Positions 1-64,000 of a DNA stretch of 64,000 nt are shown here, one piece after another. The translations under genes and the position numbers were made by a program. Each line of letters starts with the position of its first letter. The first letter of the stretch is position 1. Below the pieces are notes generated by a model. That model was not told the origin of the DNA. It ran no database searches and worked only from the letters and a program-made list of their open reading frames with translations. This DNA is from Nocardioides luteus (lineage in GTDB: Bacteria; Actinomycetota; Actinomycetes; Propionibacteriales; Nocardioidaceae): the NCBI RefSeq assembly GCF_015752315.1, contig NZ_JADOVJ010000001.1, positions 1,852,501 through 1,916,500 of the forward strand, given 5' to 3'.

Positions 1-296
1 CACGCCGGGCCGCTGATGAGCACGCCGGCGTTGTTGACCCAGACGTCGAGCCTGTCGGCGTGGCTGAGCAGCGCGTCGCGGGCGGCGTCGACGGCGTCGG
101 CGTCGCGTACGTCCAGGGCCCGGGGGATCGCGTTCGGGCCCAGCTCCTCGGCGGTGGCCTTCGCGGCCGCCTCGTCGAGGTCGGTGACCAGCACGGTATG
201 ACCACGCTCGATGAGCAGCGCGGCGATCTGCCGGCCCAGACCGCGGCCTGCTCCGGTGACGAGGGCGCCGGAAGCGGGGCGCGTGGCCGTGGTCAT
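1..296 (-). CDS. SDR-family oxidoreductase, N-terminal part (cut by window edge)
   Basis: The first 98 residues of a classical NAD(P)-dependent short-chain dehydrogenase read leftward off the window. The dinucleotide-binding motif TGAGRGLG lies near residue 14 and the NNAG motif near residue 90, both in the usual spacing. The catalytic Tyr and Lys would lie outside the window. The ATG is preceded by a GAAGGAG-type ribosome binding site on the minus strand. The gene is transcribed away from the MEDS regulator to its right. The substrate cannot be told from this part. Confidence 0.9.
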   Translation of the reverse strand, partial: MTTATRPASGALVTGAGRGLGRQIAALLIERGHTVLVTDLDEAAAKATAEELGPNAIPRALDVRDADAVDAARDALLSHADRLDVWVNNAGVLISGPA

Positions 297-480
297 GATG
301 CTCTCCTTCTCGTCGGCGAACGGAGGCTAACACCTCGCCTGCCTGCTCCGATGGACCCCTCAGGAGGGCGCGACCCGTGCTGACGTGCTCGGTCCGGTCC
401 ACCCGCCGAGGGAGAGGCGACGCTCACGAACTGCGCGTAGTGTCGAGTCCGTACCTCGGATCCGGCGAACGGTGGACACC

Positions 481-1437
481 ATGAATGGTCTGAGCCTGGG
501 GATCCCTGGGATCGGCGCTGTCAGGTCAGGAACGCACTTCTGCGCGCTCTACTCTGGCCCGGTCGAGCGCGACCGGCTGCTGTACCCCTTCCTCGAGGAG
601 GGGCTGCGGCAGGGCGACAAGTGCCTGTGCCTGATCGACGATGTCGAGCCGATCGTCGTCCGTGACAGGGCCCTGGGACAGCCCGGCCCGGCGTACTCGC
701 GACGATCCGGTCAGCTCGACGTGGAACGAACATCGGACGCGTACCTCCGCTCGGGGGAGTTCAACGTCGAAGACATGATGAGCTACCTCTCCGAGAACCT
801 CGACGCCGCGGCCGAGGAAGACTTCGACCTTCTCCGAGCCGCTGGTGAGATGTCGTGGGTCCTGCCCGGGCCGCTCGGCTGGGACGACCTGTTCCGCTAC
901 GAGTCGGGCCTCAACGCGGTCGTCGACGAGATGCCGGCCATCCTCATCTGCCTCTACGACCTGCAGAAGTTCGGTGCCGACATGCTCGTCGAGGTGCTCC
1001 GCACCCATCCCAAGGTCCTGCTGGACCGAACGGTCATCGACAATCCCCACTACCTGACCCCGACGGAGTACCCCGCCGACAGCGTCGCCGAAACCTCCCG
1101 TCGTGCCGTGTTCGGGGCAGGTTCGCCCGGCGAGGCGGGCACCGCCCCAGGATGGGCCGCCCTGACCGACGGCGAGCTGCGCGTCGTGGCCGGGGTGGCG
1201 CGGGGGATGACCAACCGCAGCATCGCAGCGGAGCTCCGCCTCTCGCGGCACACCGTGGACGCCCATCTCAAGCACGTCTACCTCAAGCTCGACATCCACT
1301 CGCGCGTCGAGCTGACGGTGCGGGCCCTGCAGCACCCCGTCCCCGCTCGCCGGCCCAGGACCGGTGCGGCTCGGCCGGGAAAAGCACCCGTTCACGGGAT
1401 GCCGGACGACCACGCACCTGAGGATCATGGGCGGTGA
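481..1437 (+). CDS. MEDS-domain LuxR-family transcriptional regulator
   Basis: The protein has about 318 residues. The N-terminal 200 residues fit the MEDS (DcmR-like) sensory domain, which starts with a GTHFCALYSG segment; the family usually reads GdHvcalY there. The C-terminal 65 residues are a LuxR-type helix-turn-helix, beginning LTDGELRVVAGVARGM and including RHTVDAHLKHVYLKL. I chose the ATG at 481 because the domain begins just after it; an upstream in-frame GTG at 385 would add 32 low-complexity residues. MEDS proteins are thought to sense small molecules and act in the cytoplasm. The gene ends just before an ABM monooxygenase gene that it may regulate. Confidence 0.85.
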   Translation: MNGLSLGIPGIGAVRSGTHFCALYSGPVERDRLLYPFLEEGLRQGDKCLCLIDDVEPIVVRDRALGQPGPAYSRRSGQLDVERTSDAYLRSGEFNVEDMMSYLSENLDAAAEEDFDLLRAAGEMSWVLPGPLGWDDLFRYESGLNAVVDEMPAILICLYDLQKFGADMLVEVLRTHPKVLLDRTVIDNPHYLTPTEYPADSVAETSRRAVFGAGSPGEAGTAPGWAALTDGELRVVAGVARGMTNRSIAAELRLSRHTVDAHLKHVYLKLDIHSRVELTVRALQHPVPARRPRTGAARPGKAPVHGMPDDHAPEDHGR

Positions 1438-1511
1438 CAACCATTCCGGGTGAGCCGCTCGCGGTCGACCGGGCTGCAGCGGTGCACCCTTCTGAAGAAG
1501 GAGTCCGACCT

Positions 1512-1811
1512 GTGCTGACCAAAGCTCTCCTCGTGCGCCTCGAGGCGCTTCCGGGCAAGGAGTCCGAGCTCGCGGACTTCCTCACCAAAGCTCGGACGAT
1601 CGTGATGGAAGAGCCGGGTACCGTCGCCTGGTTCGCCATCCAGTTCGGCCCCTCGAGCTTCGGCATCTACGACGTGTTCCCCGACGACGAGGCCCGAGAC
1701 GCCCACCTCGCCGGCGGAGTCGGTCAGGCGCTCGGCCCGAACACCGGCGTCCTCTTCTCCGAGCCGCAGGTCGAGAAGATCGACCTCCTCGCCGACAAGG
1801 TCCCGGGGTAG
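1512..1811 (+). CDS. Antibiotic biosynthesis monooxygenase (ABM)-domain protein
   Basis: This 99-residue protein has the ABM fold pattern (LLVRLEALPGKESELADFL, then EEPGTVAWFAIQFG, then FGIYDVFPDDEARDAHL). Such dimeric alpha/beta-barrel proteins act as cofactor-free monooxygenases on quinols, or as heme or small-molecule handlers. The GTG start at 1512 is preferred over an in-frame GTG at 1434 because GAAGGAG lies about nine bases upstream and the length then matches the family. It follows the MEDS-LuxR gene on the same strand and ends tail-to-tail, 16 bp from a hydrolase gene. Confidence 0.8.
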   Translation: MLTKALLVRLEALPGKESELADFLTKARTIVMEEPGTVAWFAIQFGPSSFGIYDVFPDDEARDAHLAGGVGQALGPNTGVLFSEPQVEKIDLLADKVPG

Positions 1812-1827
1812 TCGCGGCGAGGACCGC

Positions 1828-2691
1828 TCAGCGGACCGAGCGAATCGCGTTCTCGATGAGAGCGAGCGTCTCGTACGGGTGGGACTGCATCGCCACGTGC
1901 GAGGACCTCACCCTCACGATCTTGGCGCCGGCCCGGTTCGCCATGAACTCCTGAGCCGCGGGCGGGATCGCCTTGTCGGCTGTGGCCAGCAGGTACCAGG
2001 AAGGGACGGACTTCCATGCGGGCTCTCCGGACGGTTCGGTGAACGCCGCCAGCGAGAACGGACGCTGGGAGGCCTGCATCACGGTGGTCGTGCTGCGGGG
2101 GAGGTCGCCGGCGAAGGCCTCGCGGAAGATGTCTGCCTTCAGATACAGATCGACCCCGACGCCGCCATCGGGCAGCGGGTAGGGGCGGGGTTCCAGGGCG
2201 TCCTCGGTGACCAGCGTGCCAGGAAACTGCTGGGCGAGCTGGGCAACCGGTTCGCCGGCGTCAGGGACGAATGCCGCGATGTAGACGAGGGCCTTGACGT
2301 TCGGTAGGCCGGTCGCCGCGTTGCTGATCACGGCGCCGCCATAGGAGTGGCCGACGAGGACGACGGGGCCTGGGATCGTCTCGAGGATGCTGCGCAGGTA
2401 CGCCGCGTCGGAGGAGAGCCCACGCAGCGGGTTCGCCGGGGCGATGACCGGGTAGCCCTCCTTGGTGAGCTCCGCGACTTCGCGCTGCCAGCCAGAGGCG
2501 TCGGCCCACGCACCGTGGACCATGACGATCGTGGGCTTGGCGCCCGTGCTCGAGCCGTGCTGCCCTGCTGTGGAGAGGGTGCGTCCGGTCGCCGAGGCGC
2601 CGCTGCCTGCCGTCGCGAGCATGGTGGCCGCGACCAAGAGGGTCACGAGCATTGCCGCGAGCGCTCGGCTGCGGCGGAGAGTGAACTTCAT
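1828..2691 (-). CDS. Secreted alpha/beta hydrolase
   Basis: The 287-residue protein starts with a signal peptide: RRSR, then a hydrophobic run to about residue 28, then ASATG. The hydrolase domain begins at MVHGAWADASGW (oxyanion-hole region). The nucleophile elbow GHSYGG is near residue 118, a likely Asp is in ATADKAIPP, and the His is in SSHVAM. This domain order matches esterase/salicylate-esterase-like hydrolases (AB_hydrolase_6). It is the last gene of a five-gene minus-strand operon and is a paralogue of the cytoplasmic hydrolase directly upstream. Confidence 0.88.
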   Translation of the reverse strand: MKFTLRRSRALAAMLVTLLVAATMLATAGSGASATGRTLSTAGQHGSSTGAKPTIVMVHGAWADASGWQREVAELTKEGYPVIAPANPLRGLSSDAAYLRSILETIPGPVVLVGHSYGGAVISNAATGLPNVKALVYIAAFVPDAGEPVAQLAQQFPGTLVTEDALEPRPYPLPDGGVGVDLYLKADIFREAFAGDLPRSTTTVMQASQRPFSLAAFTEPSGEPAWKSVPSWYLLATADKAIPPAAQEFMANRAGAKIVRVRSSHVAMQSHPYETLALIENAIRSVR

Positions 2692-2738
2692 GTCAGTTCT
2701 TCCTTTCGATCTTGGGACGATTTCGTCGGGCTCGGAAC

Positions 2739-3434
2739 CTAGGAGGCGATCGCCTTGGCAGCGCGCTTGATCAGGTCGGCCACCGCTTCGGGCTGTGAGA
2801 TGAAGACGGAGTGGCTGGCGGCGACCTTCTCGACCGACGCTCCGGCCCGTGCGGCCATGCCCTCCTGCGCGGAGGGCGGGATCATCCGGTCACCGGTGGC
2901 CACGACGTACCAGCTGGGCTTGGACCGCCATGCCGGTTCGGTGACGGCGGTGCTGAGGGCGGCACCGCCCCACGGGGTCTGGGAGTCGGCCATGAACCGC
3001 GCCAGCCCGGGCGGGAGGTCGGCGGCGAACGCGTCCTGGAAGCGGTCGCGTTCCAGGACGAGCGACCCGTCCTTGCGGGGAACGATGGGCGGGGCCGGCG
3101 CGTCCGGGTCGGGCTCGGCGAGCATGGATGCGACGGACTCTCCGGCGTCGGGGGCGAACGCCGCGACGTAGACCAGGCCGGCCACCTGCGGGTGCGTGCC
3201 CGCCTCGGTGATCACGACACCGCCGTACGAGTGGCCCACGAGCAGGACGAGCCCGTCCTGGGCCTCGATGATCTGATGGACCTCGGTCACGTCCTCGGTG
3301 AGAGATCGGGTCGAGTGCTGGGTGACGGCGACGTCGAGACCGTCGTCGGTGAGGAGGTCGTGGACCGGCTGCCATCCGGATCCGTCCACGAACGCTCCGT
3401 GGACGAGGATGACGGTGGGGTTGGCGTTGCTCAT
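2739..3434 (-). CDS. Cytoplasmic alpha/beta hydrolase
   Basis: This is a 231-residue alpha/beta hydrolase without a signal peptide. LVHGAFVDGSGW marks the oxyanion-hole strand, GHSYGG the nucleophile elbow near residue 87, and the acid and His lie in GDRMIPP and AASHSVF. Its ATG overlaps the stop of the upstream ABC-2-type gene in an ATGA arrangement, with GGAG five bases before the start, so the two are probably translationally coupled. It closely resembles the next hydrolase, which adds a signal peptide; the pair may treat one substrate inside and outside the cell. Confidence 0.88.
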   Translation of the reverse strand: MSNANPTVILVHGAFVDGSGWQPVHDLLTDDGLDVAVTQHSTRSLTEDVTEVHQIIEAQDGLVLLVGHSYGGVVITEAGTHPQVAGLVYVAAFAPDAGESVASMLAEPDPDAPAPPIVPRKDGSLVLERDRFQDAFAADLPPGLARFMADSQTPWGGAALSTAVTEPAWRSKPSWYVVATGDRMIPPSAQEGMAARAGASVEKVAASHSVFISQPEAVADLIKRAAKAIAS

Positions 3435-4735
3435 CTGTTCTCCTTGATGTCGGAATGGTCGAGAGGTCGATGTCCGGTGGCCGTGATGCGATCAGGGACC
3501 GGGTCGCGCGGGTGCCTGCTGAAGGCATGGACCCGGCCGTAGGCCGTGGTCACGCCGAGCCCCAGCAGGAACCCGAGCGCGCCGCCGAGAGCGACGCTGA
3601 TCCAGGCGCTGCGTAGTCCGGCCGTGGCGTCGCCGTCGAAGTAGAGCAGCGAGCGGGTGCCGTCGATGATGTGTCGGAACGGGGAGATCTCGGAGAACCA
3701 GCCGAAGAAGGCCGGGGTGGCCTCGAGAGGCACGGTTCCGCCGGAGGAGACCATCGCGAGCGCGACGAAGAAGAGTGTGTTCACGAGTGCGCCGAACCCA
3801 GGTCCCAGGGCTGCGAAGACCGCCAGGGCGCTGGTGCCGATCGCGGCGATGACGGCCGTGGAGTAGAGCCAGAGCGTGATCCAGTCGGCTGCTGTGACGC
3901 CGAGCAGGGCGGCGACGAGCTGGACGGCAGCGGCGGCGAGGGGTGCGGCGGTCACGAGGATCGCGGTCTTTCCGAGGAACGTGCTGCGCCGGGAGATGGC
4001 GGTGTAGGGCCGGCGCGCGACGAGGGGACCGATCTCGCTGGGGATGAAGCCCAGGGCGGAGTCGACCAGTGGGCCGACGAGCGAGGCGCCGATGAATCCC
4101 AGGAGGACGAGGATCAGCGAGTAGTAGAAGGCGCTGGTTCCCATCCCGGCATGGTCGGGAAGCGGTTCGTACGGGCGCGAGACGATGTCGAAGGGCTGGG
4201 ACAGCAGCGCGACGTTCGCGGCCGGCGGTGCGGTGGCCGTGTCGCTGTCGAGCAGTTGGTCGCCGAGTGCGTCGGCGGCCCTGTGGAGCACGGGGGTGAG
4301 GGTGGCGACCAGCAGCCCGTTGCTGAGGCCGCCGTCTCCGGCGTTGGTGAGGATCGTGACGGTGGGGACGGTGGTGCTGACGGCCCCGGGAAGCAGGCTT
4401 GCGATCGAGTGGTCGAAGTCGGCGGGGATCACCACAGCACCCGCAACCCGGTCCTCGCGGATGGCGGTGGCCAGGTCGTCGTGGCTCATCCGGGTGACCG
4501 CCAGCGCCACACCCGCGCCGTCCTCGATCCCGGTGGCGACGCTCTCTGCCGCGCCGACCTGGGTCATGCCGGTCTGCGGCTCGATGACGAGCCCCACGGG
4601 CAGGTTGCGGAGGTGCCCTCGGGGGTCGACCGTCCCGGCCAGGTAGACCGCCGGAAGGACTGCGGCCAGGCAGACGATGAGGAGGATGGGCGCCAACCAG
4701 GTGCCTCGTGCGGCGAGCGGACGGCGCGCGTTCAT
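3431..4735 (-). CDS. ABC-2-type / YhgE-Pip-like membrane protein
   Basis: The 434-residue protein has one N-terminal membrane helix (near residues 14-33), a roughly 160-residue extracytoplasmic stretch and about five more helices from residue 190 on. This layout matches ABC-2-type permeases and the YhgE/Pip family, which export or secrete through the membrane. No ATP-binding partner is encoded nearby. The ATG at 4735 is preferred because it overlaps the upstream small repeat gene (ATGA). The downstream hydrolase also overlaps by four bases, so the three genes form one coupled unit. The transported substrate is unknown. Confidence 0.75.
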   Translation of the reverse strand: MNARRPLAARGTWLAPILLIVCLAAVLPAVYLAGTVDPRGHLRNLPVGLVIEPQTGMTQVGAAESVATGIEDGAGVALAVTRMSHDDLATAIREDRVAGAVVIPADFDHSIASLLPGAVSTTVPTVTILTNAGDGGLSNGLLVATLTPVLHRAADALGDQLLDSDTATAPPAANVALLSQPFDIVSRPYEPLPDHAGMGTSAFYYSLILVLLGFIGASLVGPLVDSALGFIPSEIGPLVARRPYTAISRRSTFLGKTAILVTAAPLAAAAVQLVAALLGVTAADWITLWLYSTAVIAAIGTSALAVFAALGPGFGALVNTLFFVALAMVSSGGTVPLEATPAFFGWFSEISPFRHIIDGTRSLLYFDGDATAGLRSAWISVALGGALGFLLGLGVTTAYGRVHAFSRHPRDPVPDRITATGHRPLDHSDIKENR

Positions 4736-5019
4736 GCCGGGTCCTCGCGGTTGAGGATGGCCCGGGTGGCTCGACGACTGAGTATCGAGCAGTTGCTGAG
4801 CGAGCTGAGGATCGAGCAGTTGCTCCGCGAGCTCAGGATGGAGCAGTTGCTCTCCGAGCTCAGCATCGACAGCGCCGACATCCAGGATCCGATCGAGCCG
4901 ACGGAGAGTACGCCGCCGATGCATCCCACCGAGGCGATCGATCCGATGCTGCCGATGGACAGGATGGACCCCTGGGAGCAGATCGACAGGAACGAGTTCT
5001 CTGAGCGGTAGGACAACAT
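4732..5019 (-). CDS. Small Ser/Ile/Gly-rich repeat protein, function unknown
   Basis: This 95-residue ORF lies between the MFS gene and the ABC-2-type gene. Residues 18-45 are made of Ser-hydrophobic-Gly triplets (SIGSIGSIASVG). Residues 57-83 are three nine-residue repeats of the form SNCSILSSx, each with one Cys. The triplet periodicity suggests a beta-solenoid or fibre rather than a globular enzyme. The ATG at 5019 lies 13 bases after the MFS stop behind a GAGGGGG site, and its TGA overlaps the next ATG. I do not recognise a named family. The antisense strand is also open across the repeats, so some doubt about coding remains, but the tight operon spacing favours it. Confidence 0.6.
   Translation of the reverse strand: MLSYRSENSFLSICSQGSILSIGSIGSIASVGCIGGVLSVGSIGSWMSALSMLSSESNCSILSSRSNCSILSSLSNCSILSRRATRAILNREDPA
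4784..4864. repeat. Three tandem 27-bp repeats inside the small repeat gene
   Basis: Three consecutive 27-bp units start at 4784, 4811 and 4838. They share the core AGCAGTTGCT followed by CGAGCT. They encode the three SNCSILSS repeats on the minus strand. Their slight divergence suggests an old duplication under coding constraint. Confidence 0.85.
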
Positions 5020-5032
5020 GCTCGTGGCCCCC

Positions 5033-6283
5033 TCAGGCCGTCGCGGAGACGGCGGCCAGTGGCTGCGGTGGGGCCACACGAGGAACGGTGACCGCGAAGA
5101 GCAGGAGACCGGCAGCGGTGAGCACCAAGCCGGCCCAGGCGGTCGAGAGAGCGCCCCAGCCGGCGTTCAGGACGAGGGCGCCGCCGATCGCGCCGAGCGC
5201 GTTGGCGAGGTTCAGGGAGGCGAGGTTCACGGCCCCCATCAAGGTCGGGGCCTCGGGTGCGTACCGTGTCAGGAGGACCTGGATCGTCGGGATCGCCATC
5301 ATGGTGGAGGCACCGACTCCGAGCAGGCAGGGCAGCAGGACGGCGAGGTTCTCTCCGCCGACCGCGATGACGGCCAGGAAGGCCAGCGCGACCGCATAGC
5401 CCAGGACCAGGCCTCGATACTCGTACTGGTCTGCCAGGCGACCACCGATCCAGTTGCCCAGCGCCATCCCTACCCCGAAGACCGCCAGCGCGACCGGGAT
5501 CCAGGCTTCGTCGACCGCGACGGCGTCGGTGATGTACGGGCCGATGAAGGTGTAGACGGCGAAGATGCTCGAGATGCCCAGGGCGGCGATGGCCGTCGTG
5601 GCCCAGACCATGGGCCGTCTCAAGGCACCGAGCTCCTGCATGACGGATCCGCCGGCGAGCGCGCTGGTCCGTGGGACGAAGACCCAGATGGCGATCCCGG
5701 CCAGCAGACCGACCACCGACACGACGACGTACAGCGCCTGCCATCCGACCTGTTGCCCGATGAAGGTGCCGAGCGGCGAGCCGAAGATCGTCGCGATCGT
5801 CAGACCGGCCATCACCGTGGCAAACGCCTTGCCGCCCTTGCCCGGGCCGTAGGCGTACGCGGCGACCACCGCCCCGGCGCCGAAGTACGCTCCCTGGACC
5901 GTGCCGGTGATGAAGCGGGCCACGATGAGGACACCGAGGCCGGACGCCGCGGCGGACAGCAGGTTGCCGACGATGAAGAGCACGACCAGCCCGAGAAGGA
6001 GCGTCCGCCGGTTGAGTCGGGCGGCCGCGATGGTGAGCACCGGTGATCCGATGACGACGCCGAGGGCGTAGGCGGTGATCGCGTTCGTCGCGGTCGGCAC
6101 CGAGGCACCGAGATCGGCCGCGAAGAGCTGGACGATGCCGTTGCTCCCGAACTCGCCCGACCCGATGGCGAAGGTGCCCAGCGCCAAGGCGAACAGGATG
6201 AGCGCGTCACGCTGTCTCGACGCCTGTGCCGGATGTCGGTTCTCCGCGGCTCTGCATTGCGCGTTGTAGGCCTGTTCGTGCAT
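5033..6283 (-). CDS. MFS transporter, DHA1-type drug or metabolite efflux
   Basis: The 416-residue protein carries about 12 hydrophobic helices. Its first helix, FALALGTFAIGSGEFGSNGI, is typical of the AraJ/Cmr-like DHA1 exporters. An MFS motif-A-like loop (AARLNRRTLLLG) follows helix 2. I chose the ATG at 6283 because AGAGGA lies seven bases upstream; longer in-frame starts would run into the promoter region. It is the first gene of a minus-strand operon with the repeat protein, the ABC-2-type protein and two hydrolases. It diverges from the SARP-type regulator gene, which is the obvious candidate to control it. Confidence 0.88.
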   Translation of the reverse strand: MHEQAYNAQCRAAENRHPAQASRQRDALILFALALGTFAIGSGEFGSNGIVQLFAADLGASVPTATNAITAYALGVVIGSPVLTIAAARLNRRTLLLGLVVLFIVGNLLSAAASGLGVLIVARFITGTVQGAYFGAGAVVAAYAYGPGKGGKAFATVMAGLTIATIFGSPLGTFIGQQVGWQALYVVVSVVGLLAGIAIWVFVPRTSALAGGSVMQELGALRRPMVWATTAIAALGISSIFAVYTFIGPYITDAVAVDEAWIPVALAVFGVGMALGNWIGGRLADQYEYRGLVLGYAVALAFLAVIAVGGENLAVLLPCLLGVGASTMMAIPTIQVLLTRYAPEAPTLMGAVNLASLNLANALGAIGGALVLNAGWGALSTAWAGLVLTAAGLLLFAVTVPRVAPPQPLAAVSATA

Positions 6284-6439
6284 CGTCTGTCCTCTTCCAC
6301 GCGGAGGTCCGCATGCCCGGCCTTCGACCACGGGCACACGCTCGGTCGATCGGAATCTACGAAGGCGTACTGGACGGGCCGTGGAGATTTTGTGGAGCCC
6401 GGCTCGCCCCAGAGGGCTGCGGCGGATTCGATGGGCGCC

Positions 6440-6445
6440 TAGGCT
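6440..6445 (+). promoter_or_regulatory. Probable -10 element for the SARP-ATPase gene
   Basis: TAGGCT matches the actinobacterial TANNNT -10 pattern and lies 61 bases before the ATG at 6507. AGGA precedes that ATG by six bases. No convincing -35 box is visible. The region 6284-6506 is the divergent control region shared with the MFS operon. Confidence 0.4.
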
Positions 6446-6506
6446 GGTGCCGAGGCCCGGTACGTGTCGGGGTGTGGGCCAACCGCCTGCGCCCATAGGA
6501 CTCACG

Positions 6507-9500
6507 ATGGAACACTCCTCGATCGCCGAGAGATCGGATCCGCGGAGTTCCCTGCGCCTGCAGATTCTCGGCCCGTTGCGTGCCTATCGCGACGACGTCG
6601 AACTGGAGACCGGCCCGCGGCAGCAGGGGTACCTGCTGGCTCTGCTCCTCGCGCGGGCGGGCCGGCCGACGAGCATGTCGGAGCTCGTAGATCTCCTCTG
6701 GGAGGAGAACGTCCCGATGTCGGCGGTCAACACTGTCCAGAAGTACGTTGGGACCATCCGCCGCATGCTCGAGCCCGACCTTCCGGCGCGCGAGTCCGGG
6801 CGCTTCATCGTCCGCAGAGGCGGCGGCTACGCCTTCGTCGGAGGGACCGCCGCGGTGGACCTGATCGACTTCAGGTCGCATGTCGACAGCGCCAGAACCC
6901 ACCTCTCCTCAGGCCGACGTGACGAGGCGGTCGACCAGTACGCCCAGGCACTCGGTCTTTGGCACGGTCCGGCCGGCGACGGCCTCGGTCCGAGCGCGAC
7001 CACCTCACCGTTGTTCGCCGGCATCAACGAGGAGTTCTTCGACGCCTGCGTCGCGGTGGGGGAGCTGGCCCACACGCAGCGGCTCTCCACACAGATCCTT
7101 CAGCCGCTGCGCCTGGCCGCCTGGATGGCACCGCTCAACGAGCCCGTTCAAGCCAGCCTGATGACCGCCCTTGCCGCCGCGGGCAAGCAGGCCGAAGCAC
7201 TCTCCGTCTTCGAGGCCGTTCGGGCTCGGCTGGCCGGCGACCTCGGGGTGACCCCCGGCGAGGCGCTGCAGGCCGCCCGGACGCGCGTCGTGAAGCAGGC
7301 CCGCGTCCGGAGCGACCAGCAGAGCGACCAGGGAGAGAGCGCGCCACTCGTCGGACGCGGCGAGGAACGCGCCCTGCTGGCGCGTTCGCTCGAGTCGGCG
7401 GCGGCGGGCAACGCCGCCCTGATCATGGCCGAAGGCGAACCCGGGGCAGGAAAGACGTCTCTCTTCTCCGAGTTCACCCAGGATGCCGAGCGGCTTGGTG
7501 CACTCGTCGTGTGGGGACGGTCCCTGAACCACGAGGGAACGCCGGCCCTGTGGCCATGGAGCCGTCTCATCTCCGACCTCGTGGCGAGCCAGCCGGAGCC
7601 CACCCGCGCAGGGTTGGCCAGCGGCGAGATCCGACGCCTCCTCGACCCGCGCCCGGAGAACCTCCTCGGTGGTGCGGTGCTACCGGACAGCGGCGCTCAG
7701 TTCCGTCTCTTCGAGCAGACCGTCGACCTCATCCGGAGAGCCGCTGCCGAGCGTCCGGTCGTGCTGGTGATCGACGACCTGCAATGGGCGGACGTCGCGT
7801 CGTTGCAGCTGTTCAGACATGTGGCAACCCAACAGCCGGACGGCGTCGTCCTGGCTGGTCTCCTGCGCGATCGCGCTCCCGCCCCTGGCGATGGGCTCGG
7901 GGGAATGCTCGCAGCGGTCGGACGTCTGCCCCATCACCAACGCATCCGCATCGGCCCGCTCCAACCGACCGAGGTCGGCGAGCTCGTCCGGCGCGAGACC
8001 GGACGGACACCGAGCCCGTACGTCGCTCGTTGCATCCAGGCGCGCACCGAGGGCAACCCGTTCTTCGTACGTGAGCTCGCCCGCCTCCTGGCCGACAGCG
8101 ATCTCGACGTCGCGGCCGGTGAGGACGCCCTGGTACGCACGGGCGTTCCGTCCACGGTGCGTGACATCGTGCGAGACCGTCTCGCCGGTCTCGACCAGGA
8201 GACGAGGCGGCTCGTCGAGATCGCAGCGCTCATCGGGCGGGAGGTGGATGTCCGTCTGCTCGCTCGTGCAGCCGGCGTCGGGATGTCGGCCTGTTCGGCA
8301 CTGCTCGCCACCGCCGACTCGCAGGGCCTGCTGGAGCCGGCCGAGGACAGACCGCTCTCCGTGCGGTTCGTGCACGACCTGGTTCGTGAGTCGGTGCATC
8401 AGACGACCTCGCGACTGCTCTCGACCGGTCGGTTGCACCTGCAGATCGCCGATGCGTTGGAGGGGATCCACGGGGACGACGACGCGGTCACCGAGCGACT
8501 TGCTCACCACCTGTGGCTGGCCGGGCCGTTCGCAGACCCCACACGAACCACGACCGCCCTCGTCCGCGGCGGTCGACGAGCCGTTGCCCAGTCGGCCTTC
8601 GACGCGGCGGTCCCGCACCTCGAGGCCGCTGCCAGCATCGCGCACTCGGCCGGTCTGCTCGAGCTCGAACTGTCCGCGCTGTCACAGCTCGTAGCGGTGA
8701 TCGGGATGCAGACGGGCTACATGGGAAGCGCCGACGCCACCTTCGACCTGCTCGAACGCGCGGAGCGGGCCGCCCGCGGCCTCGGGCGGGAGCGAGAGGC
8801 GGCCGACTTCCTCTTCTCCCACTGGGCCGCTCACTCCCAGGCGATCCAGCTCGACCGCAGCGGTCAGCTGGCCCACCGGCTCCTCGCGGACAGCGAACGA
8901 TCCGAGGATCCGGTTGTGCGGGCGTACGGGCGACACGCCTGGGGGATCCATCAGTGGGACGTCGGAAATGTCGGTGAGGCGTATCGGCACCTCAGCGAGT
9001 CGAACGCCGTCGTCGCCGAACGGGCGAAGTCCCTCGAGCAGGACCAGCTGCGGCACGACCTTCAGCTGCTCTCACCGGCGATGCTCGCGCTCAACGCCGC
9101 CCTGCACGGCAAGGACGACGAAGCCCGTCGCATCTTCGGGCGGATCGAGAGCGACGCCGGAAACCACTCCTATGACGTCACGGTGTGGTCCGCGTTCGCG
9201 GTCACAGCCGCGGCGCTGATGGCCGACCCGCACTGGGCGCTCCGTGCCGCAGAGCGAGGCATCGCAGCGGATCCTGAGTTCGCGTTCCGTTTCCTGGGCG
9301 CCTATCAACGGCTGGGCCGATGCTGGGCACATGCGGTCACCGGCCGGGACGCCGATCGGTCTCTGGCCGAGGCAGAGGCACTGATCGAGTCGAACCTGAC
9401 CGACCCGCCACGCTCCGGTCTGACGACCTGGCTGGCGCTGCTCGGCGAGATGTATCTCGCGAACGGGCGGGTCCAGGAGGCCGCAGACGCTCTCAGGCGC

Positions 9501-9707
9501 GCCGACGCGTCCATCGAGGCACACGGGCAACGCTATGCGGCCGCCTTCGTCCAACTGATGCACGCGAAGCTGAGACGAGCACTCGGGGACCCGCTCGAAG
9601 CCGTCCACGAGGCCGCGGGACGTGCCCGCGCGACAGCGATCACCCAGCAGGCGTACCTGTTCGTCCATCGCGCGGACGACTTCCTCGGGCTGGCTCGCAG
9701 CTCGTGA
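6507..9707 (+). CDS. SARP/AfsR-like regulator with BTAD and ATPase domains
   Basis: The protein has 1066 residues. An OmpR-type winged helix occupies about residues 15-90 (LRLQILGPLRAYRDDVEL, then YVGTIRRMLEPD). The bacterial transcriptional activation domain runs to about residue 245. An STAND/AAA-type ATPase follows, with Walker A GEPGAGKTS near residue 310 and Walker B VLVIDDLQWAD near 420. The C-terminal half is helical and TPR-like. There is no C-terminal LuxR helix-turn-helix, so DNA binding rests on the N-terminus. Such proteins activate secondary-metabolite or transport genes; here the divergent MFS operon is the likely target. Confidence 0.9.
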   Translation: MEHSSIAERSDPRSSLRLQILGPLRAYRDDVELETGPRQQGYLLALLLARAGRPTSMSELVDLLWEENVPMSAVNTVQKYVGTIRRMLEPDLPARESGRFIVRRGGGYAFVGGTAAVDLIDFRSHVDSARTHLSSGRRDEAVDQYAQALGLWHGPAGDGLGPSATTSPLFAGINEEFFDACVAVGELAHTQRLSTQILQPLRLAAWMAPLNEPVQASLMTALAAAGKQAEALSVFEAVRARLAGDLGVTPGEALQAARTRVVKQARVRSDQQSDQGESAPLVGRGEERALLARSLESAAAGNAALIMAEGEPGAGKTSLFSEFTQDAERLGALVVWGRSLNHEGTPALWPWSRLISDLVASQPEPTRAGLASGEIRRLLDPRPENLLGGAVLPDSGAQFRLFEQTVDLIRRAAAERPVVLVIDDLQWADVASLQLFRHVATQQPDGVVLAGLLRDRAPAPGDGLGGMLAAVGRLPHHQRIRIGPLQPTEVGELVRRETGRTPSPYVARCIQARTEGNPFFVRELARLLADSDLDVAAGEDALVRTGVPSTVRDIVRDRLAGLDQETRRLVEIAALIGREVDVRLLARAAGVGMSACSALLATADSQGLLEPAEDRPLSVRFVHDLVRESVHQTTSRLLSTGRLHLQIADALEGIHGDDDAVTERLAHHLWLAGPFADPTRTTTALVRGGRRAVAQSAFDAAVPHLEAAASIAHSAGLLELELSALSQLVAVIGMQTGYMGSADATFDLLERAERAARGLGREREAADFLFSHWAAHSQAIQLDRSGQLAHRLLADSERSEDPVVRAYGRHAWGIHQWDVGNVGEAYRHLSESNAVVAERAKSLEQDQLRHDLQLLSPAMLALNAALHGKDDEARRIFGRIESDAGNHSYDVTVWSAFAVTAAALMADPHWALRAAERGIAADPEFAFRFLGAYQRLGRCWAHAVTGRDADRSLAEAEALIESNLTDPPRSGLTTWLALLGEMYLANGRVQEAADALRRADASIEAHGQRYAAAFVQLMHAKLRRALGDPLEAVHEAAGRARATAITQQAYLFVHRADDFLGLARSS

Positions 9708-9852
9708 GCCGCAGTGGCGGGCAGTGGATCAGCAGTGCCGGCAGCGCCATCGCCGATCGCGGCGAAGGAGGGATGTCTGTGCCCAGCCTTCGCCGTGAGA
9801 TCGCGGCAGGTTCGGGCCTTGGCGCGGAGCGTGGCCCTCGGGTGGCTGCATC

Positions 9853-10692
9853 TCAGGTGTAGAGAGCCGTCGCCCCGCCCCACAGCGCGCCCGGGTTCAG
9901 GCGAGCGGGATAGCGCTCCAGCATCGCGTTGAAGAAGTCGAGGGCGGTGGTCTGTTCGGTCAGGAGCGTTGCCGCGGAGGTGAGGTAGTCCCGCGTCTCG
10001 CGAATCGTCCGCTCCGCGTCGTCATCGAGGGCCTTGTTCTTGTGGCCGGCCACGATGAGCCGTGGGTGGAGCGACTCGACGGTGTCGATCGCGCGGAGCC
10101 AGGCGTTGATGCCGTCACCCTGCGCCTCTCGCAGGAACTGGTGCACCCCGTTGTAGATGACGTCGCCGGCGACGACCAGGTCGAGGTCTGGGACATGGAG
10201 CACGCTGGTCTCGTCCGTGTCGGTGTGCCCGACCTCGATCACCGTGAGCGGGTGCCCCTCGAGGTCGATCGTGTTGTCGACGACCTTCGTCGCCACGACG
10301 TCGGTCGCGGGGATCTGGCCGGGAAAGAGTGCATCCCAGAAGAACTCGCGAATGGCGAGGTTGCCGTGCATCTGCTCGATCGTCCCGGCGGTGGCGACCA
10401 CCTCGGCGCCGAATCGCTCGGCGAGCTCGGCGGAGCCGAACCAGTGGTCGCCGTGGCCGTGGGTGGCGAAGATGTACGTCAGGTTCTTCCCGGTCGACTC
10501 GACCCAGTCGCCGACGGCGGCGGTCTGGGCGATCGTCATCGGCGGATCGACGAGGACGGCGTCCCGGTCGCCGGAGATCAGCGTGATCGACAGCGGCGAG
10601 AACTCGCGCTTGTCGCCGTTCGGCACGAGGTCGGTGACGTTCTGGGGGATGGGGTCGGCGATGAAGACCTCGTAGGTCAGGTTTCCAGGCAT
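9853..10692 (-). CDS. Metallo-beta-lactamase-fold hydrolase
   Basis: The 279-residue protein has the MBL-fold zinc signature THGHGDHWFG near residue 88. Later ligands lie in GHTDTDETS and AGDVIYNG, and a final His in VAGHKNKALDD. The start at 10692 has GGAG five bases upstream. An alternative ATG at 10725 would overlap the thioesterase stop by four bases and add 11 residues but lacks a ribosome binding site. The fold covers lactonases, thioesterases and glyoxalase II-type enzymes, so the substrate is open. It follows the thioesterase gene in the same transcript and ends tail-to-tail with the SARP gene, 145 bp away. Confidence 0.85.
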   Translation of the reverse strand: MPGNLTYEVFIADPIPQNVTDLVPNGDKREFSPLSITLISGDRDAVLVDPPMTIAQTAAVGDWVESTGKNLTYIFATHGHGDHWFGSAELAERFGAEVVATAGTIEQMHGNLAIREFFWDALFPGQIPATDVVATKVVDNTIDLEGHPLTVIEVGHTDTDETSVLHVPDLDLVVAGDVIYNGVHQFLREAQGDGINAWLRAIDTVESLHPRLIVAGHKNKALDDDAERTIRETRDYLTSAATLLTEQTTALDFFNAMLERYPARLNPGALWGGATALYT

Positions 10693-10721
10693 TGGTGCTC
10701 CACGTTGTTCGGTGAGTGTGG

Positions 10722-11204
10722 TCATGTGAAGAGCAGGCAGGTGGCGATCGCATGCGCCACGACCCGCCCGTTGCTGTCGATGACTCGCGCCTCGGCAGTG
10801 GCGGTGCGGCGCCCGATGGTGACGACCTCGGCTCGGCAGCGGAGCAGCCCGCTGTCGAGGTTGGCGGCCCTGGTGAACTTGATGTTCAGATCGAGCGACG
10901 TGTATCCGGTCCCTGCGGGGAGCTTCGTGTGAACGGCACAGCCAAGAGCTGAGTCGGCAAGACCCGCGAGCATTCCGCCGTGCACCGACCCGATCGGGTT
11001 GTAGTGCCACTCCTCGGGCTGCATCTCGAACTCCGCCCAGCCGTCACCCACGGCGACCGGAAGGATGTTCGTCGTCGCTCCGGCGGGAACGAGTGGCAGC
11101 TCTCCGCTCCCGATCTTGCCGAGGAACTCCAGTCCGCTCAGGCCGGCGGCGGCATCGACGAAGACCTTCGGGTCTTCCCAGGAGTACGTGCGTTCCCGGC
11201 TCAT
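10722..11204 (-). CDS. PaaI-family hotdog acyl-CoA thioesterase
   Basis: This 160-residue protein has the PaaI-type hotdog signature GSVHGGMLAGLADSALG near residue 75. The HGG...D arrangement binds the CoA thioester and activates water. The C-terminal strands (ARVIDSNGRVVAHAIATCLLF) complete the fold. PaaI-type enzymes release CoA from aryl- or acyl-CoA. It lies 42 bp after the thiolase gene, so the two probably serve acyl-CoA turnover together. Its TGA overlaps a possible ATG for the MBL-fold gene. Confidence 0.88.
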   Translation of the reverse strand: MSRERTYSWEDPKVFVDAAAGLSGLEFLGKIGSGELPLVPAGATTNILPVAVGDGWAEFEMQPEEWHYNPIGSVHGGMLAGLADSALGCAVHTKLPAGTGYTSLDLNIKFTRAANLDSGLLRCRAEVVTIGRRTATAEARVIDSNGRVVAHAIATCLLFT

Positions 11205-11246
11205 GCGCGGCTCCGTGCTCTGCGTGTGCCGTGCATCTGCGGCATG

Positions 11247-12413
11247 TCAGATCCTCTCGATGATGGTCGCGTTGGCCAGTCCGCCGGCCTCGCACATGAC
11301 CTGGAGGCCGAACCGGCCGCCGGTCTGTTCGAGATTGCTCAGCAGGGTGGTCATGAGCCGGGCGCCGGAACCGCCGAGAGGGTGGCCGATCGCGATGGCG
11401 CCGCCGTTGATGTTGACCCGGGCGAGATCGGCGCCGGTCTCCTTCTGCCAGGCGAGCACGACGGAGGCGAACGCCTCGTTGACCTCGAAGGCATCGATGT
11501 CGTCGATGGACAGTCCGGCCTTCTGGAGCACCTTCTGGGTGGCCGGGATGATGCCGGTGAGCATGTAGATCGGGTCGTCGCCGGCGATGGCGAAGGAGTG
11601 CACGCGTGCCCTGGGGGTCAGGCCGAGACGCGCGGTGGCCTCTTCGCTCGCCACCAGGATGGCTGCGGACCCGTCATTGACCGGCGAGCTGTTGCCCGCT
11701 GTGACACGCCAGTCGAGATCGGGGTAACGCTCGACCCAGTAGTCGTTCTTGAAGGCCAGCCGGAGGCCGGCGAGCGTGTCGATCGAGGTTTCGGGGCGGA
11801 TGGTCTCGTCGGTGCGTAGGTCGTTGACCGGTGCCACCTGAGAATCGAAGAGCCCGTCCTTCCACGCGCGTGCGGCGCGGTGATGGGACTCGGCGGCGAA
11901 CTCGTCGAGTCGGGTGCGGGAGAGGTTCCACTTGTTGGCGATCAGCTCGGCGCTGATGCCCTGGGGCACCAGGCCGTGGTCGTATCTGGCCCCGACCTTG
12001 GAGCCCACGAAGTCCTTGCCGAGGGTCTGCGAGCCGATCGGAATCCGGGACATCGACTCCACGCCCGAGGCGATGGCGACGTCGTACGCTCCGGCGATCA
12101 CGCCCTGTGCGGCGAAGTGCAGGGCCTGCTGGGAGGAGCCGCACTGCCGGTCGACGGTCACGCCGGGGACCGACTCGGGGAACCCCGCCCCGAGCAGCGC
12201 CCAGCGGGCCGTGTTGCCGGACTGTTCGCCGACCTGGCCGACCGCACCGGAGATCACGTCGTCCACCACGGACGGGTCGATGCCGGTGCGGGAGACGAGG
12301 GCCGCCAACGTGTGGGCGTGCAGGTCGACGGAGTGGATCTCGGAGTAGGCGCCGCCTGGCTTTCCCTTGGCGATGGGAGTGCGGACGGCGTCGACGATGT
12401 ATGCGCTGGTCAT
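11247..12413 (-). CDS. Acetyl-CoA acetyltransferase (thiolase family)
   Basis: The 388-residue protein is a full-length thiolase. The acylated Cys lies in VDRQCGSSQQALH near residue 89, the His in GGAIAIGHPLGGSGAR near residue 345, and the second Cys in CEAGGLANA near residue 377. The EVNEAFAS segment is also conserved. It either cleaves beta-ketoacyl-CoA in fatty-acid or side-chain degradation or condenses two acetyl-CoA. It is transcribed away from the HxlR regulator across a 102-bp region with candidate operators, and downstream come the thioesterase and MBL-fold genes. Confidence 0.92.
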   Translation of the reverse strand: MTSAYIVDAVRTPIAKGKPGGAYSEIHSVDLHAHTLAALVSRTGIDPSVVDDVISGAVGQVGEQSGNTARWALLGAGFPESVPGVTVDRQCGSSQQALHFAAQGVIAGAYDVAIASGVESMSRIPIGSQTLGKDFVGSKVGARYDHGLVPQGISAELIANKWNLSRTRLDEFAAESHHRAARAWKDGLFDSQVAPVNDLRTDETIRPETSIDTLAGLRLAFKNDYWVERYPDLDWRVTAGNSSPVNDGSAAILVASEEATARLGLTPRARVHSFAIAGDDPIYMLTGIIPATQKVLQKAGLSIDDIDAFEVNEAFASVVLAWQKETGADLARVNINGGAIAIGHPLGGSGARLMTTLLSNLEQTGGRFGLQVMCEAGGLANATIIERI

Positions 12414-12460
12414 GACGGGGAGTTCCTTTCAGAGGCGCGACCCTGGCTCAGGGAAACCAT

Positions 12461-12509
12461 AGTCAGAACGTACACCCTGACTTGTGACAAGCAAAGCCAG
12501 AGGTACGAT
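12461..12509 (+). promoter_or_regulatory. Divergent operator/promoter between thiolase and HxlR genes
   Basis: AGTCAG (12461-12466) and CTGACT (12477-12482) form an inverted repeat. The 11-bp palindrome CTTGTGACAAG spans 12481-12491. A plus-strand promoter reads TTGTGA (12482-12487), 16 bases, then TACGAT (12504-12509). This puts the transcription start at or within a base of the HxlR ATG at 12516, so that mRNA is probably leaderless. The palindromes are the likely HxlR sites. Confidence 0.5.
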
Positions 12510-12515
12510 GGCGCC

Positions 12516-13061
12516 ATGGATCACGACGACAGCGCAGCTGGCTCGACCGACGTCCTCGAGCGCCTGGGAGCCTTCTCGGACCGTGACGACTGGCCCGCGA
12601 AGGGTTGGTGCCGGATCGAGCGCTCGCTCGACGTCATCGGTACCCGTTCGGCGATGGTGGTGGTCCGAGAGCTGTTCTACGGCGGGAGCAGGTTCGACGA
12701 GCTCGCCCGCCGAACCGGGCTGAGCGAGGCGGTCGTCGCCGGGCGGCTCAAGCAGCTGTACGCCGACGGGATCGTCGACCGCAGGCCGTACCGAGAGGCG
12801 GGCAAGCGCACGCGCGACGAATACGTCCTGACGGAACGCGGGCGTGGACTCTTTCCGATCGTCGTCGCCCTGATCGAGTGGGGCGAAGGATTGCGGGACG
12901 ACCATCGGACAGGCGTCGAGCTGATCCACCGCGACTGCGGCACATCGCTGTCTGCTGTGGTGACGTGCGAGAAGGGCCATGACGTGCCCGTGGAGCGCGC
13001 GGCCGTGCGGCTCAGGGACGAGGAGTACGCCCTCGCCGGTCGCCGCCGCCCGAAGAAGTAG
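12516..13061 (+). CDS. HxlR-family transcriptional regulator
   Basis: The 181-residue protein has the HxlR winged helix in residues 28-120. CRIERSLDVIGTRSAMVVVRELFYG leads into the recognition helix GLSEAVVAGRLKQL and the wing DRRPYREAGKRTRDEYVLTERG. The C-terminal tail contains a Cys-His pair region (HRDCGTSLSAVVTCEKGH) that might bind metal or be redox-active. It faces the thiolase operon and probably represses it and itself. The promoter places the start of transcription at the ATG. Confidence 0.85.
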   Translation: MDHDDSAAGSTDVLERLGAFSDRDDWPAKGWCRIERSLDVIGTRSAMVVVRELFYGGSRFDELARRTGLSEAVVAGRLKQLYADGIVDRRPYREAGKRTRDEYVLTERGRGLFPIVVALIEWGEGLRDDHRTGVELIHRDCGTSLSAVVTCEKGHDVPVERAAVRLRDEEYALAGRRRPKK

Positions 13062-13117
13062 GGATGCTCGAGGCCGAGATCCACGCCGAGGAGGAGGCTC
13101 TCGCCGCGAGCGCCAGG

Positions 13118-13147
13118 CCGTTGGTCCGCGGCGCGGAGGACCAACGG
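13118..13147 (+). terminator. Hairpin after the HxlR gene
   Basis: CCGTTGGTCC (13118-13127) and GGACCAACGG (13138-13147) form a perfect 10-bp stem with a 10-base loop. No T-run follows, as is common in high-GC terminators. A 29-codon ORF (13064-13153) covers it but shows no family features. Confidence 0.55.
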
Positions 13148-13188
13148 CACTGAGGCCGGGGCGGACGCTCGGACTACGTTGGCCGCGG

Positions 13189-14076
13189 GTGAGTCCTGTG
13201 ACCGAGCCAATTCCTGACGGCAAGCCGCATGAGTCCACGAGCACCAGCCGCCGGTGGGCGTGGGCGATGACCGCCGTCGCGGCGGTGCTCGCGGTTGCGG
13301 TCGTCGTGTTCATCGCCCTTGCGGTGCGCTCGGAGGACGGTGACCGTCGTGCGGACCCGAGTCCGTCGGCGAGCAGCACCGCGACGCCGTCGCCTTCCAC
13401 GAGCACGACTCCTACGGAGTCCGCCACCCCGAGCCCGACACCTACGAGACCGACGCCCACGTCGCCCTCGCGGTTCGGCTTTCAGCCGCTGTGGCCGTTC
13501 GCCGGCGTCGAGGAAGCGGCGGTGTGGCAACAGGCATATCGCGAGGGCGGGCACCAGCCGTGGCACCTCGATGCGGGGCTGGTCGCGCTGCGGTTCACCC
13601 AGAGCTACCTCGGGTACCAGGAGGTCGACCGGGTGTTGCGGGTGACGATCTCCGACGACCAGGCATGGGTCGACGTCGGGTTCCGGCTGCCCGACGGCAA
13701 GGCCAGCACGTCGGCGATCCTGCACCTGGCGAAGATCGGAACCGGTTCGTACGCCCCGTGGGAGGTCGTCGGAACGAAGGACAGCACCCTGTCGCTGACC
13801 ACCCCGCGCTACGGCGCGACGGTCACGTCCCCGATGGCCGTCGGCGGCCGGATCACCGGGGTGGACGAGAGCCTCGTGGTCCGGGTCCTGCGCCTGGGCA
13901 CCGGCGAGGTCGGCCATTCCCCAGGTGTCCCCGCCGGTGGGCAGGACCGTCCGTGGTCGACCACGATGCCGTTCGCCGCACCCGCGGGCAGCGTACTGAC
14001 CATCGCGGTGTCGACCGGTGGTCATGTCGCCGGCGTCGAGCGGTTCGCCATCACGGGCGTCCGCGTCGGGCCATAG
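13189..14076 (+). CDS. Membrane-anchored protein with Gmad2-like immunoglobulin domain
   Basis: The protein has about 295 residues. A single membrane helix lies at residues 25-46 (AMTAVAAVLAVAVVVFIALA). A Pro/Ser/Thr-rich linker with repeated TPS follows to about residue 95. The C-terminal 85 residues, from TTPRYGATVTSPMAVGGRITG on, resemble the Gmad2 spore-germination/surface immunoglobulin-like domain. It is probably an anchored extracellular protein. The GTG at 13189 follows a TACGTT -10 box closely, suggesting a leaderless mRNA; GTG 13198 is the alternative. It overlaps the convergent DUF6326 gene by 26 bp. Confidence 0.7.
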   Translation: MSPVTEPIPDGKPHESTSTSRRWAWAMTAVAAVLAVAVVVFIALAVRSEDGDRRADPSPSASSTATPSPSTSTTPTESATPSPTPTRPTPTSPSRFGFQPLWPFAGVEEAAVWQQAYREGGHQPWHLDAGLVALRFTQSYLGYQEVDRVLRVTISDDQAWVDVGFRLPDGKASTSAILHLAKIGTGSYAPWEVVGTKDSTLSLTTPRYGATVTSPMAVGGRITGVDESLVVRVLRLGTGEVGHSPGVPAGGQDRPWSTTMPFAAPAGSVLTIAVSTGGHVAGVERFAITGVRVGP

Positions 14077-14530
14077 CGCTGTCTCCGGCCGGGGCGGTCG
14101 CGGCGGTGGCGGTGCGGGGCCAGGTCCAGGCGTACCGGACGATGAGCGCGAGAAGGCCCAGTTCGAGCACGACGCCGAGACCGTAGAAATACAGCCAGGA
14201 CGCGCCCGCCAGGTTGAAGGCCGTGACCGGGACGTAGAGCGCGGCCACGACGAGGTTGGTGATGCGGTTCGCCCGGGCGGGCAGTGTCATCGACAGCACG
14301 ACCATGAGGGTCGGGACGGACACGAGGGCCAGCGCCGCGGTCGAGAAGGTCTGGGAGAGGTCGAACTCGAAGACCTTGCCGGCGAGGATGTCGTCGACGA
14401 CGCCGGGCGTGAAGAAGTTGAGGATGTCCACGTAGGCGTAGAGGAACATGAAGCTCGTCCATGCTGCGGCGAGCTTGGCTCGCACGGAGGTCGGCTGGTC
14501 GTCCAGAGTGGCGGTCTGACGTGTTGTCAT
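14051..14530 (-). CDS. DUF6326-like integral membrane protein
   Basis: This 159-residue protein has four predicted membrane helices, starting with AAWTSFMFLYAYVDILNFF and ending with LYFYGLGVVLELGLLALI. The pattern fits the small DUF6326 family of unknown function. GGAG lies six bases before the ATG at 14530; an adjacent ATG at 14533 would be too close to it. It diverges from the two-component operon, so it may be one of its targets. Confidence 0.7.
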   Translation of the reverse strand: MTTRQTATLDDQPTSVRAKLAAAWTSFMFLYAYVDILNFFTPGVVDDILAGKVFEFDLSQTFSTAALALVSVPTLMVVLSMTLPARANRITNLVVAALYVPVTAFNLAGASWLYFYGLGVVLELGLLALIVRYAWTWPRTATAATAPAGDSAMARRGRP

Positions 14531-14655
14531 CATGGGCTCCGTTGTCGTGGTGAGGATCGGTGGGTCAACGCTCGCCGAGCCCGGCAGCGGGCACATCGGA
14601 CCGGAGGCCGGAGTCCGCCCGGCCGATGGAACGATCTCCGTCTCGTACTTTCGGC

Positions 14656-14686
14656 CGGTACGCCGCGGCGTACCGATCCCTAGGCT
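14656..14686 (+). promoter_or_regulatory. 20-bp perfect palindrome and -10 box before the histidine kinase gene
   Basis: CGGTACGCCGCGGCGTACCG (14656-14675) is a perfect palindrome. Five bases on, TAGGCT (14681-14686) is a typical -10 box, placed seven bases before the GTG start at 14693, so the message is probably leaderless. The palindrome covers the -35 position and is the likely binding site of the response regulator or of a repressor. Confidence 0.6.
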
Positions 14687-14692
14687 GGGGCC

Positions 14693-15832
14693 GTGAACAC
14701 TGTCCGCCGCGCCATCTGGCACGAGCCGCGGCCTGCAGACGCCCCGGCTGTGGGTCGTCTGGACTGGCTGCTGGCGGGCGTCTTTGCCGCCGCCACCCTG
14801 GTCGAGGGCATCGTTCGGCCGGGCCTGGCCTGGCGGCCCCTGGTGACGGTGCTCGCCCTGGCACTGGTGCCTGCCCTGCTCTGCCGGCGGGACCGCCCCC
14901 TGCTGGCGGCCCTCGTCGGTTGGGGCGTCGCCGGGCTGCTCTCGGCCCTCCAGTTGGCTGTGCACGCCGGGGATCTCGGCCTCTACTCGATGATGGCCGA
15001 CCTGATCCTGCTCTACTCCCTGGTGCGGTGGGGCTCGGGACGGGAGATCGTGCTGGGGACGGCGTTCGTGGTGGTGGTCGTCGTGCTGGGGATGTACGCC
15101 TCCTCCGCGGGCTGGGCTGATCTCTTCGGCGGCAGCGTCCTTCTGCTGCTGATCGTCGCCCTCGCGGCCGTGTTCCGCTACCGAGCCGACCTCTGGCAGC
15201 GCCAGCAGCGCGAGATCCGCAACCAGGAGCGGGTGGCGCTCGCGCGCGAGCTGCACGACACCGTGGCCCACCACGTCTCGGCCATCGCGGTGCAGGCGCA
15301 GGCCGGTGGCGTGGTCGCGGGCATCCAGCCCGAGAAGGCCGTCGAGGTCCTGGCCGCGATCGAGTCGGAGGCGTCGCGAACCCTGGCGGAGATGAGATCG
15401 ATGGTGCGGGTGCTGCGGGAGGAGGAGGCCGTCGCCTACTCGCCGCAGCCGGGAGTCGCGGACCTGCCCGCCCTGTCGCGCGCCGACGCGACGCCCGCCG
15501 TCGAGGTGTCGCTGAACGGTCCGTTGACCCGGCTGGCCGGACCCGTCGACGCCGCGCTCTACCGGCTCGCGCAGGAGGCGCTCACCAACGCCGTGCGGCA
15601 CGCCCGGGGCGCGACCCGGGTCGTGATCGACGTACGCCGGGAGGGTGAGGTCGTCAGGCTGCGCGTCAGCGACGACGGACACACCGAGCCGGGGCCGGCC
15701 CCAGAGCCTGGGTTCGGCCTGCTGGGCATGACCGAGCGGGCCCAGCTCCTCGGTGGATCGCTCCGGGCAGGTCCGGCGCCCGAGGGCGGCTGGCTGGTCG
15801 AGGCCGTTCTGCCGGCGGAGGCGCCGGCATGA
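14693..15832 (+). CDS. NarL-type sensor histidine kinase
   Basis: The 379-residue protein begins with about five membrane helices (residues 20-155), without a large extracellular sensor. The HisKA_3 motif ALARELHDTVAHHVSAIAVQ, with the phosphorylated His, is near residue 185. The ATPase domain shows QEALTNAVRHARGA and GFGLLGMTERAQLLGGSL. It autophosphorylates and passes phosphate to the response regulator, whose ATG overlaps its stop by four bases. The signal is unknown; the sensor type suggests a membrane or envelope cue. Confidence 0.93.
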   Translation: MNTVRRAIWHEPRPADAPAVGRLDWLLAGVFAAATLVEGIVRPGLAWRPLVTVLALALVPALLCRRDRPLLAALVGWGVAGLLSALQLAVHAGDLGLYSMMADLILLYSLVRWGSGREIVLGTAFVVVVVVLGMYASSAGWADLFGGSVLLLLIVALAAVFRYRADLWQRQQREIRNQERVALARELHDTVAHHVSAIAVQAQAGGVVAGIQPEKAVEVLAAIESEASRTLAEMRSMVRVLREEEAVAYSPQPGVADLPALSRADATPAVEVSLNGPLTRLAGPVDAALYRLAQEALTNAVRHARGATRVVIDVRREGEVVRLRVSDDGHTEPGPAPEPGFGLLGMTERAQLLGGSLRAGPAPEGGWLVEAVLPAEAPA

Positions 15833-16485
15833 GCATCCGTGTGGTGGTGGCCGACGACCAGGACCTGGTACGTACCGGGCTGGCGATGATCCTCGGCGCG
15901 CAGCCCGACCTCGAGGTCGTGGGGGAGGCGGCAGACGGGCTCGCCGCACTCGACCTGGCGGCCCGGCTGCGACCCGATGTCCTCCTCGTCGACATCCGGA
16001 TGCCCGGGCTCGACGGCGTCGAGGTCACCCGGCGCCTGGCCGGGCCGGACGTGACCGACCCGATGGCGGTCGTCGTGATCACCACCTTCGACCTCGACGA
16101 GTACGTCCTCGGCGCCCTGCGCGCCGGCGCCCGCGGATTCCTGCTCAAGGATGCCGGGCCGGAGCTCCTCGTGCAGGCCATCCACGCGGCGGCCGACGGG
16201 GACGCGCTGATCGCCCCCAACGTCACCCGCCGGCTGCTGGCGACCTTCGCCGACCAGGCTCCGGCGGTGCCGGTCCAGCCCGTCGATCCGCTCACCGAGC
16301 GCGAGGAGGAGGTGCTCGCCCTGGTGGCGCGGGGCCGGACCAACGCCGAGATCTCCACCGAGCTCTTCGTCAGCCTGAGCACGGTCAAGACCCATGTCGC
16401 CTCGTTGATGACCAAACTCGGCACCCGCAACCGCGTCGAGATCGCGATGTGGGCCTATGACACCGGGCGGGTGCGGGCCGGTTAG
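15829..16485 (+). CDS. NarL/LuxR-family response regulator
   Basis: The 218-residue protein has an N-terminal receiver domain (VVVADDQDLVRTGLAMIL) with the phosphorylated Asp in LLVDIRMPGLDG near residue 54. A C-terminal LuxR helix-turn-helix runs from LTEREEEVLALVARGRTNAEIS to VKTHVASLMTKL. Its ATG overlaps the kinase stop (ATGA), so the pair is co-translated. It probably binds the 20-bp palindrome before the kinase gene and may control the divergent membrane-protein gene. Confidence 0.94.
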   Translation: MSIRVVVADDQDLVRTGLAMILGAQPDLEVVGEAADGLAALDLAARLRPDVLLVDIRMPGLDGVEVTRRLAGPDVTDPMAVVVITTFDLDEYVLGALRAGARGFLLKDAGPELLVQAIHAAADGDALIAPNVTRRLLATFADQAPAVPVQPVDPLTEREEEVLALVARGRTNAEISTELFVSLSTVKTHVASLMTKLGTRNRVEIAMWAYDTGRVRAG

Positions 16486-16547
16486 GGAAGCACCCTGTTG
16501 ACCCCAACGCTGGTGACGAACCTTGTTGGAGGTGCCATGGTGGACCC

Positions 16548-16772
16548 ATGGCCGACGAAGACATCATCACCAGGATCAGCGCGCTCGTGGATGAGGAGCA
16601 CCAGCTCCGGTCCGGGTCGGGCGGCGACACTCAGCGGCTCGGCGAGCTCGAGACGCAGCTCGACCAGTGCTGGGATCTGCTCCGCCAGAGGCGCGCCAAA
16701 CGAGAGTTCGGCGAGCCCGAGTCCGAGGCGCACGTGCGTCCTCCGGAGACCGTGGAGAAGTACCTCTCCTGA
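16548..16772 (+). CDS. DUF2630-family small protein
   Basis: This 74-residue acidic, helical protein matches DUF2630. It has ISALVDEEHQLRS near residue 10, then a coiled segment LGELETQLDQCWDLLRQRRAKR, and ends in RPPETVEKYLS. The family is widespread in actinobacteria and has no known function. It stands alone between the response regulator and the convergent secreted-protein gene. Confidence 0.85.
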   Translation: MADEDIITRISALVDEEHQLRSGSGGDTQRLGELETQLDQCWDLLRQRRAKREFGEPESEAHVRPPETVEKYLS

Positions 16773-16842
16773 CGCAAGGACGGGCGTCGAGGTGGTGCAG
16801 CGACCGAGGAAGGTCGGCACCTGCACTCGCAACCGCGCCGAA

Positions 16843-17436
16843 TCACTTCCGACGGCACGCGGCGGGGTTCTGGTGCAGGTCCACGTTGTCCCTCACGATC
16901 CCGCGGTTCACCCAGCTGTTGCGAGCCACCGAGAAGTTGCCGGCGTAGGAGTTCCTGAGCACACGCAGGGAACGCACGTGATTGCCGACGACGCGGAGGT
17001 TGTTGCACGCCTTGTTGTCCCGGACCATCAATGTCCCGCGATTGTCGCGTACCACCAGATTGTTGGCGATCGACATCTCGCAGATCGCCACGTTGCGGGA
17101 GTTGCGGACCATGAGATTCCGTCCGGCGACCGGGTCCACGCGGCACCCTGCGGCCCCGATGGTGACGCGTTCGACGACGTTGCGGACGTGGATGTTCCGG
17201 CTGACGGCCGTGTCGGTGATGCTGACCACCCTCGGTGCACCGGTGGTGCGGACGTTGCCGGTGATCCTGGAATCGGTGATCACGCAGCGGGCGTCGTCCG
17301 GGATGACGACGTGGCGGAGCGTCCGGTGGTGGTAGCTGCCGTCGCAGACGAGGTCGGGCGGCAGCGCCTGGGCGCTGGGCACCTGCCCGAACACGGGTGC
17401 GAGCGCGCCGATGAGAAGGAAGACGACCTGTTTCAT
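16843..17436 (-). CDS. Secreted protein with beta-helix-like Asn/Val/Arg repeats
   Basis: The 197-residue protein has a signal peptide (MKQVVFLLIGALAPVFG, cleavage near AQA at residue 24). The mature part repeats short strands such as NLMVRNSRNVAI, NLVVRDNRGTLMV and NLRVVGNHVRSLRV. An Asn or Asp starts each turn, and the period is about 17-22 residues. This pattern fits a right-handed parallel beta-helix. Four or five Cys residues may form disulfides. I recognise no catalytic motif. GGAGGG lies four bases before the ATG. It is a probable surface or extracellular binding protein. Confidence 0.6.
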   Translation of the reverse strand: MKQVVFLLIGALAPVFGQVPSAQALPPDLVCDGSYHHRTLRHVVIPDDARCVITDSRITGNVRTTGAPRVVSITDTAVSRNIHVRNVVERVTIGAAGCRVDPVAGRNLMVRNSRNVAICEMSIANNLVVRDNRGTLMVRDNKACNNLRVVGNHVRSLRVLRNSYAGNFSVARNSWVNRGIVRDNVDLHQNPAACRRK

Positions 17437-17566
17437 GTGACCCTCCGAGCTAGGGCGATGTGTGTCTTCATGACGCGCCAACGAGAACATGTGTTGCACT
17501 GGCTCGCCCATGTTCCAGATAGCCGATGCGTACTTCCCGCCGCGCGCTCCCGGCTAGCCTGGACAG

Positions 17567-17677
17567 GTGCCCTACGCCGACCCGACCGGAGCGAGCGCCG
17601 AGCTCGGCCAGCCGATCCTCGCCGAAACGGTCTCCGCCGCCTACGACCGCCTCCAGATCGGCGCGGTCACCCGATGA
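17567..17677 (+). CDS. 36-residue ORF coupled to the mycofactocin-type SDR
   Basis: A GTG-initiated ORF of 36 codons ends in a TGA that overlaps the ATG of the SDR gene by four bases. A -10-like TAGCCT ends eight bases before the GTG, so both would be read from a nearly leaderless mRNA. The peptide contains AAYDRLQIGAVTR and has no Cys or GVY ending, so it is not a MftA precursor. It may be a true small protein or only a leader that couples translation of the SDR. Confidence 0.4.
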   Translation: MPYADPTGASAELGQPILAETVSAAYDRLQIGAVTR

Positions 17678-18483
17678 CGCCCGACGCGATGGGCGCAGAC
17701 GAGGCGGGCCGGGTGGCGCTGGTGACCGGAGCGGCACGTGGGATCGGGGCCGCCACCGTGCGGGGCCTGGTGGCCGAGGGCGTACGCGTCGTCGCGCTCG
17801 ACTGGTGCGCCGGCGAGGACTCCCCGGCCGGCTACCCGCAGGCCACCAGGGCAGACCTCGACACGCTCGTCGCCTCGCTCCCGGCCGGGTGGGTGGAGCC
17901 GGTCGTCGGTGACGTACGGGTCCCTGAGGCCGTGGCCGCCGCGGTCGAGGTCGCGACCCAGCGGTGGGGACGGCTCGACATCGCCGTCGCGGCGGCCGCG
18001 GTGATCGCCGGCGGCCGCCCGCTGTGGGAGGACGACTCGCTCGACCTGCAGTGGCAGATCGACGTCGCAGGGGTCTGGAACACGGCGGCCGCCGCCGTCC
18101 CGGTCATGCTCGCCGGACCCGACCCCGCCGGGTGCCGGTTCGTCGCGCTCGCCTCTGCCGCGGGCTCGCGCGGGCTGTTCCACCTCGCCGCCTACAACGC
18201 CGCGAAGCATGCCGTGGTCGGGCTGGTGAAGGGCCTGGCCGCCGACCTCGCGGGGACCGGCGTCACCGCCTGTGCCGTCTCACCCGGCTCCACCGACACC
18301 GCGATGCTGGCCGCGACCGCCGACCTCTACTCGGTCACCCCCGGCGACCTCGCCGGCCACCAGCTCCTGCGCCGCCCGCTCACCCCGGACGAGGTCGCCG
18401 CCACCGTCGTGCACGCCTGCTCCCGTGCCGGCGCCGTGCTCAACGGATCGGACGTCGCCGCCGACGGAGGCTTCGGCGGATGA
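17674..18483 (+). CDS. Mycofactocin-coupled-type SDR oxidoreductase
   Basis: This 269-residue SDR has TGAARGIG near residue 18 and the catalytic YNAAKHAVVG (Tyr/Lys) near residue 173. After beta-strand 2 it carries an extra segment with GYPQATRADLDTLVA. That insertion, with its typical [P/Y]-x-A-T-x-A-D-L pattern, marks the mycofactocin-coupled SDRs, which hold NADH tightly and pass electrons to mycofactocin. The usual NNAG is altered to AAAA in this copy. No mycofactocin biosynthesis gene is in the window. The C-terminus DVAADGGFGG is normal. Confidence 0.8.
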   Translation: MTPDAMGADEAGRVALVTGAARGIGAATVRGLVAEGVRVVALDWCAGEDSPAGYPQATRADLDTLVASLPAGWVEPVVGDVRVPEAVAAAVEVATQRWGRLDIAVAAAAVIAGGRPLWEDDSLDLQWQIDVAGVWNTAAAAVPVMLAGPDPAGCRFVALASAAGSRGLFHLAAYNAAKHAVVGLVKGLAADLAGTGVTACAVSPGSTDTAMLAATADLYSVTPGDLAGHQLLRRPLTPDEVAATVVHACSRAGAVLNGSDVAADGGFGG

Positions 18484-18508
18484 CAGGTCTGGTGAGGCCG
18501 AGAGCCGG

Positions 18509-19189
18509 TCAGCGGGTTGGCGTGGGCCGGGGACCAGCTGGGCCGCCTGCGAAAGCAGGTGCGGCGATCACCGTGTCCGGCGCGGGGCACGCCGCGATAC
18601 CGGCCTCGAGCAGAGCCCCCAGCCGTTGGTCACCGTCGGGGCTAGCGCTCGCCACGACCCCGTCGACGGTGCACCGGACCATCGTCGGCGCGCTCCGTCT
18701 GGCGAAGGTGCGGGCGTCGATCGGGCTCCGGATCCCAAGTCCGTCGACCCAGGCGACCGCCCCGGGAACCATCTCGAGTGCGAACCGGGCCTCCCGCCGG
18801 GTGGCCGCCAGATCGGGCTCGGCATCCGCGCACAGGCGCTCGGCTTGAAGCAGGCCGGCTGCCAGCGGTCGCTGCGTCGCTTCGGGGACGTCGAGGATGG
18901 TTTCCGCCGCTACCGCCACCGCGACCGTGAGCCAGGTGCGGTCGTTCCCGCGCCGGCCCACGACCGAGGGGACGAGTGGCAGCAGCTGCTGGCGTCCGTC
19001 GTCACTGGTGCGATCGTTCACCAGCCGTGCCAGATGCGCGAGCAGGGGATGGGTGCAGGAGGGATGATCGCTCCACCGCTCACCGGCGAGGACCGAGGCG
19101 AGCTCCATGAAGCACGCGCCGCGTCGTGGCGTTCGATGCCGGCCACGTGACAGAACCGGGATGCCGTCGGGAATGCGTGATGGGTTCAT
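18509..19189 (-). CDS. Conserved actinobacterial protein of unknown function
   Basis: The 226-residue protein has no signal peptide or membrane helix. Recognisable segments are FMELASVLAGERWSDHPSC near residue 27 and HPLLAHLARLVNDRTSD near residue 46. It is alanine-rich and probably helical. GGAGG stands close before the ATG at 19189. It ends 25 bp from the convergent SDR gene. I do not recognise a functional family. Confidence 0.6.
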   Translation of the reverse strand: MNPSRIPDGIPVLSRGRHRTPRRGACFMELASVLAGERWSDHPSCTHPLLAHLARLVNDRTSDDGRQQLLPLVPSVVGRRGNDRTWLTVAVAVAAETILDVPEATQRPLAAGLLQAERLCADAEPDLAATRREARFALEMVPGAVAWVDGLGIRSPIDARTFARRSAPTMVRCTVDGVVASASPDGDQRLGALLEAGIAACPAPDTVIAAPAFAGGPAGPRPTPTR

Positions 19190-19309
19190 CGCAACCTCCT
19201 ACTCCGAGGATGCGCCGATGTGCTGGCGCGATCAACCCCTTGGCCGGATGCTCGGACACCCGGCTCGTCCGGGTCGGCCGCAGGCATGTCCCCGGTGCGT
19301 ACGGAACGG

Positions 19310-19341
19310 CCGAAGGCCCCGGGAGATCCCGGGGCCTTCGG
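19310..19341. terminator. Strong bidirectional hairpin
   Basis: CCGAAGGCCCCGGGA (19310-19324) and its exact complement (19327-19341) form a 15-bp stem with a two-base loop. It lies 24 bp beyond the stop codon of the possible glutamine synthetase remnant (read leftward), where a terminator would be expected. Confidence 0.75.
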
Positions 19342-19364
19342 CGTCGGACAGCAGAGCGGTCGGC

Positions 19365-19406
19365 TCAGATGTCGTAGTAGAGCTCGAACGCTCGAGTGAT
19401 TGGTGG
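19365..19406 (-). pseudogene. Possible glutamine synthetase C-terminal remnant
   Basis: Read leftward, the last codons before TGA at 19365-19367 give RPPITRAFELYYDI. Type I glutamine synthetases of actinobacteria end in a similar RPHPxEFxLYYD[IV]. Only this tail is visible; nothing upstream continues the fold. The terminator hairpin just beyond supports a real 3' gene end. The evidence is short, so the call is tentative. Confidence 0.3.
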
Positions 19407-19940
19407 TCGCTTGCGAGCGTTGGTGGAACCGCAGGTCAGCGTGGCTTTGGTTGGTGGGCGCTGATGGCGTTATGCGGCTGAAAGCGATACTCCTGCGGAA
19501 TCCCTGCGGAACGGAGTCTCCAACTGCTCGCCAGTGTCGGACTGATCCGACCATTCCAACTGTCGGTACCGCCCCAGCGGTGAGTCAAGGTTACTCCGAG
19601 GTTGCCCGCGCCGCTGGCCTGAATGTTGGGAAGCGGTCCCGCGGGGATGATTATTAATGGATGTCGACGGCAATGTGCGTCTGACCTGCGGAAACACGAT
19701 TTCCGCCGACGGCTGCCGATGGTCCTGAGTGACTCTCGATCGGACAGTAGCGACCGGGGTCGGTCCCGACTCCATCAGCTCGCGAAGCAGAATGCACCTA
19801 GCCACGTCCCAAGGCTGAGGGGATGGCTGGGTGCTCTTGATCGTCGGAGCGGCGCAATTGACTTCGCACCGGCAGCCCGGGAGTCGACTGTGACCGTTGC
19901 GCCGAGATTTCTGGAGTCTCGAGGCTCATGTTCATGAGCT

Positions 19941-20165
19941 GCCCAGGTGCTCGAGCAGGCGGCCGCTCGCGGCATCCGCTTCATCGTCCCCGGCGACGCC
20001 GAGTGGCCCATCCAACTCGACGCACTCCGCGGCGCCGGCGCGCTGCACCGCCGCGGGGCTGAACCCATCGGGCGTGTGGGGTCCTCGGATCACACGACTC
20101 ACGCCACCACGCCGGCAACGCCGTCGCGGTCGTCGGCTCACGAGCCGCCACCAACTACGGCAAAC
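19941..20165 (+). pseudogene. dprA: Frameshifted dprA fragment
   Basis: Three reading frames in order give pieces of one protein. First comes AARGIRFIVPGDAEWPIQLD, then WGPRITRLT after a frameshift near 20067, then AVAVVGSRAATNYG after another near 20120. DprA (the DNA-processing protein that loads RecA on incoming DNA) has just this order: PGDxxWPxxLxxL, then LWxRG, then VGSRxxTxYG. The rest of the Rossmann domain is missing. The fragment is dead and probably marks an old insertion or recombination site. Confidence 0.65.
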
Positions 20166-20296
20166 GAACTGAGCCGCGACCTCGGGTTGTGAAGCTCACG
20201 GCGCATCCTGAGGATCTGAAGACCGCTCTGTCGAGGACGTGTGGGTCCGAATTCGACACTGGGGTGGACACGTCGAGACCCACCCCCTATCGTGAA

Positions 20297-20314
20297 ACAC
20301 GACACAAGTCGCGT
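20297..20314. promoter_or_regulatory. TetR-type operator, site A
   Basis: ACACGACACAAGTCGCGT matches the 18-bp consensus ACRCGACTNNAGTCGYGT with one mismatch. It lies 136 bp before the APC permease ATG at 20450. It links this permease to the regulon of the TetR gene at 35 kb. Confidence 0.7.
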
Positions 20315-20449
20315 CTGTAGTTTTGTGTTCGATGCCGGGTCGCAGCCCCCACCGTTCGGTTGCTGGCCGCGACAGCGTGTCGCATCACAGCCTCGGGGCC
20401 GCGAACCAACACCCCGCGTCGAACGATGACTGGACACCGAAGGAACACC

Positions 20450-21916
20450 ATGGATCGAACGATCGGCACCGACCACGGCGTGCCCGCGGCGGAGTCAACG
20501 CCAGCGCACGGGAAGCTAGAGGGAAACCTCGGCGTCTTCCACCTCGTCTTCACCGTCATGGCGTTCCAGGCGCCCATCGTGGCGTTCCTCGCCTACACCC
20601 CGGTAGCGATCCTGCTGGGTAACGGACTTGGCACTCCTGTTGCGTTCGCAATCGCCGGAGTCATCCTTGCTCTGTTTGCCGTGGGACTACTCGCAATGGC
20701 CAAGCATGTCCCCAACCCTGGCGGGTTCTACGCCTTCATCACCGCAGGTCTGGGACGACGGATCGGGCTCGGGTCCTCCCTGGTCGCCATCATCTGCTAC
20801 TACTTCACGCTCGTCGGTATCTACGTTCTCATCGGGGTGTCGCTGAGGTCCCTGTGCACCGACTTGTTCAACGGACCCGAGATCAGTTGGTGGCTGTGGG
20901 CGTTGACGGCGTTCGTCGCGGTCACAGTGCTGGGGCACTTCCGCATGGACGTCTCCGCGAACGTGCTGACGGTGTTTCTTGTCGCCGAACTTGCATTGGT
21001 CATCGCCTACGACATCGCCGTCGTCGCTCGAGTTGGGATCGATGCCCTGTCGCTCCAGCCGCTGTCCATGCACAACATCTTCTCTGGATCGCTCGGCTTG
21101 GCGTTGATGTTCGGCGTCGGGTTGTACGGCGGTTTCGAGGCGACCCTGGTCTTCCGTGAAGAGGTTCGTGACCCGGATCGGACCATTCCTGCCGCCACCT
21201 ATATCGTCATCGCACTCGTCGCCGCGCTCTTCTCCGTCTCGGCGCTGATCTTCATCAATGCCTACGGCGGCGAGGCCGTGCTGTCGGCCGTCGGGAACGG
21301 CATGGGCTCGTCGTTGGCGAGCATGCAGGAGTACGTGGGAGCGACTGCCATGAACATCGCCGAGATCCTGCTGGTTACCAGTAGCTTCGCCATCACCTTG
21401 GCTGCCCACAACATCTCGGCCCGTTATCTCTATAACCTGGGTGTCGACGAGATCATCCACCCGTCCGTGGGTCGAGCCCACGCGAAGCATGGCTCGCCCT
21501 ACATGGCATCAGCTCTCGTTGGTCTCGCCGTGCTGGCAGTCCTCGTCCCGTTTACCGTCTCAGGATCGGACCCGTACGTCTTCTATGCCCACTTCGTAGG
21601 GGTGTACAGCTACTCGTTGCTGCTCCTGCTCTTTCTCACCGCCGTTGCTGTGCCAGCTTTCCTCCTGAGGAACAGAGCAGACGCAATGACAACCGTCGTC
21701 AACTCGATCGTCTGTCCCGTGCTGTCAATCATTCCGCTGGGTCTCGTCCTGATCATGGCGACAAAGAACTTCGACCTGCTGATCGGCGGCTCGAGGTCGC
21801 TCGCGACCATCATGCTGATCGGCCTCTACGGCGCCTTCGCGGGCGGCATCCTCCTCGCGACCTACTACAAGCGAGTACGGCCTGACGTCTTCGCGCGCAT
21901 CGGGCGTCAAGAATGA
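20450..21916 (+). CDS. APC-family amino acid/amine permease
   Basis: The 488-residue protein has about 12 membrane helices. The first contains LVFTVMAFQAPIVAFLAYTP and the APC consensus region is GGFYAFITAGLGR. EEVRDPDRTIPAATY marks the loop after helix 6, as in amine and amino acid permeases. GAAGGA lies five bases before the ATG at 20450. It is closely similar in layout to the permease in the P450 operon at 37.7 kb, and both have the same operator upstream. Import of the amine substrate or an amino acid intermediate is likely. Confidence 0.88.
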   Translation: MDRTIGTDHGVPAAESTPAHGKLEGNLGVFHLVFTVMAFQAPIVAFLAYTPVAILLGNGLGTPVAFAIAGVILALFAVGLLAMAKHVPNPGGFYAFITAGLGRRIGLGSSLVAIICYYFTLVGIYVLIGVSLRSLCTDLFNGPEISWWLWALTAFVAVTVLGHFRMDVSANVLTVFLVAELALVIAYDIAVVARVGIDALSLQPLSMHNIFSGSLGLALMFGVGLYGGFEATLVFREEVRDPDRTIPAATYIVIALVAALFSVSALIFINAYGGEAVLSAVGNGMGSSLASMQEYVGATAMNIAEILLVTSSFAITLAAHNISARYLYNLGVDEIIHPSVGRAHAKHGSPYMASALVGLAVLAVLVPFTVSGSDPYVFYAHFVGVYSYSLLLLLFLTAVAVPAFLLRNRADAMTTVVNSIVCPVLSIIPLGLVLIMATKNFDLLIGGSRSLATIMLIGLYGAFAGGILLATYYKRVRPDVFARIGRQE

Positions 21917-21929
21917 CGCACAAGTGAAC

Positions 21930-21990
21930 TGAGGAGACGGTGCCCGGATCGCCCGCGGGTTCATCGGGTTTTCCGGGCAGCGTCTCCTCA
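21930..21990 (+). terminator. Long hairpin after the APC permease gene
   Basis: TGAGGAGACGGTGCCCGG (21930-21947) pairs with CCGGGCAGCGTCTCCTCA (21973-21990) with one mismatch over 18 bp; the loop is 25 bases. It separates the permease from the SDR gene. Confidence 0.65.
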
Positions 21991-22058
21991 ATCGCAACGG
22001 CTCAAATCTTGGGTCCGTTGCAGTGTCCGGTGGACAGATCTGCATTGAGGAGAAACTG

Positions 22059-22898
22059 ATGAACGACGCTGCACCGGCAGGCGACCTCGCCGGGCGAACC
22101 ATCGTCATGTCTGGCGGAAGCCGTGGGATCGGGCTAGCGATCCTGATCACGGCGGCACGGCACGGCGCGAATTGCGTGCTGCTGGCCAAGACTGCCGAAC
22201 CAGATCCCCGGTTGCCTGGAACGATCCACACTGCGGTAGAGCAGATCGAATCCGCAGGTGGCCGAGCGGTAGCGGTCGTCGGTGACGTCCGAAAGATCGA
22301 AGATGTCGAACGCGCGGTTAATGTAGCCACCTCGAGTTTCGGTGGAATCGACATAGTGATCAACAACGCCAGCGCGCTGAACACTCAAGGAACCGAAGAC
22401 GTCACTCCCAAGCGCTTCGATCTGATGCAATCGATCAACTCACGCGGGACGTTCATGCTCACCCGCGCGTGCCTAGATGCGCTCAAGCGAAGTGATGACG
22501 GCCAGATCCTGACCTTATCTCCGCCGCTCAACCTTGACCCGGGGTGGATGGGCGCATTTCCGCCGTACATGCTCTCCAAGTACGGAATGTCCCTTCTCAC
22601 TCTGGGATGGGCTTCTGAGTTCGCCGAGCACGGCATCCGCGCAAACTGTCTCTGGCCCCAGACCACCATCGCGACCGCCGCCGTGAAAAACCTTCTCGGC
22701 GGGGGACCAGCGATCTCCCAAGCTCGCCACCCACAGATCGTCGCCGATGCAGCGGTCTCGATACTGACGGATCCCGAGCGCCCAACCGCCCAGACCTTCC
22801 TCGATGAAGAAGTCTTGGTGCGCGCAGGCATCAACGAGTTCTCCCACTACGGCGGTGGCGCCGATCCTGCGGTCGACCTCTTTGTGGGCACACGATGA
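22059..22898 (+). CDS. SDR oxidoreductase, HSDL2/citronellal-dehydrogenase-like
   Basis: The 279-residue SDR has SGGSRGIG near residue 16, NNASALNTQGT near 106 and the catalytic YMLSKYGMSL near 163. The segment SPPLNLDPGWM and the region GRAVAVVGDVRKIEDVERAV fit the HSDL2-like SDRs that act on branched or long-chain alcohols and acyl compounds. GAGGAG lies six bases before the ATG. It is followed at 56 bp by an acyl-CoA ligase, which suggests oxidation of an alcohol or aldehyde and later CoA activation. Confidence 0.85.
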   Translation: MNDAAPAGDLAGRTIVMSGGSRGIGLAILITAARHGANCVLLAKTAEPDPRLPGTIHTAVEQIESAGGRAVAVVGDVRKIEDVERAVNVATSSFGGIDIVINNASALNTQGTEDVTPKRFDLMQSINSRGTFMLTRACLDALKRSDDGQILTLSPPLNLDPGWMGAFPPYMLSKYGMSLLTLGWASEFAEHGIRANCLWPQTTIATAAVKNLLGGGPAISQARHPQIVADAAVSILTDPERPTAQTFLDEEVLVRAGINEFSHYGGGADPAVDLFVGTR

Positions 22899-22954
22899 AC
22901 GGTGTGTGCGGCGACGACCCGGTCCCTACCTCGACGGAAACAGGAAGCTGAGCG

Positions 22955-24454
22955 ATGGCGAATCTAGCGACCAATCTGATCAAGACAGCTCGGGAACTGC
23001 CCGATCGGCCCGCGGTGAGGCTCGACGACCACGTCCTCACCTATCGCGAACTCCTAGACGCCGCGTCGACGATCGCCGAAGATCTGCGCGGACGTGGAGT
23101 AGGGCCGGGCGACCGCGTCGCAGTCTCGCTACCCAATGTTCCCGCCTTCCCCGTCGCGTTCTACGGCGCACTCCTTGCTGGTGCGGCGGTGGTTCCGATG
23201 AATCCCCTGCTCAAGAAGCGCGAGGTTGAGTTCTACCTCAGCGACTCGATGGCAAGCCTGGCCTACTGTGCTGCCGAGGGTAGCGACGCTCTGCAGGACG
23301 CCGCAAATGACCTCGGGGTCGACGCGATCCCCGTTCCCTTGAGCGGGCCAAGCCTGCGACACGTCGGTGCCTTGGAGGCCGTTCCGCGTCGCATGAGCGA
23401 CACTGCCGTCATCCTCTACACATCGGGCACGACCGGGCAGCCCAAGGGTGCGGAGCTCACGCATTGGAACCTGATGTCGAACGCGGCAACCAGCGTCGAG
23501 ACCCTGCTCAAGATTGATTCCGACGACGTCGTCATGGGCTGTCTGCCCCTGTTCCACGTGTTCGGATTGACGTGCGCCCTCAACGCGTCGGTTCTCGCCG
23601 GATCGTGCCTCACATTGATTTCGCGCTTCGACGCCGCCAAGGCGCTCGACGTGATCGCGCGGGACCGCGTGACCGTGTTCGAGGGCGTCCCCACCATGTA
23701 TGCAGCGATGTTGCACTCCGCTGCAGCCGCCGAGGCAGACCTGCGGACCCTGCGGACCTGCATCACAGGCGGTGCCCCGATGCCTGTCGAAGTGTTGGTG
23801 GAGTTCGAAACGCGCTTCGGCTGCGAGATTCTCGAAGGCTACGGACTGTCCGAAACGTCACCGGTCGCGTGTTTCAATCACCCCGGCCAAGAGCGACGCC
23901 CAGGCACCATCGGTGTCGCCGTCCGAGGCTGCCAACTGAGGGTGGTCGACGACGCCGGGACGGACGTCGCGATCGGGGTTCCCGGCGAGATCGCCATCCG
24001 GGGGGAGAACGTGATGAAGGGATACTGGAATCGTCCCGGGGACACAGCGGCAGCAATCCCTGACGGGTGGTTCCGCACGGGCGACATCGCTACCAAGGAC
24101 GTCGACGGATACATCACGATCGTCGATCGAAAGAAAGACCTGATCATCCGCGGCGGTTACAACGTCTATCCCCGCGAGGTCGAAGAGGTCCTCTACGAGC
24201 ACCCAGCGGTGGCGGAGGCGGCCGTCGTCGGCGTAACCCACCCAGAACTCGGTGAGGAGATCACTGCGGCGGTCGCACTCAAACCGAATCGGACGGCGTC
24301 TCCAGAGGAACTTCGTTCGTTCGTGCGCGACCGACTGGCCGCGTACAAGTACCCACGGACAGTCTGGGTGCTCGATGCCCTCCCGAAGGGCCCCACCGGG
24401 AAGATCCTGCGCCGCGAGGTCCAGAGCATGGCGGCCGCCGGCACGCTCAAGTGA
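22955..24454 (+). CDS. Long-chain acyl-CoA synthetase (AMP-forming)
   Basis: The 499-residue protein is a complete ANL-family ligase. Motifs in order are the P-loop-like [18 protein letters not shown] near residue 155, YGLSETSP near 302, [16 protein letters not shown] near 370, [20 protein letters not shown] near 390 and the C-terminal Lys in [13 protein letters not shown] near 485. It activates a carboxylic acid to its acyl-CoA through an acyl-AMP intermediate in the cytoplasm. It is paired with the upstream SDR. No TetR-type operator was seen directly before this pair. Confidence 0.92.
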
Positions 24455-25132
24455 GCGTGGTCATGCAACCTGAAGTCGACACCTCCTCGATCTCAACCGC
24501 GTCCACGGTCCGGTCCGCGTAGAGGGCTCGACCAGGTCGTGGACGGATCGGGGGCCGATGTCAGCCGCGTCATCGGTCCAGAGCGCTCCTGATGTTCCTT
24601 GTGCCTGGACACCATCGGTTGTCGATAGTGAATTCGCACGCACAGAGAATCGGCCAGCACACCCACGAGCGCGCCGCTGATACCAGCCACGTCACGCAGC
24701 AGCGTGGGGAAGTCCTAGATTCCTGCGGCCACTCACTCGACCGAGATCGGCCGCGTCTCCACGACGTGTCCACATCGGTGCACGGGAACTCCCGAGGCGC
24801 ACGATCTGGGCGGCGAGGCGGAGGTTCTCCGCCTCCGTACGCCAAGGGAGCCTGAAGTCGGTCGAAAGCGGTGCCACACGTGTCGATTCCATGCAGACAT
24901 TCATCGACTCGGGGCCTTGGGCGGAACCCGGCCACTTCTTGCGTGCCAACCCTAGACAAGAAGAAGCCAACAAGTTAGATTCAAAACGCGACTCAAGTCG
25001 TGTCTCTCTGGGGTTGGCGAAGAGGGGCGCGTTGTTGCTTGACCGAGGTTCGTCAGAGGCGTGCTGGGCGTACGACTTCCTCGGCCCCTGGCAGAGGGCT
25101 GATGGGCCCTCGAGAAAGAAGGAAGAAGCTCC
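24455..25132. other. Non-coding stretch before the phosphotriesterase-like gene
   Basis: No gene is supported here. The stretch contains an 8-bp perfect stem AGGCGGAG/CTCCGCCT with a three-base loop at 24816-24834, terminator-like, and the perfect TetR-type operator B at 24986. The 130 bp between the operator and the ATG form an unusually long leader. Confidence 0.6.
24986..25003. promoter_or_regulatory. TetR-type operator, site B (perfect)
   Basis: ACGCGACTCAAGTCGTGT fits the consensus ACRCGACTNNAGTCGYGT at every position. It lies 130 bp before the phosphotriesterase-like gene at 25133. Confidence 0.8.
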
Positions 25133-26194
25133 ATGTCTCACCAACTGCGCACTGTCCTCGGTGACATCGATCCGTCTGCGATGGGTGGCACCCTTCCGCA
25201 TGAGCACCTTCAGGGTGTCTGCGACATGTACTGGTACCCCGGCGACGACCCGCTTGCGGACTCGGATCCGGATGCCAGTCCGCGGCTCGACAACCTGTGG
25301 CACTGGATGGAGAACCCAGTGGCAAACCGGGGCAACATGCACATGACTGACGAACAGGACTCGATCGACGAACTCCGAGACCTGCCGGGTCTCGGCATCG
25401 GCACCGTCGTGAACCTGACGCCCATCGGAATGCACCGGAACGCCGAGGGCCTCCGTCGCATCTCCGAAGCCTCTGGGGTCAACATCGTGGCCGGCTCCAC
25501 CTACTACGTGGCGGAGGCGCTTTCCAAAGAGGTGAAGGCCCTGATGGAGGAAGAGATCACGCGACGCATCGTCGACGACATCGAGGTCGGCATGGATGGA
25601 ACCGCCATCCGCGCCGGGATCGTCGGCGAAGTCGGGCTTTCATGGCCGATCGACCCGGTCGAGGAACGTGTGTTGGCCGCGAGTGTCCAGGCTCACCTGC
25701 ACACCGGCGCAGCACTGTCGATCCACAACCCCTACTACGTCCCGGGGTCTGAGGCGATGGAGCAGGTCGCCAAGCTGATTGCTGGGTTCGGCGCGGACAT
25801 GAGTCGCGTGATCATGGGGCATTGCGACGGGTTCACCCGTGACCCGCGGTTCTACGACATCGCCCGCGAGTACGGCTGCTATGTTGAGCTGGACATGTTC
25901 GGATACGTGTCCGGCTACGAAGCCGAGATTGACTTCACCTATCCGGCTGACTCTGATCGTGTCGACGCCATCCTCCGCATGATTGAGGAAGGAATGGCCG
26001 ACCGCCTGCTCCTCTCGCACGACATGGTGTTCAAGACGACACTGAAGAAGTACGGTGGATTCGGCCTCGGCCGCATCCACCGCGTCATCAAGCCATGGTT
26101 GGAGCGCCGAGGCGTCGACGCAGAGACCCTGGAGCAGATCCTCGTGCGCAACGCCCAGACCGTCTTGCCGATGCGCGTACCGGCCACTTCCTGA
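25133..26194 (+). CDS. Phosphotriesterase-like amidohydrolase
   Basis: The 353-residue protein belongs to the PTE family of binuclear metal hydrolases. The N-terminal HxH motif lies in LPHEHLQG near residue 24. Further ligands are His in LSIHNPYY and MGHCDGF and Asp in LLLSHDMVF. At the bridging position the sequence reads GIVGEVGLSW, with Glu where PTE has a carboxylated Lys, as in the E. coli homologue PHP. Such enzymes hydrolyse lactones, phosphoesters or N-acyl amides. The operator upstream ties it to amine catabolism, so a lactone or N-acyl amine is my favoured substrate. Confidence 0.85.
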   Translation: MSHQLRTVLGDIDPSAMGGTLPHEHLQGVCDMYWYPGDDPLADSDPDASPRLDNLWHWMENPVANRGNMHMTDEQDSIDELRDLPGLGIGTVVNLTPIGMHRNAEGLRRISEASGVNIVAGSTYYVAEALSKEVKALMEEEITRRIVDDIEVGMDGTAIRAGIVGEVGLSWPIDPVEERVLAASVQAHLHTGAALSIHNPYYVPGSEAMEQVAKLIAGFGADMSRVIMGHCDGFTRDPRFYDIAREYGCYVELDMFGYVSGYEAEIDFTYPADSDRVDAILRMIEEGMADRLLLSHDMVFKTTLKKYGGFGLGRIHRVIKPWLERRGVDAETLEQILVRNAQTVLPMRVPATS

Positions 26195-26629
26195 GCGGCG
26201 CGGTCGGGTCGGGTGGCCCCGACGCTGCCGCCTGGGCCACCCGAAGACTCGACGAACGCGTCGAGCTCCGGGCGCTAGTTCTGCGCGTTCAAGAAGACAT
26301 CCTCAGAACGCGCATGGAGTCCCGTCGCATCTTCCGTGGTTCTGCACTGGCCTGGCTCACGATGGGAACGCCTTCACGCGCATTGGTCCAAGCCCACCGC
26401 TGCCAGTGACCGGCCCCACCCCGAGCGCCAAGACAGCCATGCCGGACCTGTATCGCTGGCATGATCGCCGAGAATCGCGAAACCTTGACCGATACCGGCG
26501 CCGGTGGCGTCGCCTACCCGCCACCTGGGCAGTTCGCAGACGCCCGGCGCACCGGGGCGTCGCCGGCCACCACCTCGACGCTGACCAACACCCGATCGTG
26601 CAAGGACTCGAACGTGCCAGACCAACCGT
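26195..26629. other. Stretch without recognisable gene, left of the IS element
   Basis: Several frames are open for 60-100 codons but none carries a family motif or a good ribosome binding site. It is probably degraded island DNA between the PTE-like gene and the IS3-family element. Confidence 0.5.
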
Positions 26630-26725
26630 GTGACTGCCCCTGAACGGTCGCCTGCCCGCGCCGAGATCGTCGTCGCCCCGGGCACGATCCGGGACAACGT
26701 ACGGCGGCTCCGCGACCTGACCGGC
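26630..26725 (+). pseudogene. Possible alanine racemase N-terminal stub
   Basis: From a GTG the reading is VTAPERSPARAEIVVAPGTI, then RDNVRRLRDLTG. This resembles the first strand and helix of alanine racemases (AEIxVDLxAIxxNVRxLRxL), although the usual Asp-Leu is Ala-Pro here. Similarity stops about 35 bp before the left end of the IS element, and the Lys-containing PLP motif never appears. It is a short, dead fragment at best. Confidence 0.35.
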
Positions 26726-26798
26726 GTGGTGAATCGCCCCGGGTCTGATGGAGCCTCTGCTGTGTCCCGGGTTCCGCGTAGTCGCGGTTTCTGGAGTC

Positions 26799-27650
26799 TC
26801 ATGCCACGGGGATGATGCGCTTGCGCTCGAACTCTATCGGCGTGAGCCACTCCAGTTGGCTGTGGCGGCGCTTCCGGTTGTGCCAGATCTCGAGGTACTC
26901 GAAGATCGCGTTGGCCAGCTCGAGCCGCGTGTTCCACCTCTTCCTGTCCAGCAGCTCGACCTGCATCCGCGACCAGAAGCTCTCGATCATCGAGTTGTCG
27001 TAGCAGTCACCGATGCTGCCCATCGACGCCAGCAGCCCGGACTCCTTCGCCCGACGAGTAAAGGCCCAGGAGCCGAATTGAACTCCCTGATCTGAGTGAA
27101 TGATGGTGCCCGGGTTCTCGCGCTTCCCGAGCCTGGCGTCGATCGCCATCCCGAGGGCGTTAACGAGCGCAGCGGTCGGGGATGCGTCGATGGACCAGCC
27201 GACGACCCGATGCGAGTAGGTGTCGAGGACGACGCAGCAGTAGACCTTGCCCTCGCGGGTGGGGTGCTCGGTGATGTCGGTGACCCACAGCTGGTTCGGG
27301 CCGCTACGCGTGAAGTCGCGCTCGACGAGGTCGGTGGCGATCGTATCAGGCCGGATCCGCTTCCACTTGCGCCGACCGGTGACGCCCTGCAGGCCGGCTC
27401 GACGCATCAGGAGCTCGACCTGGTTGTGGCCGACCAGGACCCCGCGACCGAGCGTCAGCTCGGCATGAACGCGCTGGATGCCGTAGGTGCCGTTGGATTC
27501 GGCGTGGACCTCACGGATGAGGTCGGTCAGCATCGCGTGCCGGATGACACGTTCCGATGGCGCTCGGTCGCGGTGCTCGTAAAAGCCCGACTCCGAGACG
27601 CCGAGAACTCGGCAGGCGACTTGGACGGGGAGGTCTTCCGCGGCGATCAC
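26799..27650 (-). CDS. IS3-family transposase OrfB (DDE integrase domain)
   Basis: The 283-residue reading has the HTH_21 helix region (VLGVSESGFYEHRDR), then the rve integrase core. The three acidic residues are Asp in LWVTDITEHP, Asp in IIHSDQGVQF and Glu in DNSMIESFWS. The C-terminus RHSQLEWLTPIEFE is typical. It has no good start codon of its own; similarity continues upstream into PKRRYAAIEV in this frame, so it is probably made as an OrfAB fusion by -1 frameshifting at about 27670-27677. Confidence 0.9.
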   Translation of the reverse strand: MIAAEDLPVQVACRVLGVSESGFYEHRDRAPSERVIRHAMLTDLIREVHAESNGTYGIQRVHAELTLGRGVLVGHNQVELLMRRAGLQGVTGRRKWKRIRPDTIATDLVERDFTRSGPNQLWVTDITEHPTREGKVYCCVVLDTYSHRVVGWSIDASPTAALVNALGMAIDARLGKRENPGTIIHSDQGVQFGSWAFTRRAKESGLLASMGSIGDCYDNSMIESFWSRMQVELLDRKRWNTRLELANAIFEYLEIWHNRKRRHSQLEWLTPIEFERKRIIPVA

Positions 27651-27955
27651 CTCGATCGCCGCGTATCGCCTTTTGGGCTCACCTCCTCCTCCTTCAACAC
27701 CTCGACCGCACGGCGTGCCACCTTCAACTCCGTCTCGAGCTCGGCGATGCGCTTCTTCGCCGCTGAGAGCTCGCCTTTCTCAGCCGTCGTCAGACCCGGC
27801 TGCTCGCCGCGGTCGATGCGGTCTTGGCGGCGCCACGTGTAGATCGTCTGGTCGCTGATCCCGAGATCATACGCGACGCTGGCCACACTCCGGCCCTCGG
27901 CGAGTAGGTCGAGAACCTTGCGTCGGAACTCGGCCGGGTAGCCCGGTCGTCCCAT
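27647..27955 (-). CDS. IS3-family transposase OrfA (helix-turn-helix)
   Basis: The 102-residue protein has the HTH_Tnp_1 pattern YPAEFRRKVLDLLAEGRSVA, then YDLGISDQTIYTWRRQ. A leucine-zipper-like helix (LSAAKKRIAELETELKVARR) follows. Near its end the minus strand has GGAGGAGGTGAG followed by CCCAAAAG (27677-27670), a slippery site with a Shine-Dalgarno-like stimulator, which would shift ribosomes into orfB. Confidence 0.9.
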   Translation of the reverse strand: MGRPGYPAEFRRKVLDLLAEGRSVASVAYDLGISDQTIYTWRRQDRIDRGEQPGLTTAEKGELSAAKKRIAELETELKVARRAVEVLKEEEVSPKGDTRRSR

Positions 27956-28036
27956 CTGAACCTCCTGGTGTTGGGCACCAGAATCCAGAAACTCAGACGC
28001 CGTAGAACCCGGGACACACCACTTCTGATGGTGTCT

Positions 28037-28309
28037 CTACCCGATCGAGGAGAGATGGTTTCTTGCAGCGTAGTGCGCGGTCTCGATCTCGATGGGTGTG
28101 AGGTCATCGATTGACCTGTGGGTGCGCTCGTGGTTGAACCAGTGTACCCAGTGCAGGGTCTCGATCTCGACGTGCTCGACGTCGCGCCAGTGTCGCTCAC
28201 CCCGGCTTTGTCGCCGGGTCCAGATGGCGTGCTCGAGGGTGTCCAGGACGAGTTCGGTGGTCATCGATGTGGCGGCTCGCCAGCCCACGATCCAGCGGGA
28301 GAAGACCGT
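28037..28309 (-). pseudogene. Second IS transposase, internally deleted C-terminal fragment
   Basis: Read leftward, the fragment has FSRWIVGWRAATSMTTELV, then VEHVEIETLHWVHWFNHERT, then DDLTPIEIE, ending in a TAG at 28037. These are pieces of an IS3-type integrase core. The part between RQSRG and the VEHVE segment, which should hold the second Asp and the Glu, is missing. Its upstream end joins directly to the PTE-like fragment. It differs in sequence from the complete IS beside it. Confidence 0.75.
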
Positions 28310-28639
28310 GAGTTCGGGTGCTACCTCGAGCTCGACATGTTCGGCTACCAGTCCGGCTACGAGCCGGAGGTCGACTTCACCTACCCGGCCGACGGCGAAC
28401 GGGTCAGCGCCCTCGTCCGGATTGTCGAACTCGGCATGGCCGACCGTCTGCTGCTCTCGCACGATAACATCTTCAAGACCACTCTGATGACGTACGGGGG
28501 TCACGGTTTCGGCTACATCCACCGCGTGATCAAGCCCCGGCTCGAGCGTCGAGGGGTCGACGCCGACACGCTGGATCAAGGACTGGTCCGCAACGCTCAG
28601 TCGGTGCTTCCGCTTCGCATTCCCGAACCGCCGGAGTGA
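28310..28639 (+). pseudogene. 3' fragment of a second phosphotriesterase-like gene
   Basis: The last 109 residues match the C-terminus of the intact gene at 25133: EFGCYLELDMFGYQSGYEPE here against EYGCYVELDMFGYVSGYEAE there, and LLLSHDNIF against LLLSHDMVF. The N-terminal two thirds, with the HxH and Glu ligands, were lost where the decayed transposase now lies. The divergence between the copies is too large for a fresh duplication, so two related genes probably stood here or an ancient duplicate was cut. Confidence 0.85.
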
Positions 28640-28704
28640 TCTCGACAGTTGTTTGCGCACTGCGTCACCCGATGTAGTACGTCGGAGGTGGATCGAACAC
28701 GGAG

Positions 28705-28748
28705 CGCCGGCCAGGTCCCGGGGGAGGGAAAGTGAGACCTGGCCGGCG
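28705..28748 (-). terminator. Hairpin after the alanine dehydrogenase gene
   Basis: CGCCGGCCAGGTC (28705-28717) and GACCTGGCCGGCG (28736-28748) form a perfect 13-bp stem with an 18-base loop. It sits 15 bp beyond the ald stop and ends the four-gene minus-strand operon. Confidence 0.75.
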
Positions 28749-28762
28749 CGGCATGGGTGAGC

Positions 28763-29878
28763 TCAGCCCAGAACGTCCTCGAGCGGCTCGGTGTCGATCC
28801 CGACAGCCTCGCCGACGGGCCGGTTGGTGAGCTTGCCGGCGTGGGTGTTGAGGCCGAGGGCGAGGGTGTGGTCGTCGCGGCAGGCCTGCTGCCAGCCCTT
28901 GTTGGCCAACGCCACGGCGTACGGCATGGTCGCGTTGGTGAGAGCGTACGTCGAGGTGTTCGGCACGGCGCCCGGCATGTTGGCGACGCAGTAGAAGGTC
29001 GAGCCGTGCACCTGGTAGGTGGGATCGGCGTGCGTCGTCGGTCGGGTGTCCTCGAAGCAGCCGCCCTGGTCCACGGCGATGTCGACGAGAACGGAGCCCG
29101 GCTTCATCTGCGAGACGAGCTCGTTGGACACCAGCTTCGGTGCGGCCGCGCCGGGAATGAGCACCGCGCCGATGACCATGTCTGCCTGACGGACCTGCTC
29201 GGCGATCGCCAGCTTGGACGACGCCAGCCCGTGGACTCGGTTGTTGTAGCGCCAGAACGACATCCGCAGCTTCTCGAGGTCGGTGTCGATCAGGGTCACG
29301 TCAGCACCCATGCCGAGGGCGATGTTGGCTGCGTTCTGCCCGGCCACCCCGGCGCCGATGACGACGACCTTGGCATTCTCCACGCCGCCGACGCCGCCGA
29401 GCAGGACCCCGCGCCCGCCTTGGGCCTTGAGCAGCGCGTGCGCCCCGACCTGGGGCGCCAGGCAGCCGGCCACCTCCGACATCGGGTAGAGCAGGGGCAG
29501 CGCGCCGGAGGGCAGCTGGACGGTCTCGTACGCGATGCCGGTGACCTTGCGCGCGAGCAGCTCCTCGGTGAGCGGCTTGTCCGCGGCGAGGTGAAGGTAG
29601 GTGAAGAGCACCTGTCCCTCCCGCATCCGGTGGTACTCCTCGGCCACCGGCTCCTTGACCTTGAGGATCATCTCAGTGCTGCCCCACACCTCGTCGGCGG
29701 TGTCGAGGATCTTGGCGCCCGCGCCGGCGTACTCGGCGTCGGAGATCGAGGAGCCGACGCCGGCCCCCGCCTCGATGACGACGTCGTGGCCGTGGGAGAC
29801 CAGCTCGTTCACGCCGAGTGGCGTGATCGCGACCCGGTACTCGTGGTTCTTGACTTCCTTGGGGATACCGATGCGCAT
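28763..29878 (-). CDS. ald: Alanine dehydrogenase
   Basis: The 371-residue length is exactly typical. The N-terminus [20 protein letters not shown] is diagnostic. Catalytic Lys is in MILKVKEPV near residue 75 and His in FTYLHLAAD near residue 96. The NAD-binding motif [20 protein letters not shown] is near residue 170. It oxidises L-alanine to pyruvate and ammonia with NAD. It is the last gene of the aminotransferase-amidotransferase-ALDH operon, where it would recycle the alanine produced if the aminotransferase uses pyruvate as amino acceptor. GAGAGGA precedes the ATG. Confidence 0.95.
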
Positions 29879-29891
29879 GTGCTTTCCTCTC

Positions 29892-31259
29892 TTACGCGTT
29901 CGGAGATGTGTTGAAGAAGACGTTCTTGACTTCGGTGTAGGCGTCGACGGCGTCCGGTCCGAGCTCGCGGCCCAGGCCCGACTGCTTGAAGCCACCGAAC
30001 GGGGTCGTGACCCGAACGGAGCTGTAGGAGTTCACCGCCAGTGCACCGGCGGTGAGTCCGCGAGCGACGCGTAGCGAACGCGCCGCATCAGAGGTCCAGA
30101 TCGAGCCGGCAAGCCCGTAGACGGTGTCGTTGGCACGGGTGATCGCCTCCTGTTCGTCGTCGAAGGGGAGGATGGCGACCACCGGTCCGAAGATCTCTTC
30201 GCGCGCCGCCCGATGGTCGTCCTCGATGGGGTAGAGGACCGTGGGCGGGAACCAGTAGCCGTCGCCCGAGGGAGCGGACCCGCGGAAGAGAACCGGTGCT
30301 GCCTCCACGTAGTCCGCGACGGTCATAGCATGGCCCGCTGAGATGAGGGGGCCCATCTGGGTGCTCTCGGCGAGAGGGTCTCCCACCCGCAGGTTGTCGA
30401 CGACATCCTGGAGCTTCTCGAGGAAGAGGTCCAGCGCGGGTCGCTGGACGAACACCCGCGACCGAGCGCAACAGTCCTGACCGGAGTTGCCGAAGACGGC
30501 ACCGGCCAGACCTTGCGCGGCGGCGTCGAGATCTGCGTCCGCGAAGACGAGCGCGGCAGACTTTCCGCCGAGCTCGAGCGTGACGCGCTTGATGCCGTCT
30601 GCCGCCCTTCGCGCGATCTCCTTGCCGACGGCGGTCGATCCGGTGAAGGCGATCTTGCCGATGGTGGGATGGTCCACCAGCTGGCGGCCCAACGTCGAGC
30701 CAGGACCGAGGACGACATGGAACAGGTCCTCAGGGAGGCCGGCAGCGACGGCCAGGTCCCTCAGCCGAAGTGCTGAGAGCGGGGTCATCTCGGACGGTTT
30801 GAGGACGACGGCGTTGCCCGTCGCGAGGGCCGGGGCCACCTTCCACGCAGCGATCGTGAGCGGATAGTTCCACGGTGTGATCAGGCCGACGACGCCGATC
30901 GGCTCGCGGAACGTCATGTCGACCCCACCGGCGACGGGGATGGTCTGTCCGAGGAGCCGTTCGGGCGCCGCGGCGTAGTAGCGGAACGTGGCTGCGGCTC
31001 CGGCGACGGCTCCACGTGCGTCGTTGATGGGCATCCCGACGTTGCGTGCCTCGAGGTGAGCGATCTCCTCGAGGTTCCGGTCGATCTCGGTGGCGATGGC
31101 CAGCAGGACCTGGGCGCGCGTCTGCGGTGTCTCGCTGGCCCACTTCCGCTGGGCGGACGACGCCCGCGTGACCATCGCGTCCAGGTCGGACGGGGCGGTC
31201 TGCTCGAGCGACTCCAAGATCCGCTCTGTGGCTGGCTCGATGACGTTGATAACACTCAT
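29892..31259 (-). CDS. NAD(P)-dependent aldehyde dehydrogenase
   Basis: The 455-residue protein has the ALDH motifs in order: PWNYPLTIAAWKVAPAL near residue 130, GSTAVGKEIARRA near 205, the general base Glu in TLELGGKSAALVF near 228, the nucleophile Cys in NSGQDCCARSR near 263 and GPVVAILPFDDE near 355. It oxidises an aldehyde to an acid. Its ATG overlaps the stop of the amidotransferase-type gene (ATGA). In a Puu-like pathway it would play the PuuC role on gamma-glutamyl-aminoaldehyde or semialdehyde. Confidence 0.92.
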   Translation of the reverse strand: MSVINVIEPATERILESLEQTAPSDLDAMVTRASSAQRKWASETPQTRAQVLLAIATEIDRNLEEIAHLEARNVGMPINDARGAVAGAAATFRYYAAAPERLLGQTIPVAGGVDMTFREPIGVVGLITPWNYPLTIAAWKVAPALATGNAVVLKPSEMTPLSALRLRDLAVAAGLPEDLFHVVLGPGSTLGRQLVDHPTIGKIAFTGSTAVGKEIARRAADGIKRVTLELGGKSAALVFADADLDAAAQGLAGAVFGNSGQDCCARSRVFVQRPALDLFLEKLQDVVDNLRVGDPLAESTQMGPLISAGHAMTVADYVEAAPVLFRGSAPSGDGYWFPPTVLYPIEDDHRAAREEIFGPVVAILPFDDEQEAITRANDTVYGLAGSIWTSDAARSLRVARGLTAGALAVNSYSSVRVTTPFGGFKQSGLGRELGPDAVDAYTEVKNVFFNTSPNA

Positions 31260-31996
31260 GACAGTGGTCCTCGGGTGGTCTGGGTCGTGGTGGACACGAA
31301 GTGGGTGAGGGCGTGTTCGAGCTCGACGGCCTCGGGGTGCCACTGCACGCCCAGGACGTACCGGGAACCGGGCCACTCCAGGGCTTCGGGCAGTCCGTCG
31401 GGCACGGAGCGCGCGGTGACGACGGCACCCTCACCGAGGACGTCCACGCCCTGGTGGTGATGGGAGTTCACGACCTGGACCCCGCTACCGGACAGCGCGG
31501 CAGCGTGCGTGTCACAGTCGACCTCGACATCGTGAAAGGTCTCGTGGTCGAGTCGTCCCGGGCTGCGGCGGTGATCTGCGAAGCCTGCGTCGGGAAGATG
31601 CTGATGCAGGGTCCCGCCCATGGCGACGTTGAGGATCTGCATGCCTCGGCACACCCCCAGGACTGGTACGTCACGACGCATCGCCTCCCGTACGAGCGCC
31701 AGCTCGAAGGCATCGCGCAGCGGCTCGGTTGCCTCGGTGCGCTCGGTTCGGGGTGCGCCGTACGATGCCGGCTCGACATCGACGCCGCCGATGAGGAGAA
31801 GGCCGTCGATACGGTCGACCAGAGGGGACGGGCGATCGACGCCACTCTGATCGGGGAGCAGGCCGATCGCCATGCCGCCGGCGGCGTGGATCTTGTCGAG
31901 ATACGTGGAGGGAATCAGCGCTGCCTGCTGGTGCCAGAAGCCCCATTGGGCTGCTTCGAAGGCCGCGCAGACGCCGATGACGGGTGGATTGACCAT
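31256..31996 (-). CDS. Gamma-glutamyl hydrolase (PuuD-like, peptidase C26)
   Basis: The 246-residue protein is a class I glutamine amidotransferase-type hydrolase. The nucleophile Cys lies in VLGVCRGMQILNVAMGG near residue 115. The His/Glu pair is in GVQWHPEAVE near residue 222. IDGLLLIGGVDVEPASYG near residue 63 is typical of peptidase C26 and PuuD. The family cleaves gamma-glutamyl amide bonds; PuuD frees GABA from gamma-glutamyl-GABA. GGAG lies before the ATG. Its place between aminotransferase and ALDH genes supports the PuuD role. Confidence 0.85.
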   Translation of the reverse strand: MVNPPVIGVCAAFEAAQWGFWHQQAALIPSTYLDKIHAAGGMAIGLLPDQSGVDRPSPLVDRIDGLLLIGGVDVEPASYGAPRTERTEATEPLRDAFELALVREAMRRDVPVLGVCRGMQILNVAMGGTLHQHLPDAGFADHRRSPGRLDHETFHDVEVDCDTHAAALSGSGVQVVNSHHHQGVDVLGEGAVVTARSVPDGLPEALEWPGSRYVLGVQWHPEAVELEHALTHFVSTTTQTTRGPLS

Positions 31997-32033
31997 GTGT
32001 TGCTCCGAACTGGAAGAGGTGCGGGCCGGCTGG

Positions 32034-33407
32034 TCACGCGATCTCGTTGGCGAACTTGTCTTCGGCCTCGGTGAGGCACCGGTCGACGATCTCGATCGCG
32101 CGCTCGGCCTCACTTCGGGTGAGGACGAACGGCGGGGCGAGATGCAGTACGTCCCAGACCCGCGTGACCAAGCCCTCCTCCTGGGTTCGCAGAGCGAGGA
32201 ACTTGATGAACGGATGCGACGTGCCCCAGGCCTCCTTGGTCGTCTTGTTCTTCACGAAGTCGATGGCGCACAGCAGGCCCATGCCTCCGCGGACGTCGCC
32301 GACAGTCGGGTGGCTGCGCAGACGCTGGGCCAGCTCGAACAGATAGCTTCCGATCTCTGCCGAGCGATCGACCAGGTTCTCCCGCTCGAGGATCTCGATG
32401 TTCTTCAGCGCGGCCGTCGCGGCGACGGCGTGGCCGCCGAAGGTGATCAGGTGGTTGAGAGCCTGGCCCGACGGGCGGAAGTCGTCGAAGATCGAGGACC
32501 GAACCGCCACGGCGGCGATGGGTGCGTATCCGCTGGACAGGCCCTTGGCCATGGTCATGATGTCGGGCACCACGCCGTAGTGCTCTGCTGCGAACATCTT
32601 CCCGGTGCGTCCCCAGCCGGTGATGACCTCGTCCATGATCAGCAAGACGCCGTACCGGTCGCAGATCTCGCGCAGCATCTGCCAATAGGTCGGGCTCGGC
32701 AGGTGCGTACCGTTGGCCACCGAGATCGGTTCACCGATGACCGCGGCGACGTGCTCGGGGCCCTGGGCCAAGATCTCCTGCTCCACGTAGCGTGCGCACA
32801 TGATGTCGCCCGCCTCGCCGTCGAGCCCGAAGTCGTTGCGGTAGTGGTTGGGGTTCGGAACCTTGCTGACCCCGGCCATGAAGGGGCCGAAGTACTTCTC
32901 GCTGGCGCTGCCGGTCAAGCTCGCGGCGCCGAAGGTGGTGCCGTGGTAGGAGCCTCGGCGAGCGATGATCTTGTAGCGCTTCCCGTAGCCGCGCATCACC
33001 TGGACCTGCTTGGCGATCTTCATCGCGCTCTCGACCGCCTCGGATCCTCCTGAGCAGAGGAAGACCCGATCGAGGTCGCCCGGCGTCAGCGAGCTGATCT
33101 TGTCCGCGAGCGCGATGTTGGCCGGGTTGGCGGCGTTGGACGCGGCGGTGTAGGCGAGCCGTCCGGCCTGCTCGGCCATCGCCTCGCCGATCTCCGTCCG
33201 TCCATGACCTGCAGCGACGACGAACAGCCCGGCCAGTCCGTCGATGTACTCCTTGCCGCGGGCATCGATGAGGGTGGAGCCGTGGCCTTCGACGAAGACT
33301 CGGAGCCCACCGCTCGCGAGCTCGCTCCACTCCAGGTCGTTGCTGTGCAGCCACAGGTGCTCCAGGGCCTGCGCCTCGAGCCGCTCTCCGGTGTTCTGTG
33401 AAGTCAT
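32034..33407 (-). CDS. Class III (omega) aminotransferase
   Basis: The 457-residue PLP enzyme shows CSGGSEAVESAMKIAKQ near residue 112, the RRGSYHGTTFGAASLTG region near 145, the PLP-binding Asp in LLIMDEVITGWGRTGK near 245 and the Schiff-base Lys in MTMAKGLSSGYAPIAAV near 275. Class III enzymes of this kind move the terminal amino group of an amine or omega-amino acid to pyruvate or 2-oxoglutarate. It is the first gene of the operon that ends in ald, which hints at pyruvate as acceptor. Operator site C lies 69 bp upstream. Confidence 0.92.
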   Translation of the reverse strand: MTSQNTGERLEAQALEHLWLHSNDLEWSELASGGLRVFVEGHGSTLIDARGKEYIDGLAGLFVVAAGHGRTEIGEAMAEQAGRLAYTAASNAANPANIALADKISSLTPGDLDRVFLCSGGSEAVESAMKIAKQVQVMRGYGKRYKIIARRGSYHGTTFGAASLTGSASEKYFGPFMAGVSKVPNPNHYRNDFGLDGEAGDIMCARYVEQEILAQGPEHVAAVIGEPISVANGTHLPSPTYWQMLREICDRYGVLLIMDEVITGWGRTGKMFAAEHYGVVPDIMTMAKGLSSGYAPIAAVAVRSSIFDDFRPSGQALNHLITFGGHAVAATAALKNIEILERENLVDRSAEIGSYLFELAQRLRSHPTVGDVRGGMGLLCAIDFVKNKTTKEAWGTSHPFIKFLALRTQEEGLVTRVWDVLHLAPPFVLTRSEAERAIEIVDRCLTEAEDKFANEIA

Positions 33408-33475
33408 GATGTTCTCGTCCTTCCAGCCAATGCCCGCCATATTGGATTGAGTGATGCTCCATTAGTACTCACGAA

Positions 33476-33493
33476 ACACGACTGGAGTCAAGA
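33476..33493. promoter_or_regulatory. TetR-type operator, site C (one half degenerate)
   Basis: ACACGACTGGAGTCAAGA keeps the left half and AGTC of the right half of the consensus ACRCGACTNNAGTCGYGT. It lies 69 bp before the aminotransferase gene, on the side facing that operon. Confidence 0.5.
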
Positions 33494-33547
33494 AAAGATC
33501 TAAGTCTCCGGCTCCGGATGTCCGCGCCGTCGAGAATCGATTGCTAG

Positions 33548-33565
33548 ATACGACTGCAGTCGCGT
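33548..33565. promoter_or_regulatory. TetR-type operator, site D
   Basis: ATACGACTGCAGTCGCGT matches the consensus with one mismatch in position 2. It lies 71 bp before the TTG start of the glutamine-synthetase-like gene. Sites C and D stand 72 bp apart between the two divergent genes. Confidence 0.7.
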
Positions 33566-33635
33566 ATGTTGGAACGCCAATCGATCCTTTTGTGGCGGAA
33601 CCTCACTCCGCTGTCTGCGATCCCAGGGAGGCGCC

Positions 33636-34985
33636 TTGTCTACACAGCTGTTCGGCCATCACGGGCTGGATGCGACGAACCACTCGGAGGAAACGCCTGG
33701 CTCACGGGCCGGCGCACCGGTGGACGCGCGCTCCGTCGTCCTGCTCTTCCCCGATGTCAACGGCAACCTGCGGGGCAAGATGCTCGATCCGTCGGTCCTG
33801 CACTCGGAACAGGCGCGCGGAGCAGGTCTGCCGACCACCGACCTCATGCTTGCTGTCGACCCCGTCGACGAACCCATCACTACGCTGCCCAGCAGGGGGA
33901 TCAACGCAGGATCGAAGGACCTGCTGCTGCGCCCCGACCCGTCGACCCTCCGCCCGCTGCCTTGGTTCGACAGCTCGTACGTGCTGCTCGGTGATCTTCA
34001 CGAGCAGGACGGCACCCCGTGCGCCATCAGTCCGCGGCAGGTGCTGCGACGTACGCTGGGAGCGCTGGCGGATCGTGGCCTCGAGGTCAGAGCGGCTTTC
34101 GAGTTCGAGTTCCGGCTGTTCCGTGCGGACAGCTGGCAGCCGGCGACGACGGGGCTGAGCTACAGCCCGTTGGCCCTGTCTCAGATCAGCGAGTTCATCA
34201 CGACGTTCCGAGCATTCGCCGACGAGCTCCGACTGGGGCTGTCGGTGCTGCACAGTGAGGGCGCGCCTGGGCTGATCGAGGTCAACGTCGAACCTCAGAG
34301 CGGGCTGCAGGCCGCGGACACCGCTGCCTTGTTGCGTTTGGCGGCGATCGAAGCCGCTGCCAAGCATGGGTTGCGCGCCAACTTCATGGCCAAGCCGGTC
34401 GCGCACGAGGAGGGTTCGAGCGCCCACGTGCACTTCTCCCTGTGGGACCACGCGGGCGCCAACGTGCTGAGGGCATCTCGTGACGATCCTGATGACGAGC
34501 TCTTCCGCCGCGTCGCCTGGGGCGTGCTCGAGCACCTGCCGGCTCTCAGTCTCCTCTACAACCCGACGATCAACTCATACAAGAGACTCGTCCCCGGCTA
34601 CTTCGCGCCGGTGAGCGCCGCATGTGGTCCTGATGACCGGTCGTTCGCCCTTCGCGCTCTGCTCAAGACACCGGACTCCAGCCGGTTCGAGCTGCGACGA
34701 CCTGGCGCGGACTGCAACCCGTACCTGGCTCTGGCGGCGATCGCGGCGTCGGTTCGGCTGGGGCTCGACGAGCAGGTTCCGCCGAGCCGTGACCGGCTCG
34801 ACGACCATGATGAGGCGCTGCCGACGAGTCTCGAGGCGGCGTTGTGGGAGTTCCGGCAACGCGACACCCGCCTGGACGATGCGCTCGGCGCCGAGTTCTG
34901 TACGCACTACGTGCGCACGCGCGAATGGGAGCTGCACGCGTGGCAGAACGCGGTCAGCGAGTGGGAACGGCAGCGCTATGCGTAG
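33636..34985 (+). CDS. Glutamine-synthetase-like gamma-glutamyl-amine ligase (PuuA-like)
   Basis: The 449-residue protein has the glutamine synthetase fold. DVNGNLRGKML lies near residue 41, metal-binding Glu residues in AFEFEFRLF and EVNVEPQSG, the His in SSAHVHFSLWD near 270, NPTINSYKRLVPG near 310 and RFELRRPGADCNPYLALAA near 355. It lacks the Tyr adenylylation loop of GlnA and matches the GlnT/PuuA-like group that attaches glutamate to amines with ATP. The TTG start has AGGGAGG four bases upstream. It sits alone on the plus strand, facing the aminotransferase operon across operators C and D. Confidence 0.85.
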   Translation: MSTQLFGHHGLDATNHSEETPGSRAGAPVDARSVVLLFPDVNGNLRGKMLDPSVLHSEQARGAGLPTTDLMLAVDPVDEPITTLPSRGINAGSKDLLLRPDPSTLRPLPWFDSSYVLLGDLHEQDGTPCAISPRQVLRRTLGALADRGLEVRAAFEFEFRLFRADSWQPATTGLSYSPLALSQISEFITTFRAFADELRLGLSVLHSEGAPGLIEVNVEPQSGLQAADTAALLRLAAIEAAAKHGLRANFMAKPVAHEEGSSAHVHFSLWDHAGANVLRASRDDPDDELFRRVAWGVLEHLPALSLLYNPTINSYKRLVPGYFAPVSAACGPDDRSFALRALLKTPDSSRFELRRPGADCNPYLALAAIAASVRLGLDEQVPPSRDRLDDHDEALPTSLEAALWEFRQRDTRLDDALGAEFCTHYVRTREWELHAWQNAVSEWERQRYA

Positions 34986-35002
34986 CCGGCATCGCCGGAC
35001 GG

Positions 35003-35665
35003 CTACTCCCCGGAGAGGCCGGCGAAGTAGTTCAAGAGCATGCTGCGTGCTTCTTGGATCACGGCGGGGTCGCCCGAGGGGTCATCGAGGAAAGCGAACT
35101 GGCACAGACGTTCGAGACTGTGGATGGCGACCGCGCACTGCAGATGCGTCAGGTCGGTGAACAGAGGCGCGTACGAGCGGAACTGAGCCACGAGCAGCTC
35201 GGCGATGTCCTCGATCGCCAAGAGGTCCAGCTCGCGTGCTCTCTGGGTGAGGTTCTGACGAACCCAGAGCTCTCTTATGAGTGGAACCCGGTGCTCTTCC
35301 ACGTAATAGTCGACGAGGATGTCGATGATGGCGGTCCATCGCTTCCCGGTGCGGTTCTCGAGGGCCACCTCCAGATCGCCGACCGACTGCAGGATCCTCT
35401 GGTAGGCGAGTTCGTCGAGCACGCTGGCGGGCGATTCGAAGAAGGCGTAGAAGGAACCTCGGCTGACGCCGGACTTGTCCAGCAGAAGCGTCGGTGACTT
35501 CACCACGGCCTCGAAGCCGACTTCCTCGACCAGGTCGGCGGCGATCGACAGGACCTGATTGACCATCGCGCGCGAGCGCTCCTGCAAGGGGACCTTTCGA
35601 AGTCCGCCGGCCAACGGATGATGCCAGGTGTTGCCGACAGTTGCGCTCAGAGACCCCGCGGTCAA
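35003..35665 (-). CDS. TetR-family repressor of the amine locus
   Basis: The 220-residue protein has a TetR N-terminal domain: IAADLVEEVGFEAVVKSPTLL followed by the recognition helix GVSRGSFYAFFESPASVLDEL. The rest is a helical ligand-binding domain. I chose the TTG at 35665 because AGGGGAGG stands four bases before it; it gives 38 residues before the HTH start, longer than usual. Operator-like palindromes E and F lie upstream, the first 93 bp away, which fits autorepression. It is convergent with the ligase gene. The ligand is probably the amine or an intermediate. Confidence 0.88.
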   Translation of the reverse strand: MTAGSLSATVGNTWHHPLAGGLRKVPLQERSRAMVNQVLSIAADLVEEVGFEAVVKSPTLLLDKSGVSRGSFYAFFESPASVLDELAYQRILQSVGDLEVALENRTGKRWTAIIDILVDYYVEEHRVPLIRELWVRQNLTQRARELDLLAIEDIAELLVAQFRSYAPLFTDLTHLQCAVAIHSLERLCQFAFLDDPSGDPAVIQEARSMLLNYFAGLSGE

Positions 35666-35757
35666 CGATCCTCCCCTGTTCCGCTCTACGGACCGCCGCC
35701 GGGGCCGCTGTCGACCCGCGATCACAGTCCACTTTCTCCCATGACGCTAACAGGTTA

Positions 35758-35775
35758 ACGCGACCAGAGTCGCGA
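35758..35775. promoter_or_regulatory. TetR-type operator, site E
   Basis: ACGCGACCAGAGTCGCGA matches the consensus ACRCGACTNNAGTCGYGT with two mismatches. It lies 93 bp before the tetR start and is probably the autoregulatory site. Confidence 0.65.
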
Positions 35776-35841
35776 TGGGGGTTTGTAAAACCGAGGTTGC
35801 GTCTCTTGACGAGCCCGGCGGGCGGGAATAACGTCGATAAG

Positions 35842-35859
35842 ACACGACTGAAGTCGCGT
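35842..35859. promoter_or_regulatory. TetR-type operator, site F (perfect)
   Basis: ACACGACTGAAGTCGCGT fits the consensus at every position. It is 44 bp before the ferredoxin-reductase ATG at 35903 and should control the whole reductase-flavodoxin-permease-P450-cupin operon. Confidence 0.8.
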
Positions 35860-35902
35860 CTCTGGTCCGAGTTTGTCGCAGGTCTACTCCTGAGGATGAA
35901 TC

Positions 35903-37177
35903 ATGTTGGATGCGAACAGCACGCCGCCGACGGTGGCTATCATCGGTAGCGGCCCGTCGGGCTGTTACACCGCCCAGTTCCTGGCGAAGGGGATGCCTGG
36001 TGCGGAGATCACCGTGTTCGAGTCGATGCCGACTCCGTACGGGCTCGTCCGCTACGGGGTGGCAGCCGACCACCAAGGGACCAAAGGCGTCACGCGGCAG
36101 TTCGACCGGCTGTTCACCCGGGCGGGCGTGCGCTTCGCCGGCAACGTCGCCATCGGTCGCGACATCGACTTCGAGGTTCTGGCGCGCTCCTTCGACGCCG
36201 TGGTGCTGGCGACCGGCCTGCCCCTGGACCGCCCGCTGGGGATCCGCCAGGACGCACACGCCCGCGTCCTCGGCGCCGGGGCGTTGCTGCGTACTCTCAA
36301 CGGGTATCCCGTCGACGTCCTCGGCCGCGATGACCACGGCCGGCACGTCTCGCTGGGCCGCCACCTGGCGGTGGTCGGACTCGGTAACGTCGCGATCGAC
36401 GTGCTCCGGCTGCTCGTCAAGCCGACCGCCGACCTTGTCGGCACCGACATCGACGACATCTCGCTCCACGAGCTGCGCCCGACACCACCTTCGACCGTCG
36501 ATGTGATCAGCAGATCTGGTGTCGAACGGGCGAAGTGCGACGTGGCGATGCTGCGCGAGCTCCTCGCTCTGCCGAACGCGCACGTCGAGGTCACCGGTCT
36601 ACGCCCGGACGACTGCGGACCGGCAGCGGAGCTCCTGCGTGCCCACACGCAAGCTGCCGGCGCGGGTGTCTCTGCGGAGCACCCCACGCAGGTACGTCTG
36701 CACTTCGGCTGTGTTCCGGAGGCGATCGATCATCGCAACGGCAAGGCACTCGTACGAGCCACGACCGTCGATTCCCAGCCGGTCGAGCTGGCTGTGGACA
36801 CCGTCATCACGGCCATCGGGTTCACGCACGACAGCGCGGATGATCCAAGCGGCCCCACCGAGAGCTGGTCCGGCGTGAACGTGTACCGCGTCGGATGGTT
36901 GGCGCGCGGAGCGAAGGGAACGATCGCGGAGAACCGCCGGCATGCCCAGGACGTGGCAGCCACCATCATCCAGGACTTCGCGATGGGTCGGCTCCAAGCA
37001 TCCCGGCCAGGGTTCCGCGCGGTCGGCTCGCTCCTCAGCGACCGCATCGTCGACTTTGCCGACTGGCAGCGGATCGACGAGGCGGAGCGGCAGTCCGCGC
37101 CCCCGCAGCGCTGCCGTCTGAAGATCACCAAGCTCGACGAGATGCTCCTCGTCGCGGACAGGAAGGCCAACGCATGA
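35903..37177 (+). CDS. Ferredoxin/flavodoxin-NADP reductase (FprA/adrenodoxin-reductase type)
   Basis: The 424-residue flavoprotein has the FAD motif VAIIGSGPSGCYTAQFL near residue 12 and MPTPYGLVRYGVAADHQGTK near residue 40, typical of adrenodoxin-reductase-like enzymes. The NADP site is VVGLGNVAIDVLRLL near residue 158. GWLARGAKGTIAENRRHA near residue 332 is the second FAD segment. It moves electrons from NADPH to a small carrier. Its last codon overlaps the flavodoxin ATG, and a P450 follows two genes later, so all three probably form one electron chain. Confidence 0.92.
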   Translation: MLDANSTPPTVAIIGSGPSGCYTAQFLAKGMPGAEITVFESMPTPYGLVRYGVAADHQGTKGVTRQFDRLFTRAGVRFAGNVAIGRDIDFEVLARSFDAVVLATGLPLDRPLGIRQDAHARVLGAGALLRTLNGYPVDVLGRDDHGRHVSLGRHLAVVGLGNVAIDVLRLLVKPTADLVGTDIDDISLHELRPTPPSTVDVISRSGVERAKCDVAMLRELLALPNAHVEVTGLRPDDCGPAAELLRAHTQAAGAGVSAEHPTQVRLHFGCVPEAIDHRNGKALVRATTVDSQPVELAVDTVITAIGFTHDSADDPSGPTESWSGVNVYRVGWLARGAKGTIAENRRHAQDVAATIIQDFAMGRLQASRPGFRAVGSLLSDRIVDFADWQRIDEAERQSAPPQRCRLKITKLDEMLLVADRKANA

Positions 37178-37626
37178 ACGCAGCAACAATCCTCTACGGG
37201 ACCGAGAGCGGCAACTCCGAGATGGTCGCGGAAGACGTCGGCGATGCTCTCCGTGACCGGGGAATCGCGGGCGAGGTCTTCGCCATGGATGAATACCCGG
37301 TCGACGAGCTCAGCCACCAGGAGCTCGTCATCTTGATCACCTCCACGTATGGCGAGGGCGAGCTGCCGGTCGGGGCGCTGCCCTTCTTCGAGGCGCTGGA
37401 TGCCGCGAGCCCGAACCTTTCGTCGACTCGTTTCGCGGCGTTCGGCCTCGGCGACAGCACGTACGAGACTTTCAACCGGGGCATCGCGGCCCTGGTCGAC
37501 ACCTTCATCGGTCTCGGGGCCGAGCAGATCGGAGAAACCGGTCACCATGACGCCGCCACCGGACTCGACGCCTCCGAGGCCGCGGTCAGCTGGATCGACG
37601 ACGTCTTCGCCCCCGAGCGGGCTTGA
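37174..37626 (+). CDS. Flavodoxin
   Basis: The 150-residue protein carries the FMN phosphate loop YGTESGNSEMVAED at residues 8-21. The later FMN loops are TSTYGEGELPVGALPFFEAL near residue 57 and GLGDSTYETFNRG near residue 91. It is a short-chain flavodoxin in place of the ferredoxin that usually serves bacterial P450s. The ATG overlaps the reductase stop by four bases (ATGA), which couples their synthesis. It should shuttle single electrons from the reductase to the P450 encoded 1.5 kb further on. Confidence 0.92.
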   Translation: MNAATILYGTESGNSEMVAEDVGDALRDRGIAGEVFAMDEYPVDELSHQELVILITSTYGEGELPVGALPFFEALDAASPNLSSTRFAAFGLGDSTYETFNRGIAALVDTFIGLGAEQIGETGHHDAATGLDASEAAVSWIDDVFAPERA

Positions 37627-37655
37627 TCGCCACGCACCCTCACAAGGAGACCGAA

Positions 37656-39149
37656 ATGACCGACAACAAACTGGCGGGGGAGACGCCGCCGACGTCACCC
37701 AATGCCCCCGCACACGGACACGCCGAGCTCTCGGGTCGCATGGGCGTTGCGCCGCTCATGCTCACCGTCCTCGCATTCTCCGCCCCGATCGCAGCGGTGG
37801 CGGGCTTCATCCCCTTCACGATCATTCTCGGCGGCGAGGGCGCCACGCTCGTCTTCGTCTTCGCCACCGTGCTCATGCTCTTGTTCGCCGTCGGGTACGT
37901 CACGATGACGAAGAGCATCCCGAGGCCGGGCTCCTTCTATGCGTTCATCAGCGCCGGCTTGGGCAAGGTGGTCGGGCTGGGCGGCGCCTTCCTGGCATTG
38001 GCTGCGTACCTGCTCATCCTGAGCGGGTGCTACGTGTTCACCGGACTCTTCGTCACAGAGTTCATCAACAGCCAGGGCGGACCCACCACGCCCTGGTGGG
38101 TGTGGGCAGCTCTGTCCTGGGCACTCGTCAGCGTGCTGTGCTATTTCCACATCGAGGTGTCGGCCAAGATCCTCACCGTCGCGATGGCCTTGGAGGTCGC
38201 GATCGTGATGATCTTCAACCTCGCTGTGCTCGCACGTGGCGGCGGACCGAACGGATACTCGGCCGATCCCATCACTCCGTCCACACTGTCCCAAGGCGAT
38301 GTGAGCTTGGCGCTGCTGTTCGCCATCATGATCTTCCTGGGCTTCGAGGCGACGGCGCTGTTCCGCGACGAGGTCCGCGATCCCGACCGGACCATCCCGC
38401 GCGCGACGTACGGCGCCGTCCTGTTCGTCGGCACGCTCTACATCCTGTCCTGCTACCTGCTGACGACGGCGTACGGCGATGGTGCGGTGCAGGCCGCCAC
38501 GGACTCGCCGAAGTCGATGTTCGCCGATGCCATCGGCCAGTTCGCGGCCCCGATGTTCAGTGACCTGACCTTCGTCTTCATCATCACGTCCGAGCTCGCG
38601 GCGGCGATCTCGGTCCACAACGTGACGTCTCGCTATACCTACAACCTCGGCCGCGACCAGGCCCTGCCGGCGGCGCTGGCAAAGGTCCACCCGAGGCATG
38701 CCTCGCCGTACCGCGCCTCGGTCGTGGTGGCGGCCGTCGTCGCTCTCGTGCTGGTGCCGCTTGGGCTCGGGAACACGACCGGCATCGGTCTGGACGCGCA
38801 GCTCTTCGGTCTCGGCACCGTCGGAGTCCTGGTCCTGATGACTCTGGTCAGTCTGTCGGTCATCGTGTGGTTCGGCCGTGAGCCGGCGCTCGCCGGCGCG
38901 CACTGGTTCAAGTGTTTCGGTGCACCTGGCCTGGCCGTCGTGGCTCTCGGCGCGACGGTGGTGTTCGCGGTACTGAACTTCGAGCTCGTGGTCGGTGGCC
39001 CGCCGGGCCAGAACCTCGGCCTGCTGGTGGTGCTCGCCGCCTTCCTCGTCGGTGGCTCACTGCTGGCCGTGTACTTCCGGCAGTTCAAGCCGGAGATCTT
39101 CGCGAGGCTCGGCCGCGCCGAGGGTTCCGAAGTCGAGAGCGTCTCCTGA
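37656..39149 (+). CDS. APC-family amino acid/amine permease
   Basis: The 497-residue protein has about 12 membrane helices. MLTVLAFSAPIAAVAGFIPF lies near residue 30 and SFYAFISAGLGKVVGLGGAF near residue 95. DEVRDPDRTIPRATYG marks the loop after helix 6. AAGGAG lies seven bases before the ATG at 37656; an in-frame TTG at 37623 is less likely. It is paralogous to the permease at 20450, and both follow the same operator type. Its place between flavodoxin and P450 suggests uptake of the P450 substrate. Confidence 0.9.
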   Translation: MTDNKLAGETPPTSPNAPAHGHAELSGRMGVAPLMLTVLAFSAPIAAVAGFIPFTIILGGEGATLVFVFATVLMLLFAVGYVTMTKSIPRPGSFYAFISAGLGKVVGLGGAFLALAAYLLILSGCYVFTGLFVTEFINSQGGPTTPWWVWAALSWALVSVLCYFHIEVSAKILTVAMALEVAIVMIFNLAVLARGGGPNGYSADPITPSTLSQGDVSLALLFAIMIFLGFEATALFRDEVRDPDRTIPRATYGAVLFVGTLYILSCYLLTTAYGDGAVQAATDSPKSMFADAIGQFAAPMFSDLTFVFIITSELAAAISVHNVTSRYTYNLGRDQALPAALAKVHPRHASPYRASVVVAAVVALVLVPLGLGNTTGIGLDAQLFGLGTVGVLVLMTLVSLSVIVWFGREPALAGAHWFKCFGAPGLAVVALGATVVFAVLNFELVVGGPPGQNLGLLVVLAAFLVGGSLLAVYFRQFKPEIFARLGRAEGSEVESVS

Positions 39150-39175
39150 CAACCGATCGAGAGGACGAGAACGAG

Positions 39176-40417
39176 ATGAACATCTTCAGCACGCCTGCAG
39201 CCGAACGCGGGGTCGGGACGGTCACCGGTACGACGACGGACTGTCCACGCGCGGCCGACTACTTCCCGTGGAAAGACCCTGCGCTCCGGGAGAACCCCTA
39301 CCCCTTCTACGCGCGTGCCCAGGCCGAGGCACCGGTCACCAGAGACGAGGACGGCACCATCGTCCTGACCAAGTACGACGACCTCATGCACTACGGGCGA
39401 CTGCCTTCTGTGGTGATCCGGCCCGAGTGGGGGAAGGCCGGAGCCTGGAGCATCCTCATGGACATGGCGCTCGGCCACGATGAGCCCGAGCACACCCGAC
39501 TGCGACGCCTGACGAGCAAGTGGCTCACGCCCAAGCAGATCCGGGAGTGGGTGAAGATCACGGCATCCATCACCGACGAGATCCTGGATCGCATCGGTGA
39601 CGACGGCCTCGTGGACGGCTCCGATCTCGCCGTCGAAGCGACGCATCGCACGATCTGTCGGGTGCTGCAGGTTCCAGAGGACGAGATCGACAACGTACGT
39701 CGCTACATGCGCCAGACGATGCCGGTGCTCAGCGCGGTTCCTGATGCGGCCGACTTCGAGGAGTGCGAGCGTGCCCACCGCTACCTACGAAGCCGCACGG
39801 CGGAGCTCATCGAGCACGCCAGGGCGCATCCCAACGACGGTCTGCTGAGCTACCTGCTGGGCCTGCAGGACACCGGGGAGATGAGCGAGGAGGAGGTCTT
39901 CGCGACGGCGCTGTTCTTCTACTTCGTGGGCCACATGGACGCGAGCTACCTCATCTCCTCCGGCCTCCACCTGTTCACGCGCCGACCTGATGTCTACGAC
40001 GTGTTCCGGGGCGATCCGGAGTCTCGGCAGGCGATTCTGAGCGAGCTCGTCCGGTTCGACGCGCCGGAGCCGGTGGTGACCCGGGCGACCACCGAAGACC
40101 TGGTCATTCGCGGCGTACACGTTCCCGCAGGGACGTCGCTCAGGCTGCTGCTCGGTGCGGCCAATCGTGACCCGGAGGTCTACGACAACCCTCACGAGTT
40201 CGACTACACACGGCCGCCCGAGCAATCGCGGAACCTCACCTTCAGCTTCGGTACGCACACCTGCCAGGGCCGCCTCCTGGCAGAGGCCGAGATCCGTGTC
40301 GTCTGGGAGCGCATCGCCGCGCGGTACTCCCGGATCGAGCTCGAGTCTCCTCCGCTGATGAAGAACACCGACGCCTCACGGCACTACTGGACGCTGCCGC
40401 TTCGGCTGCACCGCTAG
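39176..40417 (+). CDS. Cytochrome P450
   Basis: The 413-residue protein has the ExxR motif in ILSELVRFDAPEP near residue 290. The heme loop is FSFGTHTCQGRLLAEAEIR, with the Cys ligand near residue 362. The I-helix reads FFYFVGHMDASYLIS: the acidic residue is kept but the usual Thr is Ala, as in P450eryF-type enzymes that use a substrate hydroxyl. It probably hydroxylates or N-dealkylates an amine. In mycobacteria a P450 next to a glutamine-synthetase-like gene serves secondary-amine (piperidine, pyrrolidine, morpholine) degradation, which is a useful analogue. GAGAGGACGAG lies upstream of the ATG. Confidence 0.92.
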   Translation: MNIFSTPAAERGVGTVTGTTTDCPRAADYFPWKDPALRENPYPFYARAQAEAPVTRDEDGTIVLTKYDDLMHYGRLPSVVIRPEWGKAGAWSILMDMALGHDEPEHTRLRRLTSKWLTPKQIREWVKITASITDEILDRIGDDGLVDGSDLAVEATHRTICRVLQVPEDEIDNVRRYMRQTMPVLSAVPDAADFEECERAHRYLRSRTAELIEHARAHPNDGLLSYLLGLQDTGEMSEEEVFATALFFYFVGHMDASYLISSGLHLFTRRPDVYDVFRGDPESRQAILSELVRFDAPEPVVTRATTEDLVIRGVHVPAGTSLRLLLGAANRDPEVYDNPHEFDYTRPPEQSRNLTFSFGTHTCQGRLLAEAEIRVVWERIAARYSRIELESPPLMKNTDASRHYWTLPLRLHR

Positions 40418-40472
40418 TCGGACGACGAACCATCCCGCACGAAGATCGAACCAAGAGAAGGAGACACTGACG

Positions 40473-40829
40473 ATGACAACGACCCCATCCATTCCCACCG
40501 TGGTGATCACGGACGCGCGTGACATCGAGCTCGAGGACTGGGGCCCGCTACCCGAGGCGACCGGAGCGCCCATGCGGACCGCGGGGAAGAAGCTTTGGGA
40601 AGGCGACGGCGTGCTCGAGGTCGGCCTCTGGGAGTGTGAGCCCGGGCCCTCCCGCTGGGTCTTCGAGACCAACGAGTCGATCACGATGCTGTCGGGCCGC
40701 ATGGTCGTCACCGAGGACGGCGGTGAGCTCTACGAGATCAAGGCCGGCGACAGCGCTGTCTTCCCTCGCGGCTGGACCGGCCTCTGGGACATCAAGGAGA
40801 CCGTCTTCAAGGTGTACACGGCCTTCTGA
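40473..40829 (+). CDS. Cupin-domain protein (EutQ-like, DUF861)
   Basis: The 118-residue protein has one cupin barrel. The segment SRWVFETNESITMLSGRMVVTEDGGE near residue 52 is followed by IKAGDSAVFPRGWTGLWDIKETVFKVY. This is the Cupin_3 pattern that occurs beside amine and ethanolamine genes. The metal-binding His residues of classic cupins are mostly absent, so it may bind a small ligand rather than catalyse. GAAGGAG lies eight bases before the ATG. It is the last gene of the P450 operon. Confidence 0.85.
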   Translation: MTTTPSIPTVVITDARDIELEDWGPLPEATGAPMRTAGKKLWEGDGVLEVGLWECEPGPSRWVFETNESITMLSGRMVVTEDGGELYEIKAGDSAVFPRGWTGLWDIKETVFKVYTAF

Positions 40830-40851
40830 CCCGGAACGCGGCAAGATGACA

Positions 40852-40894
40852 GCGCCTTCGGGGCCGGCGAACGCTTTGCTGGCCCCGAAGGCGC
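40852..40894. terminator. Bidirectional terminator between cupin and GntR genes
   Basis: GCGCCTTCGGGGCC (40852-40865) and GGCCCCGAAGGCGC (40881-40894) form a perfect 14-bp stem with a 15-base loop. It lies between convergent genes and can serve both. Confidence 0.8.
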
Positions 40895-40906
40895 TTCTCC
40901 TGGGCC

Positions 40907-41674
40907 TTACGAAGTCGCGATGGTGCGCTGCTTCAAGGACGACAAGAGCTTCTCCACGCTCCACGTGCTTCGTTGGAGGTGGATCCGCATGGCACTTTCT
41001 GCGGTCTCCGGCCTGCCGGCCTCAACGGCAGTCAGGATGGCGCTGTGCTCCTCGATCGTCGCGTCGTGGAACGCTCCACTCTCGGGCAGCAGAGCGAGCG
41101 CGGGGTGACAGCACTGCCGGGCCTCCTCGATCCCTTCGACGAGGAATGGGTTGGCAGTGATGTTGGCCAACGTCAGGTGGAACACAGCATCGCTTCTCAT
41201 GAAGGCCGCGTCATCAGCGGCCTCTTGCAGCGCCGAGTGTGCCACCGTCAGTTGCTCGAGCTCGCCGGCGGTGCGGCGCTCGCCGGCAAGCCTCGCCACC
41301 AGTGGCTCCACCAGGAGGCGGTACTCCATCGCGTGACGGATCTCGTCACGCTTGTCGATGGCGAGCGCGATGACTTCGCGAAACCTGAGCTCATCATCGC
41401 TCGCGCCACGTACGAACGCCCCACCGTTGCGCCCACGGCGCCGCTCGATGAGGCCTTCGCTCTGTAGCTGCTTGAGCGCGTTCTGCACCGGGGTGCGGCC
41501 GACACCGAGCAGCTCGGCGAGCTCACGCTCGGAGGGCAGCGATGACCCAGGTGGCAGCAATCCAAGACGGATCTCTCGCCGGACCAGATCCTCGACATAT
41601 CGATTTGCATCTACGTCCGGGGGAGGCACGCCAGCACGCCCCCTGGCTCGGTCGAGTAGCGTCAGGTTCTCCAT
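40907..41674 (-). CDS. GntR-family (FadR/FCD) transcriptional regulator
   Basis: The 255-residue protein has a GntR winged helix in residues 25-92 (IRLGLLPPGSSLPSERELAELLGVGRTPV, wing RRGRNGGAFVRG). An FCD ligand domain follows, with metal-binding residues plausible in DAVFHLTLA and EEHSAILTAVEAG. FCD regulators answer to carboxylic acids. The permease gene upstream has a different direction of control region; the GAGTCT palindrome at 43364 is a candidate site. Confidence 0.88.
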   Translation of the reverse strand: MENLTLLDRARGRAGVPPPDVDANRYVEDLVRREIRLGLLPPGSSLPSERELAELLGVGRTPVQNALKQLQSEGLIERRRGRNGGAFVRGASDDELRFREVIALAIDKRDEIRHAMEYRLLVEPLVARLAGERRTAGELEQLTVAHSALQEAADDAAFMRSDAVFHLTLANITANPFLVEGIEEARQCCHPALALLPESGAFHDATIEEHSAILTAVEAGRPETAESAMRIHLQRSTWSVEKLLSSLKQRTIATS

Positions 41675-41794
41675 CGTGCGTTCTCCGTGACGTCGGGTGA
41701 GTCGTGCGGACGCCGCGAATCTGCTCGACTCAATGGCGTACTAAGTGATCCTTTCTAGCACGTCGCGTCGACAGGGGCGCGGTGGTTGCCGCCA

Positions 41795-43246
41795 TCAGGG
41801 CTCGTAGGTCTCCCGCTCGGTGCGGAAGTACGGGACGCGCCGAACGTAGGCTCCGACGATGAGCGCGAGGACCCCGACGGCACCTATCCCAGCGAGAGTC
41901 CACTTCGAGGCGGCGGTCAGGTCACCTATGGACAGGATGGCGATGTAGGCGAGGACGGCTGCCGCTGCGACGGGAAGGACGCCTACGAGCAACGCGTCCG
42001 TGAAGCTGCGGGTAAGCAGCCGGCGGTAGTACCACGTCATGGTGACTGCGGTCGCAGCGTAGAACAGGGCGAAGAGGACGCCGACGGTTCCCAGCGCGGT
42101 GTCGAATGCCCCTGCGACGCTGGACAGCGACACGTAAAGCCAACAACCGACGATCGCAGCGGCGCCGAAGATCGTGGTCGCCACGGCGGGCGTATGACGA
42201 CGCGGATCGATCTTGCCGAGGATCTTCGGCAGGACGCGGTCCCTGCCCATCGAGTAGGAGATGCGCGCCGCCGAGACGAGGCATGCTTGCGTCGTTCCGA
42301 GGATCGATAGGACGATGGCGAGCGCCATCAGTTTGTCCCATGGCTCTCCGACGAGTTCGCCTGCGATGAACACGAGGGCGGACTCGCCGGCTTCCTCGAT
42401 GCCCGAGCGCGGGGCAGCGCCCTGCAGCGTGATGATCATCGTGGTGTAGATGACACCGAGGATGGCGACGGCGATCAGTCCCGCGTTGCCGGGATTGGTC
42501 TCCGGTCGCTCGGTCTCTTCGCTGATGTAGATCGCGGTGTCCCACGCCGCGAACAGATAGACCGCGAGCAGCATTCCGGCCACAAGGCTGCCCTCGCCCC
42601 CGACACCGGAGAGGGAGAACCACTCCCAGGAAGGTTGCACCGTGCCCTCGCGCTGCTGGATGAACACCACGACCACACCAGCGATGCAGAAGCCGGCGAG
42701 GATGGAGTACTCGATCGCCGCGATGATCAGTTGGAATCGGGCGCTTGCGCGCATCCCGTAGACGGCTGTCGCAGTGACAGCCCCGCCGAGGAGCGTCGCC
42801 GAGATGATCTCGCCGATGGCGCTCGACGTGTCAGCGACGCCGAGCATCGTGAGCACGGCGGGGCCGATCGGGAGAATGTCGCTGATCGTGGCCAGGACGA
42901 ATGCGGCGAGCATCGTCCATCCGACGAGGAAGCCGAAGTACGGATGGACCGCCCGTGCAACCCAGGTGAAGGCGCCGCCGGTGTCTTGCTCCCATAGATT
43001 GAGCCGCTGGTAGGCAAGAGCGATGGCCAGCATCACCGCAGTTGTGAGCAGCACGGCGACGCCACCACCGTATGCCGAGGCGACGATGAGTGGACCGATG
43101 GCGAGGGCAGTGGCTTGGCCAGGTGCTGACGCCGCGATCGCCATGATCGTGCTCGCCGCGAGGCTGACGGCACTACGCTCGAGCGCCGGCGCCTCCGCTG
43201 TCGGGGAGGCGGGCAGTCCCGTCGAGTCGATTCCCGGTGTCTCCAT
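41795..43246 (-). CDS. APC-family permease (third copy)
   Basis: The 483-residue protein has 12 predicted membrane helices. TIMAIAASAPGQATALAIG lies near residue 33 and WEQDTGGAFTWVARAVHPYFGF near residue 88, an APC consensus. SEETERPETNPGNAG marks the loop after helix 6. It is a more distant relative of the two other permeases and lacks the TetR-type operator. It probably imports an amino acid or amine under control of the neighbouring GntR regulator. Confidence 0.88.
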   Translation of the reverse strand: METPGIDSTGLPASPTAEAPALERSAVSLAASTIMAIAASAPGQATALAIGPLIVASAYGGGVAVLLTTAVMLAIALAYQRLNLWEQDTGGAFTWVARAVHPYFGFLVGWTMLAAFVLATISDILPIGPAVLTMLGVADTSSAIGEIISATLLGGAVTATAVYGMRASARFQLIIAAIEYSILAGFCIAGVVVVFIQQREGTVQPSWEWFSLSGVGGEGSLVAGMLLAVYLFAAWDTAIYISEETERPETNPGNAGLIAVAILGVIYTTMIITLQGAAPRSGIEEAGESALVFIAGELVGEPWDKLMALAIVLSILGTTQACLVSAARISYSMGRDRVLPKILGKIDPRRHTPAVATTIFGAAAIVGCWLYVSLSSVAGAFDTALGTVGVLFALFYAATAVTMTWYYRRLLTRSFTDALLVGVLPVAAAAVLAYIAILSIGDLTAASKWTLAGIGAVGVLALIVGAYVRRVPYFRTERETYEP

Positions 43247-43558
43247 GGCTCAGCCCCTCCGGGAACGGCGCATCATCGGCAGGCTCCGACACATGGTGGC
43301 CGAGTCTGCTGTCCTGTCAGGCTTCGTTGCGGTGTAGATGGTCATCGTCACGCCCCTTAAATGGAGTCTGATAGACTCAGTTTTGTAACGGAAGCCGAGA
43401 TTGGCTGTCAATACCTGCGTTGCATGCCCGACGGGCCAGAGGAAAAGGTTGTGGACGAGTCCATTACGCCGAATCGGCTCTGATTGGATCAGGCTCGGGG
43501 CGGATGAGCCGACTGCATCCTGAGTAGTTCCCGAAGTCACGCGAAGCGAGGAGTTCCT
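43247..43558. other. Divergent control region without genes
   Basis: The 312 bp between the APC permease and the patatin gene contain a palindrome at 43364 and an A/T-richer stretch around it. No ORF in this stretch carries a family signal. Confidence 0.6.
43364..43378. promoter_or_regulatory. Palindromic operator, candidate GntR site
   Basis: GAGTCTGATAGACTC is a perfect inverted repeat with 6-bp arms and a three-base centre. It stands 118 bp before the permease start. FCD-type GntR proteins bind short palindromes of this size, and the only GntR gene in the window is 1.7 kb away. Confidence 0.5.
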
Positions 43559-44410
43559 ATGTCAGATTCCACTCGATCGTCCTCACGGGCACTTGTGCTC
43601 GGCGGGGGCGGAGTGACGGGCATCGCCTGGGAAGTCGGTGTTCTCGACGGGCTCCGCTCTCGAGGAATCGACTGGAACAGGGCGACCTCGATCATCGGAA
43701 CCTCAGCCGGATCATTTGTCGGTGTTGCGGTCGCCAGCGGCTACGACCTGCACAAGTTGTACGGCGCTCAGCTGGCGCCTGACGACAACGAGGTGGACGT
43801 CGCGGCGTCCGAGGCGACGATGGCGGCTTGGTGGGACGCGCTCGAGGAGGGCGGTGATGATCCAAGGAAGGTCGGCGCGGCGATGGGCCGGATCTCCAAA
43901 GCAGACCCGGAACCTGTTCCAGCGGCCGTCCGGCGCAGGGTCGTCGCCTCGCGTCTGGTTGCCGATGACTGGCCCACGACTCTGAAGGTGACCGCGATCG
44001 ACGCCGACACCGGGGAGCTTCACTTGTTCGACGCGAACTCGGGTGTTCCGCTCGCCAACGCGGTCGCTGCCAGCGGGGCGGTCCCTGGCGTCTGGCCGAT
44101 CGAAAACTTCCAGGGCCGTTTCTGGGTGGACGGCGGCATGGTCTCCACCACGAACGCGCGCCGAGCTGCCGGGCATGACCGAATCGTCATCCTCGCGCCG
44201 ATGCCTGCCGGTTACGGGCAGATTCCCGGCGCCGTAGCAGACGCCGATTCGCTGGCTGAGCATGCCGAGGTCTGTCTCATCACACCGAACGAATACAGCA
44301 TTGAGGCTATCGGCCCGAACCCTTACGACCCCGAACGCCGTGCGGCCGCAGCGCAGGCCGGCTGGGCACAGGGTGAGGCCTTGGCTGACAAGGTTTCCAC
44401 GGTCTGGTAG
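43559..44410 (+). CDS. Patatin-like phospholipase/acylhydrolase
   Basis: The 283-residue protein has the patatin features in order: oxyanion hole GGGGVTGIAWEVGVLDGL at residue 14, the nucleophile Ser in IIGTSAGSFVGV near 48 and the catalytic Asp in FWVDGGMVSTTNA near 190. It lacks a signal peptide. It hydrolyses acyl esters of lipids, probably in the cytoplasm or at the membrane. GCGAGGAG precedes the ATG. It stands alone, head-to-head with the permease and tail-to-tail with the PucR gene. Confidence 0.9.
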   Translation: MSDSTRSSSRALVLGGGGVTGIAWEVGVLDGLRSRGIDWNRATSIIGTSAGSFVGVAVASGYDLHKLYGAQLAPDDNEVDVAASEATMAAWWDALEEGGDDPRKVGAAMGRISKADPEPVPAAVRRRVVASRLVADDWPTTLKVTAIDADTGELHLFDANSGVPLANAVAASGAVPGVWPIENFQGRFWVDGGMVSTTNARRAAGHDRIVILAPMPAGYGQIPGAVADADSLAEHAEVCLITPNEYSIEAIGPNPYDPERRAAAAQAGWAQGEALADKVSTVW

Positions 44411-44472
44411 GAGTCGCTTTGAGGCCCCGCGTGCCTTGAAGCAAGCGCGCTGCGAGGCCGGGCTCAAACAGG

Positions 44473-46026
44473 TCAGGTGAGCGCGTCGGCCTGGAGGGCG
44501 AGAAAGAGATCGACTCTGCCGGCGGTGGTCCTTACGTCCCGATGCGTGAGCTCGGTGAGTTTCGCCAGTCTGTTGCGGAGCGTGTTGACGTGGATGTGCA
44601 GCCGGTCAGCTGTGGCTCCGTAGTGACCGTCGAGCTCCAGGAACGCGCGGAGCGTGGATTCGAGGTCCCGGTTGCGGTCCTGTGCTCGAAGCTCGCCCAG
44701 TACGCCGCGGGCGAACCGGGCGAGCGTCTCGCGCTCGAGCATCGCGAGCAGCAGCCGGTGGCTGTCGACGTCGCCGAACTCCTGCACCACCGGCCCGTCC
44801 GGCTGTGCCTGCATGGCGCGGTACGTCTCTCGGGCCTGCATGAGGATGACGCCGAGGCCGACAGAGGTCGGGCTCACGCCACCGATCGCGACCAGGGCGC
44901 GGCCTGAGTCGCGGGCACGGGAGAGCCTGCGTTGCAGCTCCTCGCCGACGGTGCGAAGCGACCTCCGCTCTGCTCTCGGCCAGGAGACGAACGCGATCGT
45001 CTCCCGTGACCCGCCGGTGACCAGGGAGGCGAGTCCCTGGTCGAGGAGGAGGTCGGTGACCGCCTCGGCGTCGTGCGAGATCTGTCCAGTGCCAGTGGAC
45101 GGCCCTGCGATCGCCAGGACCGCCACCGGACTGGTCGGATCGACGCCGAAGGCGCGCAGGCGTTCGGCGGCATCGGTATCCCGGGTGGATCCCGCCTGGA
45201 CCATGTCGAGGACCTCTGCTGCGAATCGCTGCTCGATCGCGTGCACGGCCTGTTGCTTGGCTGCTTCGAGGCTGAGGTAGGTGCCGGCCTGCTCGAGGGC
45301 CGTCACCTCGTCGGGCAGCAGCTCCTTGTAGCGCCGGAGGCAGAAGAGGCCTGCCTCGACGTCGGCGACGGCGGTGACGAGGAAGATCGAGGCCGTCGTC
45401 CCGTCGAGGTCGGCCTCGAGGGGAGGTGGGTGTCGAGTCAGTGCGCGCGTAGCGTCTCTCAGCTGGGCGGGGGAGAGGCTGGCGTTCACACTGGCGAGTT
45501 GGCGGCCCGTCCGGTCGACCACGACCAGTGGGAGGTCGTGCTCTCGTCGTACCACCTGGAGGATCCCGGCCGCTCCCGCCCCGCGCGAGATCGCCGAGGC
45601 CAAAGCTCCGGTGCGACGTACGGTCCCGGAGAGGTCGCTGAGACGCGATTCCGCGAGTAGTGTCGCCGCTGCTCGGGTGACTGCGGTGAAGGGCACCTCG
45701 ACGGAGATCTCCGCGAGCGGCATTCCGGCTCTCCTACATGCCTCGATCAGCTCAGGCGGGGTGGCGGGGGTCTCCTTGCGCAGGCCGAAGACGATGCCGG
45801 CGGCGTCCGCGCGATGTACGGCGTCGACGAAGGACGTCGGGTCGGCCTCGTCGAGCCAGACCCCGTTGGTGAGGACCAGCTCACCGGGACGGACGTACGG
45901 CCCCGGGTCGGCCAGCTCGGTGTTGTGCAGCCAGAGCAGCTCTCGATCAGCGCCCTCTCCGTCGCCCGGAACGAGCAGGGTGAGTTCGAGATCAGCCTGC
46001 TGCAGCAGGCGGCGTAGCGACAGCAT
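44473..46026 (-). CDS. PucR-family transcriptional regulator
   Basis: The 517-residue protein has the PucR N-terminal ligand domain in residues 1-125 (VRPGELVLTNGVWL, AGIVFGLRKETPATPPELIEAC). A GGDEF-like middle region follows, and the C-terminal HTH_30 contains YGATADRLHIHVNTLRNRLAKL. Family members answer to purine-breakdown or amine metabolites. It diverges from the DUF1989-amidase-OYE-deacetylase operon, its likely target, over 113 bp. Confidence 0.9.
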   Translation of the reverse strand: MLSLRRLLQQADLELTLLVPGDGEGADRELLWLHNTELADPGPYVRPGELVLTNGVWLDEADPTSFVDAVHRADAAGIVFGLRKETPATPPELIEACRRAGMPLAEISVEVPFTAVTRAAATLLAESRLSDLSGTVRRTGALASAISRGAGAAGILQVVRREHDLPLVVVDRTGRQLASVNASLSPAQLRDATRALTRHPPPLEADLDGTTASIFLVTAVADVEAGLFCLRRYKELLPDEVTALEQAGTYLSLEAAKQQAVHAIEQRFAAEVLDMVQAGSTRDTDAAERLRAFGVDPTSPVAVLAIAGPSTGTGQISHDAEAVTDLLLDQGLASLVTGGSRETIAFVSWPRAERRSLRTVGEELQRRLSRARDSGRALVAIGGVSPTSVGLGVILMQARETYRAMQAQPDGPVVQEFGDVDSHRLLLAMLERETLARFARGVLGELRAQDRNRDLESTLRAFLELDGHYGATADRLHIHVNTLRNRLAKLTELTHRDVRTTAGRVDLFLALQADALT

Positions 46027-46055
46027 GGATGTGATTATCCACTGCCGTCGCGGTC

Positions 46056-46069
46056 ATGTCTGTTGACAT
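46056..46069. promoter_or_regulatory. Inverted repeat in the pucR-DUF1989 control region
   Basis: ATGTC and GACAT are separated by TGTT. The TTGACA at 46063-46068 inside it could be a plus-strand -35 box. It is a candidate PucR site for the divergent operon. Confidence 0.4.
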
Positions 46070-46139
46070 CTCCAATGACTGGGGCATGCCGATGCGGGTT
46101 TTCTAGGAGCTCGACCAGTACGTCACTGAAGGGACCCTC

Positions 46140-46772
46140 TTGACCGCCATCACCCTCGTTGCGCGCACCGGCCGGGCCTTCCGGCTCGGTGTCGGTGACT
46201 CGATCACCATCGTCAACCTGTACGGCCAGCAGGTGGTCGACACCTGGGCGATCAGCCCCGTCGACCCGTCGACCGTGCTCTCGATGGCCCACACCCGGAT
46301 GGCGACCGGCAAGCTGGCCGTCCAGGAGGGGGACGTCTTGGTCGACTCCGACCGGGAGCCGATGGTGCTGCTCGAGTCAGACACGTCCGAAGGTCGCCAC
46401 GACACCCTGATTCCGGCGTGTGACCCGGCCCGATACCGGCAGCTGGGCGTCGTCGGCCATCACGACAGCTGCGCGGCCAACTTCCGTGATGCGCTGCAGG
46501 AACTGGCCGTCCCGCTGCCGAGTCAGGTCCCCCAGCCCCTCAACCTGTTCATGAACGTCCCCGTGGCCGGCGACGGCACCCTCGTCATCGAGCCCCCGAT
46601 GAGCCGCCCGGGCGACCGCGTCGCGCTGCGTGCCCTCCAGCCGCTCGTGCTGGTGCTCTCGGCCTGTCCGCAGGATCTGGCGCCGACCAACGGTGCGCAT
46701 CACGCGCCCCGTGATGTCGAGCTGCTTCTGCGGCCGTCCTTCGACCAGGTGGGCGGGCTGCCGTCGTCATGA
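46140..46772 (+). CDS. DUF1989 (urea-carboxylase-associated) family protein
   Basis: The 210-residue protein matches DUF1989. RTGRAFRLGVGDSITIVNLYGQQVVDTWAI lies near the start, HTRMATGKLAVQEGD near residue 51, and the probable metal-binding segment VVGHHDSCAANF near residue 108. The C-terminal SACPQDLAPTNG is conserved. Family members accompany urea/allophanate, guanidine and amine breakdown; no enzymatic role is firmly known to me. The TTG start has GAAGGGA upstream. Its stop overlaps the amidase ATG. Confidence 0.85.
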   Translation: MTAITLVARTGRAFRLGVGDSITIVNLYGQQVVDTWAISPVDPSTVLSMAHTRMATGKLAVQEGDVLVDSDREPMVLLESDTSEGRHDTLIPACDPARYRQLGVVGHHDSCAANFRDALQELAVPLPSQVPQPLNLFMNVPVAGDGTLVIEPPMSRPGDRVALRALQPLVLVLSACPQDLAPTNGAHHAPRDVELLLRPSFDQVGGLPSS

Positions 46773-48130
46773 TCGCCGAGACGATGTCGAGATACGGTCG
46801 GCTGGAAGGCACACCGGCGGACGCGCTCGACGACGTTCTGCGCTGCCTCCTGGACCAGGAGCATGTGTTCACGCGTCTGCTGGCCGACGAGGCGCGCGAG
46901 CAGGCGGCGGCGTCCACAGGTCGCTGGCGAGATGGCCGTCCAGCCGGACGTCTCGACGGCGTTCCTGTCGCTGTCAAGGACTGCATCGACGTGGTCGGCG
47001 TGCCCACGACGAACGGGTCGGTTGCCAATGCGTCGTCGGCGCCGGCCGCTCGCGACGCGACGATCGTCGATGCGCTGCGAGCGAGCGGCGCGGTCCTGAT
47101 CGGGAAGACGAACCTCAGCGAGCTCGCATTCTCGGGGATCGGGACCAATCCGCACTTCGGATCACCGATCAACCCCCTCTCGCGCGACGAGCCGCTGATC
47201 ACCGGAGGGTCCTCCTCGGGGTCTGCGGCAGCGGTCGCTTCGGGGTACGTCGACGTGGCCCTTGGCACCGACACCTCGGGGTCGGTCCGGGTGCCGGCCG
47301 CGTTCTGCGGGATCGTCGGCTACAAGGCATCCGAAGGTCGCTTCTCCCGCCAAGGCGTACGGCGGCTCTCGCCCACCTTGGACAGCATCGGCTTCCTCAC
47401 TCCGACCGCGGCAGACCTTGCCTACGTTGTCGCCGCTCTCGATCCGCGTACCGGATCTGCAGGTCTTCAGGCGGCGCCCAGGCAAGCACGGTTGGTGGTG
47501 CCGGACGACGAGGTGGTCGCAGACGTGGCTCCCGAGGTGGCTGCCTGGTTCTGCGAGGCAGTGGAGGAGGTCGCCGGGCTCGAGGGTGTTCGAGTCGAGC
47601 GGCGTCGTCTGCCCGTGCTCGCCGAGGCCCAAGAACTGATGGACCGTCACGGGACCCTGGTCGCGGCCGAGGCCTTCACCGAGTACGGCCGACTTCTCCA
47701 CGCGTCGACGGAGGGGTTGCTCGATCCCGCCGTTGCTCGCCGGCTTCGTGTCGCGGCAGGCGTTGTTTCCACCATCGGCCCGGTGGGTGCGCGGATGATC
47801 GAGCTGCGGCAGCGGGTGGCGGTCGAGCTCGACGGCGCCCTGCTGCTGTGCCCCACGGTCCGTGATGCTCCGCCGGCGGTCTCGGTGGTCACCGCCTCGG
47901 CGGACGCGTTCGATCGCTGGAACGCTCGGATCCTGCGTACGACCATGCTCCTCAGCTATCTCGGCATGCCTGGTGTGAGCGTGCCCCGAGGCAGCGGCCG
48001 CAGGCGGGGCCTCGGCTTCCTTGTGTCTGCGCCTGCTGGCCACGACCACGACGTCATCCGGGCAGCCCGGCTGCTCGACGACATGCCCAAGCAAACGTCC
48101 CCAAGAGAACAGATAGGAACTGTCCGATGA
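46769..48130 (+). CDS. Amidase (amidase-signature family)
   Basis: The 453-residue protein has the Ser-cisSer-Lys triad. The Lys is in VPVAVKDCIDVVGVPT near residue 72. GGSSSGSAAAVASG near residue 150 holds the cis-Ser and GTDTSGSVRVPAAFCGIVG near residue 170 holds the nucleophile Ser. It releases ammonia or an amine from an amide. The ATG overlaps the DUF1989 stop by four bases, and its own stop overlaps the OYE ATG. In allophanate-like pathways such amidases follow carboxylases, but no carboxylase is present here. Confidence 0.9.
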   Translation: MIAETMSRYGRLEGTPADALDDVLRCLLDQEHVFTRLLADEAREQAAASTGRWRDGRPAGRLDGVPVAVKDCIDVVGVPTTNGSVANASSAPAARDATIVDALRASGAVLIGKTNLSELAFSGIGTNPHFGSPINPLSRDEPLITGGSSSGSAAAVASGYVDVALGTDTSGSVRVPAAFCGIVGYKASEGRFSRQGVRRLSPTLDSIGFLTPTAADLAYVVAALDPRTGSAGLQAAPRQARLVVPDDEVVADVAPEVAAWFCEAVEEVAGLEGVRVERRRLPVLAEAQELMDRHGTLVAAEAFTEYGRLLHASTEGLLDPAVARRLRVAAGVVSTIGPVGARMIELRQRVAVELDGALLLCPTVRDAPPAVSVVTASADAFDRWNARILRTTMLLSYLGMPGVSVPRGSGRRRGLGFLVSAPAGHDHDVIRAARLLDDMPKQTSPREQIGTVR

Positions 48131-49254
48131 CCGACACCCCCGACCGACACCCAGCTCTCCAGGCCCGCTCGCTGGGCTCGATGGATCTCGCCAACCGGCT
48201 CGTCGTCGCGCCGATGACACGCATCTCAGCGACGCCCGAGGGCGTGCCCACAGGGCTGATGGCCGAGTACTACGCCGAGTTCGCTGCAGGTGGGTTCGGT
48301 CTCGTCATCACCGAGGGCATCTATCCCGATGCGGCGTACAGCCAGGGGTACCTGAACCAGCCGGGTCTGGTCACCCAGGAGCATGTCGCCGGGTGGCGAG
48401 CCGTCACCGACCGGGTGCATGCCCAGGGAGCCCGCATCGTCGCCCAGCTCATGCACGCCGGTGCGCTCTCTCAGGGCAACCCCCACCGCGAGGAGACGTT
48501 GGCGCCGTCGGCGGTCCAGCCACGCGGCACCATGATGCCGGCGTACGGCGGCAGTGGTCCATGGCCGCTGCCGCGCGAGGCCACCGGCGACGACATCGCC
48601 GAGGTGGTCGAGGGTTTCGCCGCTGCTGCCCGCAACGCCGCCGAGGCGGGCTTCGACGGCATCGAGGTGCACGCCGCCAACGGGTATCTGCTCGACCAGT
48701 TCGTCACCGAGTACACCAACCGGCGGACCGACGACTACGGAGCCTCGACAGCCAACCGCATCCGACTGACCGCGGAGGTCGTCGAGAGGATCGCCGCGGA
48801 GGCGCCCGAGGGCTTCACCGTCGGCGTCCGGGTATCGCAGACCAAGGTCAACGACGTGGTCTATCGCTGGTCGGGCGGTGCCGAGGACGTCGTCGTCATC
48901 GCCGAGGCTCTCGCGAAGGCGGGCGCCCACTACATCCATGTCGCGAGCGAAGGACGGTCCTGGTTCGAAACCGCTCAGCTCGACGACGGCTCGACCGTCA
49001 CCGGGCTGATAAGCGAGATCTCGGCGCTCCCGGTCATCGCCAACGGTGGCATGCACAAGCAGGACCAGGCGGCACGCGTGCTGACCGAGGGACACGCCGA
49101 CTTCCTGGCCATCGGCCACGCGGCGCTCGCGAACCCGGACCTCCCGCGTCGGCTGGCCAGCGGCGAGGAGCTGTCCGAGTTCGACCCGGCGATGCTGAGG
49201 CCGAGTGTCACAATCGAGTCCAGCATCCGGTGGCGACAGGCAGGTCGAGCATGA
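48127..49254 (+). CDS. Old Yellow Enzyme-family FMN oxidoreductase
   Basis: The 375-residue TIM-barrel flavoprotein has RLVVAPMTRISATPEG near residue 22, IVAQLMHAGALS near residue 108, HAANGYLLDQFVTEYTNRRTDDYG near residue 180 and the FMN phosphate site around VIANGGMHKQDQA near residue 305. OYE-type enzymes reduce activated double bonds with NAD(P)H or demethylate N-methyl groups. It is coupled to both neighbours by 4-nt overlaps, which places it in the same pathway as the amidase and the deacetylase-type hydrolase. Confidence 0.92.
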   Translation: MTDTPDRHPALQARSLGSMDLANRLVVAPMTRISATPEGVPTGLMAEYYAEFAAGGFGLVITEGIYPDAAYSQGYLNQPGLVTQEHVAGWRAVTDRVHAQGARIVAQLMHAGALSQGNPHREETLAPSAVQPRGTMMPAYGGSGPWPLPREATGDDIAEVVEGFAAAARNAAEAGFDGIEVHAANGYLLDQFVTEYTNRRTDDYGASTANRIRLTAEVVERIAAEAPEGFTVGVRVSQTKVNDVVYRWSGGAEDVVVIAEALAKAGAHYIHVASEGRSWFETAQLDDGSTVTGLISEISALPVIANGGMHKQDQAARVLTEGHADFLAIGHAALANPDLPRRLASGEELSEFDPAMLRPSVTIESSIRWRQAGRA

Positions 49255-50120
49255 ACAGCGAGGCGTGGCGCGGGACGGTCGCCGCGGTGGCGACCCTGAC
49301 GTTCGACGTCGATGCCGAGACTCCCGTCCTCGCCGCGGGCGGTCGCTACTCCCGACACCTGACCACGATGTCGCACCAGGCTTACGGGCCCGATGTGGGA
49401 GTGCCGCGGATCCTCGATCTGCTCGACGACCTCGAGGTCCCGGCCACCTTCTTCGTCCCCGGCTGGGTCGCTGAGAAGCGACCTCGGCTGGCAGCGAGCA
49501 TCATCGAGCGAGGGCATGAGGTGGCACATCACTCCTACAGCCACCGGACCGCGACGGAGATGTCGGAGCAGGCCCAGCGCGACGACTTCGAACGAGCGCT
49601 TGCGGTGTTCGAGCGCCAGGGCATCGAGGTGACCGGATATCGCGCTGCCATGTGGCAGACGACCTCCACCACGATGGAGCTGTTGGCCGAGCACGGCATG
49701 TCCTACGACTCGTCGATGATGGCGGACGATCGTCCCTACCTGCTCAAGCTCGGTGACACCGATGTCGTGGAGCTGCCGGTCCACTGGTCGCTCGACGACT
49801 GGGAGCAGTACGCCTTCCTGCCCGAGCCTGTCGTCGGCGGCATCATCGAGGCGCCGTCGAAGGTCTTCGACATGTGGCGCGACGAGCTCCAGGGGATGAG
49901 CGAGTACGGCTGCCTGTTCAACCTGTGCCTGCATCCGTTCCTCACCGCGCGGCCGGGCCGGTTGGCCGTCGTGCGACGTCTGGTCGAGTGGGCGCGCGAT
50001 CGCGGTGACATCTCTTTCGAGAGGTGTCGTGACGTCGCGGCTCGTGTGGCGGAGGTCGGCGGCGTACGTGAGGTCTATCCGGCCCACACCGAGATCGACC
50101 CGAACACCTATCCGGACTGA
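49251..50120 (+). CDS. Polysaccharide-deacetylase-fold hydrolase (PuuE/cyclic-imide-like)
   Basis: The 289-residue protein has the NodB motif 1 as TLTFDVDAETP near residue 16, with TFFVPGWVAEKRP near residue 64 and motif 2 as HEVAHHSYSHRT near residue 85. The C-terminal FNLCLHPFLTARPGRL provides a further His. The alternative PgdA/PuuE branch of this fold hydrolyses allantoin or cyclic imides rather than sugars. No signal peptide is present, and the operon is nitrogen-catabolic, so I favour a ring-opening hydrolase. The ATG overlaps the OYE stop by four bases. Confidence 0.85.
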   Translation: MNSEAWRGTVAAVATLTFDVDAETPVLAAGGRYSRHLTTMSHQAYGPDVGVPRILDLLDDLEVPATFFVPGWVAEKRPRLAASIIERGHEVAHHSYSHRTATEMSEQAQRDDFERALAVFERQGIEVTGYRAAMWQTTSTTMELLAEHGMSYDSSMMADDRPYLLKLGDTDVVELPVHWSLDDWEQYAFLPEPVVGGIIEAPSKVFDMWRDELQGMSEYGCLFNLCLHPFLTARPGRLAVVRRLVEWARDRGDISFERCRDVAARVAEVGGVREVYPAHTEIDPNTYPD

Positions 50121-50150
50121 CGGTCCAACTGCACCAAGCAGGCCATCCAT

Positions 50151-50179
50151 GGCGCCTGGCGGGCTTCCCGCCGGGCGCC
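50151..50179 (+). terminator. Hairpin with T-run after the deacetylase-type gene
   Basis: GGCGCCTGGCGGG and CCCGCCGGGCGCC pair over 13 bp with one G-T wobble and a three-base loop. TTT follows. It ends the DUF1989 operon, so the NCS1 permease gene has its own promoter. Confidence 0.85.
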
Positions 50180-50254
50180 TTTCTGCTGTGCTCGCGCACG
50201 GACCCGCGGCCGATGAGAATGTACAGCGAGAACGCCTAGATGCTGTGTGAATGT

Positions 50255-50289
50255 CCACTGACGGCCATGCGGGGCCAGTGATTCAGTGG
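50255..50289 (+). promoter_or_regulatory. Structured leader before the NCS1 permease gene
   Basis: CCACTGA (50255-50261) pairs with TCAGTGG (50283-50289), and GGCC at 50263 with GGCC at 50273 inside it. The fold ends about 25 bases before the ATG, next to the AGGAGG site. It could control translation or be a protein-binding site. I do not recognise a known riboswitch. Confidence 0.35.
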
Positions 50290-50314
50290 CGGTCATCACA
50301 TCAGGAGGATCATC

Positions 50315-51751
50315 ATGACCAATCCGCCATCGGCCTCGTCCGGCGACACCGAAGCAGTGCCGTTCGATGCCCACGGTATCGGCCCCATTCCCGCCGAGTC
50401 CCGCGACTCGACGCCGACAGAGCAGTTCTGGATCTGGTTCGGCGCGAACCTGGCGCCGATCAACTGGGTCTTGGGCGCCCTCGGCATCGTGCTGGGTCTC
50501 AGCCTGCTCGAGACCATCCTCGTCGTGGCGATCGGCAACGTCGTCGGCTGTGCGCTCTTCGGCCTGTTCAACGTCATCGGTCACCGCACTGCGGTGAACC
50601 AGATGGTGCTGGGGCGTGCGGCGTTCGGGCGGCGCGGCAGTGTCGTCCCTGGCCTGATCCAGGGGCTGCTCACCATGGGCTGGGTGGGCGTCAACACCTG
50701 GGTCGTCCTCGACCTTGCGCTCGGGGTTCTCGCGGAGCTCGGCGTCGAGGGCGGCGTCGTCCTCAAGTACGTCGTCGCGGCTGTGATCATGCTGACCCAG
50801 CTCGGCCTCGCCCTGTATGGCTTCTACGCCATCCGTACCTTCGAGAAGTACACGGTGCCCGCCACCGCGGTCGTGATGGTCATCATGACCATCGTGGCGC
50901 TGTCGCAGGTGAGCATCGACTGGACCACCGGCCAGGCGACCACGACCGCCGACAAGGTCACCGCGATCACGCAGCTCGTCACCGCGATCGGCGTCGGCTG
51001 GGGCATCTCGTGGATTCCCTACTCGGCGGACTACAGCCGCTTCGTACGCAAGGACGCGACCGACAAGTCGGTCTTCTGGGCCGCGGCCGCAGGAATGTAC
51101 GTCCCGACCGTCTGGCTCGCCGTGCTCGGCGCCTGCCTTGCGAGCGCCGGCAACGGAGGTGACCCCGCCGAGCTTGTGATCGCGACCTTCGGTGTGCTGG
51201 CCATCCCGGTCCTCTTGCTGATCATGCACGGGCCAGTCGCCACGAACATCCTCAACCTCTACTCCTGCTCGCTCGCGGCGCTCTCGGTCGGCGTTCGCGC
51301 CACGCGCTGGAAGGTCACGCTCGTAGCCGGCGCCGTCGCATCCGCCGTGCTCGTCGTCTTCGTCAGCGCTCACAGCTTTGCCCATGCCTTTGACCACTGG
51401 ATGGTGTCGATCCTGGTCTGGATCAGCCCGTGGGCCGCCATCGTGCTCGTGGACTTCTTCGTGATCCACCGGGGGCGGCTCCAGGTCGCCGACCTCTACC
51501 GCGACGATGCGGACTCGCCCTACGGTTCGATCAACAAGGCCGGCATGGTCAGCCTCGCGTTCGGCATCCTCGCCGGCTGGGCATGGCAGTACGGCATGGT
51601 GCCGGTCATGCAGGGGCCGCTTGCCCGGCTGATGAACAACACCGACCTGTCGTGGCTGTCGGGAGGGCTTGTCGCTGGTGTCCTCTACCTGGCCTTGGCA
51701 CGTCGTGCCGCGGTGGCCGAGCCGCTCGGCATGGCCGAGACGGCGACGTAG
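50315..51751 (+). CDS. NCS1-family nucleobase/hydantoin permease
   Basis: The 478-residue protein has about 12 membrane helices. FWIWFGANLAPINWVLGALG near residue 38 is the NCS1 hallmark, with RAAFGRRGSVVPGL near residue 105 and SADYSRFVRKDAT near residue 237. NCS1 members import purines, pyrimidines, allantoin, hydantoin or thiamine. AGGAGG lies six bases before the ATG. It follows the imide/amidase operon behind a terminator and probably supplies the substrate of that operon. Confidence 0.92.
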   Translation: MTNPPSASSGDTEAVPFDAHGIGPIPAESRDSTPTEQFWIWFGANLAPINWVLGALGIVLGLSLLETILVVAIGNVVGCALFGLFNVIGHRTAVNQMVLGRAAFGRRGSVVPGLIQGLLTMGWVGVNTWVVLDLALGVLAELGVEGGVVLKYVVAAVIMLTQLGLALYGFYAIRTFEKYTVPATAVVMVIMTIVALSQVSIDWTTGQATTTADKVTAITQLVTAIGVGWGISWIPYSADYSRFVRKDATDKSVFWAAAAGMYVPTVWLAVLGACLASAGNGGDPAELVIATFGVLAIPVLLLIMHGPVATNILNLYSCSLAALSVGVRATRWKVTLVAGAVASAVLVVFVSAHSFAHAFDHWMVSILVWISPWAAIVLVDFFVIHRGRLQVADLYRDDADSPYGSINKAGMVSLAFGILAGWAWQYGMVPVMQGPLARLMNNTDLSWLSGGLVAGVLYLALARRAAVAEPLGMAETAT

Positions 51752-51844
51752 CGGCACGGGCGCCGAAGCTCAGGTTTCGATGGGCTCCACAGATCAAGCA
51801 ATGTGCCGGCTGTCGGCCGGTCTACGAACGTACGAGAGGATCAC

Positions 51845-52429
51845 ATGTTCACGTCAGACCCCTTGCCCACGGTGTTGAGTGCCTCCACGATGAGCAACAC
51901 CTTCCTCGGCGACCTGATCGAGGTCTGCTTCGCCACGGAAGACTGCTCGCGGACCATGCAGGGAATGGTCCGCCTCGGGATCGGTCCGTGGCGCGTCTAC
52001 ACCTTCGACGGGTCCAGTGTGGCCGACCGTGAGTACGGTGGTGAGCCCGCCGACTGGGCGCTCAAGGTCGCCTTCGCCGATGTCGGGGACATCGCGTTCG
52101 AGATCATGCAGCCGCTGTACGGGCCGTCGATCATCCGCGAGTTCCTGGACAGCCACGGTGAAGGCGTCCACCATCTCGCCTTCGACTGTGGCGAGGCTGC
52201 ATGGGACAGTCGGGCTGAGGAGTTTGCCCGACGTGGATTCCGGTGCTCGCAGGCAGGCAGGTTCATGGACAGCAACGCCTTCGCGTTCTTCGACACCGAA
52301 GGTGCGACGACCACGACGTTCGAGACCTACACGATCCCGGAGGGGTTCGTGTGGCCCGAACCCGACGAATGGTTCCCTGGGCCTCCGCCCGCAGGGGAGG
52401 CGCCAGTCGTGCGTGAACAGCGCTCGTAG
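51845..52429 (+). CDS. VOC/glyoxalase-superfamily protein
   Basis: The 194-residue protein has two VOC half-modules, each a beta-alpha-beta3 unit. LIEVCFATEDCSRTMQGMVRLGIGPWRVY begins the first, and GEGVHHLAFDC near residue 105 gives the conserved His. FFDTEGATTTTFETYT near residue 150 has the Glu ligand. It is probably a metal-dependent isomerase, lyase or dioxygenase-like enzyme. GAGAGGA precedes the ATG at 51845. It lies 93 bp after the permease gene on the same strand. The substrate is unknown. Confidence 0.8.
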   Translation: MFTSDPLPTVLSASTMSNTFLGDLIEVCFATEDCSRTMQGMVRLGIGPWRVYTFDGSSVADREYGGEPADWALKVAFADVGDIAFEIMQPLYGPSIIREFLDSHGEGVHHLAFDCGEAAWDSRAEEFARRGFRCSQAGRFMDSNAFAFFDTEGATTTTFETYTIPEGFVWPEPDEWFPGPPPAGEAPVVREQRS

Positions 52430-52480
52430 GCCATAGGCTGGCTTACTTTCTCCTGGCGCAAGTGGGCAGGCGCCGCAAAG

Positions 52481-52494
52481 GTGACGTGCGTCAC
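52481..52494. promoter_or_regulatory. CRP/GlxR-like site before the MFS gene
   Basis: GTGACGTGCGTCAC has the core GTGA-N6-TCAC, the classic half-site spacing of CRP and its actinobacterial relative GlxR, and is fully palindromic. It lies 39 bp before the MFS ATG. Carbon-source control is a reasonable guess. Confidence 0.45.
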
Positions 52495-52532
52495 GATTCC
52501 GCAGTCCCATCTACCGACTGTGAGGCCACCGA

Positions 52533-53807
52533 ATGTCCACTGGTTCTTCTCTCGCTGCGACTACCCGATCCGCTGAGCGGCTCCCGGCTCGGGTCGTCTT
52601 CCTGATCGCGTTGGCGATCTATGGCCAGGAGGTGGTGTGGAACTTCTACGACGCCCAGGTGCCTGTCGAGCTACGCCGATATATTGGTAGTGCTGCGGTG
52701 ATCGGCTTGGTGATGGGCCTGGACAACGTGCTCGGAGTCGTCATCCAGCCGTGGATGGGGTTGGTCTCCGACCGCCGGGTCCGGCGGCGCGGCGGCCGAC
52801 TCGTCTACGTCGTCGTGGGAGCGCCGCTCGCCGCCATCCCGTTTGCGCTGATGCCTCACGCGCCTAATCTCATCGCCTTGGTGGTGTGCATCGTGTTGTT
52901 CGCCGGCATCGCGAACGCCTACAAGCCGGTTAACGAGTCCCTTCTCGCCGACTACGTCACTCCGGGTCTCCGGGCCCGTGCGAATGGGTTCGTCAAGCTC
53001 GGGACCGCGTTGACCGTCGCGACCTCGGCGGTGATCAGCATTGTCCTCGTCGACGACCATCCTGACCTGGCGTTCGTGGTGCCGCCGGTGCTCATGGTCC
53101 TGGTGCTGTGGGCGGCGGCTGCAGGTCTGCGGTCGCAGCAGCGGTGGGACCAGGTCGACCAGGGTCGAGGCACGGAAGTCGAATCCACGCGATCGCCCTC
53201 GATCCGGGCGCTCTACGCCGACCTGCTCACCCGCGCTGGCCGGCCCTGGCTGCTGCTGGTGGTCGGCATCATCGGCTTCAACGGCGTGTGGCAGGCACTG
53301 CGTGCGCTCTTCACGATCTACGGAGTCGAGGTCCTCGACGTCACGCGGGGGCAGGCCGGGGGGATTGCCCTGATCGGCGCGGCCGCATTCATCCTCGCAG
53401 CCGTGCCGATCTCTCGCCTGAGCCGTCGTTACGGGTGCATCGGGATGATCCGGCGCGGGCTGATGACCTTCATCGTCGGGATGATCGTCGGGGGCATCTC
53501 GACCTCGCTGCCGGTCGCGGTGCTCGGGTTCTCGATCGCGGCCGTTGGGTTCGCCTGCTTCGCCATCAACGCCGTGATCGCCCTGTGGGAACTGGCTCCC
53601 GAACCGGGGCTGACCGGTGTCTATACGGGTCTGTACGCAGTGGCCTACACGGTCGGCGCGGCATCAGGCCCGGCGGTGCTTGGCCTGGTCGTCGACCTCA
53701 CCTCGTGGCGTCTGATGATGCCAGGGGCAGCCCTGCTTGCCTGCCTGGTCCTGCTGGTGTACCTCCGCTTGGAGCGGCACCCAGCGGTTCGCGGGATGGA
53801 GTCATAG
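52533..53807 (+). CDS. MFS transporter
   Basis: The 424-residue protein has about 12 membrane helices. The first spans VVFLIALAIYGQEVVWNFYD and the loop after helix 2 reads GLVSDRRVRRRGGRLVYVVVG, an MFS motif-A form. The overall layout with a long cytoplasmic centre (near residue 215) resembles the GPH/SLC45-type sugar or carboxylate symporters. It ends six bases inside the convergent IclR gene. Uptake or export of the substrate of the adjoining MmgE/PrpD operon is likely. Confidence 0.85.
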   Translation: MSTGSSLAATTRSAERLPARVVFLIALAIYGQEVVWNFYDAQVPVELRRYIGSAAVIGLVMGLDNVLGVVIQPWMGLVSDRRVRRRGGRLVYVVVGAPLAAIPFALMPHAPNLIALVVCIVLFAGIANAYKPVNESLLADYVTPGLRARANGFVKLGTALTVATSAVISIVLVDDHPDLAFVVPPVLMVLVLWAAAAGLRSQQRWDQVDQGRGTEVESTRSPSIRALYADLLTRAGRPWLLLVVGIIGFNGVWQALRALFTIYGVEVLDVTRGQAGGIALIGAAAFILAAVPISRLSRRYGCIGMIRRGLMTFIVGMIVGGISTSLPVAVLGFSIAAVGFACFAINAVIALWELAPEPGLTGVYTGLYAVAYTVGAASGPAVLGLVVDLTSWRLMMPGAALLACLVLLVYLRLERHPAVRGMES

Positions 53808-54572
53808 GTCGAGCGCATCGACGGTAGCGCTCGCTTGCGGGCCGAGGATCCTGCTCAGCCGTGGTGCCAGTTCCTGGCACGCGGCGAGCAGGATCCGTGA
53901 CATCCCCTCCAACCGTTCCCTGGGCAGATCTGCAGCGTCGCCGGCCAGCGAGATCGCGCCGAGGACGACCTGGTCGCTGCTGTCCTGTGCCAGCAACGGG
54001 GCCGAGATGCCGTTGATGCCGGGATGGTTCTCCTCGTAGGAGGTCTCATATCCGCGGTCGCGGATGGTCTCCAGCCTCTCCAGCGTGGCCGCATCCGGGG
54101 CGAGGCCTCGGACCTCGTCGGCCGGCAGGTGAGCCAAGATGGCCCGGCCGCTGGCGCCGACGGCGAGGGGCGACCTCTCGCCGAGAATGCCGTGTGGCTC
54201 CCGCAACGGTCCGCTCTGCGAGGGCACGCCGAGAACGAGTACGCGGTGGGCGCCCGAGCGCAGGTGAAGCACCGCTGCCTGTCTGCTGACGGTCGCCAGC
54301 CGAGTGATCACCGGGTAGACGGCCCGAAGGAGCTGTGGTCGGGGGCCGACCAGTGTCGCCAGGGCCAGGGATCGGCTCCCGATGCGATAGCCGGAGCGGC
54401 CGAAATGATCGACGTAGCCGTCGCTCTCGAGCGCTCTCAGGACACGAAAGGTCTGGGACTCCGAGAGGCCTGCCCGCGCTGCGATCGCGCCGAGCGTCGC
54501 GGGCTGCCGCATCCCGGCGAGTATCTCCAAGACCTGGAGTCCGCGCGTCATGGTGCTCACGCGCGGAAGCAT
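53802..54572 (-). CDS. IclR-family transcriptional regulator
   Basis: The 256-residue protein has an N-terminal winged helix (VLEILAGMRQPATLGAIAARAGLSESQTFRVLRALESDGYV) and an IclR effector domain (RQAAVLHLRSGAHRVLVLGVPS, GASGRAILAHLPADEV). The start could also be the ATG at 54551. It is transcribed away from the MmgE/PrpD operon over 73 bp, the normal arrangement for an IclR regulator and its target. It overlaps the MFS gene end by six bases. Confidence 0.9.
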   Translation of the reverse strand: MLPRVSTMTRGLQVLEILAGMRQPATLGAIAARAGLSESQTFRVLRALESDGYVDHFGRSGYRIGSRSLALATLVGPRPQLLRAVYPVITRLATVSRQAAVLHLRSGAHRVLVLGVPSQSGPLREPHGILGERSPLAVGASGRAILAHLPADEVRGLAPDAATLERLETIRDRGYETSYEENHPGINGISAPLLAQDSSDQVVLGAISLAGDAADLPRERLEGMSRILLAACQELAPRLSRILGPQASATVDALDL

Positions 54573-54645
54573 AATGTGACCCTGCTACTTGCGGATAGTG
54601 AAAGTAACCTGGCGCTGCCGAACCGCCGAACGGCTCAATGGGCGC

Positions 54646-56058
54646 ATGACGAGAGCCAGCAATCCCGACGGCATCACGGGCCGTCTGGTCTCCTGGGTGG
54701 AGAGTCTGACCTGGGACGCCATCCCGGAGACCGTACGCACCCGAGCCACTCATCTTCTGCTCGACGGCGTCGCGTGCGCACTGGTGGGCGCGCAGTTGCC
54801 GTGGTCGCGGGTCGGCACGGAGGCCGTCCTCGGGCTCGAGGGCGCCGGCGAGGTCCCGGTGATCGGCACGGGGCAACGCACCACTGCTGTGGGGGCTGTG
54901 CTCCTCAACAGCAGCTTCATCCAGGGCTTCGAGCTCGACGACTTCCACCCCCTCGCCCCGTTGCACAGCGTCTCGTTGCTCCTGCCGGCCCTGCTGTCCA
55001 CGGCCGCCCAGACCGGCGGAGCGAGCGGGCGCGACCTGCTCACCGCGGCGGTGGCTGGCTTCGAGGTCGGTCCCAGGGTGGGCCTCGGGCTGGGTGGCAC
55101 CGAGATGCTCTCCCGAGGCTGGCACTCGGGGGCCGTCTTCGGCGGCATCGCGGCCGCGATGGCGGCCGGGCGGCTCCGCCGGCTCGACGCCGCTCGGCTC
55201 GAGGACGCGGTCGGCTTCGCGGCGACCCAGGCCTCAGGGCTGATGTCGGCCCAGTACGAGGCCATGGGGAAGCGGATGCAGCACGGGTTCGCCGCCAGGA
55301 ACGGCTTCTACGCCGCTGGCCTCGCGGCTGCCGGCTACACCGGGATCGACCAGGTCCTCGAACGCGACTACGGCGGCTACCTGGCCGTCTTCGGGGAGGG
55401 CCACACGACCGCACCTGACGCCGTCGTCGACGGCCTCGGCGAACAGTGGGAGACCACCGTGATCATGGTGAAGTCGTGGGCGGTGATGGGCGGACTGCAC
55501 GGCTCCGTCCAGGCGGCCCAAGCGCTTCGTCCGCGACTGGCGGGACGCGACGTCGAGCGGATCGAGATCCGCGTCGGCGACGTCGTCTACCACCACGGCT
55601 GGTGGAAGCCGGAGCGGCCGCTGACCGCCATCGGCGCCCAGATGAACGTCGGCTACGCCACCGCGGTCACCCTGCTCGACGGCACCGCGCTGCCTGAGCA
55701 GTTCACCGCAGAACGCCTCGACGCCGACGACGTCTGGGCCCTGCTCGACCGAACGAGCGTCGACCACGACCCCGGCATCGACGAGCTGCCGGGCATCGAG
55801 CGCTTCCAGACCCACCTCACCGTCACCCTGACCGACGGCAGCACCGAGACCGAGTCGGTGATGGCACCGCACGGCAACCCGAGTGACCCCGTCACCAATG
55901 CCGAGATCGTCGCCAAGTTCCACGCCCTGGTCGACCGTGTCATTCCGTCCGAACGCGCCCGAGCCATCGAGGAGGCAGTTCTCGGTCTCGCCGATGCCGA
56001 GGACATCACGACGCTGGTCGAGCTTCTCGCTCAGCCCGTCGGCCGAGCGCTCGACTGA
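54646..56058 (+). CDS. MmgE/PrpD-family protein
   Basis: The 470-residue protein fits MmgE/PrpD: ATHLLLDGVACALVGAQLPW near residue 33, NSSFIQGFELDDFHPLAPLHS near residue 88, SRGWHSGAVFGGIAAAMAAG near residue 158 and KSWAVMGGLHGSVQAAQAL near residue 280. Family members dehydrate 2-methylcitrate or isomerise related tricarboxylates; many act on other branched acids. The ATG at 54646 gives a typical N-terminus. It opens the operon with the lyase and LeuC/LeuD-like genes, so a citrate- or malate-like intermediate is implied. Confidence 0.9.
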   Translation: MTRASNPDGITGRLVSWVESLTWDAIPETVRTRATHLLLDGVACALVGAQLPWSRVGTEAVLGLEGAGEVPVIGTGQRTTAVGAVLLNSSFIQGFELDDFHPLAPLHSVSLLLPALLSTAAQTGGASGRDLLTAAVAGFEVGPRVGLGLGGTEMLSRGWHSGAVFGGIAAAMAAGRLRRLDAARLEDAVGFAATQASGLMSAQYEAMGKRMQHGFAARNGFYAAGLAAAGYTGIDQVLERDYGGYLAVFGEGHTTAPDAVVDGLGEQWETTVIMVKSWAVMGGLHGSVQAAQALRPRLAGRDVERIEIRVGDVVYHHGWWKPERPLTAIGAQMNVGYATAVTLLDGTALPEQFTAERLDADDVWALLDRTSVDHDPGIDELPGIERFQTHLTVTLTDGSTETESVMAPHGNPSDPVTNAEIVAKFHALVDRVIPSERARAIEEAVLGLADAEDITTLVELLAQPVGRALD

Positions 56059-56113
56059 GTCACCGAACAGCCTCGCAACCAGAGCACCCATCGCCCGAAG
56101 GAGTCTCACCACG

Positions 56114-57004
56114 ATGACCACCACCCCTGCCCGCGCACGGCTGCGCGACCTCCTCGACAGTGGCGAGCTGATCGTCGCTCCCGGTGTCTACGACGGCATC
56201 AGCGCCCACCTGGTGAAGCGCACCGGCCATGCCGCCGCCTACCTGACCGGGGCCGGCGTCGCGGTCGCCGGCCTCGGCCTACCTGACATCGGTCTGGTCA
56301 CCCAGACCGAGATGGTCGAGCGGATTCGGGTGGCGGTGCGCGCACTCGGCGACGTACCGCTACTCGCCGACGCGGACACCGGCTACGGCGCCCCGATCAA
56401 CGTCGTACGCACCGTCCGGGAGTACGAGGACGCCGGCGTCGCCGCGATCCAGCTCGAGGACCAGGCCTTCCCGAAGAGGTGCGGTCATCTTCCGGACAAG
56501 GAGCTCGTCTCGACCGACGACTTCCGCCGTACGCTCGGCGCGGCCCTGGAGGCGCGGGCCGACGACGACATGCTGCTCATCGCCCGTACCGATGCCCGCG
56601 GCCCGCTCGGCCTCGACGAAGCGATCGCCCGTGCCAACGCCTACGCCGCCGACGGCGCTGATCTGCTCTTCGTCGAGGCCCCGCAGAGCGCGGAGGAGAT
56701 CGAGCAGATCGCAGCCGAGGTGAAGGCACCGTTGCTGCTCAACCTCGTCATCGGAGGGCTCACCCCCGAGCAGTCCGCCGAGCGCCTTCAGAAGCTGGGC
56801 TTCGCGGTCGCGATCCACCCCTCCGCGGTCCTCGCGCACTCGGCCCTCGGTGCCCTGTCCGCGCTGTGTCAGCTGCGCGGGACGCCGGTCGACGAGTTCC
56901 TGCTCACCAAGCCCGAGGACTTCTTCAACCTGGTCGGCATGCAGGAGTGGTTCGCGATAGGCGAGAAGTACCGCCCCGCGGCCACGACCGAGGCGAGGGC
57001 TTGA
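56114..57004 (+). CDS. Isocitrate lyase/PEP-mutase-family lyase
   Basis: The 296-residue protein is a methylisocitrate-lyase-type TIM barrel. ELIVAPGVYDGISAHLVKR near residue 18, DADTGYGAPINVVRTVREYEDAG near residue 87 and the Lys/Cys loop LEDQAFPKRCGHL near residue 116 match the catalytic pattern. It cleaves a 2-hydroxy acid to pyruvate or glyoxylate plus a second acid. Its family includes 2,3-dimethylmalate lyase. GAAGGAG precedes the ATG. It sits between MmgE/PrpD and the LeuCD-like hydratase, which could make its substrate. Confidence 0.9.
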   Translation: MTTTPARARLRDLLDSGELIVAPGVYDGISAHLVKRTGHAAAYLTGAGVAVAGLGLPDIGLVTQTEMVERIRVAVRALGDVPLLADADTGYGAPINVVRTVREYEDAGVAAIQLEDQAFPKRCGHLPDKELVSTDDFRRTLGAALEARADDDMLLIARTDARGPLGLDEAIARANAYAADGADLLFVEAPQSAEEIEQIAAEVKAPLLLNLVIGGLTPEQSAERLQKLGFAVAIHPSAVLAHSALGALSALCQLRGTPVDEFLLTKPEDFFNLVGMQEWFAIGEKYRPAATTEARA

Positions 57005-57005
57005 G

Positions 57006-58253
57006 ATGGGGATGACGATGATCGAGCGGATCCTGGCCCGCAAGGCCGGCGTGCCGCAGGTGTCGGCCGGCGACACCGTCACCGTGGACGTCGACATGAC
57101 GGTCCTCATCGACCTGCAGTTCGCCACCATGTGGCTGCAACCGCTGAAGATCGCCGACCCCGACAAGGTGGCGATCGTGATGGACCACGCCGTCCCCGCA
57201 CCTACGATCAAGGACGCGTCGGGAGGTCCGCACGCCCGCAGGTTCGCTGCCGACTTCGGTATCAGGCACTTCTACGACGTCGGCCGCCACGGGATCTGTC
57301 ATCAGGTCATCGCCGAGAACGGGCTCGCCCGCCCGGGCGAGATCCTGGCCTGCACCGACAGCCACACCTGCGCGGGCGGGGCCTACAACACGGCCGCCCG
57401 CGGGCTGGGGCCGGCCGAGGTGTACTCCATCCTGTGCACGGGCCGCACCTGGTTCCAGGCCTCGCCTACGATCCGCTACGAGTTCACCGGTTCGCTGCCG
57501 GCCGGAGTGAGTGGCAAAGACGTCTTCCTCCACATCGCCAACGAGTACGGCGATGCGACGAACAGGAACCTCGAGTACGGCGGCCCGGGACTGGCCTCGA
57601 TCCCGCTGCACGACCGCCGCACCATCGCCACCCAGGGAGCGGAGATCTCCGCCGACTTCTCCACGTTCGAGTACGACGACGTGCTCGAGGCGCACTTCGG
57701 AGTGCTCGGTGTCGACGACTTCGAGCCCACCTATGCCGACCTGGACGCCGCCTACATCGAGACGCGACCGATCGACCTGTCCGCGCTCGTGCCTTATGTC
57801 GCCCGCCCCGGCACAGTGTCCCGCAACGGGATCCCCGTCACCGACCTCGAGCCACGCAAGATCGACCAAGCCTTCATCGGCTCGTGCGCCAACGGCCAGT
57901 TGGACGACCTGCGCATCGCGGCCGAGGTGCTGCGCGGCAAGCAGGTCGCCCCGGGCGTACGGCTCATCGTCACGCCTGCGAGCCAGCAGGTCTACCGCGA
58001 CGCGATGCGCCTGGGTTTCCTCGAGGTCATCGCGGAGGCGGGCGGCGTCGTCACCAACGCCACCTGCGGCGCATGCTTCGGCTACCACATGGGTGTGCTC
58101 GGTCCGGGCGAGGTCTGCGTGACCTCCTCCACGCGCAACTTCACCGGGCGCATGGGATCCCCCGAGGCGGAGATCTACATGGCGTCCCCAGCGACCGTCG
58201 CCGCATCGGCGGTCGCCGGCCACATCATCGACGCACGCGAGGAGATCGTCTGA
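57006..58253 (+). CDS. LeuC-like aconitase-family hydratase, large subunit
   Basis: The 415-residue protein is the 4Fe-4S subunit of a LeuCD/homoaconitase-type dehydratase. The iron-sulfur ligands are the Cys in [10 protein letters not shown] near residue 297 and in [14 protein letters not shown] near residue 353. [21 protein letters not shown] near residue 116 is the active-site loop. It hydrates or dehydrates a substituted maleate or malate together with the small subunit. It starts one base after the lyase stop. In leucine synthesis LeuC would sit with leuA or leuB, which are absent, so a catabolic substrate is more likely. Confidence 0.9.
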
Positions 58254-58816
58254 TGGCATCACTGTCCGTCAATGGACGAGTCTGGGTCTTCGGCGACGGC
58301 CTCACCACCGACGACATGTATCCGCCCGATGCCATGAAGCTGGACCTGCCCGAGGCCGCAAAGATGGTGTTCTACAACGTACGTCCCGACTGGACCGCCC
58401 AGGTGGAGGCGGGAGACATCGTGGTCGCCGGGAGGAACTTCGGCCTCGGATCCTCACGACCGGTGGCCGCGCTGTTCAACCAGCTCGGCGTGTCCGCCCT
58501 CATCGCAGAGGAGTTCAACTCACTGTTCTTCCGCAACGCGGTCAACGCCGGACTGCCCGCGATGACCGTCCCCGGCGCGACCAGCAGCTTCACCGACGGT
58601 GACCAGGCCACCCTGGACCTGCGTACGGGGGAGTGGCGCAACGACACGACGGGCCGGGCCGGCACGGTGCCGGTGCTTCCCGACCTCGTCCTCGAGATCG
58701 TGGCCAGCGGCGGCATCCTGCCACGCCTCGCGGAACAGGGCTACGTCGATCCCGGGCTCGCCGAGCTCCTGCGCTCGCCATCCGTGGCAGCGGCCGGCCA
58801 AGGCAGCGGCGCGTGA
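58253..58816 (+). CDS. LeuD-like aconitase-family hydratase, small subunit
   Basis: The 187-residue protein is the swivelling small subunit of the same hydratase. [18 protein letters not shown] near residue 8, [23 protein letters not shown] near residue 60 and [17 protein letters not shown] near residue 85 are the LeuD hallmarks. It completes the active site of the upstream large subunit. Its ATG overlaps the large-subunit stop (TGATG). A broken MBL-fold gene begins with GTG inside its stop codon. Confidence 0.9.
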
Positions 58817-59453
58817 GGGCGCTGGCGCCCGGCATCCTCCGGACCCCACCCGCGGCGATGGCGACAACTGCTTCCTCGTCGAGGAGGAGGACGGCTACAC
58901 GCTGGTGGACGTCGGCTGGAAGAGCGCGCCTGCTGTCATCGGAGCGGCCCTCGCGGAGAACCGCAGATCGTGGACCGACGTCCGGCGCATCGTGGTCACT
59001 CACGCCCATCCCGACCATGTCCGCGGACTTGCCGAGGCCACGACGCGGTCCGGCGCTGAGGTTCTCATCCATCGGCTGGACGCTTCGTGGCTCACGTCCG
59101 GAAGGGTCCCGCGCTCTGGCCGCTCAAGCGTTCTCGGGCGAGCGATCGACTCCGTGCCGCTGCTGCACTGGCAGCCCGTCCCGGCCACGCGGACCGTGGC
59201 CGACGGAGACCTGGTCGGCAGCTTACGAGTCATCCACACGCCTGGGCACAGCCCAGCACACGTCGTCCTGCACCATGAGCGCAGCAACGTGCTGCTCGTC
59301 GGCGACGCGGTCTTCCACCGCAACGGACTAGCGCTCGGCCGCGACGCGCTTGCCGCTGATCCGGTCACCCGCGACCAGCAGTACGCCAGGCTCCCTCGGC
59401 ATGCGGTTGCGGTCGGCTTCGCCCACGGTGCCCGCTCCCAAGTGCATCGGTAG
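58813..59453 (+). pseudogene. Metallo-beta-lactamase-fold gene with a frameshift and lost end
   Basis: The GTG at 58813 overlaps the LeuD-like stop (GTGA) and begins [14 protein letters not shown] in one frame. From about 58856 the protein continues in the next frame as GDGDNCFLVEEEDGYTLVD. Restoring one missing G in the GCGGC at 58852-58856 would join the two. The zinc motif THAHPDHVRGLA, then TPGHSPAHVVL and VGDAVFHR are intact. The end stops at FAHGARSQVHR, about where such proteins should continue for some residues. It is either a real pseudogene or a sequencing error plus truncation. Confidence 0.8.
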
Positions 59454-59743
59454 CCACTTTCCATCGCTGGCTGACACGGGCCGCTCGCCGACCGGCGGCT
59501 GGTTCCTCGTAGTCCGATGGCCGCACTACGACTTGCTTGCTCGCGATACCCAGCGTTGGACCTGTGATGCGCTCGAGTTCCACGGTTCTCGACGGGCCGT
59601 GACGGACTCTGAACTCGTCCCGCGGAGAAGAAGGAAACCCCTCCAAACCGGTCGGCACGCATGCTATGAAGGTCAGTGGAAAACCCAGGTTTGACCTGCT
59701 GGTATGTGGTCATCGATGGTTGTTGACGGAGGGCTGAGAAGGT
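59454..59743. other. Junction before the relaxase gene
   Basis: The stretch has no gene. It contains TTGACC at 59693, a possible -35 box, and a GGAGGG...GAGAAGGT run before the relaxase GTG. An oriT might lie here, as is common just upstream of MobF relaxases, but I see no clear inverted-repeat-plus-nick motif. Confidence 0.45.
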
Positions 59744-62401
59744 GTGCATGGCGGGGTGAAGTTCTACACCGGGCGTGCGGTGGACGCGCGCCGGTATGTC
59801 GAGGCGGACAGCTTCGGTGCTGATGACTACTACCTGGGGGAGGGCTCCGGAGTGGCCGATCGCTACGTGGTCTCCGGTCGCAGGGTCGCGAAGGCGTCGG
59901 CGATGGATGCGGAGATGTATGAGCGCTGGGTTGGCGGCTTCGACGTCACGACGGGGGAGGCGAAGGGGCGGCTGCGCAAGGAGGGGGTGAAGTTCGTCGA
60001 GGTCGCGGTGAACGGGCCGAAGTCGTGGTCGCTGGCTGCGGCAGCGCACCCGGATGTGTCGGTGGCCTACGACGTGGCTCAGCGTCGGGCGGCGGAGCAG
60101 ATCCTGTCTTGGGTCGGTGAGAATGCGACGACACGGGTGGGACCCTTGGGGCGGCAGGTGCAGGTGCCGGTGGAGGAGCTGGAGGCTGCGGTGGTGGCGC
60201 ATCGTACGTCGCGGGCTGGTGATCCGCACTGGCATCTGCATCTCCAGGTCAACGCTCGGGTGTGGGCGCAGGGCAGATGGCGGGGTCTGCATACGGTCGG
60301 GTTTCGGGAGAGCATCGCGGCGATCAATGGGATCGGGCATGCGGCGGTGATGACCGACCCGGGGTTCCGGTCTGCACTGGTCGCGCACGGCTATCACGTG
60401 GATCCGGTCTCTGGGGAGATCGTCGAGCTGGAGGCGTACGGGGAGGCGTTCTCGGCGCGGTCGAAGCAGATCGGGCACAACATGGATCGGTACGAGACCC
60501 AGTGGCGGGGTGAGCATCCAGGGGAAGAGCCGGGTCCGCGGCTGCGGCAGGTCTGGGATCGTCGGGCGTGGGCCGATGAGCGGCCGGACAAAGTGGTCCC
60601 TACCTCGGGGGCAGCGTTGGAGGAGCACTGGTGCAACGAGCTGGCGGAGCTCGGTTTCCGGCCGCCGCGTCACCGGGTCGAACTGTTGAGGCCGTGGCCG
60701 GGGATGCTCGACCGTGACGCGCTGGCGGCGGAGGGGCTGTGCCGGTTGGGTGCTCGTCGGTCGGCGTGGAGTCGGGCCGATGCTCGTGGTGAGGCCGAGC
60801 AGCTGATCGTGGAGAGCGGGCTCGTCGTCGACGCCAGTGTCCGCGCCGAGTTGGCCGAGGATCTGACTGCTCGGATCGTTGCCGGCTCGGTGCCGTTGGT
60901 CGGACGTGAGGACGTCCCGGTCGACGTACGTTCCTTGACGTCGCCTCGGGTGGTCGCGGTCGAGCGGCACCTGGTGCGGCGCTTCGCCGGTAGAGCCGAT
61001 GAGCCTGGACGGCGTGTGGATCTTCGACAGGCTCGGCGCGCGATCGCCGGACTTGGCCGGGATCAGATCGCCGCGGTTGAGCACCTGGCGGGTAGTGAGC
61101 AGTTGGTGGTGATCGAGGGTGCTGCTGGGGCAGGGAAGACGGCCGCGCTTGCGGCCGCCCGGAGGATCCAGCGGTTGCAGGGGCGGGAGATGGTGGTGGT
61201 CTCACCGACCCTGAAGGGCGCCAAGGTCGCTGCCGGTCAGGTCGGCACCTCGGCGTATTCGGTGGCCTGGCTGCTGCGGCAGTATGGGTTCCGGTGGGAC
61301 GACCATGGGCACTGGGAGCGGGTCGAGTCCTCCCCGCACCGGGCTGCCCGGTTGCAGCGTGGGGACCTGCTGGTGGTCGATGAGGCTGGGATGCTCGACC
61401 AGGACAGTGCGGTCGCACTGGTCAAGATCGCCGACCTCACCGGGGCTCGTCTGGCGTTGGTCGGGGACCGGCATCAGTTGCCTGCGGTGGGTCGGGGTGG
61501 CGTACTCGATCTTGCCTGCCGCTACGCCGGTGGTCATGTCGACTTGGATGGGGTGCGGCGTTTCGCCGACCCCGAGTACGCCAGGATCAGCCTGGCTATG
61601 CGGGCAGGGAAGCGGTCTGAAGCGGTCTTCGACCGGTTGATGGCCCGCGGTGAGATCGTCGTGCACGCCTCCGAGGTCGAACAGATCGCCGCGCTCGCTG
61701 ACATCGCAGCCACCGCAGGGGACGAAGAGGTCGCGGTCGTGGCTGACACCCGCGACCAGGTCGCCAGGATCAATGGCCTGGCCCACCGAGAACGTATCGC
61801 TGTGCTTGACCCGAGTGGCCGGTTCATGACCAGGTCGGGGGAGCGGATCGAGGTCGGTGACCGGGTCGCGACCCGCCGCAACGATCCCGATGCCGATGTT
61901 GCCAATCGAGAGACCTGGACCGTACGCCAAGCTGACCGCGACGGCGTCGTCCTCCATGGTGGGGCCGGGCGTCGCCGGGTGTCGTGGGACTACGCCCGAG
62001 AGCATCTCGACCTCGCGTACGCGACCACGGCCTATGGCGTCCAGGGCGAGACCGTCTCGGTCGCCCACGTCGCGGTCGGCACCCACACCACCGCTTCCTC
62101 GGCATACGTCGGGATGACCCGCGGCCGCGATCGCAACGTCGCCCACCTCGTCGCCGACTCTATCGAGGACGCCCGGCGTCAATGGGTCGAGGTCTTCGAC
62201 CGTGACCGCGCCGACCTCGGACCTGCGCACGCTGCTCAGCGTGCCGCTGAGGACATCGAGCGCTACGGATCCGTTGGTCCGAGGCGAAGGGCCGGGCGCC
62301 ATATCGTTCGGCAGGACCGCGGCCGACGAGCTGCAGACGTGCTAGGGCTCGACAGGCCTACGTCGTCAACGCCGTCACCTGGGCCGAGCATCGGCTTCTG
62401 A
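59744..62401 (+). CDS. MobF-family (TrwC/TraA-like) conjugative relaxase-helicase
   Basis: The 885-residue protein has the relaxase domain first. The catalytic Tyr pair lies in GADDYYLGEGSG near residue 30 and the three-His metal motif in DPHWHLHLQVNARV near residue 165. A RecD/TraI-like helicase follows with Walker A EGAAGAGKTAAL near 462 and Walker B LLVVDEAGMLDQ near 545. YATTAYGVQGETVSVAHVAV near 760 and the SSAYVGMTRGRDR motif close the helicase. It nicks plasmid or ICE DNA and unwinds it for conjugation. No coupling protein or secretion genes lie in the window. Confidence 0.92.
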   Translation: MHGGVKFYTGRAVDARRYVEADSFGADDYYLGEGSGVADRYVVSGRRVAKASAMDAEMYERWVGGFDVTTGEAKGRLRKEGVKFVEVAVNGPKSWSLAAAAHPDVSVAYDVAQRRAAEQILSWVGENATTRVGPLGRQVQVPVEELEAAVVAHRTSRAGDPHWHLHLQVNARVWAQGRWRGLHTVGFRESIAAINGIGHAAVMTDPGFRSALVAHGYHVDPVSGEIVELEAYGEAFSARSKQIGHNMDRYETQWRGEHPGEEPGPRLRQVWDRRAWADERPDKVVPTSGAALEEHWCNELAELGFRPPRHRVELLRPWPGMLDRDALAAEGLCRLGARRSAWSRADARGEAEQLIVESGLVVDASVRAELAEDLTARIVAGSVPLVGREDVPVDVRSLTSPRVVAVERHLVRRFAGRADEPGRRVDLRQARRAIAGLGRDQIAAVEHLAGSEQLVVIEGAAGAGKTAALAAARRIQRLQGREMVVVSPTLKGAKVAAGQVGTSAYSVAWLLRQYGFRWDDHGHWERVESSPHRAARLQRGDLLVVDEAGMLDQDSAVALVKIADLTGARLALVGDRHQLPAVGRGGVLDLACRYAGGHVDLDGVRRFADPEYARISLAMRAGKRSEAVFDRLMARGEIVVHASEVEQIAALADIAATAGDEEVAVVADTRDQVARINGLAHRERIAVLDPSGRFMTRSGERIEVGDRVATRRNDPDADVANRETWTVRQADRDGVVLHGGAGRRRVSWDYAREHLDLAYATTAYGVQGETVSVAHVAVGTHTTASSAYVGMTRGRDRNVAHLVADSIEDARRQWVEVFDRDRADLGPAHAAQRAAEDIERYGSVGPRRRAGRHIVRQDRGRRAADVLGLDRPTSSTPSPGPSIGF

Positions 62402-62426
62402 GCAGCTGCAGTGCCGCACGTGAGGC

Positions 62427-63347
62427 TCAGTCGGCGTGAGTCCAAGCGCGGGTGCCTGCGTGCCACGTGGACTCCGACACCGAGCCGGTCAACGCTGGAT
62501 CGACGAACGCCCCGACCAGTCCGATCGCGTGGTCAACGGTCCGGTAGTCGGCGCAGTAGGGCACGTTCTTGGCCATCTTGGCATAGGCAGGTCCCCAGCT
62601 GCTCGGGACGACGAACCTGTTGATCGGTTCCATCTGGCGCAGTCGTGTCTCGTGGGCGATGGCGGTCTGCAAGGCGCTGCCGGAGACGTCTTGGGTGGTC
62701 GCGAGGACGACGAGATCGACGAGGTCCTTCTCCCGACTGGACGGTCGGCCGTGGTAGTCGGCCATCGTGGCGCAGACCTTGTCGGCGATCTGGTCGACGA
62801 CCGGATAGAGCCGATAGGGATGGCTGGTCAGCCGCGGCAGCGCGAGCCCGCTGGCGGGGGTCGCGGAGGTGACGGGTGCAGTGACACCCACCCCGACAGC
62901 GAGGTCGATGTTGACCTGCGTCTTCTTCTGAGCTCCGATGTAGACGTCGAAGGAGACGCGGTAGCCATCGGTGTAGGGCTGCTCCTCGCCGCCGATCGAG
63001 GCCTGATGGCCGGTGTAGACGAAGCGGAAGTGGTCACCCAGGTCGACGCTGGCGAGTCGGCGAAGGTCGTCGAGAGCCTGGTCGAGGGTGAAGCCCTCAC
63101 GGTAGAGATCGATGTCCAGCGTCGAGCGGGTGGACGGCACGCGAGCGAGCATCCCGGTTCCACCCTTGAGGATCCATTCGGACTCCTCTCCTTCGGAGAA
63201 GACCCGGCTGAGGAAGCGACGGAAGTGTTCGATCCGAATCCGCTCGTTGATGGTCAACGAAGGATCGGCAGCCGAGGCTGCACGCGCAGCGTCCTTGATT
63301 GCTGCTTCGACGCCGGCGGATGCGGCGTACGGCTTGGGGTCAGCCAA
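62427..63347 (-). CDS. AbiEii-type nucleotidyltransferase toxin
   Basis: The 306-residue protein has the nucleotidyltransferase motif LKGGTGMLARVPSTRSTLDIDLYREG near residue 60: GG, then Asp-x-Asp. The later VNIDLAVG and KDLVDLVVL segments fit the AbiEii/AbiGii family. AbiEii toxins transfer nucleotides to tRNA and stop growth. The TTG start at 63347 overlaps the antitoxin stop region by eight bases. It is transcribed toward the relaxase gene and ends 25 bp from it. Confidence 0.85.
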   Translation of the reverse strand: MADPKPYAASAGVEAAIKDAARAASAADPSLTINERIRIEHFRRFLSRVFSEGEESEWILKGGTGMLARVPSTRSTLDIDLYREGFTLDQALDDLRRLASVDLGDHFRFVYTGHQASIGGEEQPYTDGYRVSFDVYIGAQKKTQVNIDLAVGVGVTAPVTSATPASGLALPRLTSHPYRLYPVVDQIADKVCATMADYHGRPSSREKDLVDLVVLATTQDVSGSALQTAIAHETRLRQMEPINRFVVPSSWGPAYAKMAKNVPYCADYRTVDHAIGLVGAFVDPALTGSVSESTWHAGTRAWTHAD

Positions 63348-64000
63348 CGTTCTCGACCTTCCTCGCGACCTCTGCCAGGGTCGCGTACGTCGGGGACTTT
63401 GCGAGCCGGCGAGCGAGTGAGTCGGGATCCAGTCCGGCGCTCGTCAGAAGGCGTTCGACGAGGCCGTTGCCGTCACCGCTGCGGATGCCGTTGCGGGCTG
63501 CCAGCGGCGCGAGCATGTCGGCTAGCACCGTGGTGTCGAGCGCCGCCTTGTTGACGGCGTCCCGAAGGACATCGGCGACCAGGCTGAGATCGGTCCGCGC
63601 CTCGACGAGGTCCGCGACCGTCCGCTCGACTGTGGTCACCGGCAGTCCTTGGGCGATGGCGACCTCATTTTCCGTCAGGGATCGTTGGCGGTAGTGGATC
63701 TCGGCCCGTTGGGTCTGTCGGCGCTGTCTGGTGGTGAACTCGTGCCGGTCAGCAGGGATGTCACCCAGCCCGTGGAGGCGAGCAGCCGAGGCGCCGGAGA
63801 CGGTCACTCCGGCGGCACCGTCCCTGAGGCGATCGCTTGCGAATCGCGCAGGCTCGGTGCTCAGCCACGCGGCGCGCAGGTCCTCGAACTCGTCGCTCGG
63901 CGCGCCAGCATTCCGGTAGACACCATGGGCCAGCCGTACGAGGTGACCGGCGGCTGCGAGGCGAGACATCTCGAGCCGCGTGACTCCAAGCGCCCGGGCT
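63340..64000 (-). CDS. AbiEi-type antitoxin/regulator (cut by window edge)
   Basis: The reading frame is open to the right edge; the visible part covers 219 residues. The winged-helix antitoxin motif LEMSRLAAAGHLVRLAHGVYRN lies at the edge. A family domain with VSGASAARLHGLGDIPADRHEF and VTTVERTVADLVEA follows. AbiEi proteins bind the operon promoter and neutralise the toxin without a direct contact. An in-frame ATG at 63969 would cut the helix-turn-helix, so the true start is beyond the window. Confidence 0.85.
   Translation of the reverse strand, partial: ARALGVTRLEMSRLAAAGHLVRLAHGVYRNAGAPSDEFEDLRAAWLSTEPARFASDRLRDGAAGVTVSGASAARLHGLGDIPADRHEFTTRQRRQTQRAEIHYRQRSLTENEVAIAQGLPVTTVERTVADLVEARTDLSLVADVLRDAVNKAALDTTVLADMLAPLAARNGIRSGDGNGLVERLLTSAGLDPDSLARRLAKSPTYATLAEVARKVENVG

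Follow-up and report, generated by a model that had tools for sequence, protein, structure and literature searches.

A candidate amine-catabolic gene cluster of Nocardioides luteus that pairs a glutamine-synthetase-like ligase with an XplA-family cytochrome P450

RESULTS

Genes at the locus

In the 64,000-nucleotide stretch of Nocardioides luteus DNA analysed here (the window), 13 genes between 28763 and 43246 were read and scanned for domains (Table 1). Genes for an alanine dehydrogenase, an aldehyde dehydrogenase (ALDH), a C26 hydrolase and a class III aminotransferase lie on the minus strand, and a glutamine-synthetase-like ligase gene lies on the plus strand. A minus-strand TetR gene precedes a plus-strand operon that encodes, in this order, an FprA-type reductase, a flavodoxin, a permease, a cytochrome P450 and a cupin. 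On the 3′ side of the cupin gene are a GntR gene and then another permease gene, both on the minus strand, and the gene set ends at 43246. Start sites were refined for the TetR (35665), hydrolase (31996) and ALDH (31259) genes. The domain scan confirmed the superfamilies to which a sequence-only reading had assigned these genes, and none of the 13 encodes a PuuB-type FAD oxidase, as that reading had remarked. The GC content of the region from 20300 to 43246 is 65.2%, versus 68.7% in the rest of the window, and genes that we judged by eye to encode IS3-type transposases lie next to it. The lower GC content and the adjoining transposase genes make it likely that the region was gained horizontally.

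Table 1. Genes and operator-like sites of the cluster and its surroundings (window coordinates)
Feature	Coordinates	Strand	Remarks
Operator-like palindrome, one mismatch	20297..20314		5′ of second permease operon
APC-family permease	20450..21916	+	37% identity to permease at 37656
SDR oxidoreductase	22023..22898	+	PRK08278 subfamily, above cut-off
Acyl-CoA ligase	22955..24454	+	AMP-binding
Operator palindrome, exact	24986..25003		5′ of PTE gene
PTE-family metal hydrolase	25133..26194	+	PF02126
Alanine dehydrogenase	28763..29878	-	TIGR00518, 531 bits (cut-off 392)
Aldehyde dehydrogenase (Aldedh)	29892..31259	-	48% to TC1 ipu-cluster ALDH, 39% to PuuC
Gamma-glutamyl hydrolase-like protein	31256..31996	-	Peptidase_C26
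Class III aminotransferase (Aminotran_3)	32034..33410	-	86-91% identity in 8 relatives where read
Operator core, one mismatch	33479..33490		5′ of aminotransferase gene
Operator palindrome, exact	33548..33565		Between aminotransferase and ligase genes
Glutamine-synthetase-like ligase (putative amine ligase), TTG start	33636..34985	+	Gln-synt_C; flap Glu replaced by Phe
TetR-type regulator, TTG start	35003..35665	-	Ribosome-site-like stretch 5′ of start
Weaker second operator core, one mismatch in 12-base core	35761..35772		
Operator palindrome, exact	35842..35859		5′ of reductase-P450 operon
FprA/adrenodoxin-reductase-type reductase	35903..37177	+	41.5% to XplB
Flavodoxin (Flavodoxin_1)	37174..37626	+	48.6% to XplA flavodoxin domain; best solved relative cindoxin
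APC-family permease (AA_permease)	37656..39149	+	37.5% to TC1 permease, 22% to PuuP
XplA-family cytochrome P450 (p450), unfused	39176..40417	+	I-helix G-H-M-D replaces G-x-D/E-T
EutQ-like cupin	40473..40829	+	Adjoins P450 in 9/9 relatives
GntR/FCD regulator	40907..41674	-	69-74% identity in 9 relatives, there near ligase

A palindrome shared by the operons

The palindrome AYRCGACTNNAGTCGYRT occurs with at most one mismatch at four sites of the window, versus 0.01 expected from shuffled sequences, which agrees with the shared operator proposed in the sequence-only reading. The 5.82-Mb genome holds three exact copies, all inside the window, and two copies with one mismatch, the one at 20297 of the window and another at 462522. 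Only these long exact and one-mismatch sites were informative: with up to three mismatches there was no genome-wide enrichment (73 sites versus 87 for a reversed control pattern), and the 12-base core with up to two mismatches was not enriched in the window (37 versus 61 expected). Since the same palindrome precedes both the PTE gene and, with one mismatch, the permease-SDR-acyl-CoA ligase operon (20450 to 24454), the regulon probably includes these genes as well; the sequence-only reading had noticed neither site. The core also stands, without mismatch, directly 5′ of the reductase gene in eight of the nine related genomes described below, and in Rhodococcus triatomae sites with one mismatch occur at other places in the cluster. 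This conservation and the position of the TetR gene suggest that its product is the likely binder of the palindrome.

Conservation and distribution

An orthologous block, with P450 identities of 68 to 81%, was found in nine other genomes: Mycolicibacterium wolinskyi, M. brisbanense, Mycobacterium aquaticum, R. triatomae and five genomes of one genus. Genes for the reductase, flavodoxin, permease, cupin, GntR, TetR and ligase are each present in all nine, and the aminotransferase-hydrolase-ALDH set in all eight that are readable on that side. The GntR gene had not been noted as a conserved neighbor in the sequence-only reading. An alanine dehydrogenase gene lies near the P450 gene in only two of the nine. 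A PTE-family gene adjoins the ligase gene in seven, its product being 33 to 34% identical to the window PTE protein. The relatives also carry pdxS, which the window lacks; the gene is full or nearly full in seven of them, divided between two reading frames in L057 and cut off by the contig edge in L018.

A protein search that scored 7999 candidates gave 32 proteins at 65 to 97% identity (one a fragment with 76% coverage), including ones named Amycolatopsis, Pseudonocardia and Gordonia. No orthologue was found in 97 other genomes of the window's own genus, where the two matches had 37 and 39% identity; together with the window's own genome, these made up the 3 of 98 genomes with a match at E 1e-60. 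At E 1e-65, matches were found in 1 of 396 genomes drawn from the phylum, the window's own, and in 6 of 391 from the order. A mycobacterial genus had matches in 12 of 297 genomes, seven of them orthologues at 68 to 81%, and one further genus in 2 of 150. In these last four draws scoring was limited to the 4 to 12 best candidates of each genome, so that absence from them is weak evidence. A contig scan with short exact peptides gave seven loci, three of which (24% identity) were dropped as other P450s.

The ligase and its neighbors resemble the Ipu set more than the Puu set

The ligase retains the metal-site and arginine motifs of glutamine synthetase. In Escherichia coli GlnA the flap carries Glu328 (Met counted; usually numbered Glu327). 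The window ligase and all nine of its relatives have Phe at this position; PuuA has Tyr there and IpuC has Trp. The difference from the ammonia-using enzyme at this flap fits an amine substrate better than ammonia without proving it, and we regard an amine as highly probable.

The labels PuuA, PuuC and PuuD, given to the ligase, the ALDH and the hydrolase in the sequence-only reading, did not hold at the subfamily level, with scores of 190 bits for the PuuA-type ligase model NF045547 (cut-off, 650), 366 for PuuC (850) and 105 for PuuD (266). E. coli K-12 Puu shares with the locus the superfamilies of the ligase, ALDH, C26 hydrolase, aminotransferase and permease; however, the locus has no PuuB, and its identities to Puu are lower than those to the ipu cluster of Paenarthrobacter aurescens TC1, to which all five window enzymes with counterparts in both sets are nearer. 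On both grounds, the missed cut-offs and the higher TC1 identities, we rejected Puu as the best family label.

The cluster on plasmid pTC2 of strain TC1 is annotated with a permease, a class III aminotransferase, ALDHs, ipuC, an amidotransferase, a P450, a ferredoxin, a ferredoxin reductase and an alanine dehydrogenase, and an Ipu cluster is reportedly also present in Pseudomonas KIE171. The same kinds of genes make up the window locus, where the ligase, the P450 with its redox partners, the amidotransferase-type hydrolase, the ALDH and the permease stand in one cluster. It differs in having a flavodoxin instead of the ferredoxin, another type of reductase and another gene order, and the kinship is not close (34% identity for the ligase, 26% for the P450). 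The CYP151-like P450 of plasmid pGKT2 is 27% identical to the window P450.

The Ipu route for isopropylamine employs the ligase IpuC, a multicomponent P450 and a postulated amidotransferase, followed by further oxidation (PMC6776027). In Gulosibacter, glutamine-synthetase genes are reported with locus numbers that adjoin those of PipA-type P450s (PMC9477822). The PipA/MorA-type CYP151 clusters for secondary amines in mycobacteria and Gulosibacter share with the window a P450, redox partners and, in Gulosibacter, a neighboring glutamine-synthetase gene, whereas MorA, going by a title cited in PMC9477822, has a ferredoxin as its electron carrier and the window P450 a flavodoxin. The Ipu route and the Gulosibacter gene pairs mean that a plan combining glutamylation with a P450 is already known. 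The overall interpretation of the sequence-only reading therefore stands in part: its co-regulated gamma-glutamylation-type amine pathway, served by a flavodoxin-fed P450 and lacking PuuB, is supported as a prediction, and its view that the plan is undescribed is not supported, in the light of the Ipu pathway and the pTC2 cluster. What appears to be new is which type of P450 the cluster uses and by which redox chain that P450 is fed, and the cluster can be seen as a variant of the Ipu-type plan built on an XplA redox trio. Among the matches listed from the open-licence literature (titles and the beginnings of abstracts), none described a glutamylation cluster whose P450 is fed by a flavodoxin or is of the XplA type.

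The P450 belongs to the XplA family

XplA is the top solved structure for the window P450 in both the sequence and the fold matches listed, with 45.5% sequence identity. In a P450 tree, the XplA-family heme domains formed a 34-row clade with 100/100 support against six outgroup P450s. The tree gave no reason to make XplA the immediate sister of the window P450, and we rejected that reading: XplA and the window group meet a third group in a trichotomy. XplB, in the tree of the reductases, falls with a different clade (L031 to L034).

By its sequences, the trio of P450, flavodoxin and reductase is of the XplA/XplB type (CYP177; RDX degradation; Gordonia KTR9 pGKT2 and Rhodococcus DN22), with the same redox chain. 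We see this as the strongest finding at the locus, and the sequence-only reading had missed it. However, the window flavodoxin and P450 are unfused, with the permease gene between theirs, an Asp replaces the Ala of XplA at the Thr position, and a full set of putative amine-catabolic genes is present. In KTR9 pGKT2, too, there is a ligase-like domain, which is fused to XplB, and genes for a cupin and a GntR/FCD protein are found in the vicinity. As near kin of the window ligase this domain was rejected (27% identity, with a bit score slightly nearer E. coli GlnA), and given this distance the likeness of the two neighborhoods may be partly independent.

We aligned 96 rows of the family, 41 from the ligase-linked group and 55 others, some of which duplicate one protein and which leave out 4 of 66 homologues (P0033, P0057, P0060 and P0063). 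At the positions equivalent to Asp251 and Thr252 of P450cam, the residues were Met in 67 rows, Pro in 11, Leu in 10, His in 6 and Gln and Val in 1 each, and Asp in 76, Asn in 17, Ala in 2 and Ser in 1, respectively. The Asp/Glu-Thr pair is thus present in 0 of 96 family rows versus 6 of 6 outgroup P450s, the window P450 having Met and Asp255 instead, and both rows with Ala are copies of XplA. According to a review, the motif seems to have been lost in XplA, and this loss is tied to denitration in air (PMC8081977). Loss of the acid-alcohol pair is common to the whole family as sampled, and what sets XplA apart is the change to Ala alone.

Among 24 non-orthologous XplA-family loci, 17 had a flavodoxin and a reductase, 16 a permease and 2 a ligase-like gene. 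The P450 is fused to the flavodoxin in 6 of them, 2 XplA and 4 of a Rhodococcus R138 type, showing that the fusion is not special to XplA. By eye, the genes near a P450 clade at 46 to 49% identity were hydantoinase/acetone-carboxylase-like, BKACE-like and transhydrogenase-like, and none gave a clear hint of a substrate.

P450cin (CYP176A1), with a terpene substrate, is another bacterial P450 fed by a flavodoxin, cindoxin, and it too departs from the usual residue at the position of Thr252. Among solved structures, cindoxin is the best match for the window flavodoxin. P450cin itself was absent among the best 60 of 446 sequence matches and the 50 structure-match rows listed for the window P450, which does not exclude kinship.

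DISCUSSION

A proposed pathway and its alternatives

The gene content, the conserved synteny, the shared operator, the XplA-type trio and a ligase flap that differs from the one in the ammonia-using enzyme are features of the sequence itself. From them we infer the substrate and every reaction of the following scheme, and we think it somewhat probable that the locus is an inducible catabolic cluster for an amine on the Ipu plan. The amine would be imported by the APC permease and joined by the ligase, with ATP, to the gamma-carboxyl of glutamate. NADPH would supply electrons, by way of first the FprA-type reductase and then the flavodoxin, to the XplA-family P450, and this P450 would oxidise the gamma-glutamyl amide in its alkyl part; the product of this step would be oxidised by the ALDH, and the C26 hydrolase would free glutamate. 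Nitrogen would then be removed by the aminotransferase and the alanine dehydrogenase, with transamination to pyruvate and recycling of alanine, while the TetR protein would act on the conserved palindrome. The pairing of an aminotransferase with alanine dehydrogenase, with pyruvate as the acceptor, is an established pattern. Its presence here suggests pyruvate as the acceptor, and the alanine dehydrogenase likely regenerates pyruvate from alanine. The PTE-family protein may hydrolyse a small amide, by analogy with the related mammalian PTER, reported to be an N-acetyltaurine hydrolase (PMC11374699). Several findings count against the scheme: it offers no clear step for the PTE hydrolase, for the SDR/acyl-CoA ligase operon or for the pdxS of the relatives, the P450 is only 26% identical to that of the TC1 ipu cluster, and alanine dehydrogenase is near the P450 in only two of nine relatives.

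We are confident that the P450 is part of the same pathway as the ligase; that glutamylation precedes oxidation is a more modest expectation. Alternatively, the P450 may act first, on the free imported amine, by N-dealkylation or ring opening as in the CYP151 type, and the ligase may then take the resulting primary amine. The scarcity of ligase-like genes at the other family loci (2 of 24) favors this order, in that the P450 module, mostly with flavodoxin, reductase and permease, works without glutamylation elsewhere and may act on a free compound. On the other hand, it needs a second oxidase after glutamylation to feed the ALDH and the hydrolase, and the cluster showed no such enzyme. Arg175 and Arg179, which lie in a predicted F helix (171 to 185), are kept throughout the ligase-linked clade but are missing from most other members; they could also fit a carboxylate-bearing substrate, a weak pointer against this order. 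We consider the P450-first order unlikely, if clearly the strongest of the alternatives.

The locus could instead be a genuine Puu system, acting on putrescine or cadaverine, in which the P450 takes the place of PuuB, as the sequence-only reading had it, and oxidatively deaminates the gamma-glutamyl-diamine; the ALDH, C26 hydrolase, aminotransferase and ligase would then all keep their Puu roles. It seems improbable to us given the widely missed PuuA, PuuC and PuuD cut-offs and a permease with only 22% identity to PuuP. Besides, the need for such a locus is unclear, because the genome appears to have a second set, with an IpuC-like ligase, a C26 hydrolase and an ALDH 7 to 18 kb left of the window, a PuuB-like oxidase (29%) about 9 kb from that ligase gene, and more PuuB-like genes near 3.62 Mb. 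The locus might also serve RDX or nitramine degradation, with the P450 as an XplA performing reductive denitration: XplA is the closest solved relative among the matches listed, and a public record names the R. triatomae orthologue XplA. Identity to XplA is only 45%, however, Asp stands where XplA has Ala, the flavodoxin is unfused and the remaining genes fit amine catabolism, so that we regard this function as very improbable.

A possible natural setting for the XplA family

Under the preferred reading, an amine-catabolic cluster on the Ipu plan, the locus would represent a second redox design for amine breakdown by glutamylation and a P450. It would also offer a natural setting in which the family of XplA, the enzyme that attacks the explosive RDX, can be tested. 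The occurrence of XplA-type proteins in what appear to be natural amine-catabolic gene sets may surprise specialists, and the loss of the acid-alcohol pair reaches far beyond the two XplA copies, to all 96 rows examined. We tentatively propose, as an idea that we hold to be possible rather than probable, that the XplA family comprises widespread, overlooked flavodoxin-fed amine-catabolic P450s with a native Met/Leu/Pro and Asp/Asn pair, that its ligase-linked clade oxidises gamma-glutamyl amides, and that XplA is an offshoot recruited to RDX, with Asp changed to Ala and the flavodoxin fused. Grasses and bacteria engineered to carry XplA are employed to counter pollution by explosives (PMC8081977). 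A co-regulated, syntenic, putative amine cluster with an unfused XplA relative is a place to seek the ancestral kind of substrate, and if XplA is such an offshoot, its natural forebear can be sought in this cluster.

Features of the regulon and its flanks

The regulon seems to reach to the left of the cluster, because a one-mismatch copy of the operator precedes an operon of permease, SDR, and acyl-CoA ligase genes. The permease of this operon is 37% identical to the cluster permease. Nearer to the cluster lie genes that, judged by eye, resemble IS3-type transposases. Next to these is a fragment of 106 residues that matches the end of the PTE-family gene with 75% identity; this fragment is the leftover of a second copy of that gene. 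A further gamma-glutamylation set was found in the N. luteus genome itself, 7 to 18 kb to the left of the window (locus L100).

Coordinates and identities of features in the window and in other loci
Feature	Coordinates	Identity	Remark
Permease, SDR, and acyl-CoA ligase genes	20297-24454		Including operator copy
IS3-type transposase-like genes	Within 26799-28660
PTE-family remnant	28307-28624
Further gamma-glutamylation set	L100, 1830000-1849900
APC permease	L100	28%
IpuC-like ligase	L100	32%
C26 hydrolase	L100	39%
ALDH	L100	47%
PuuB-like oxidase	L100	29%	About 9 kb from the ligase
pdxS	L058, 11417-12436
Glutamine-synthetase-like domain and XplB	L009, 10852-13431		Single open frame

Related loci in other genomes

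Among the relatives, the vitamin B6 synthesis gene pdxS, a name assigned from sequence by eye, is linked to the cluster in loci L058, L019, L057 (where it is broken into two frames), and L071 to L075, and is present in L018 only as a fragment at the contig edge. The window cluster has no linked pdxS. A sister P450 clade (47 to 48%; L029, L062, and L065) is accompanied by a related cupin (53 to 58%) and an acyl-CoA ligase, with further neighbors, judged by eye, being hydantoinase/acetone-carboxylase-like and BKACE-like genes. These gene sets probably represent a pathway different from that of the window cluster.

XplA-type flavodoxin-P450 fusions with XplB-like reductases occur in Rhodococcus erythropolis R138 as well as in three mycobacterial genomes (L013, L064, L067, and L068), with an aldehyde dehydrogenase nearby in three of the four loci and a permease in two. 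In a public record, the unfused orthologue from Rhodococcus triatomae (P0009) bears the name "flavodoxin-cytochrome P450 XplA," apparently transferred by similarity. A module of reductase, flavodoxin, and XplA-family P450 is present on a Klebsiella grimontii plasmid (L012), where TetR, MFS, and APC permease genes accompany it, and other Klebsiella and Enterobacter plasmids also encode P450s 38 to 39% identical to that of the window (matches H4 to H8, P450s alone compared). On Gordonia KTR9 pGKT2 (L009), a glutamine-synthetase-like domain and XplB share one frame, for which the gene table gives the XplB part only.
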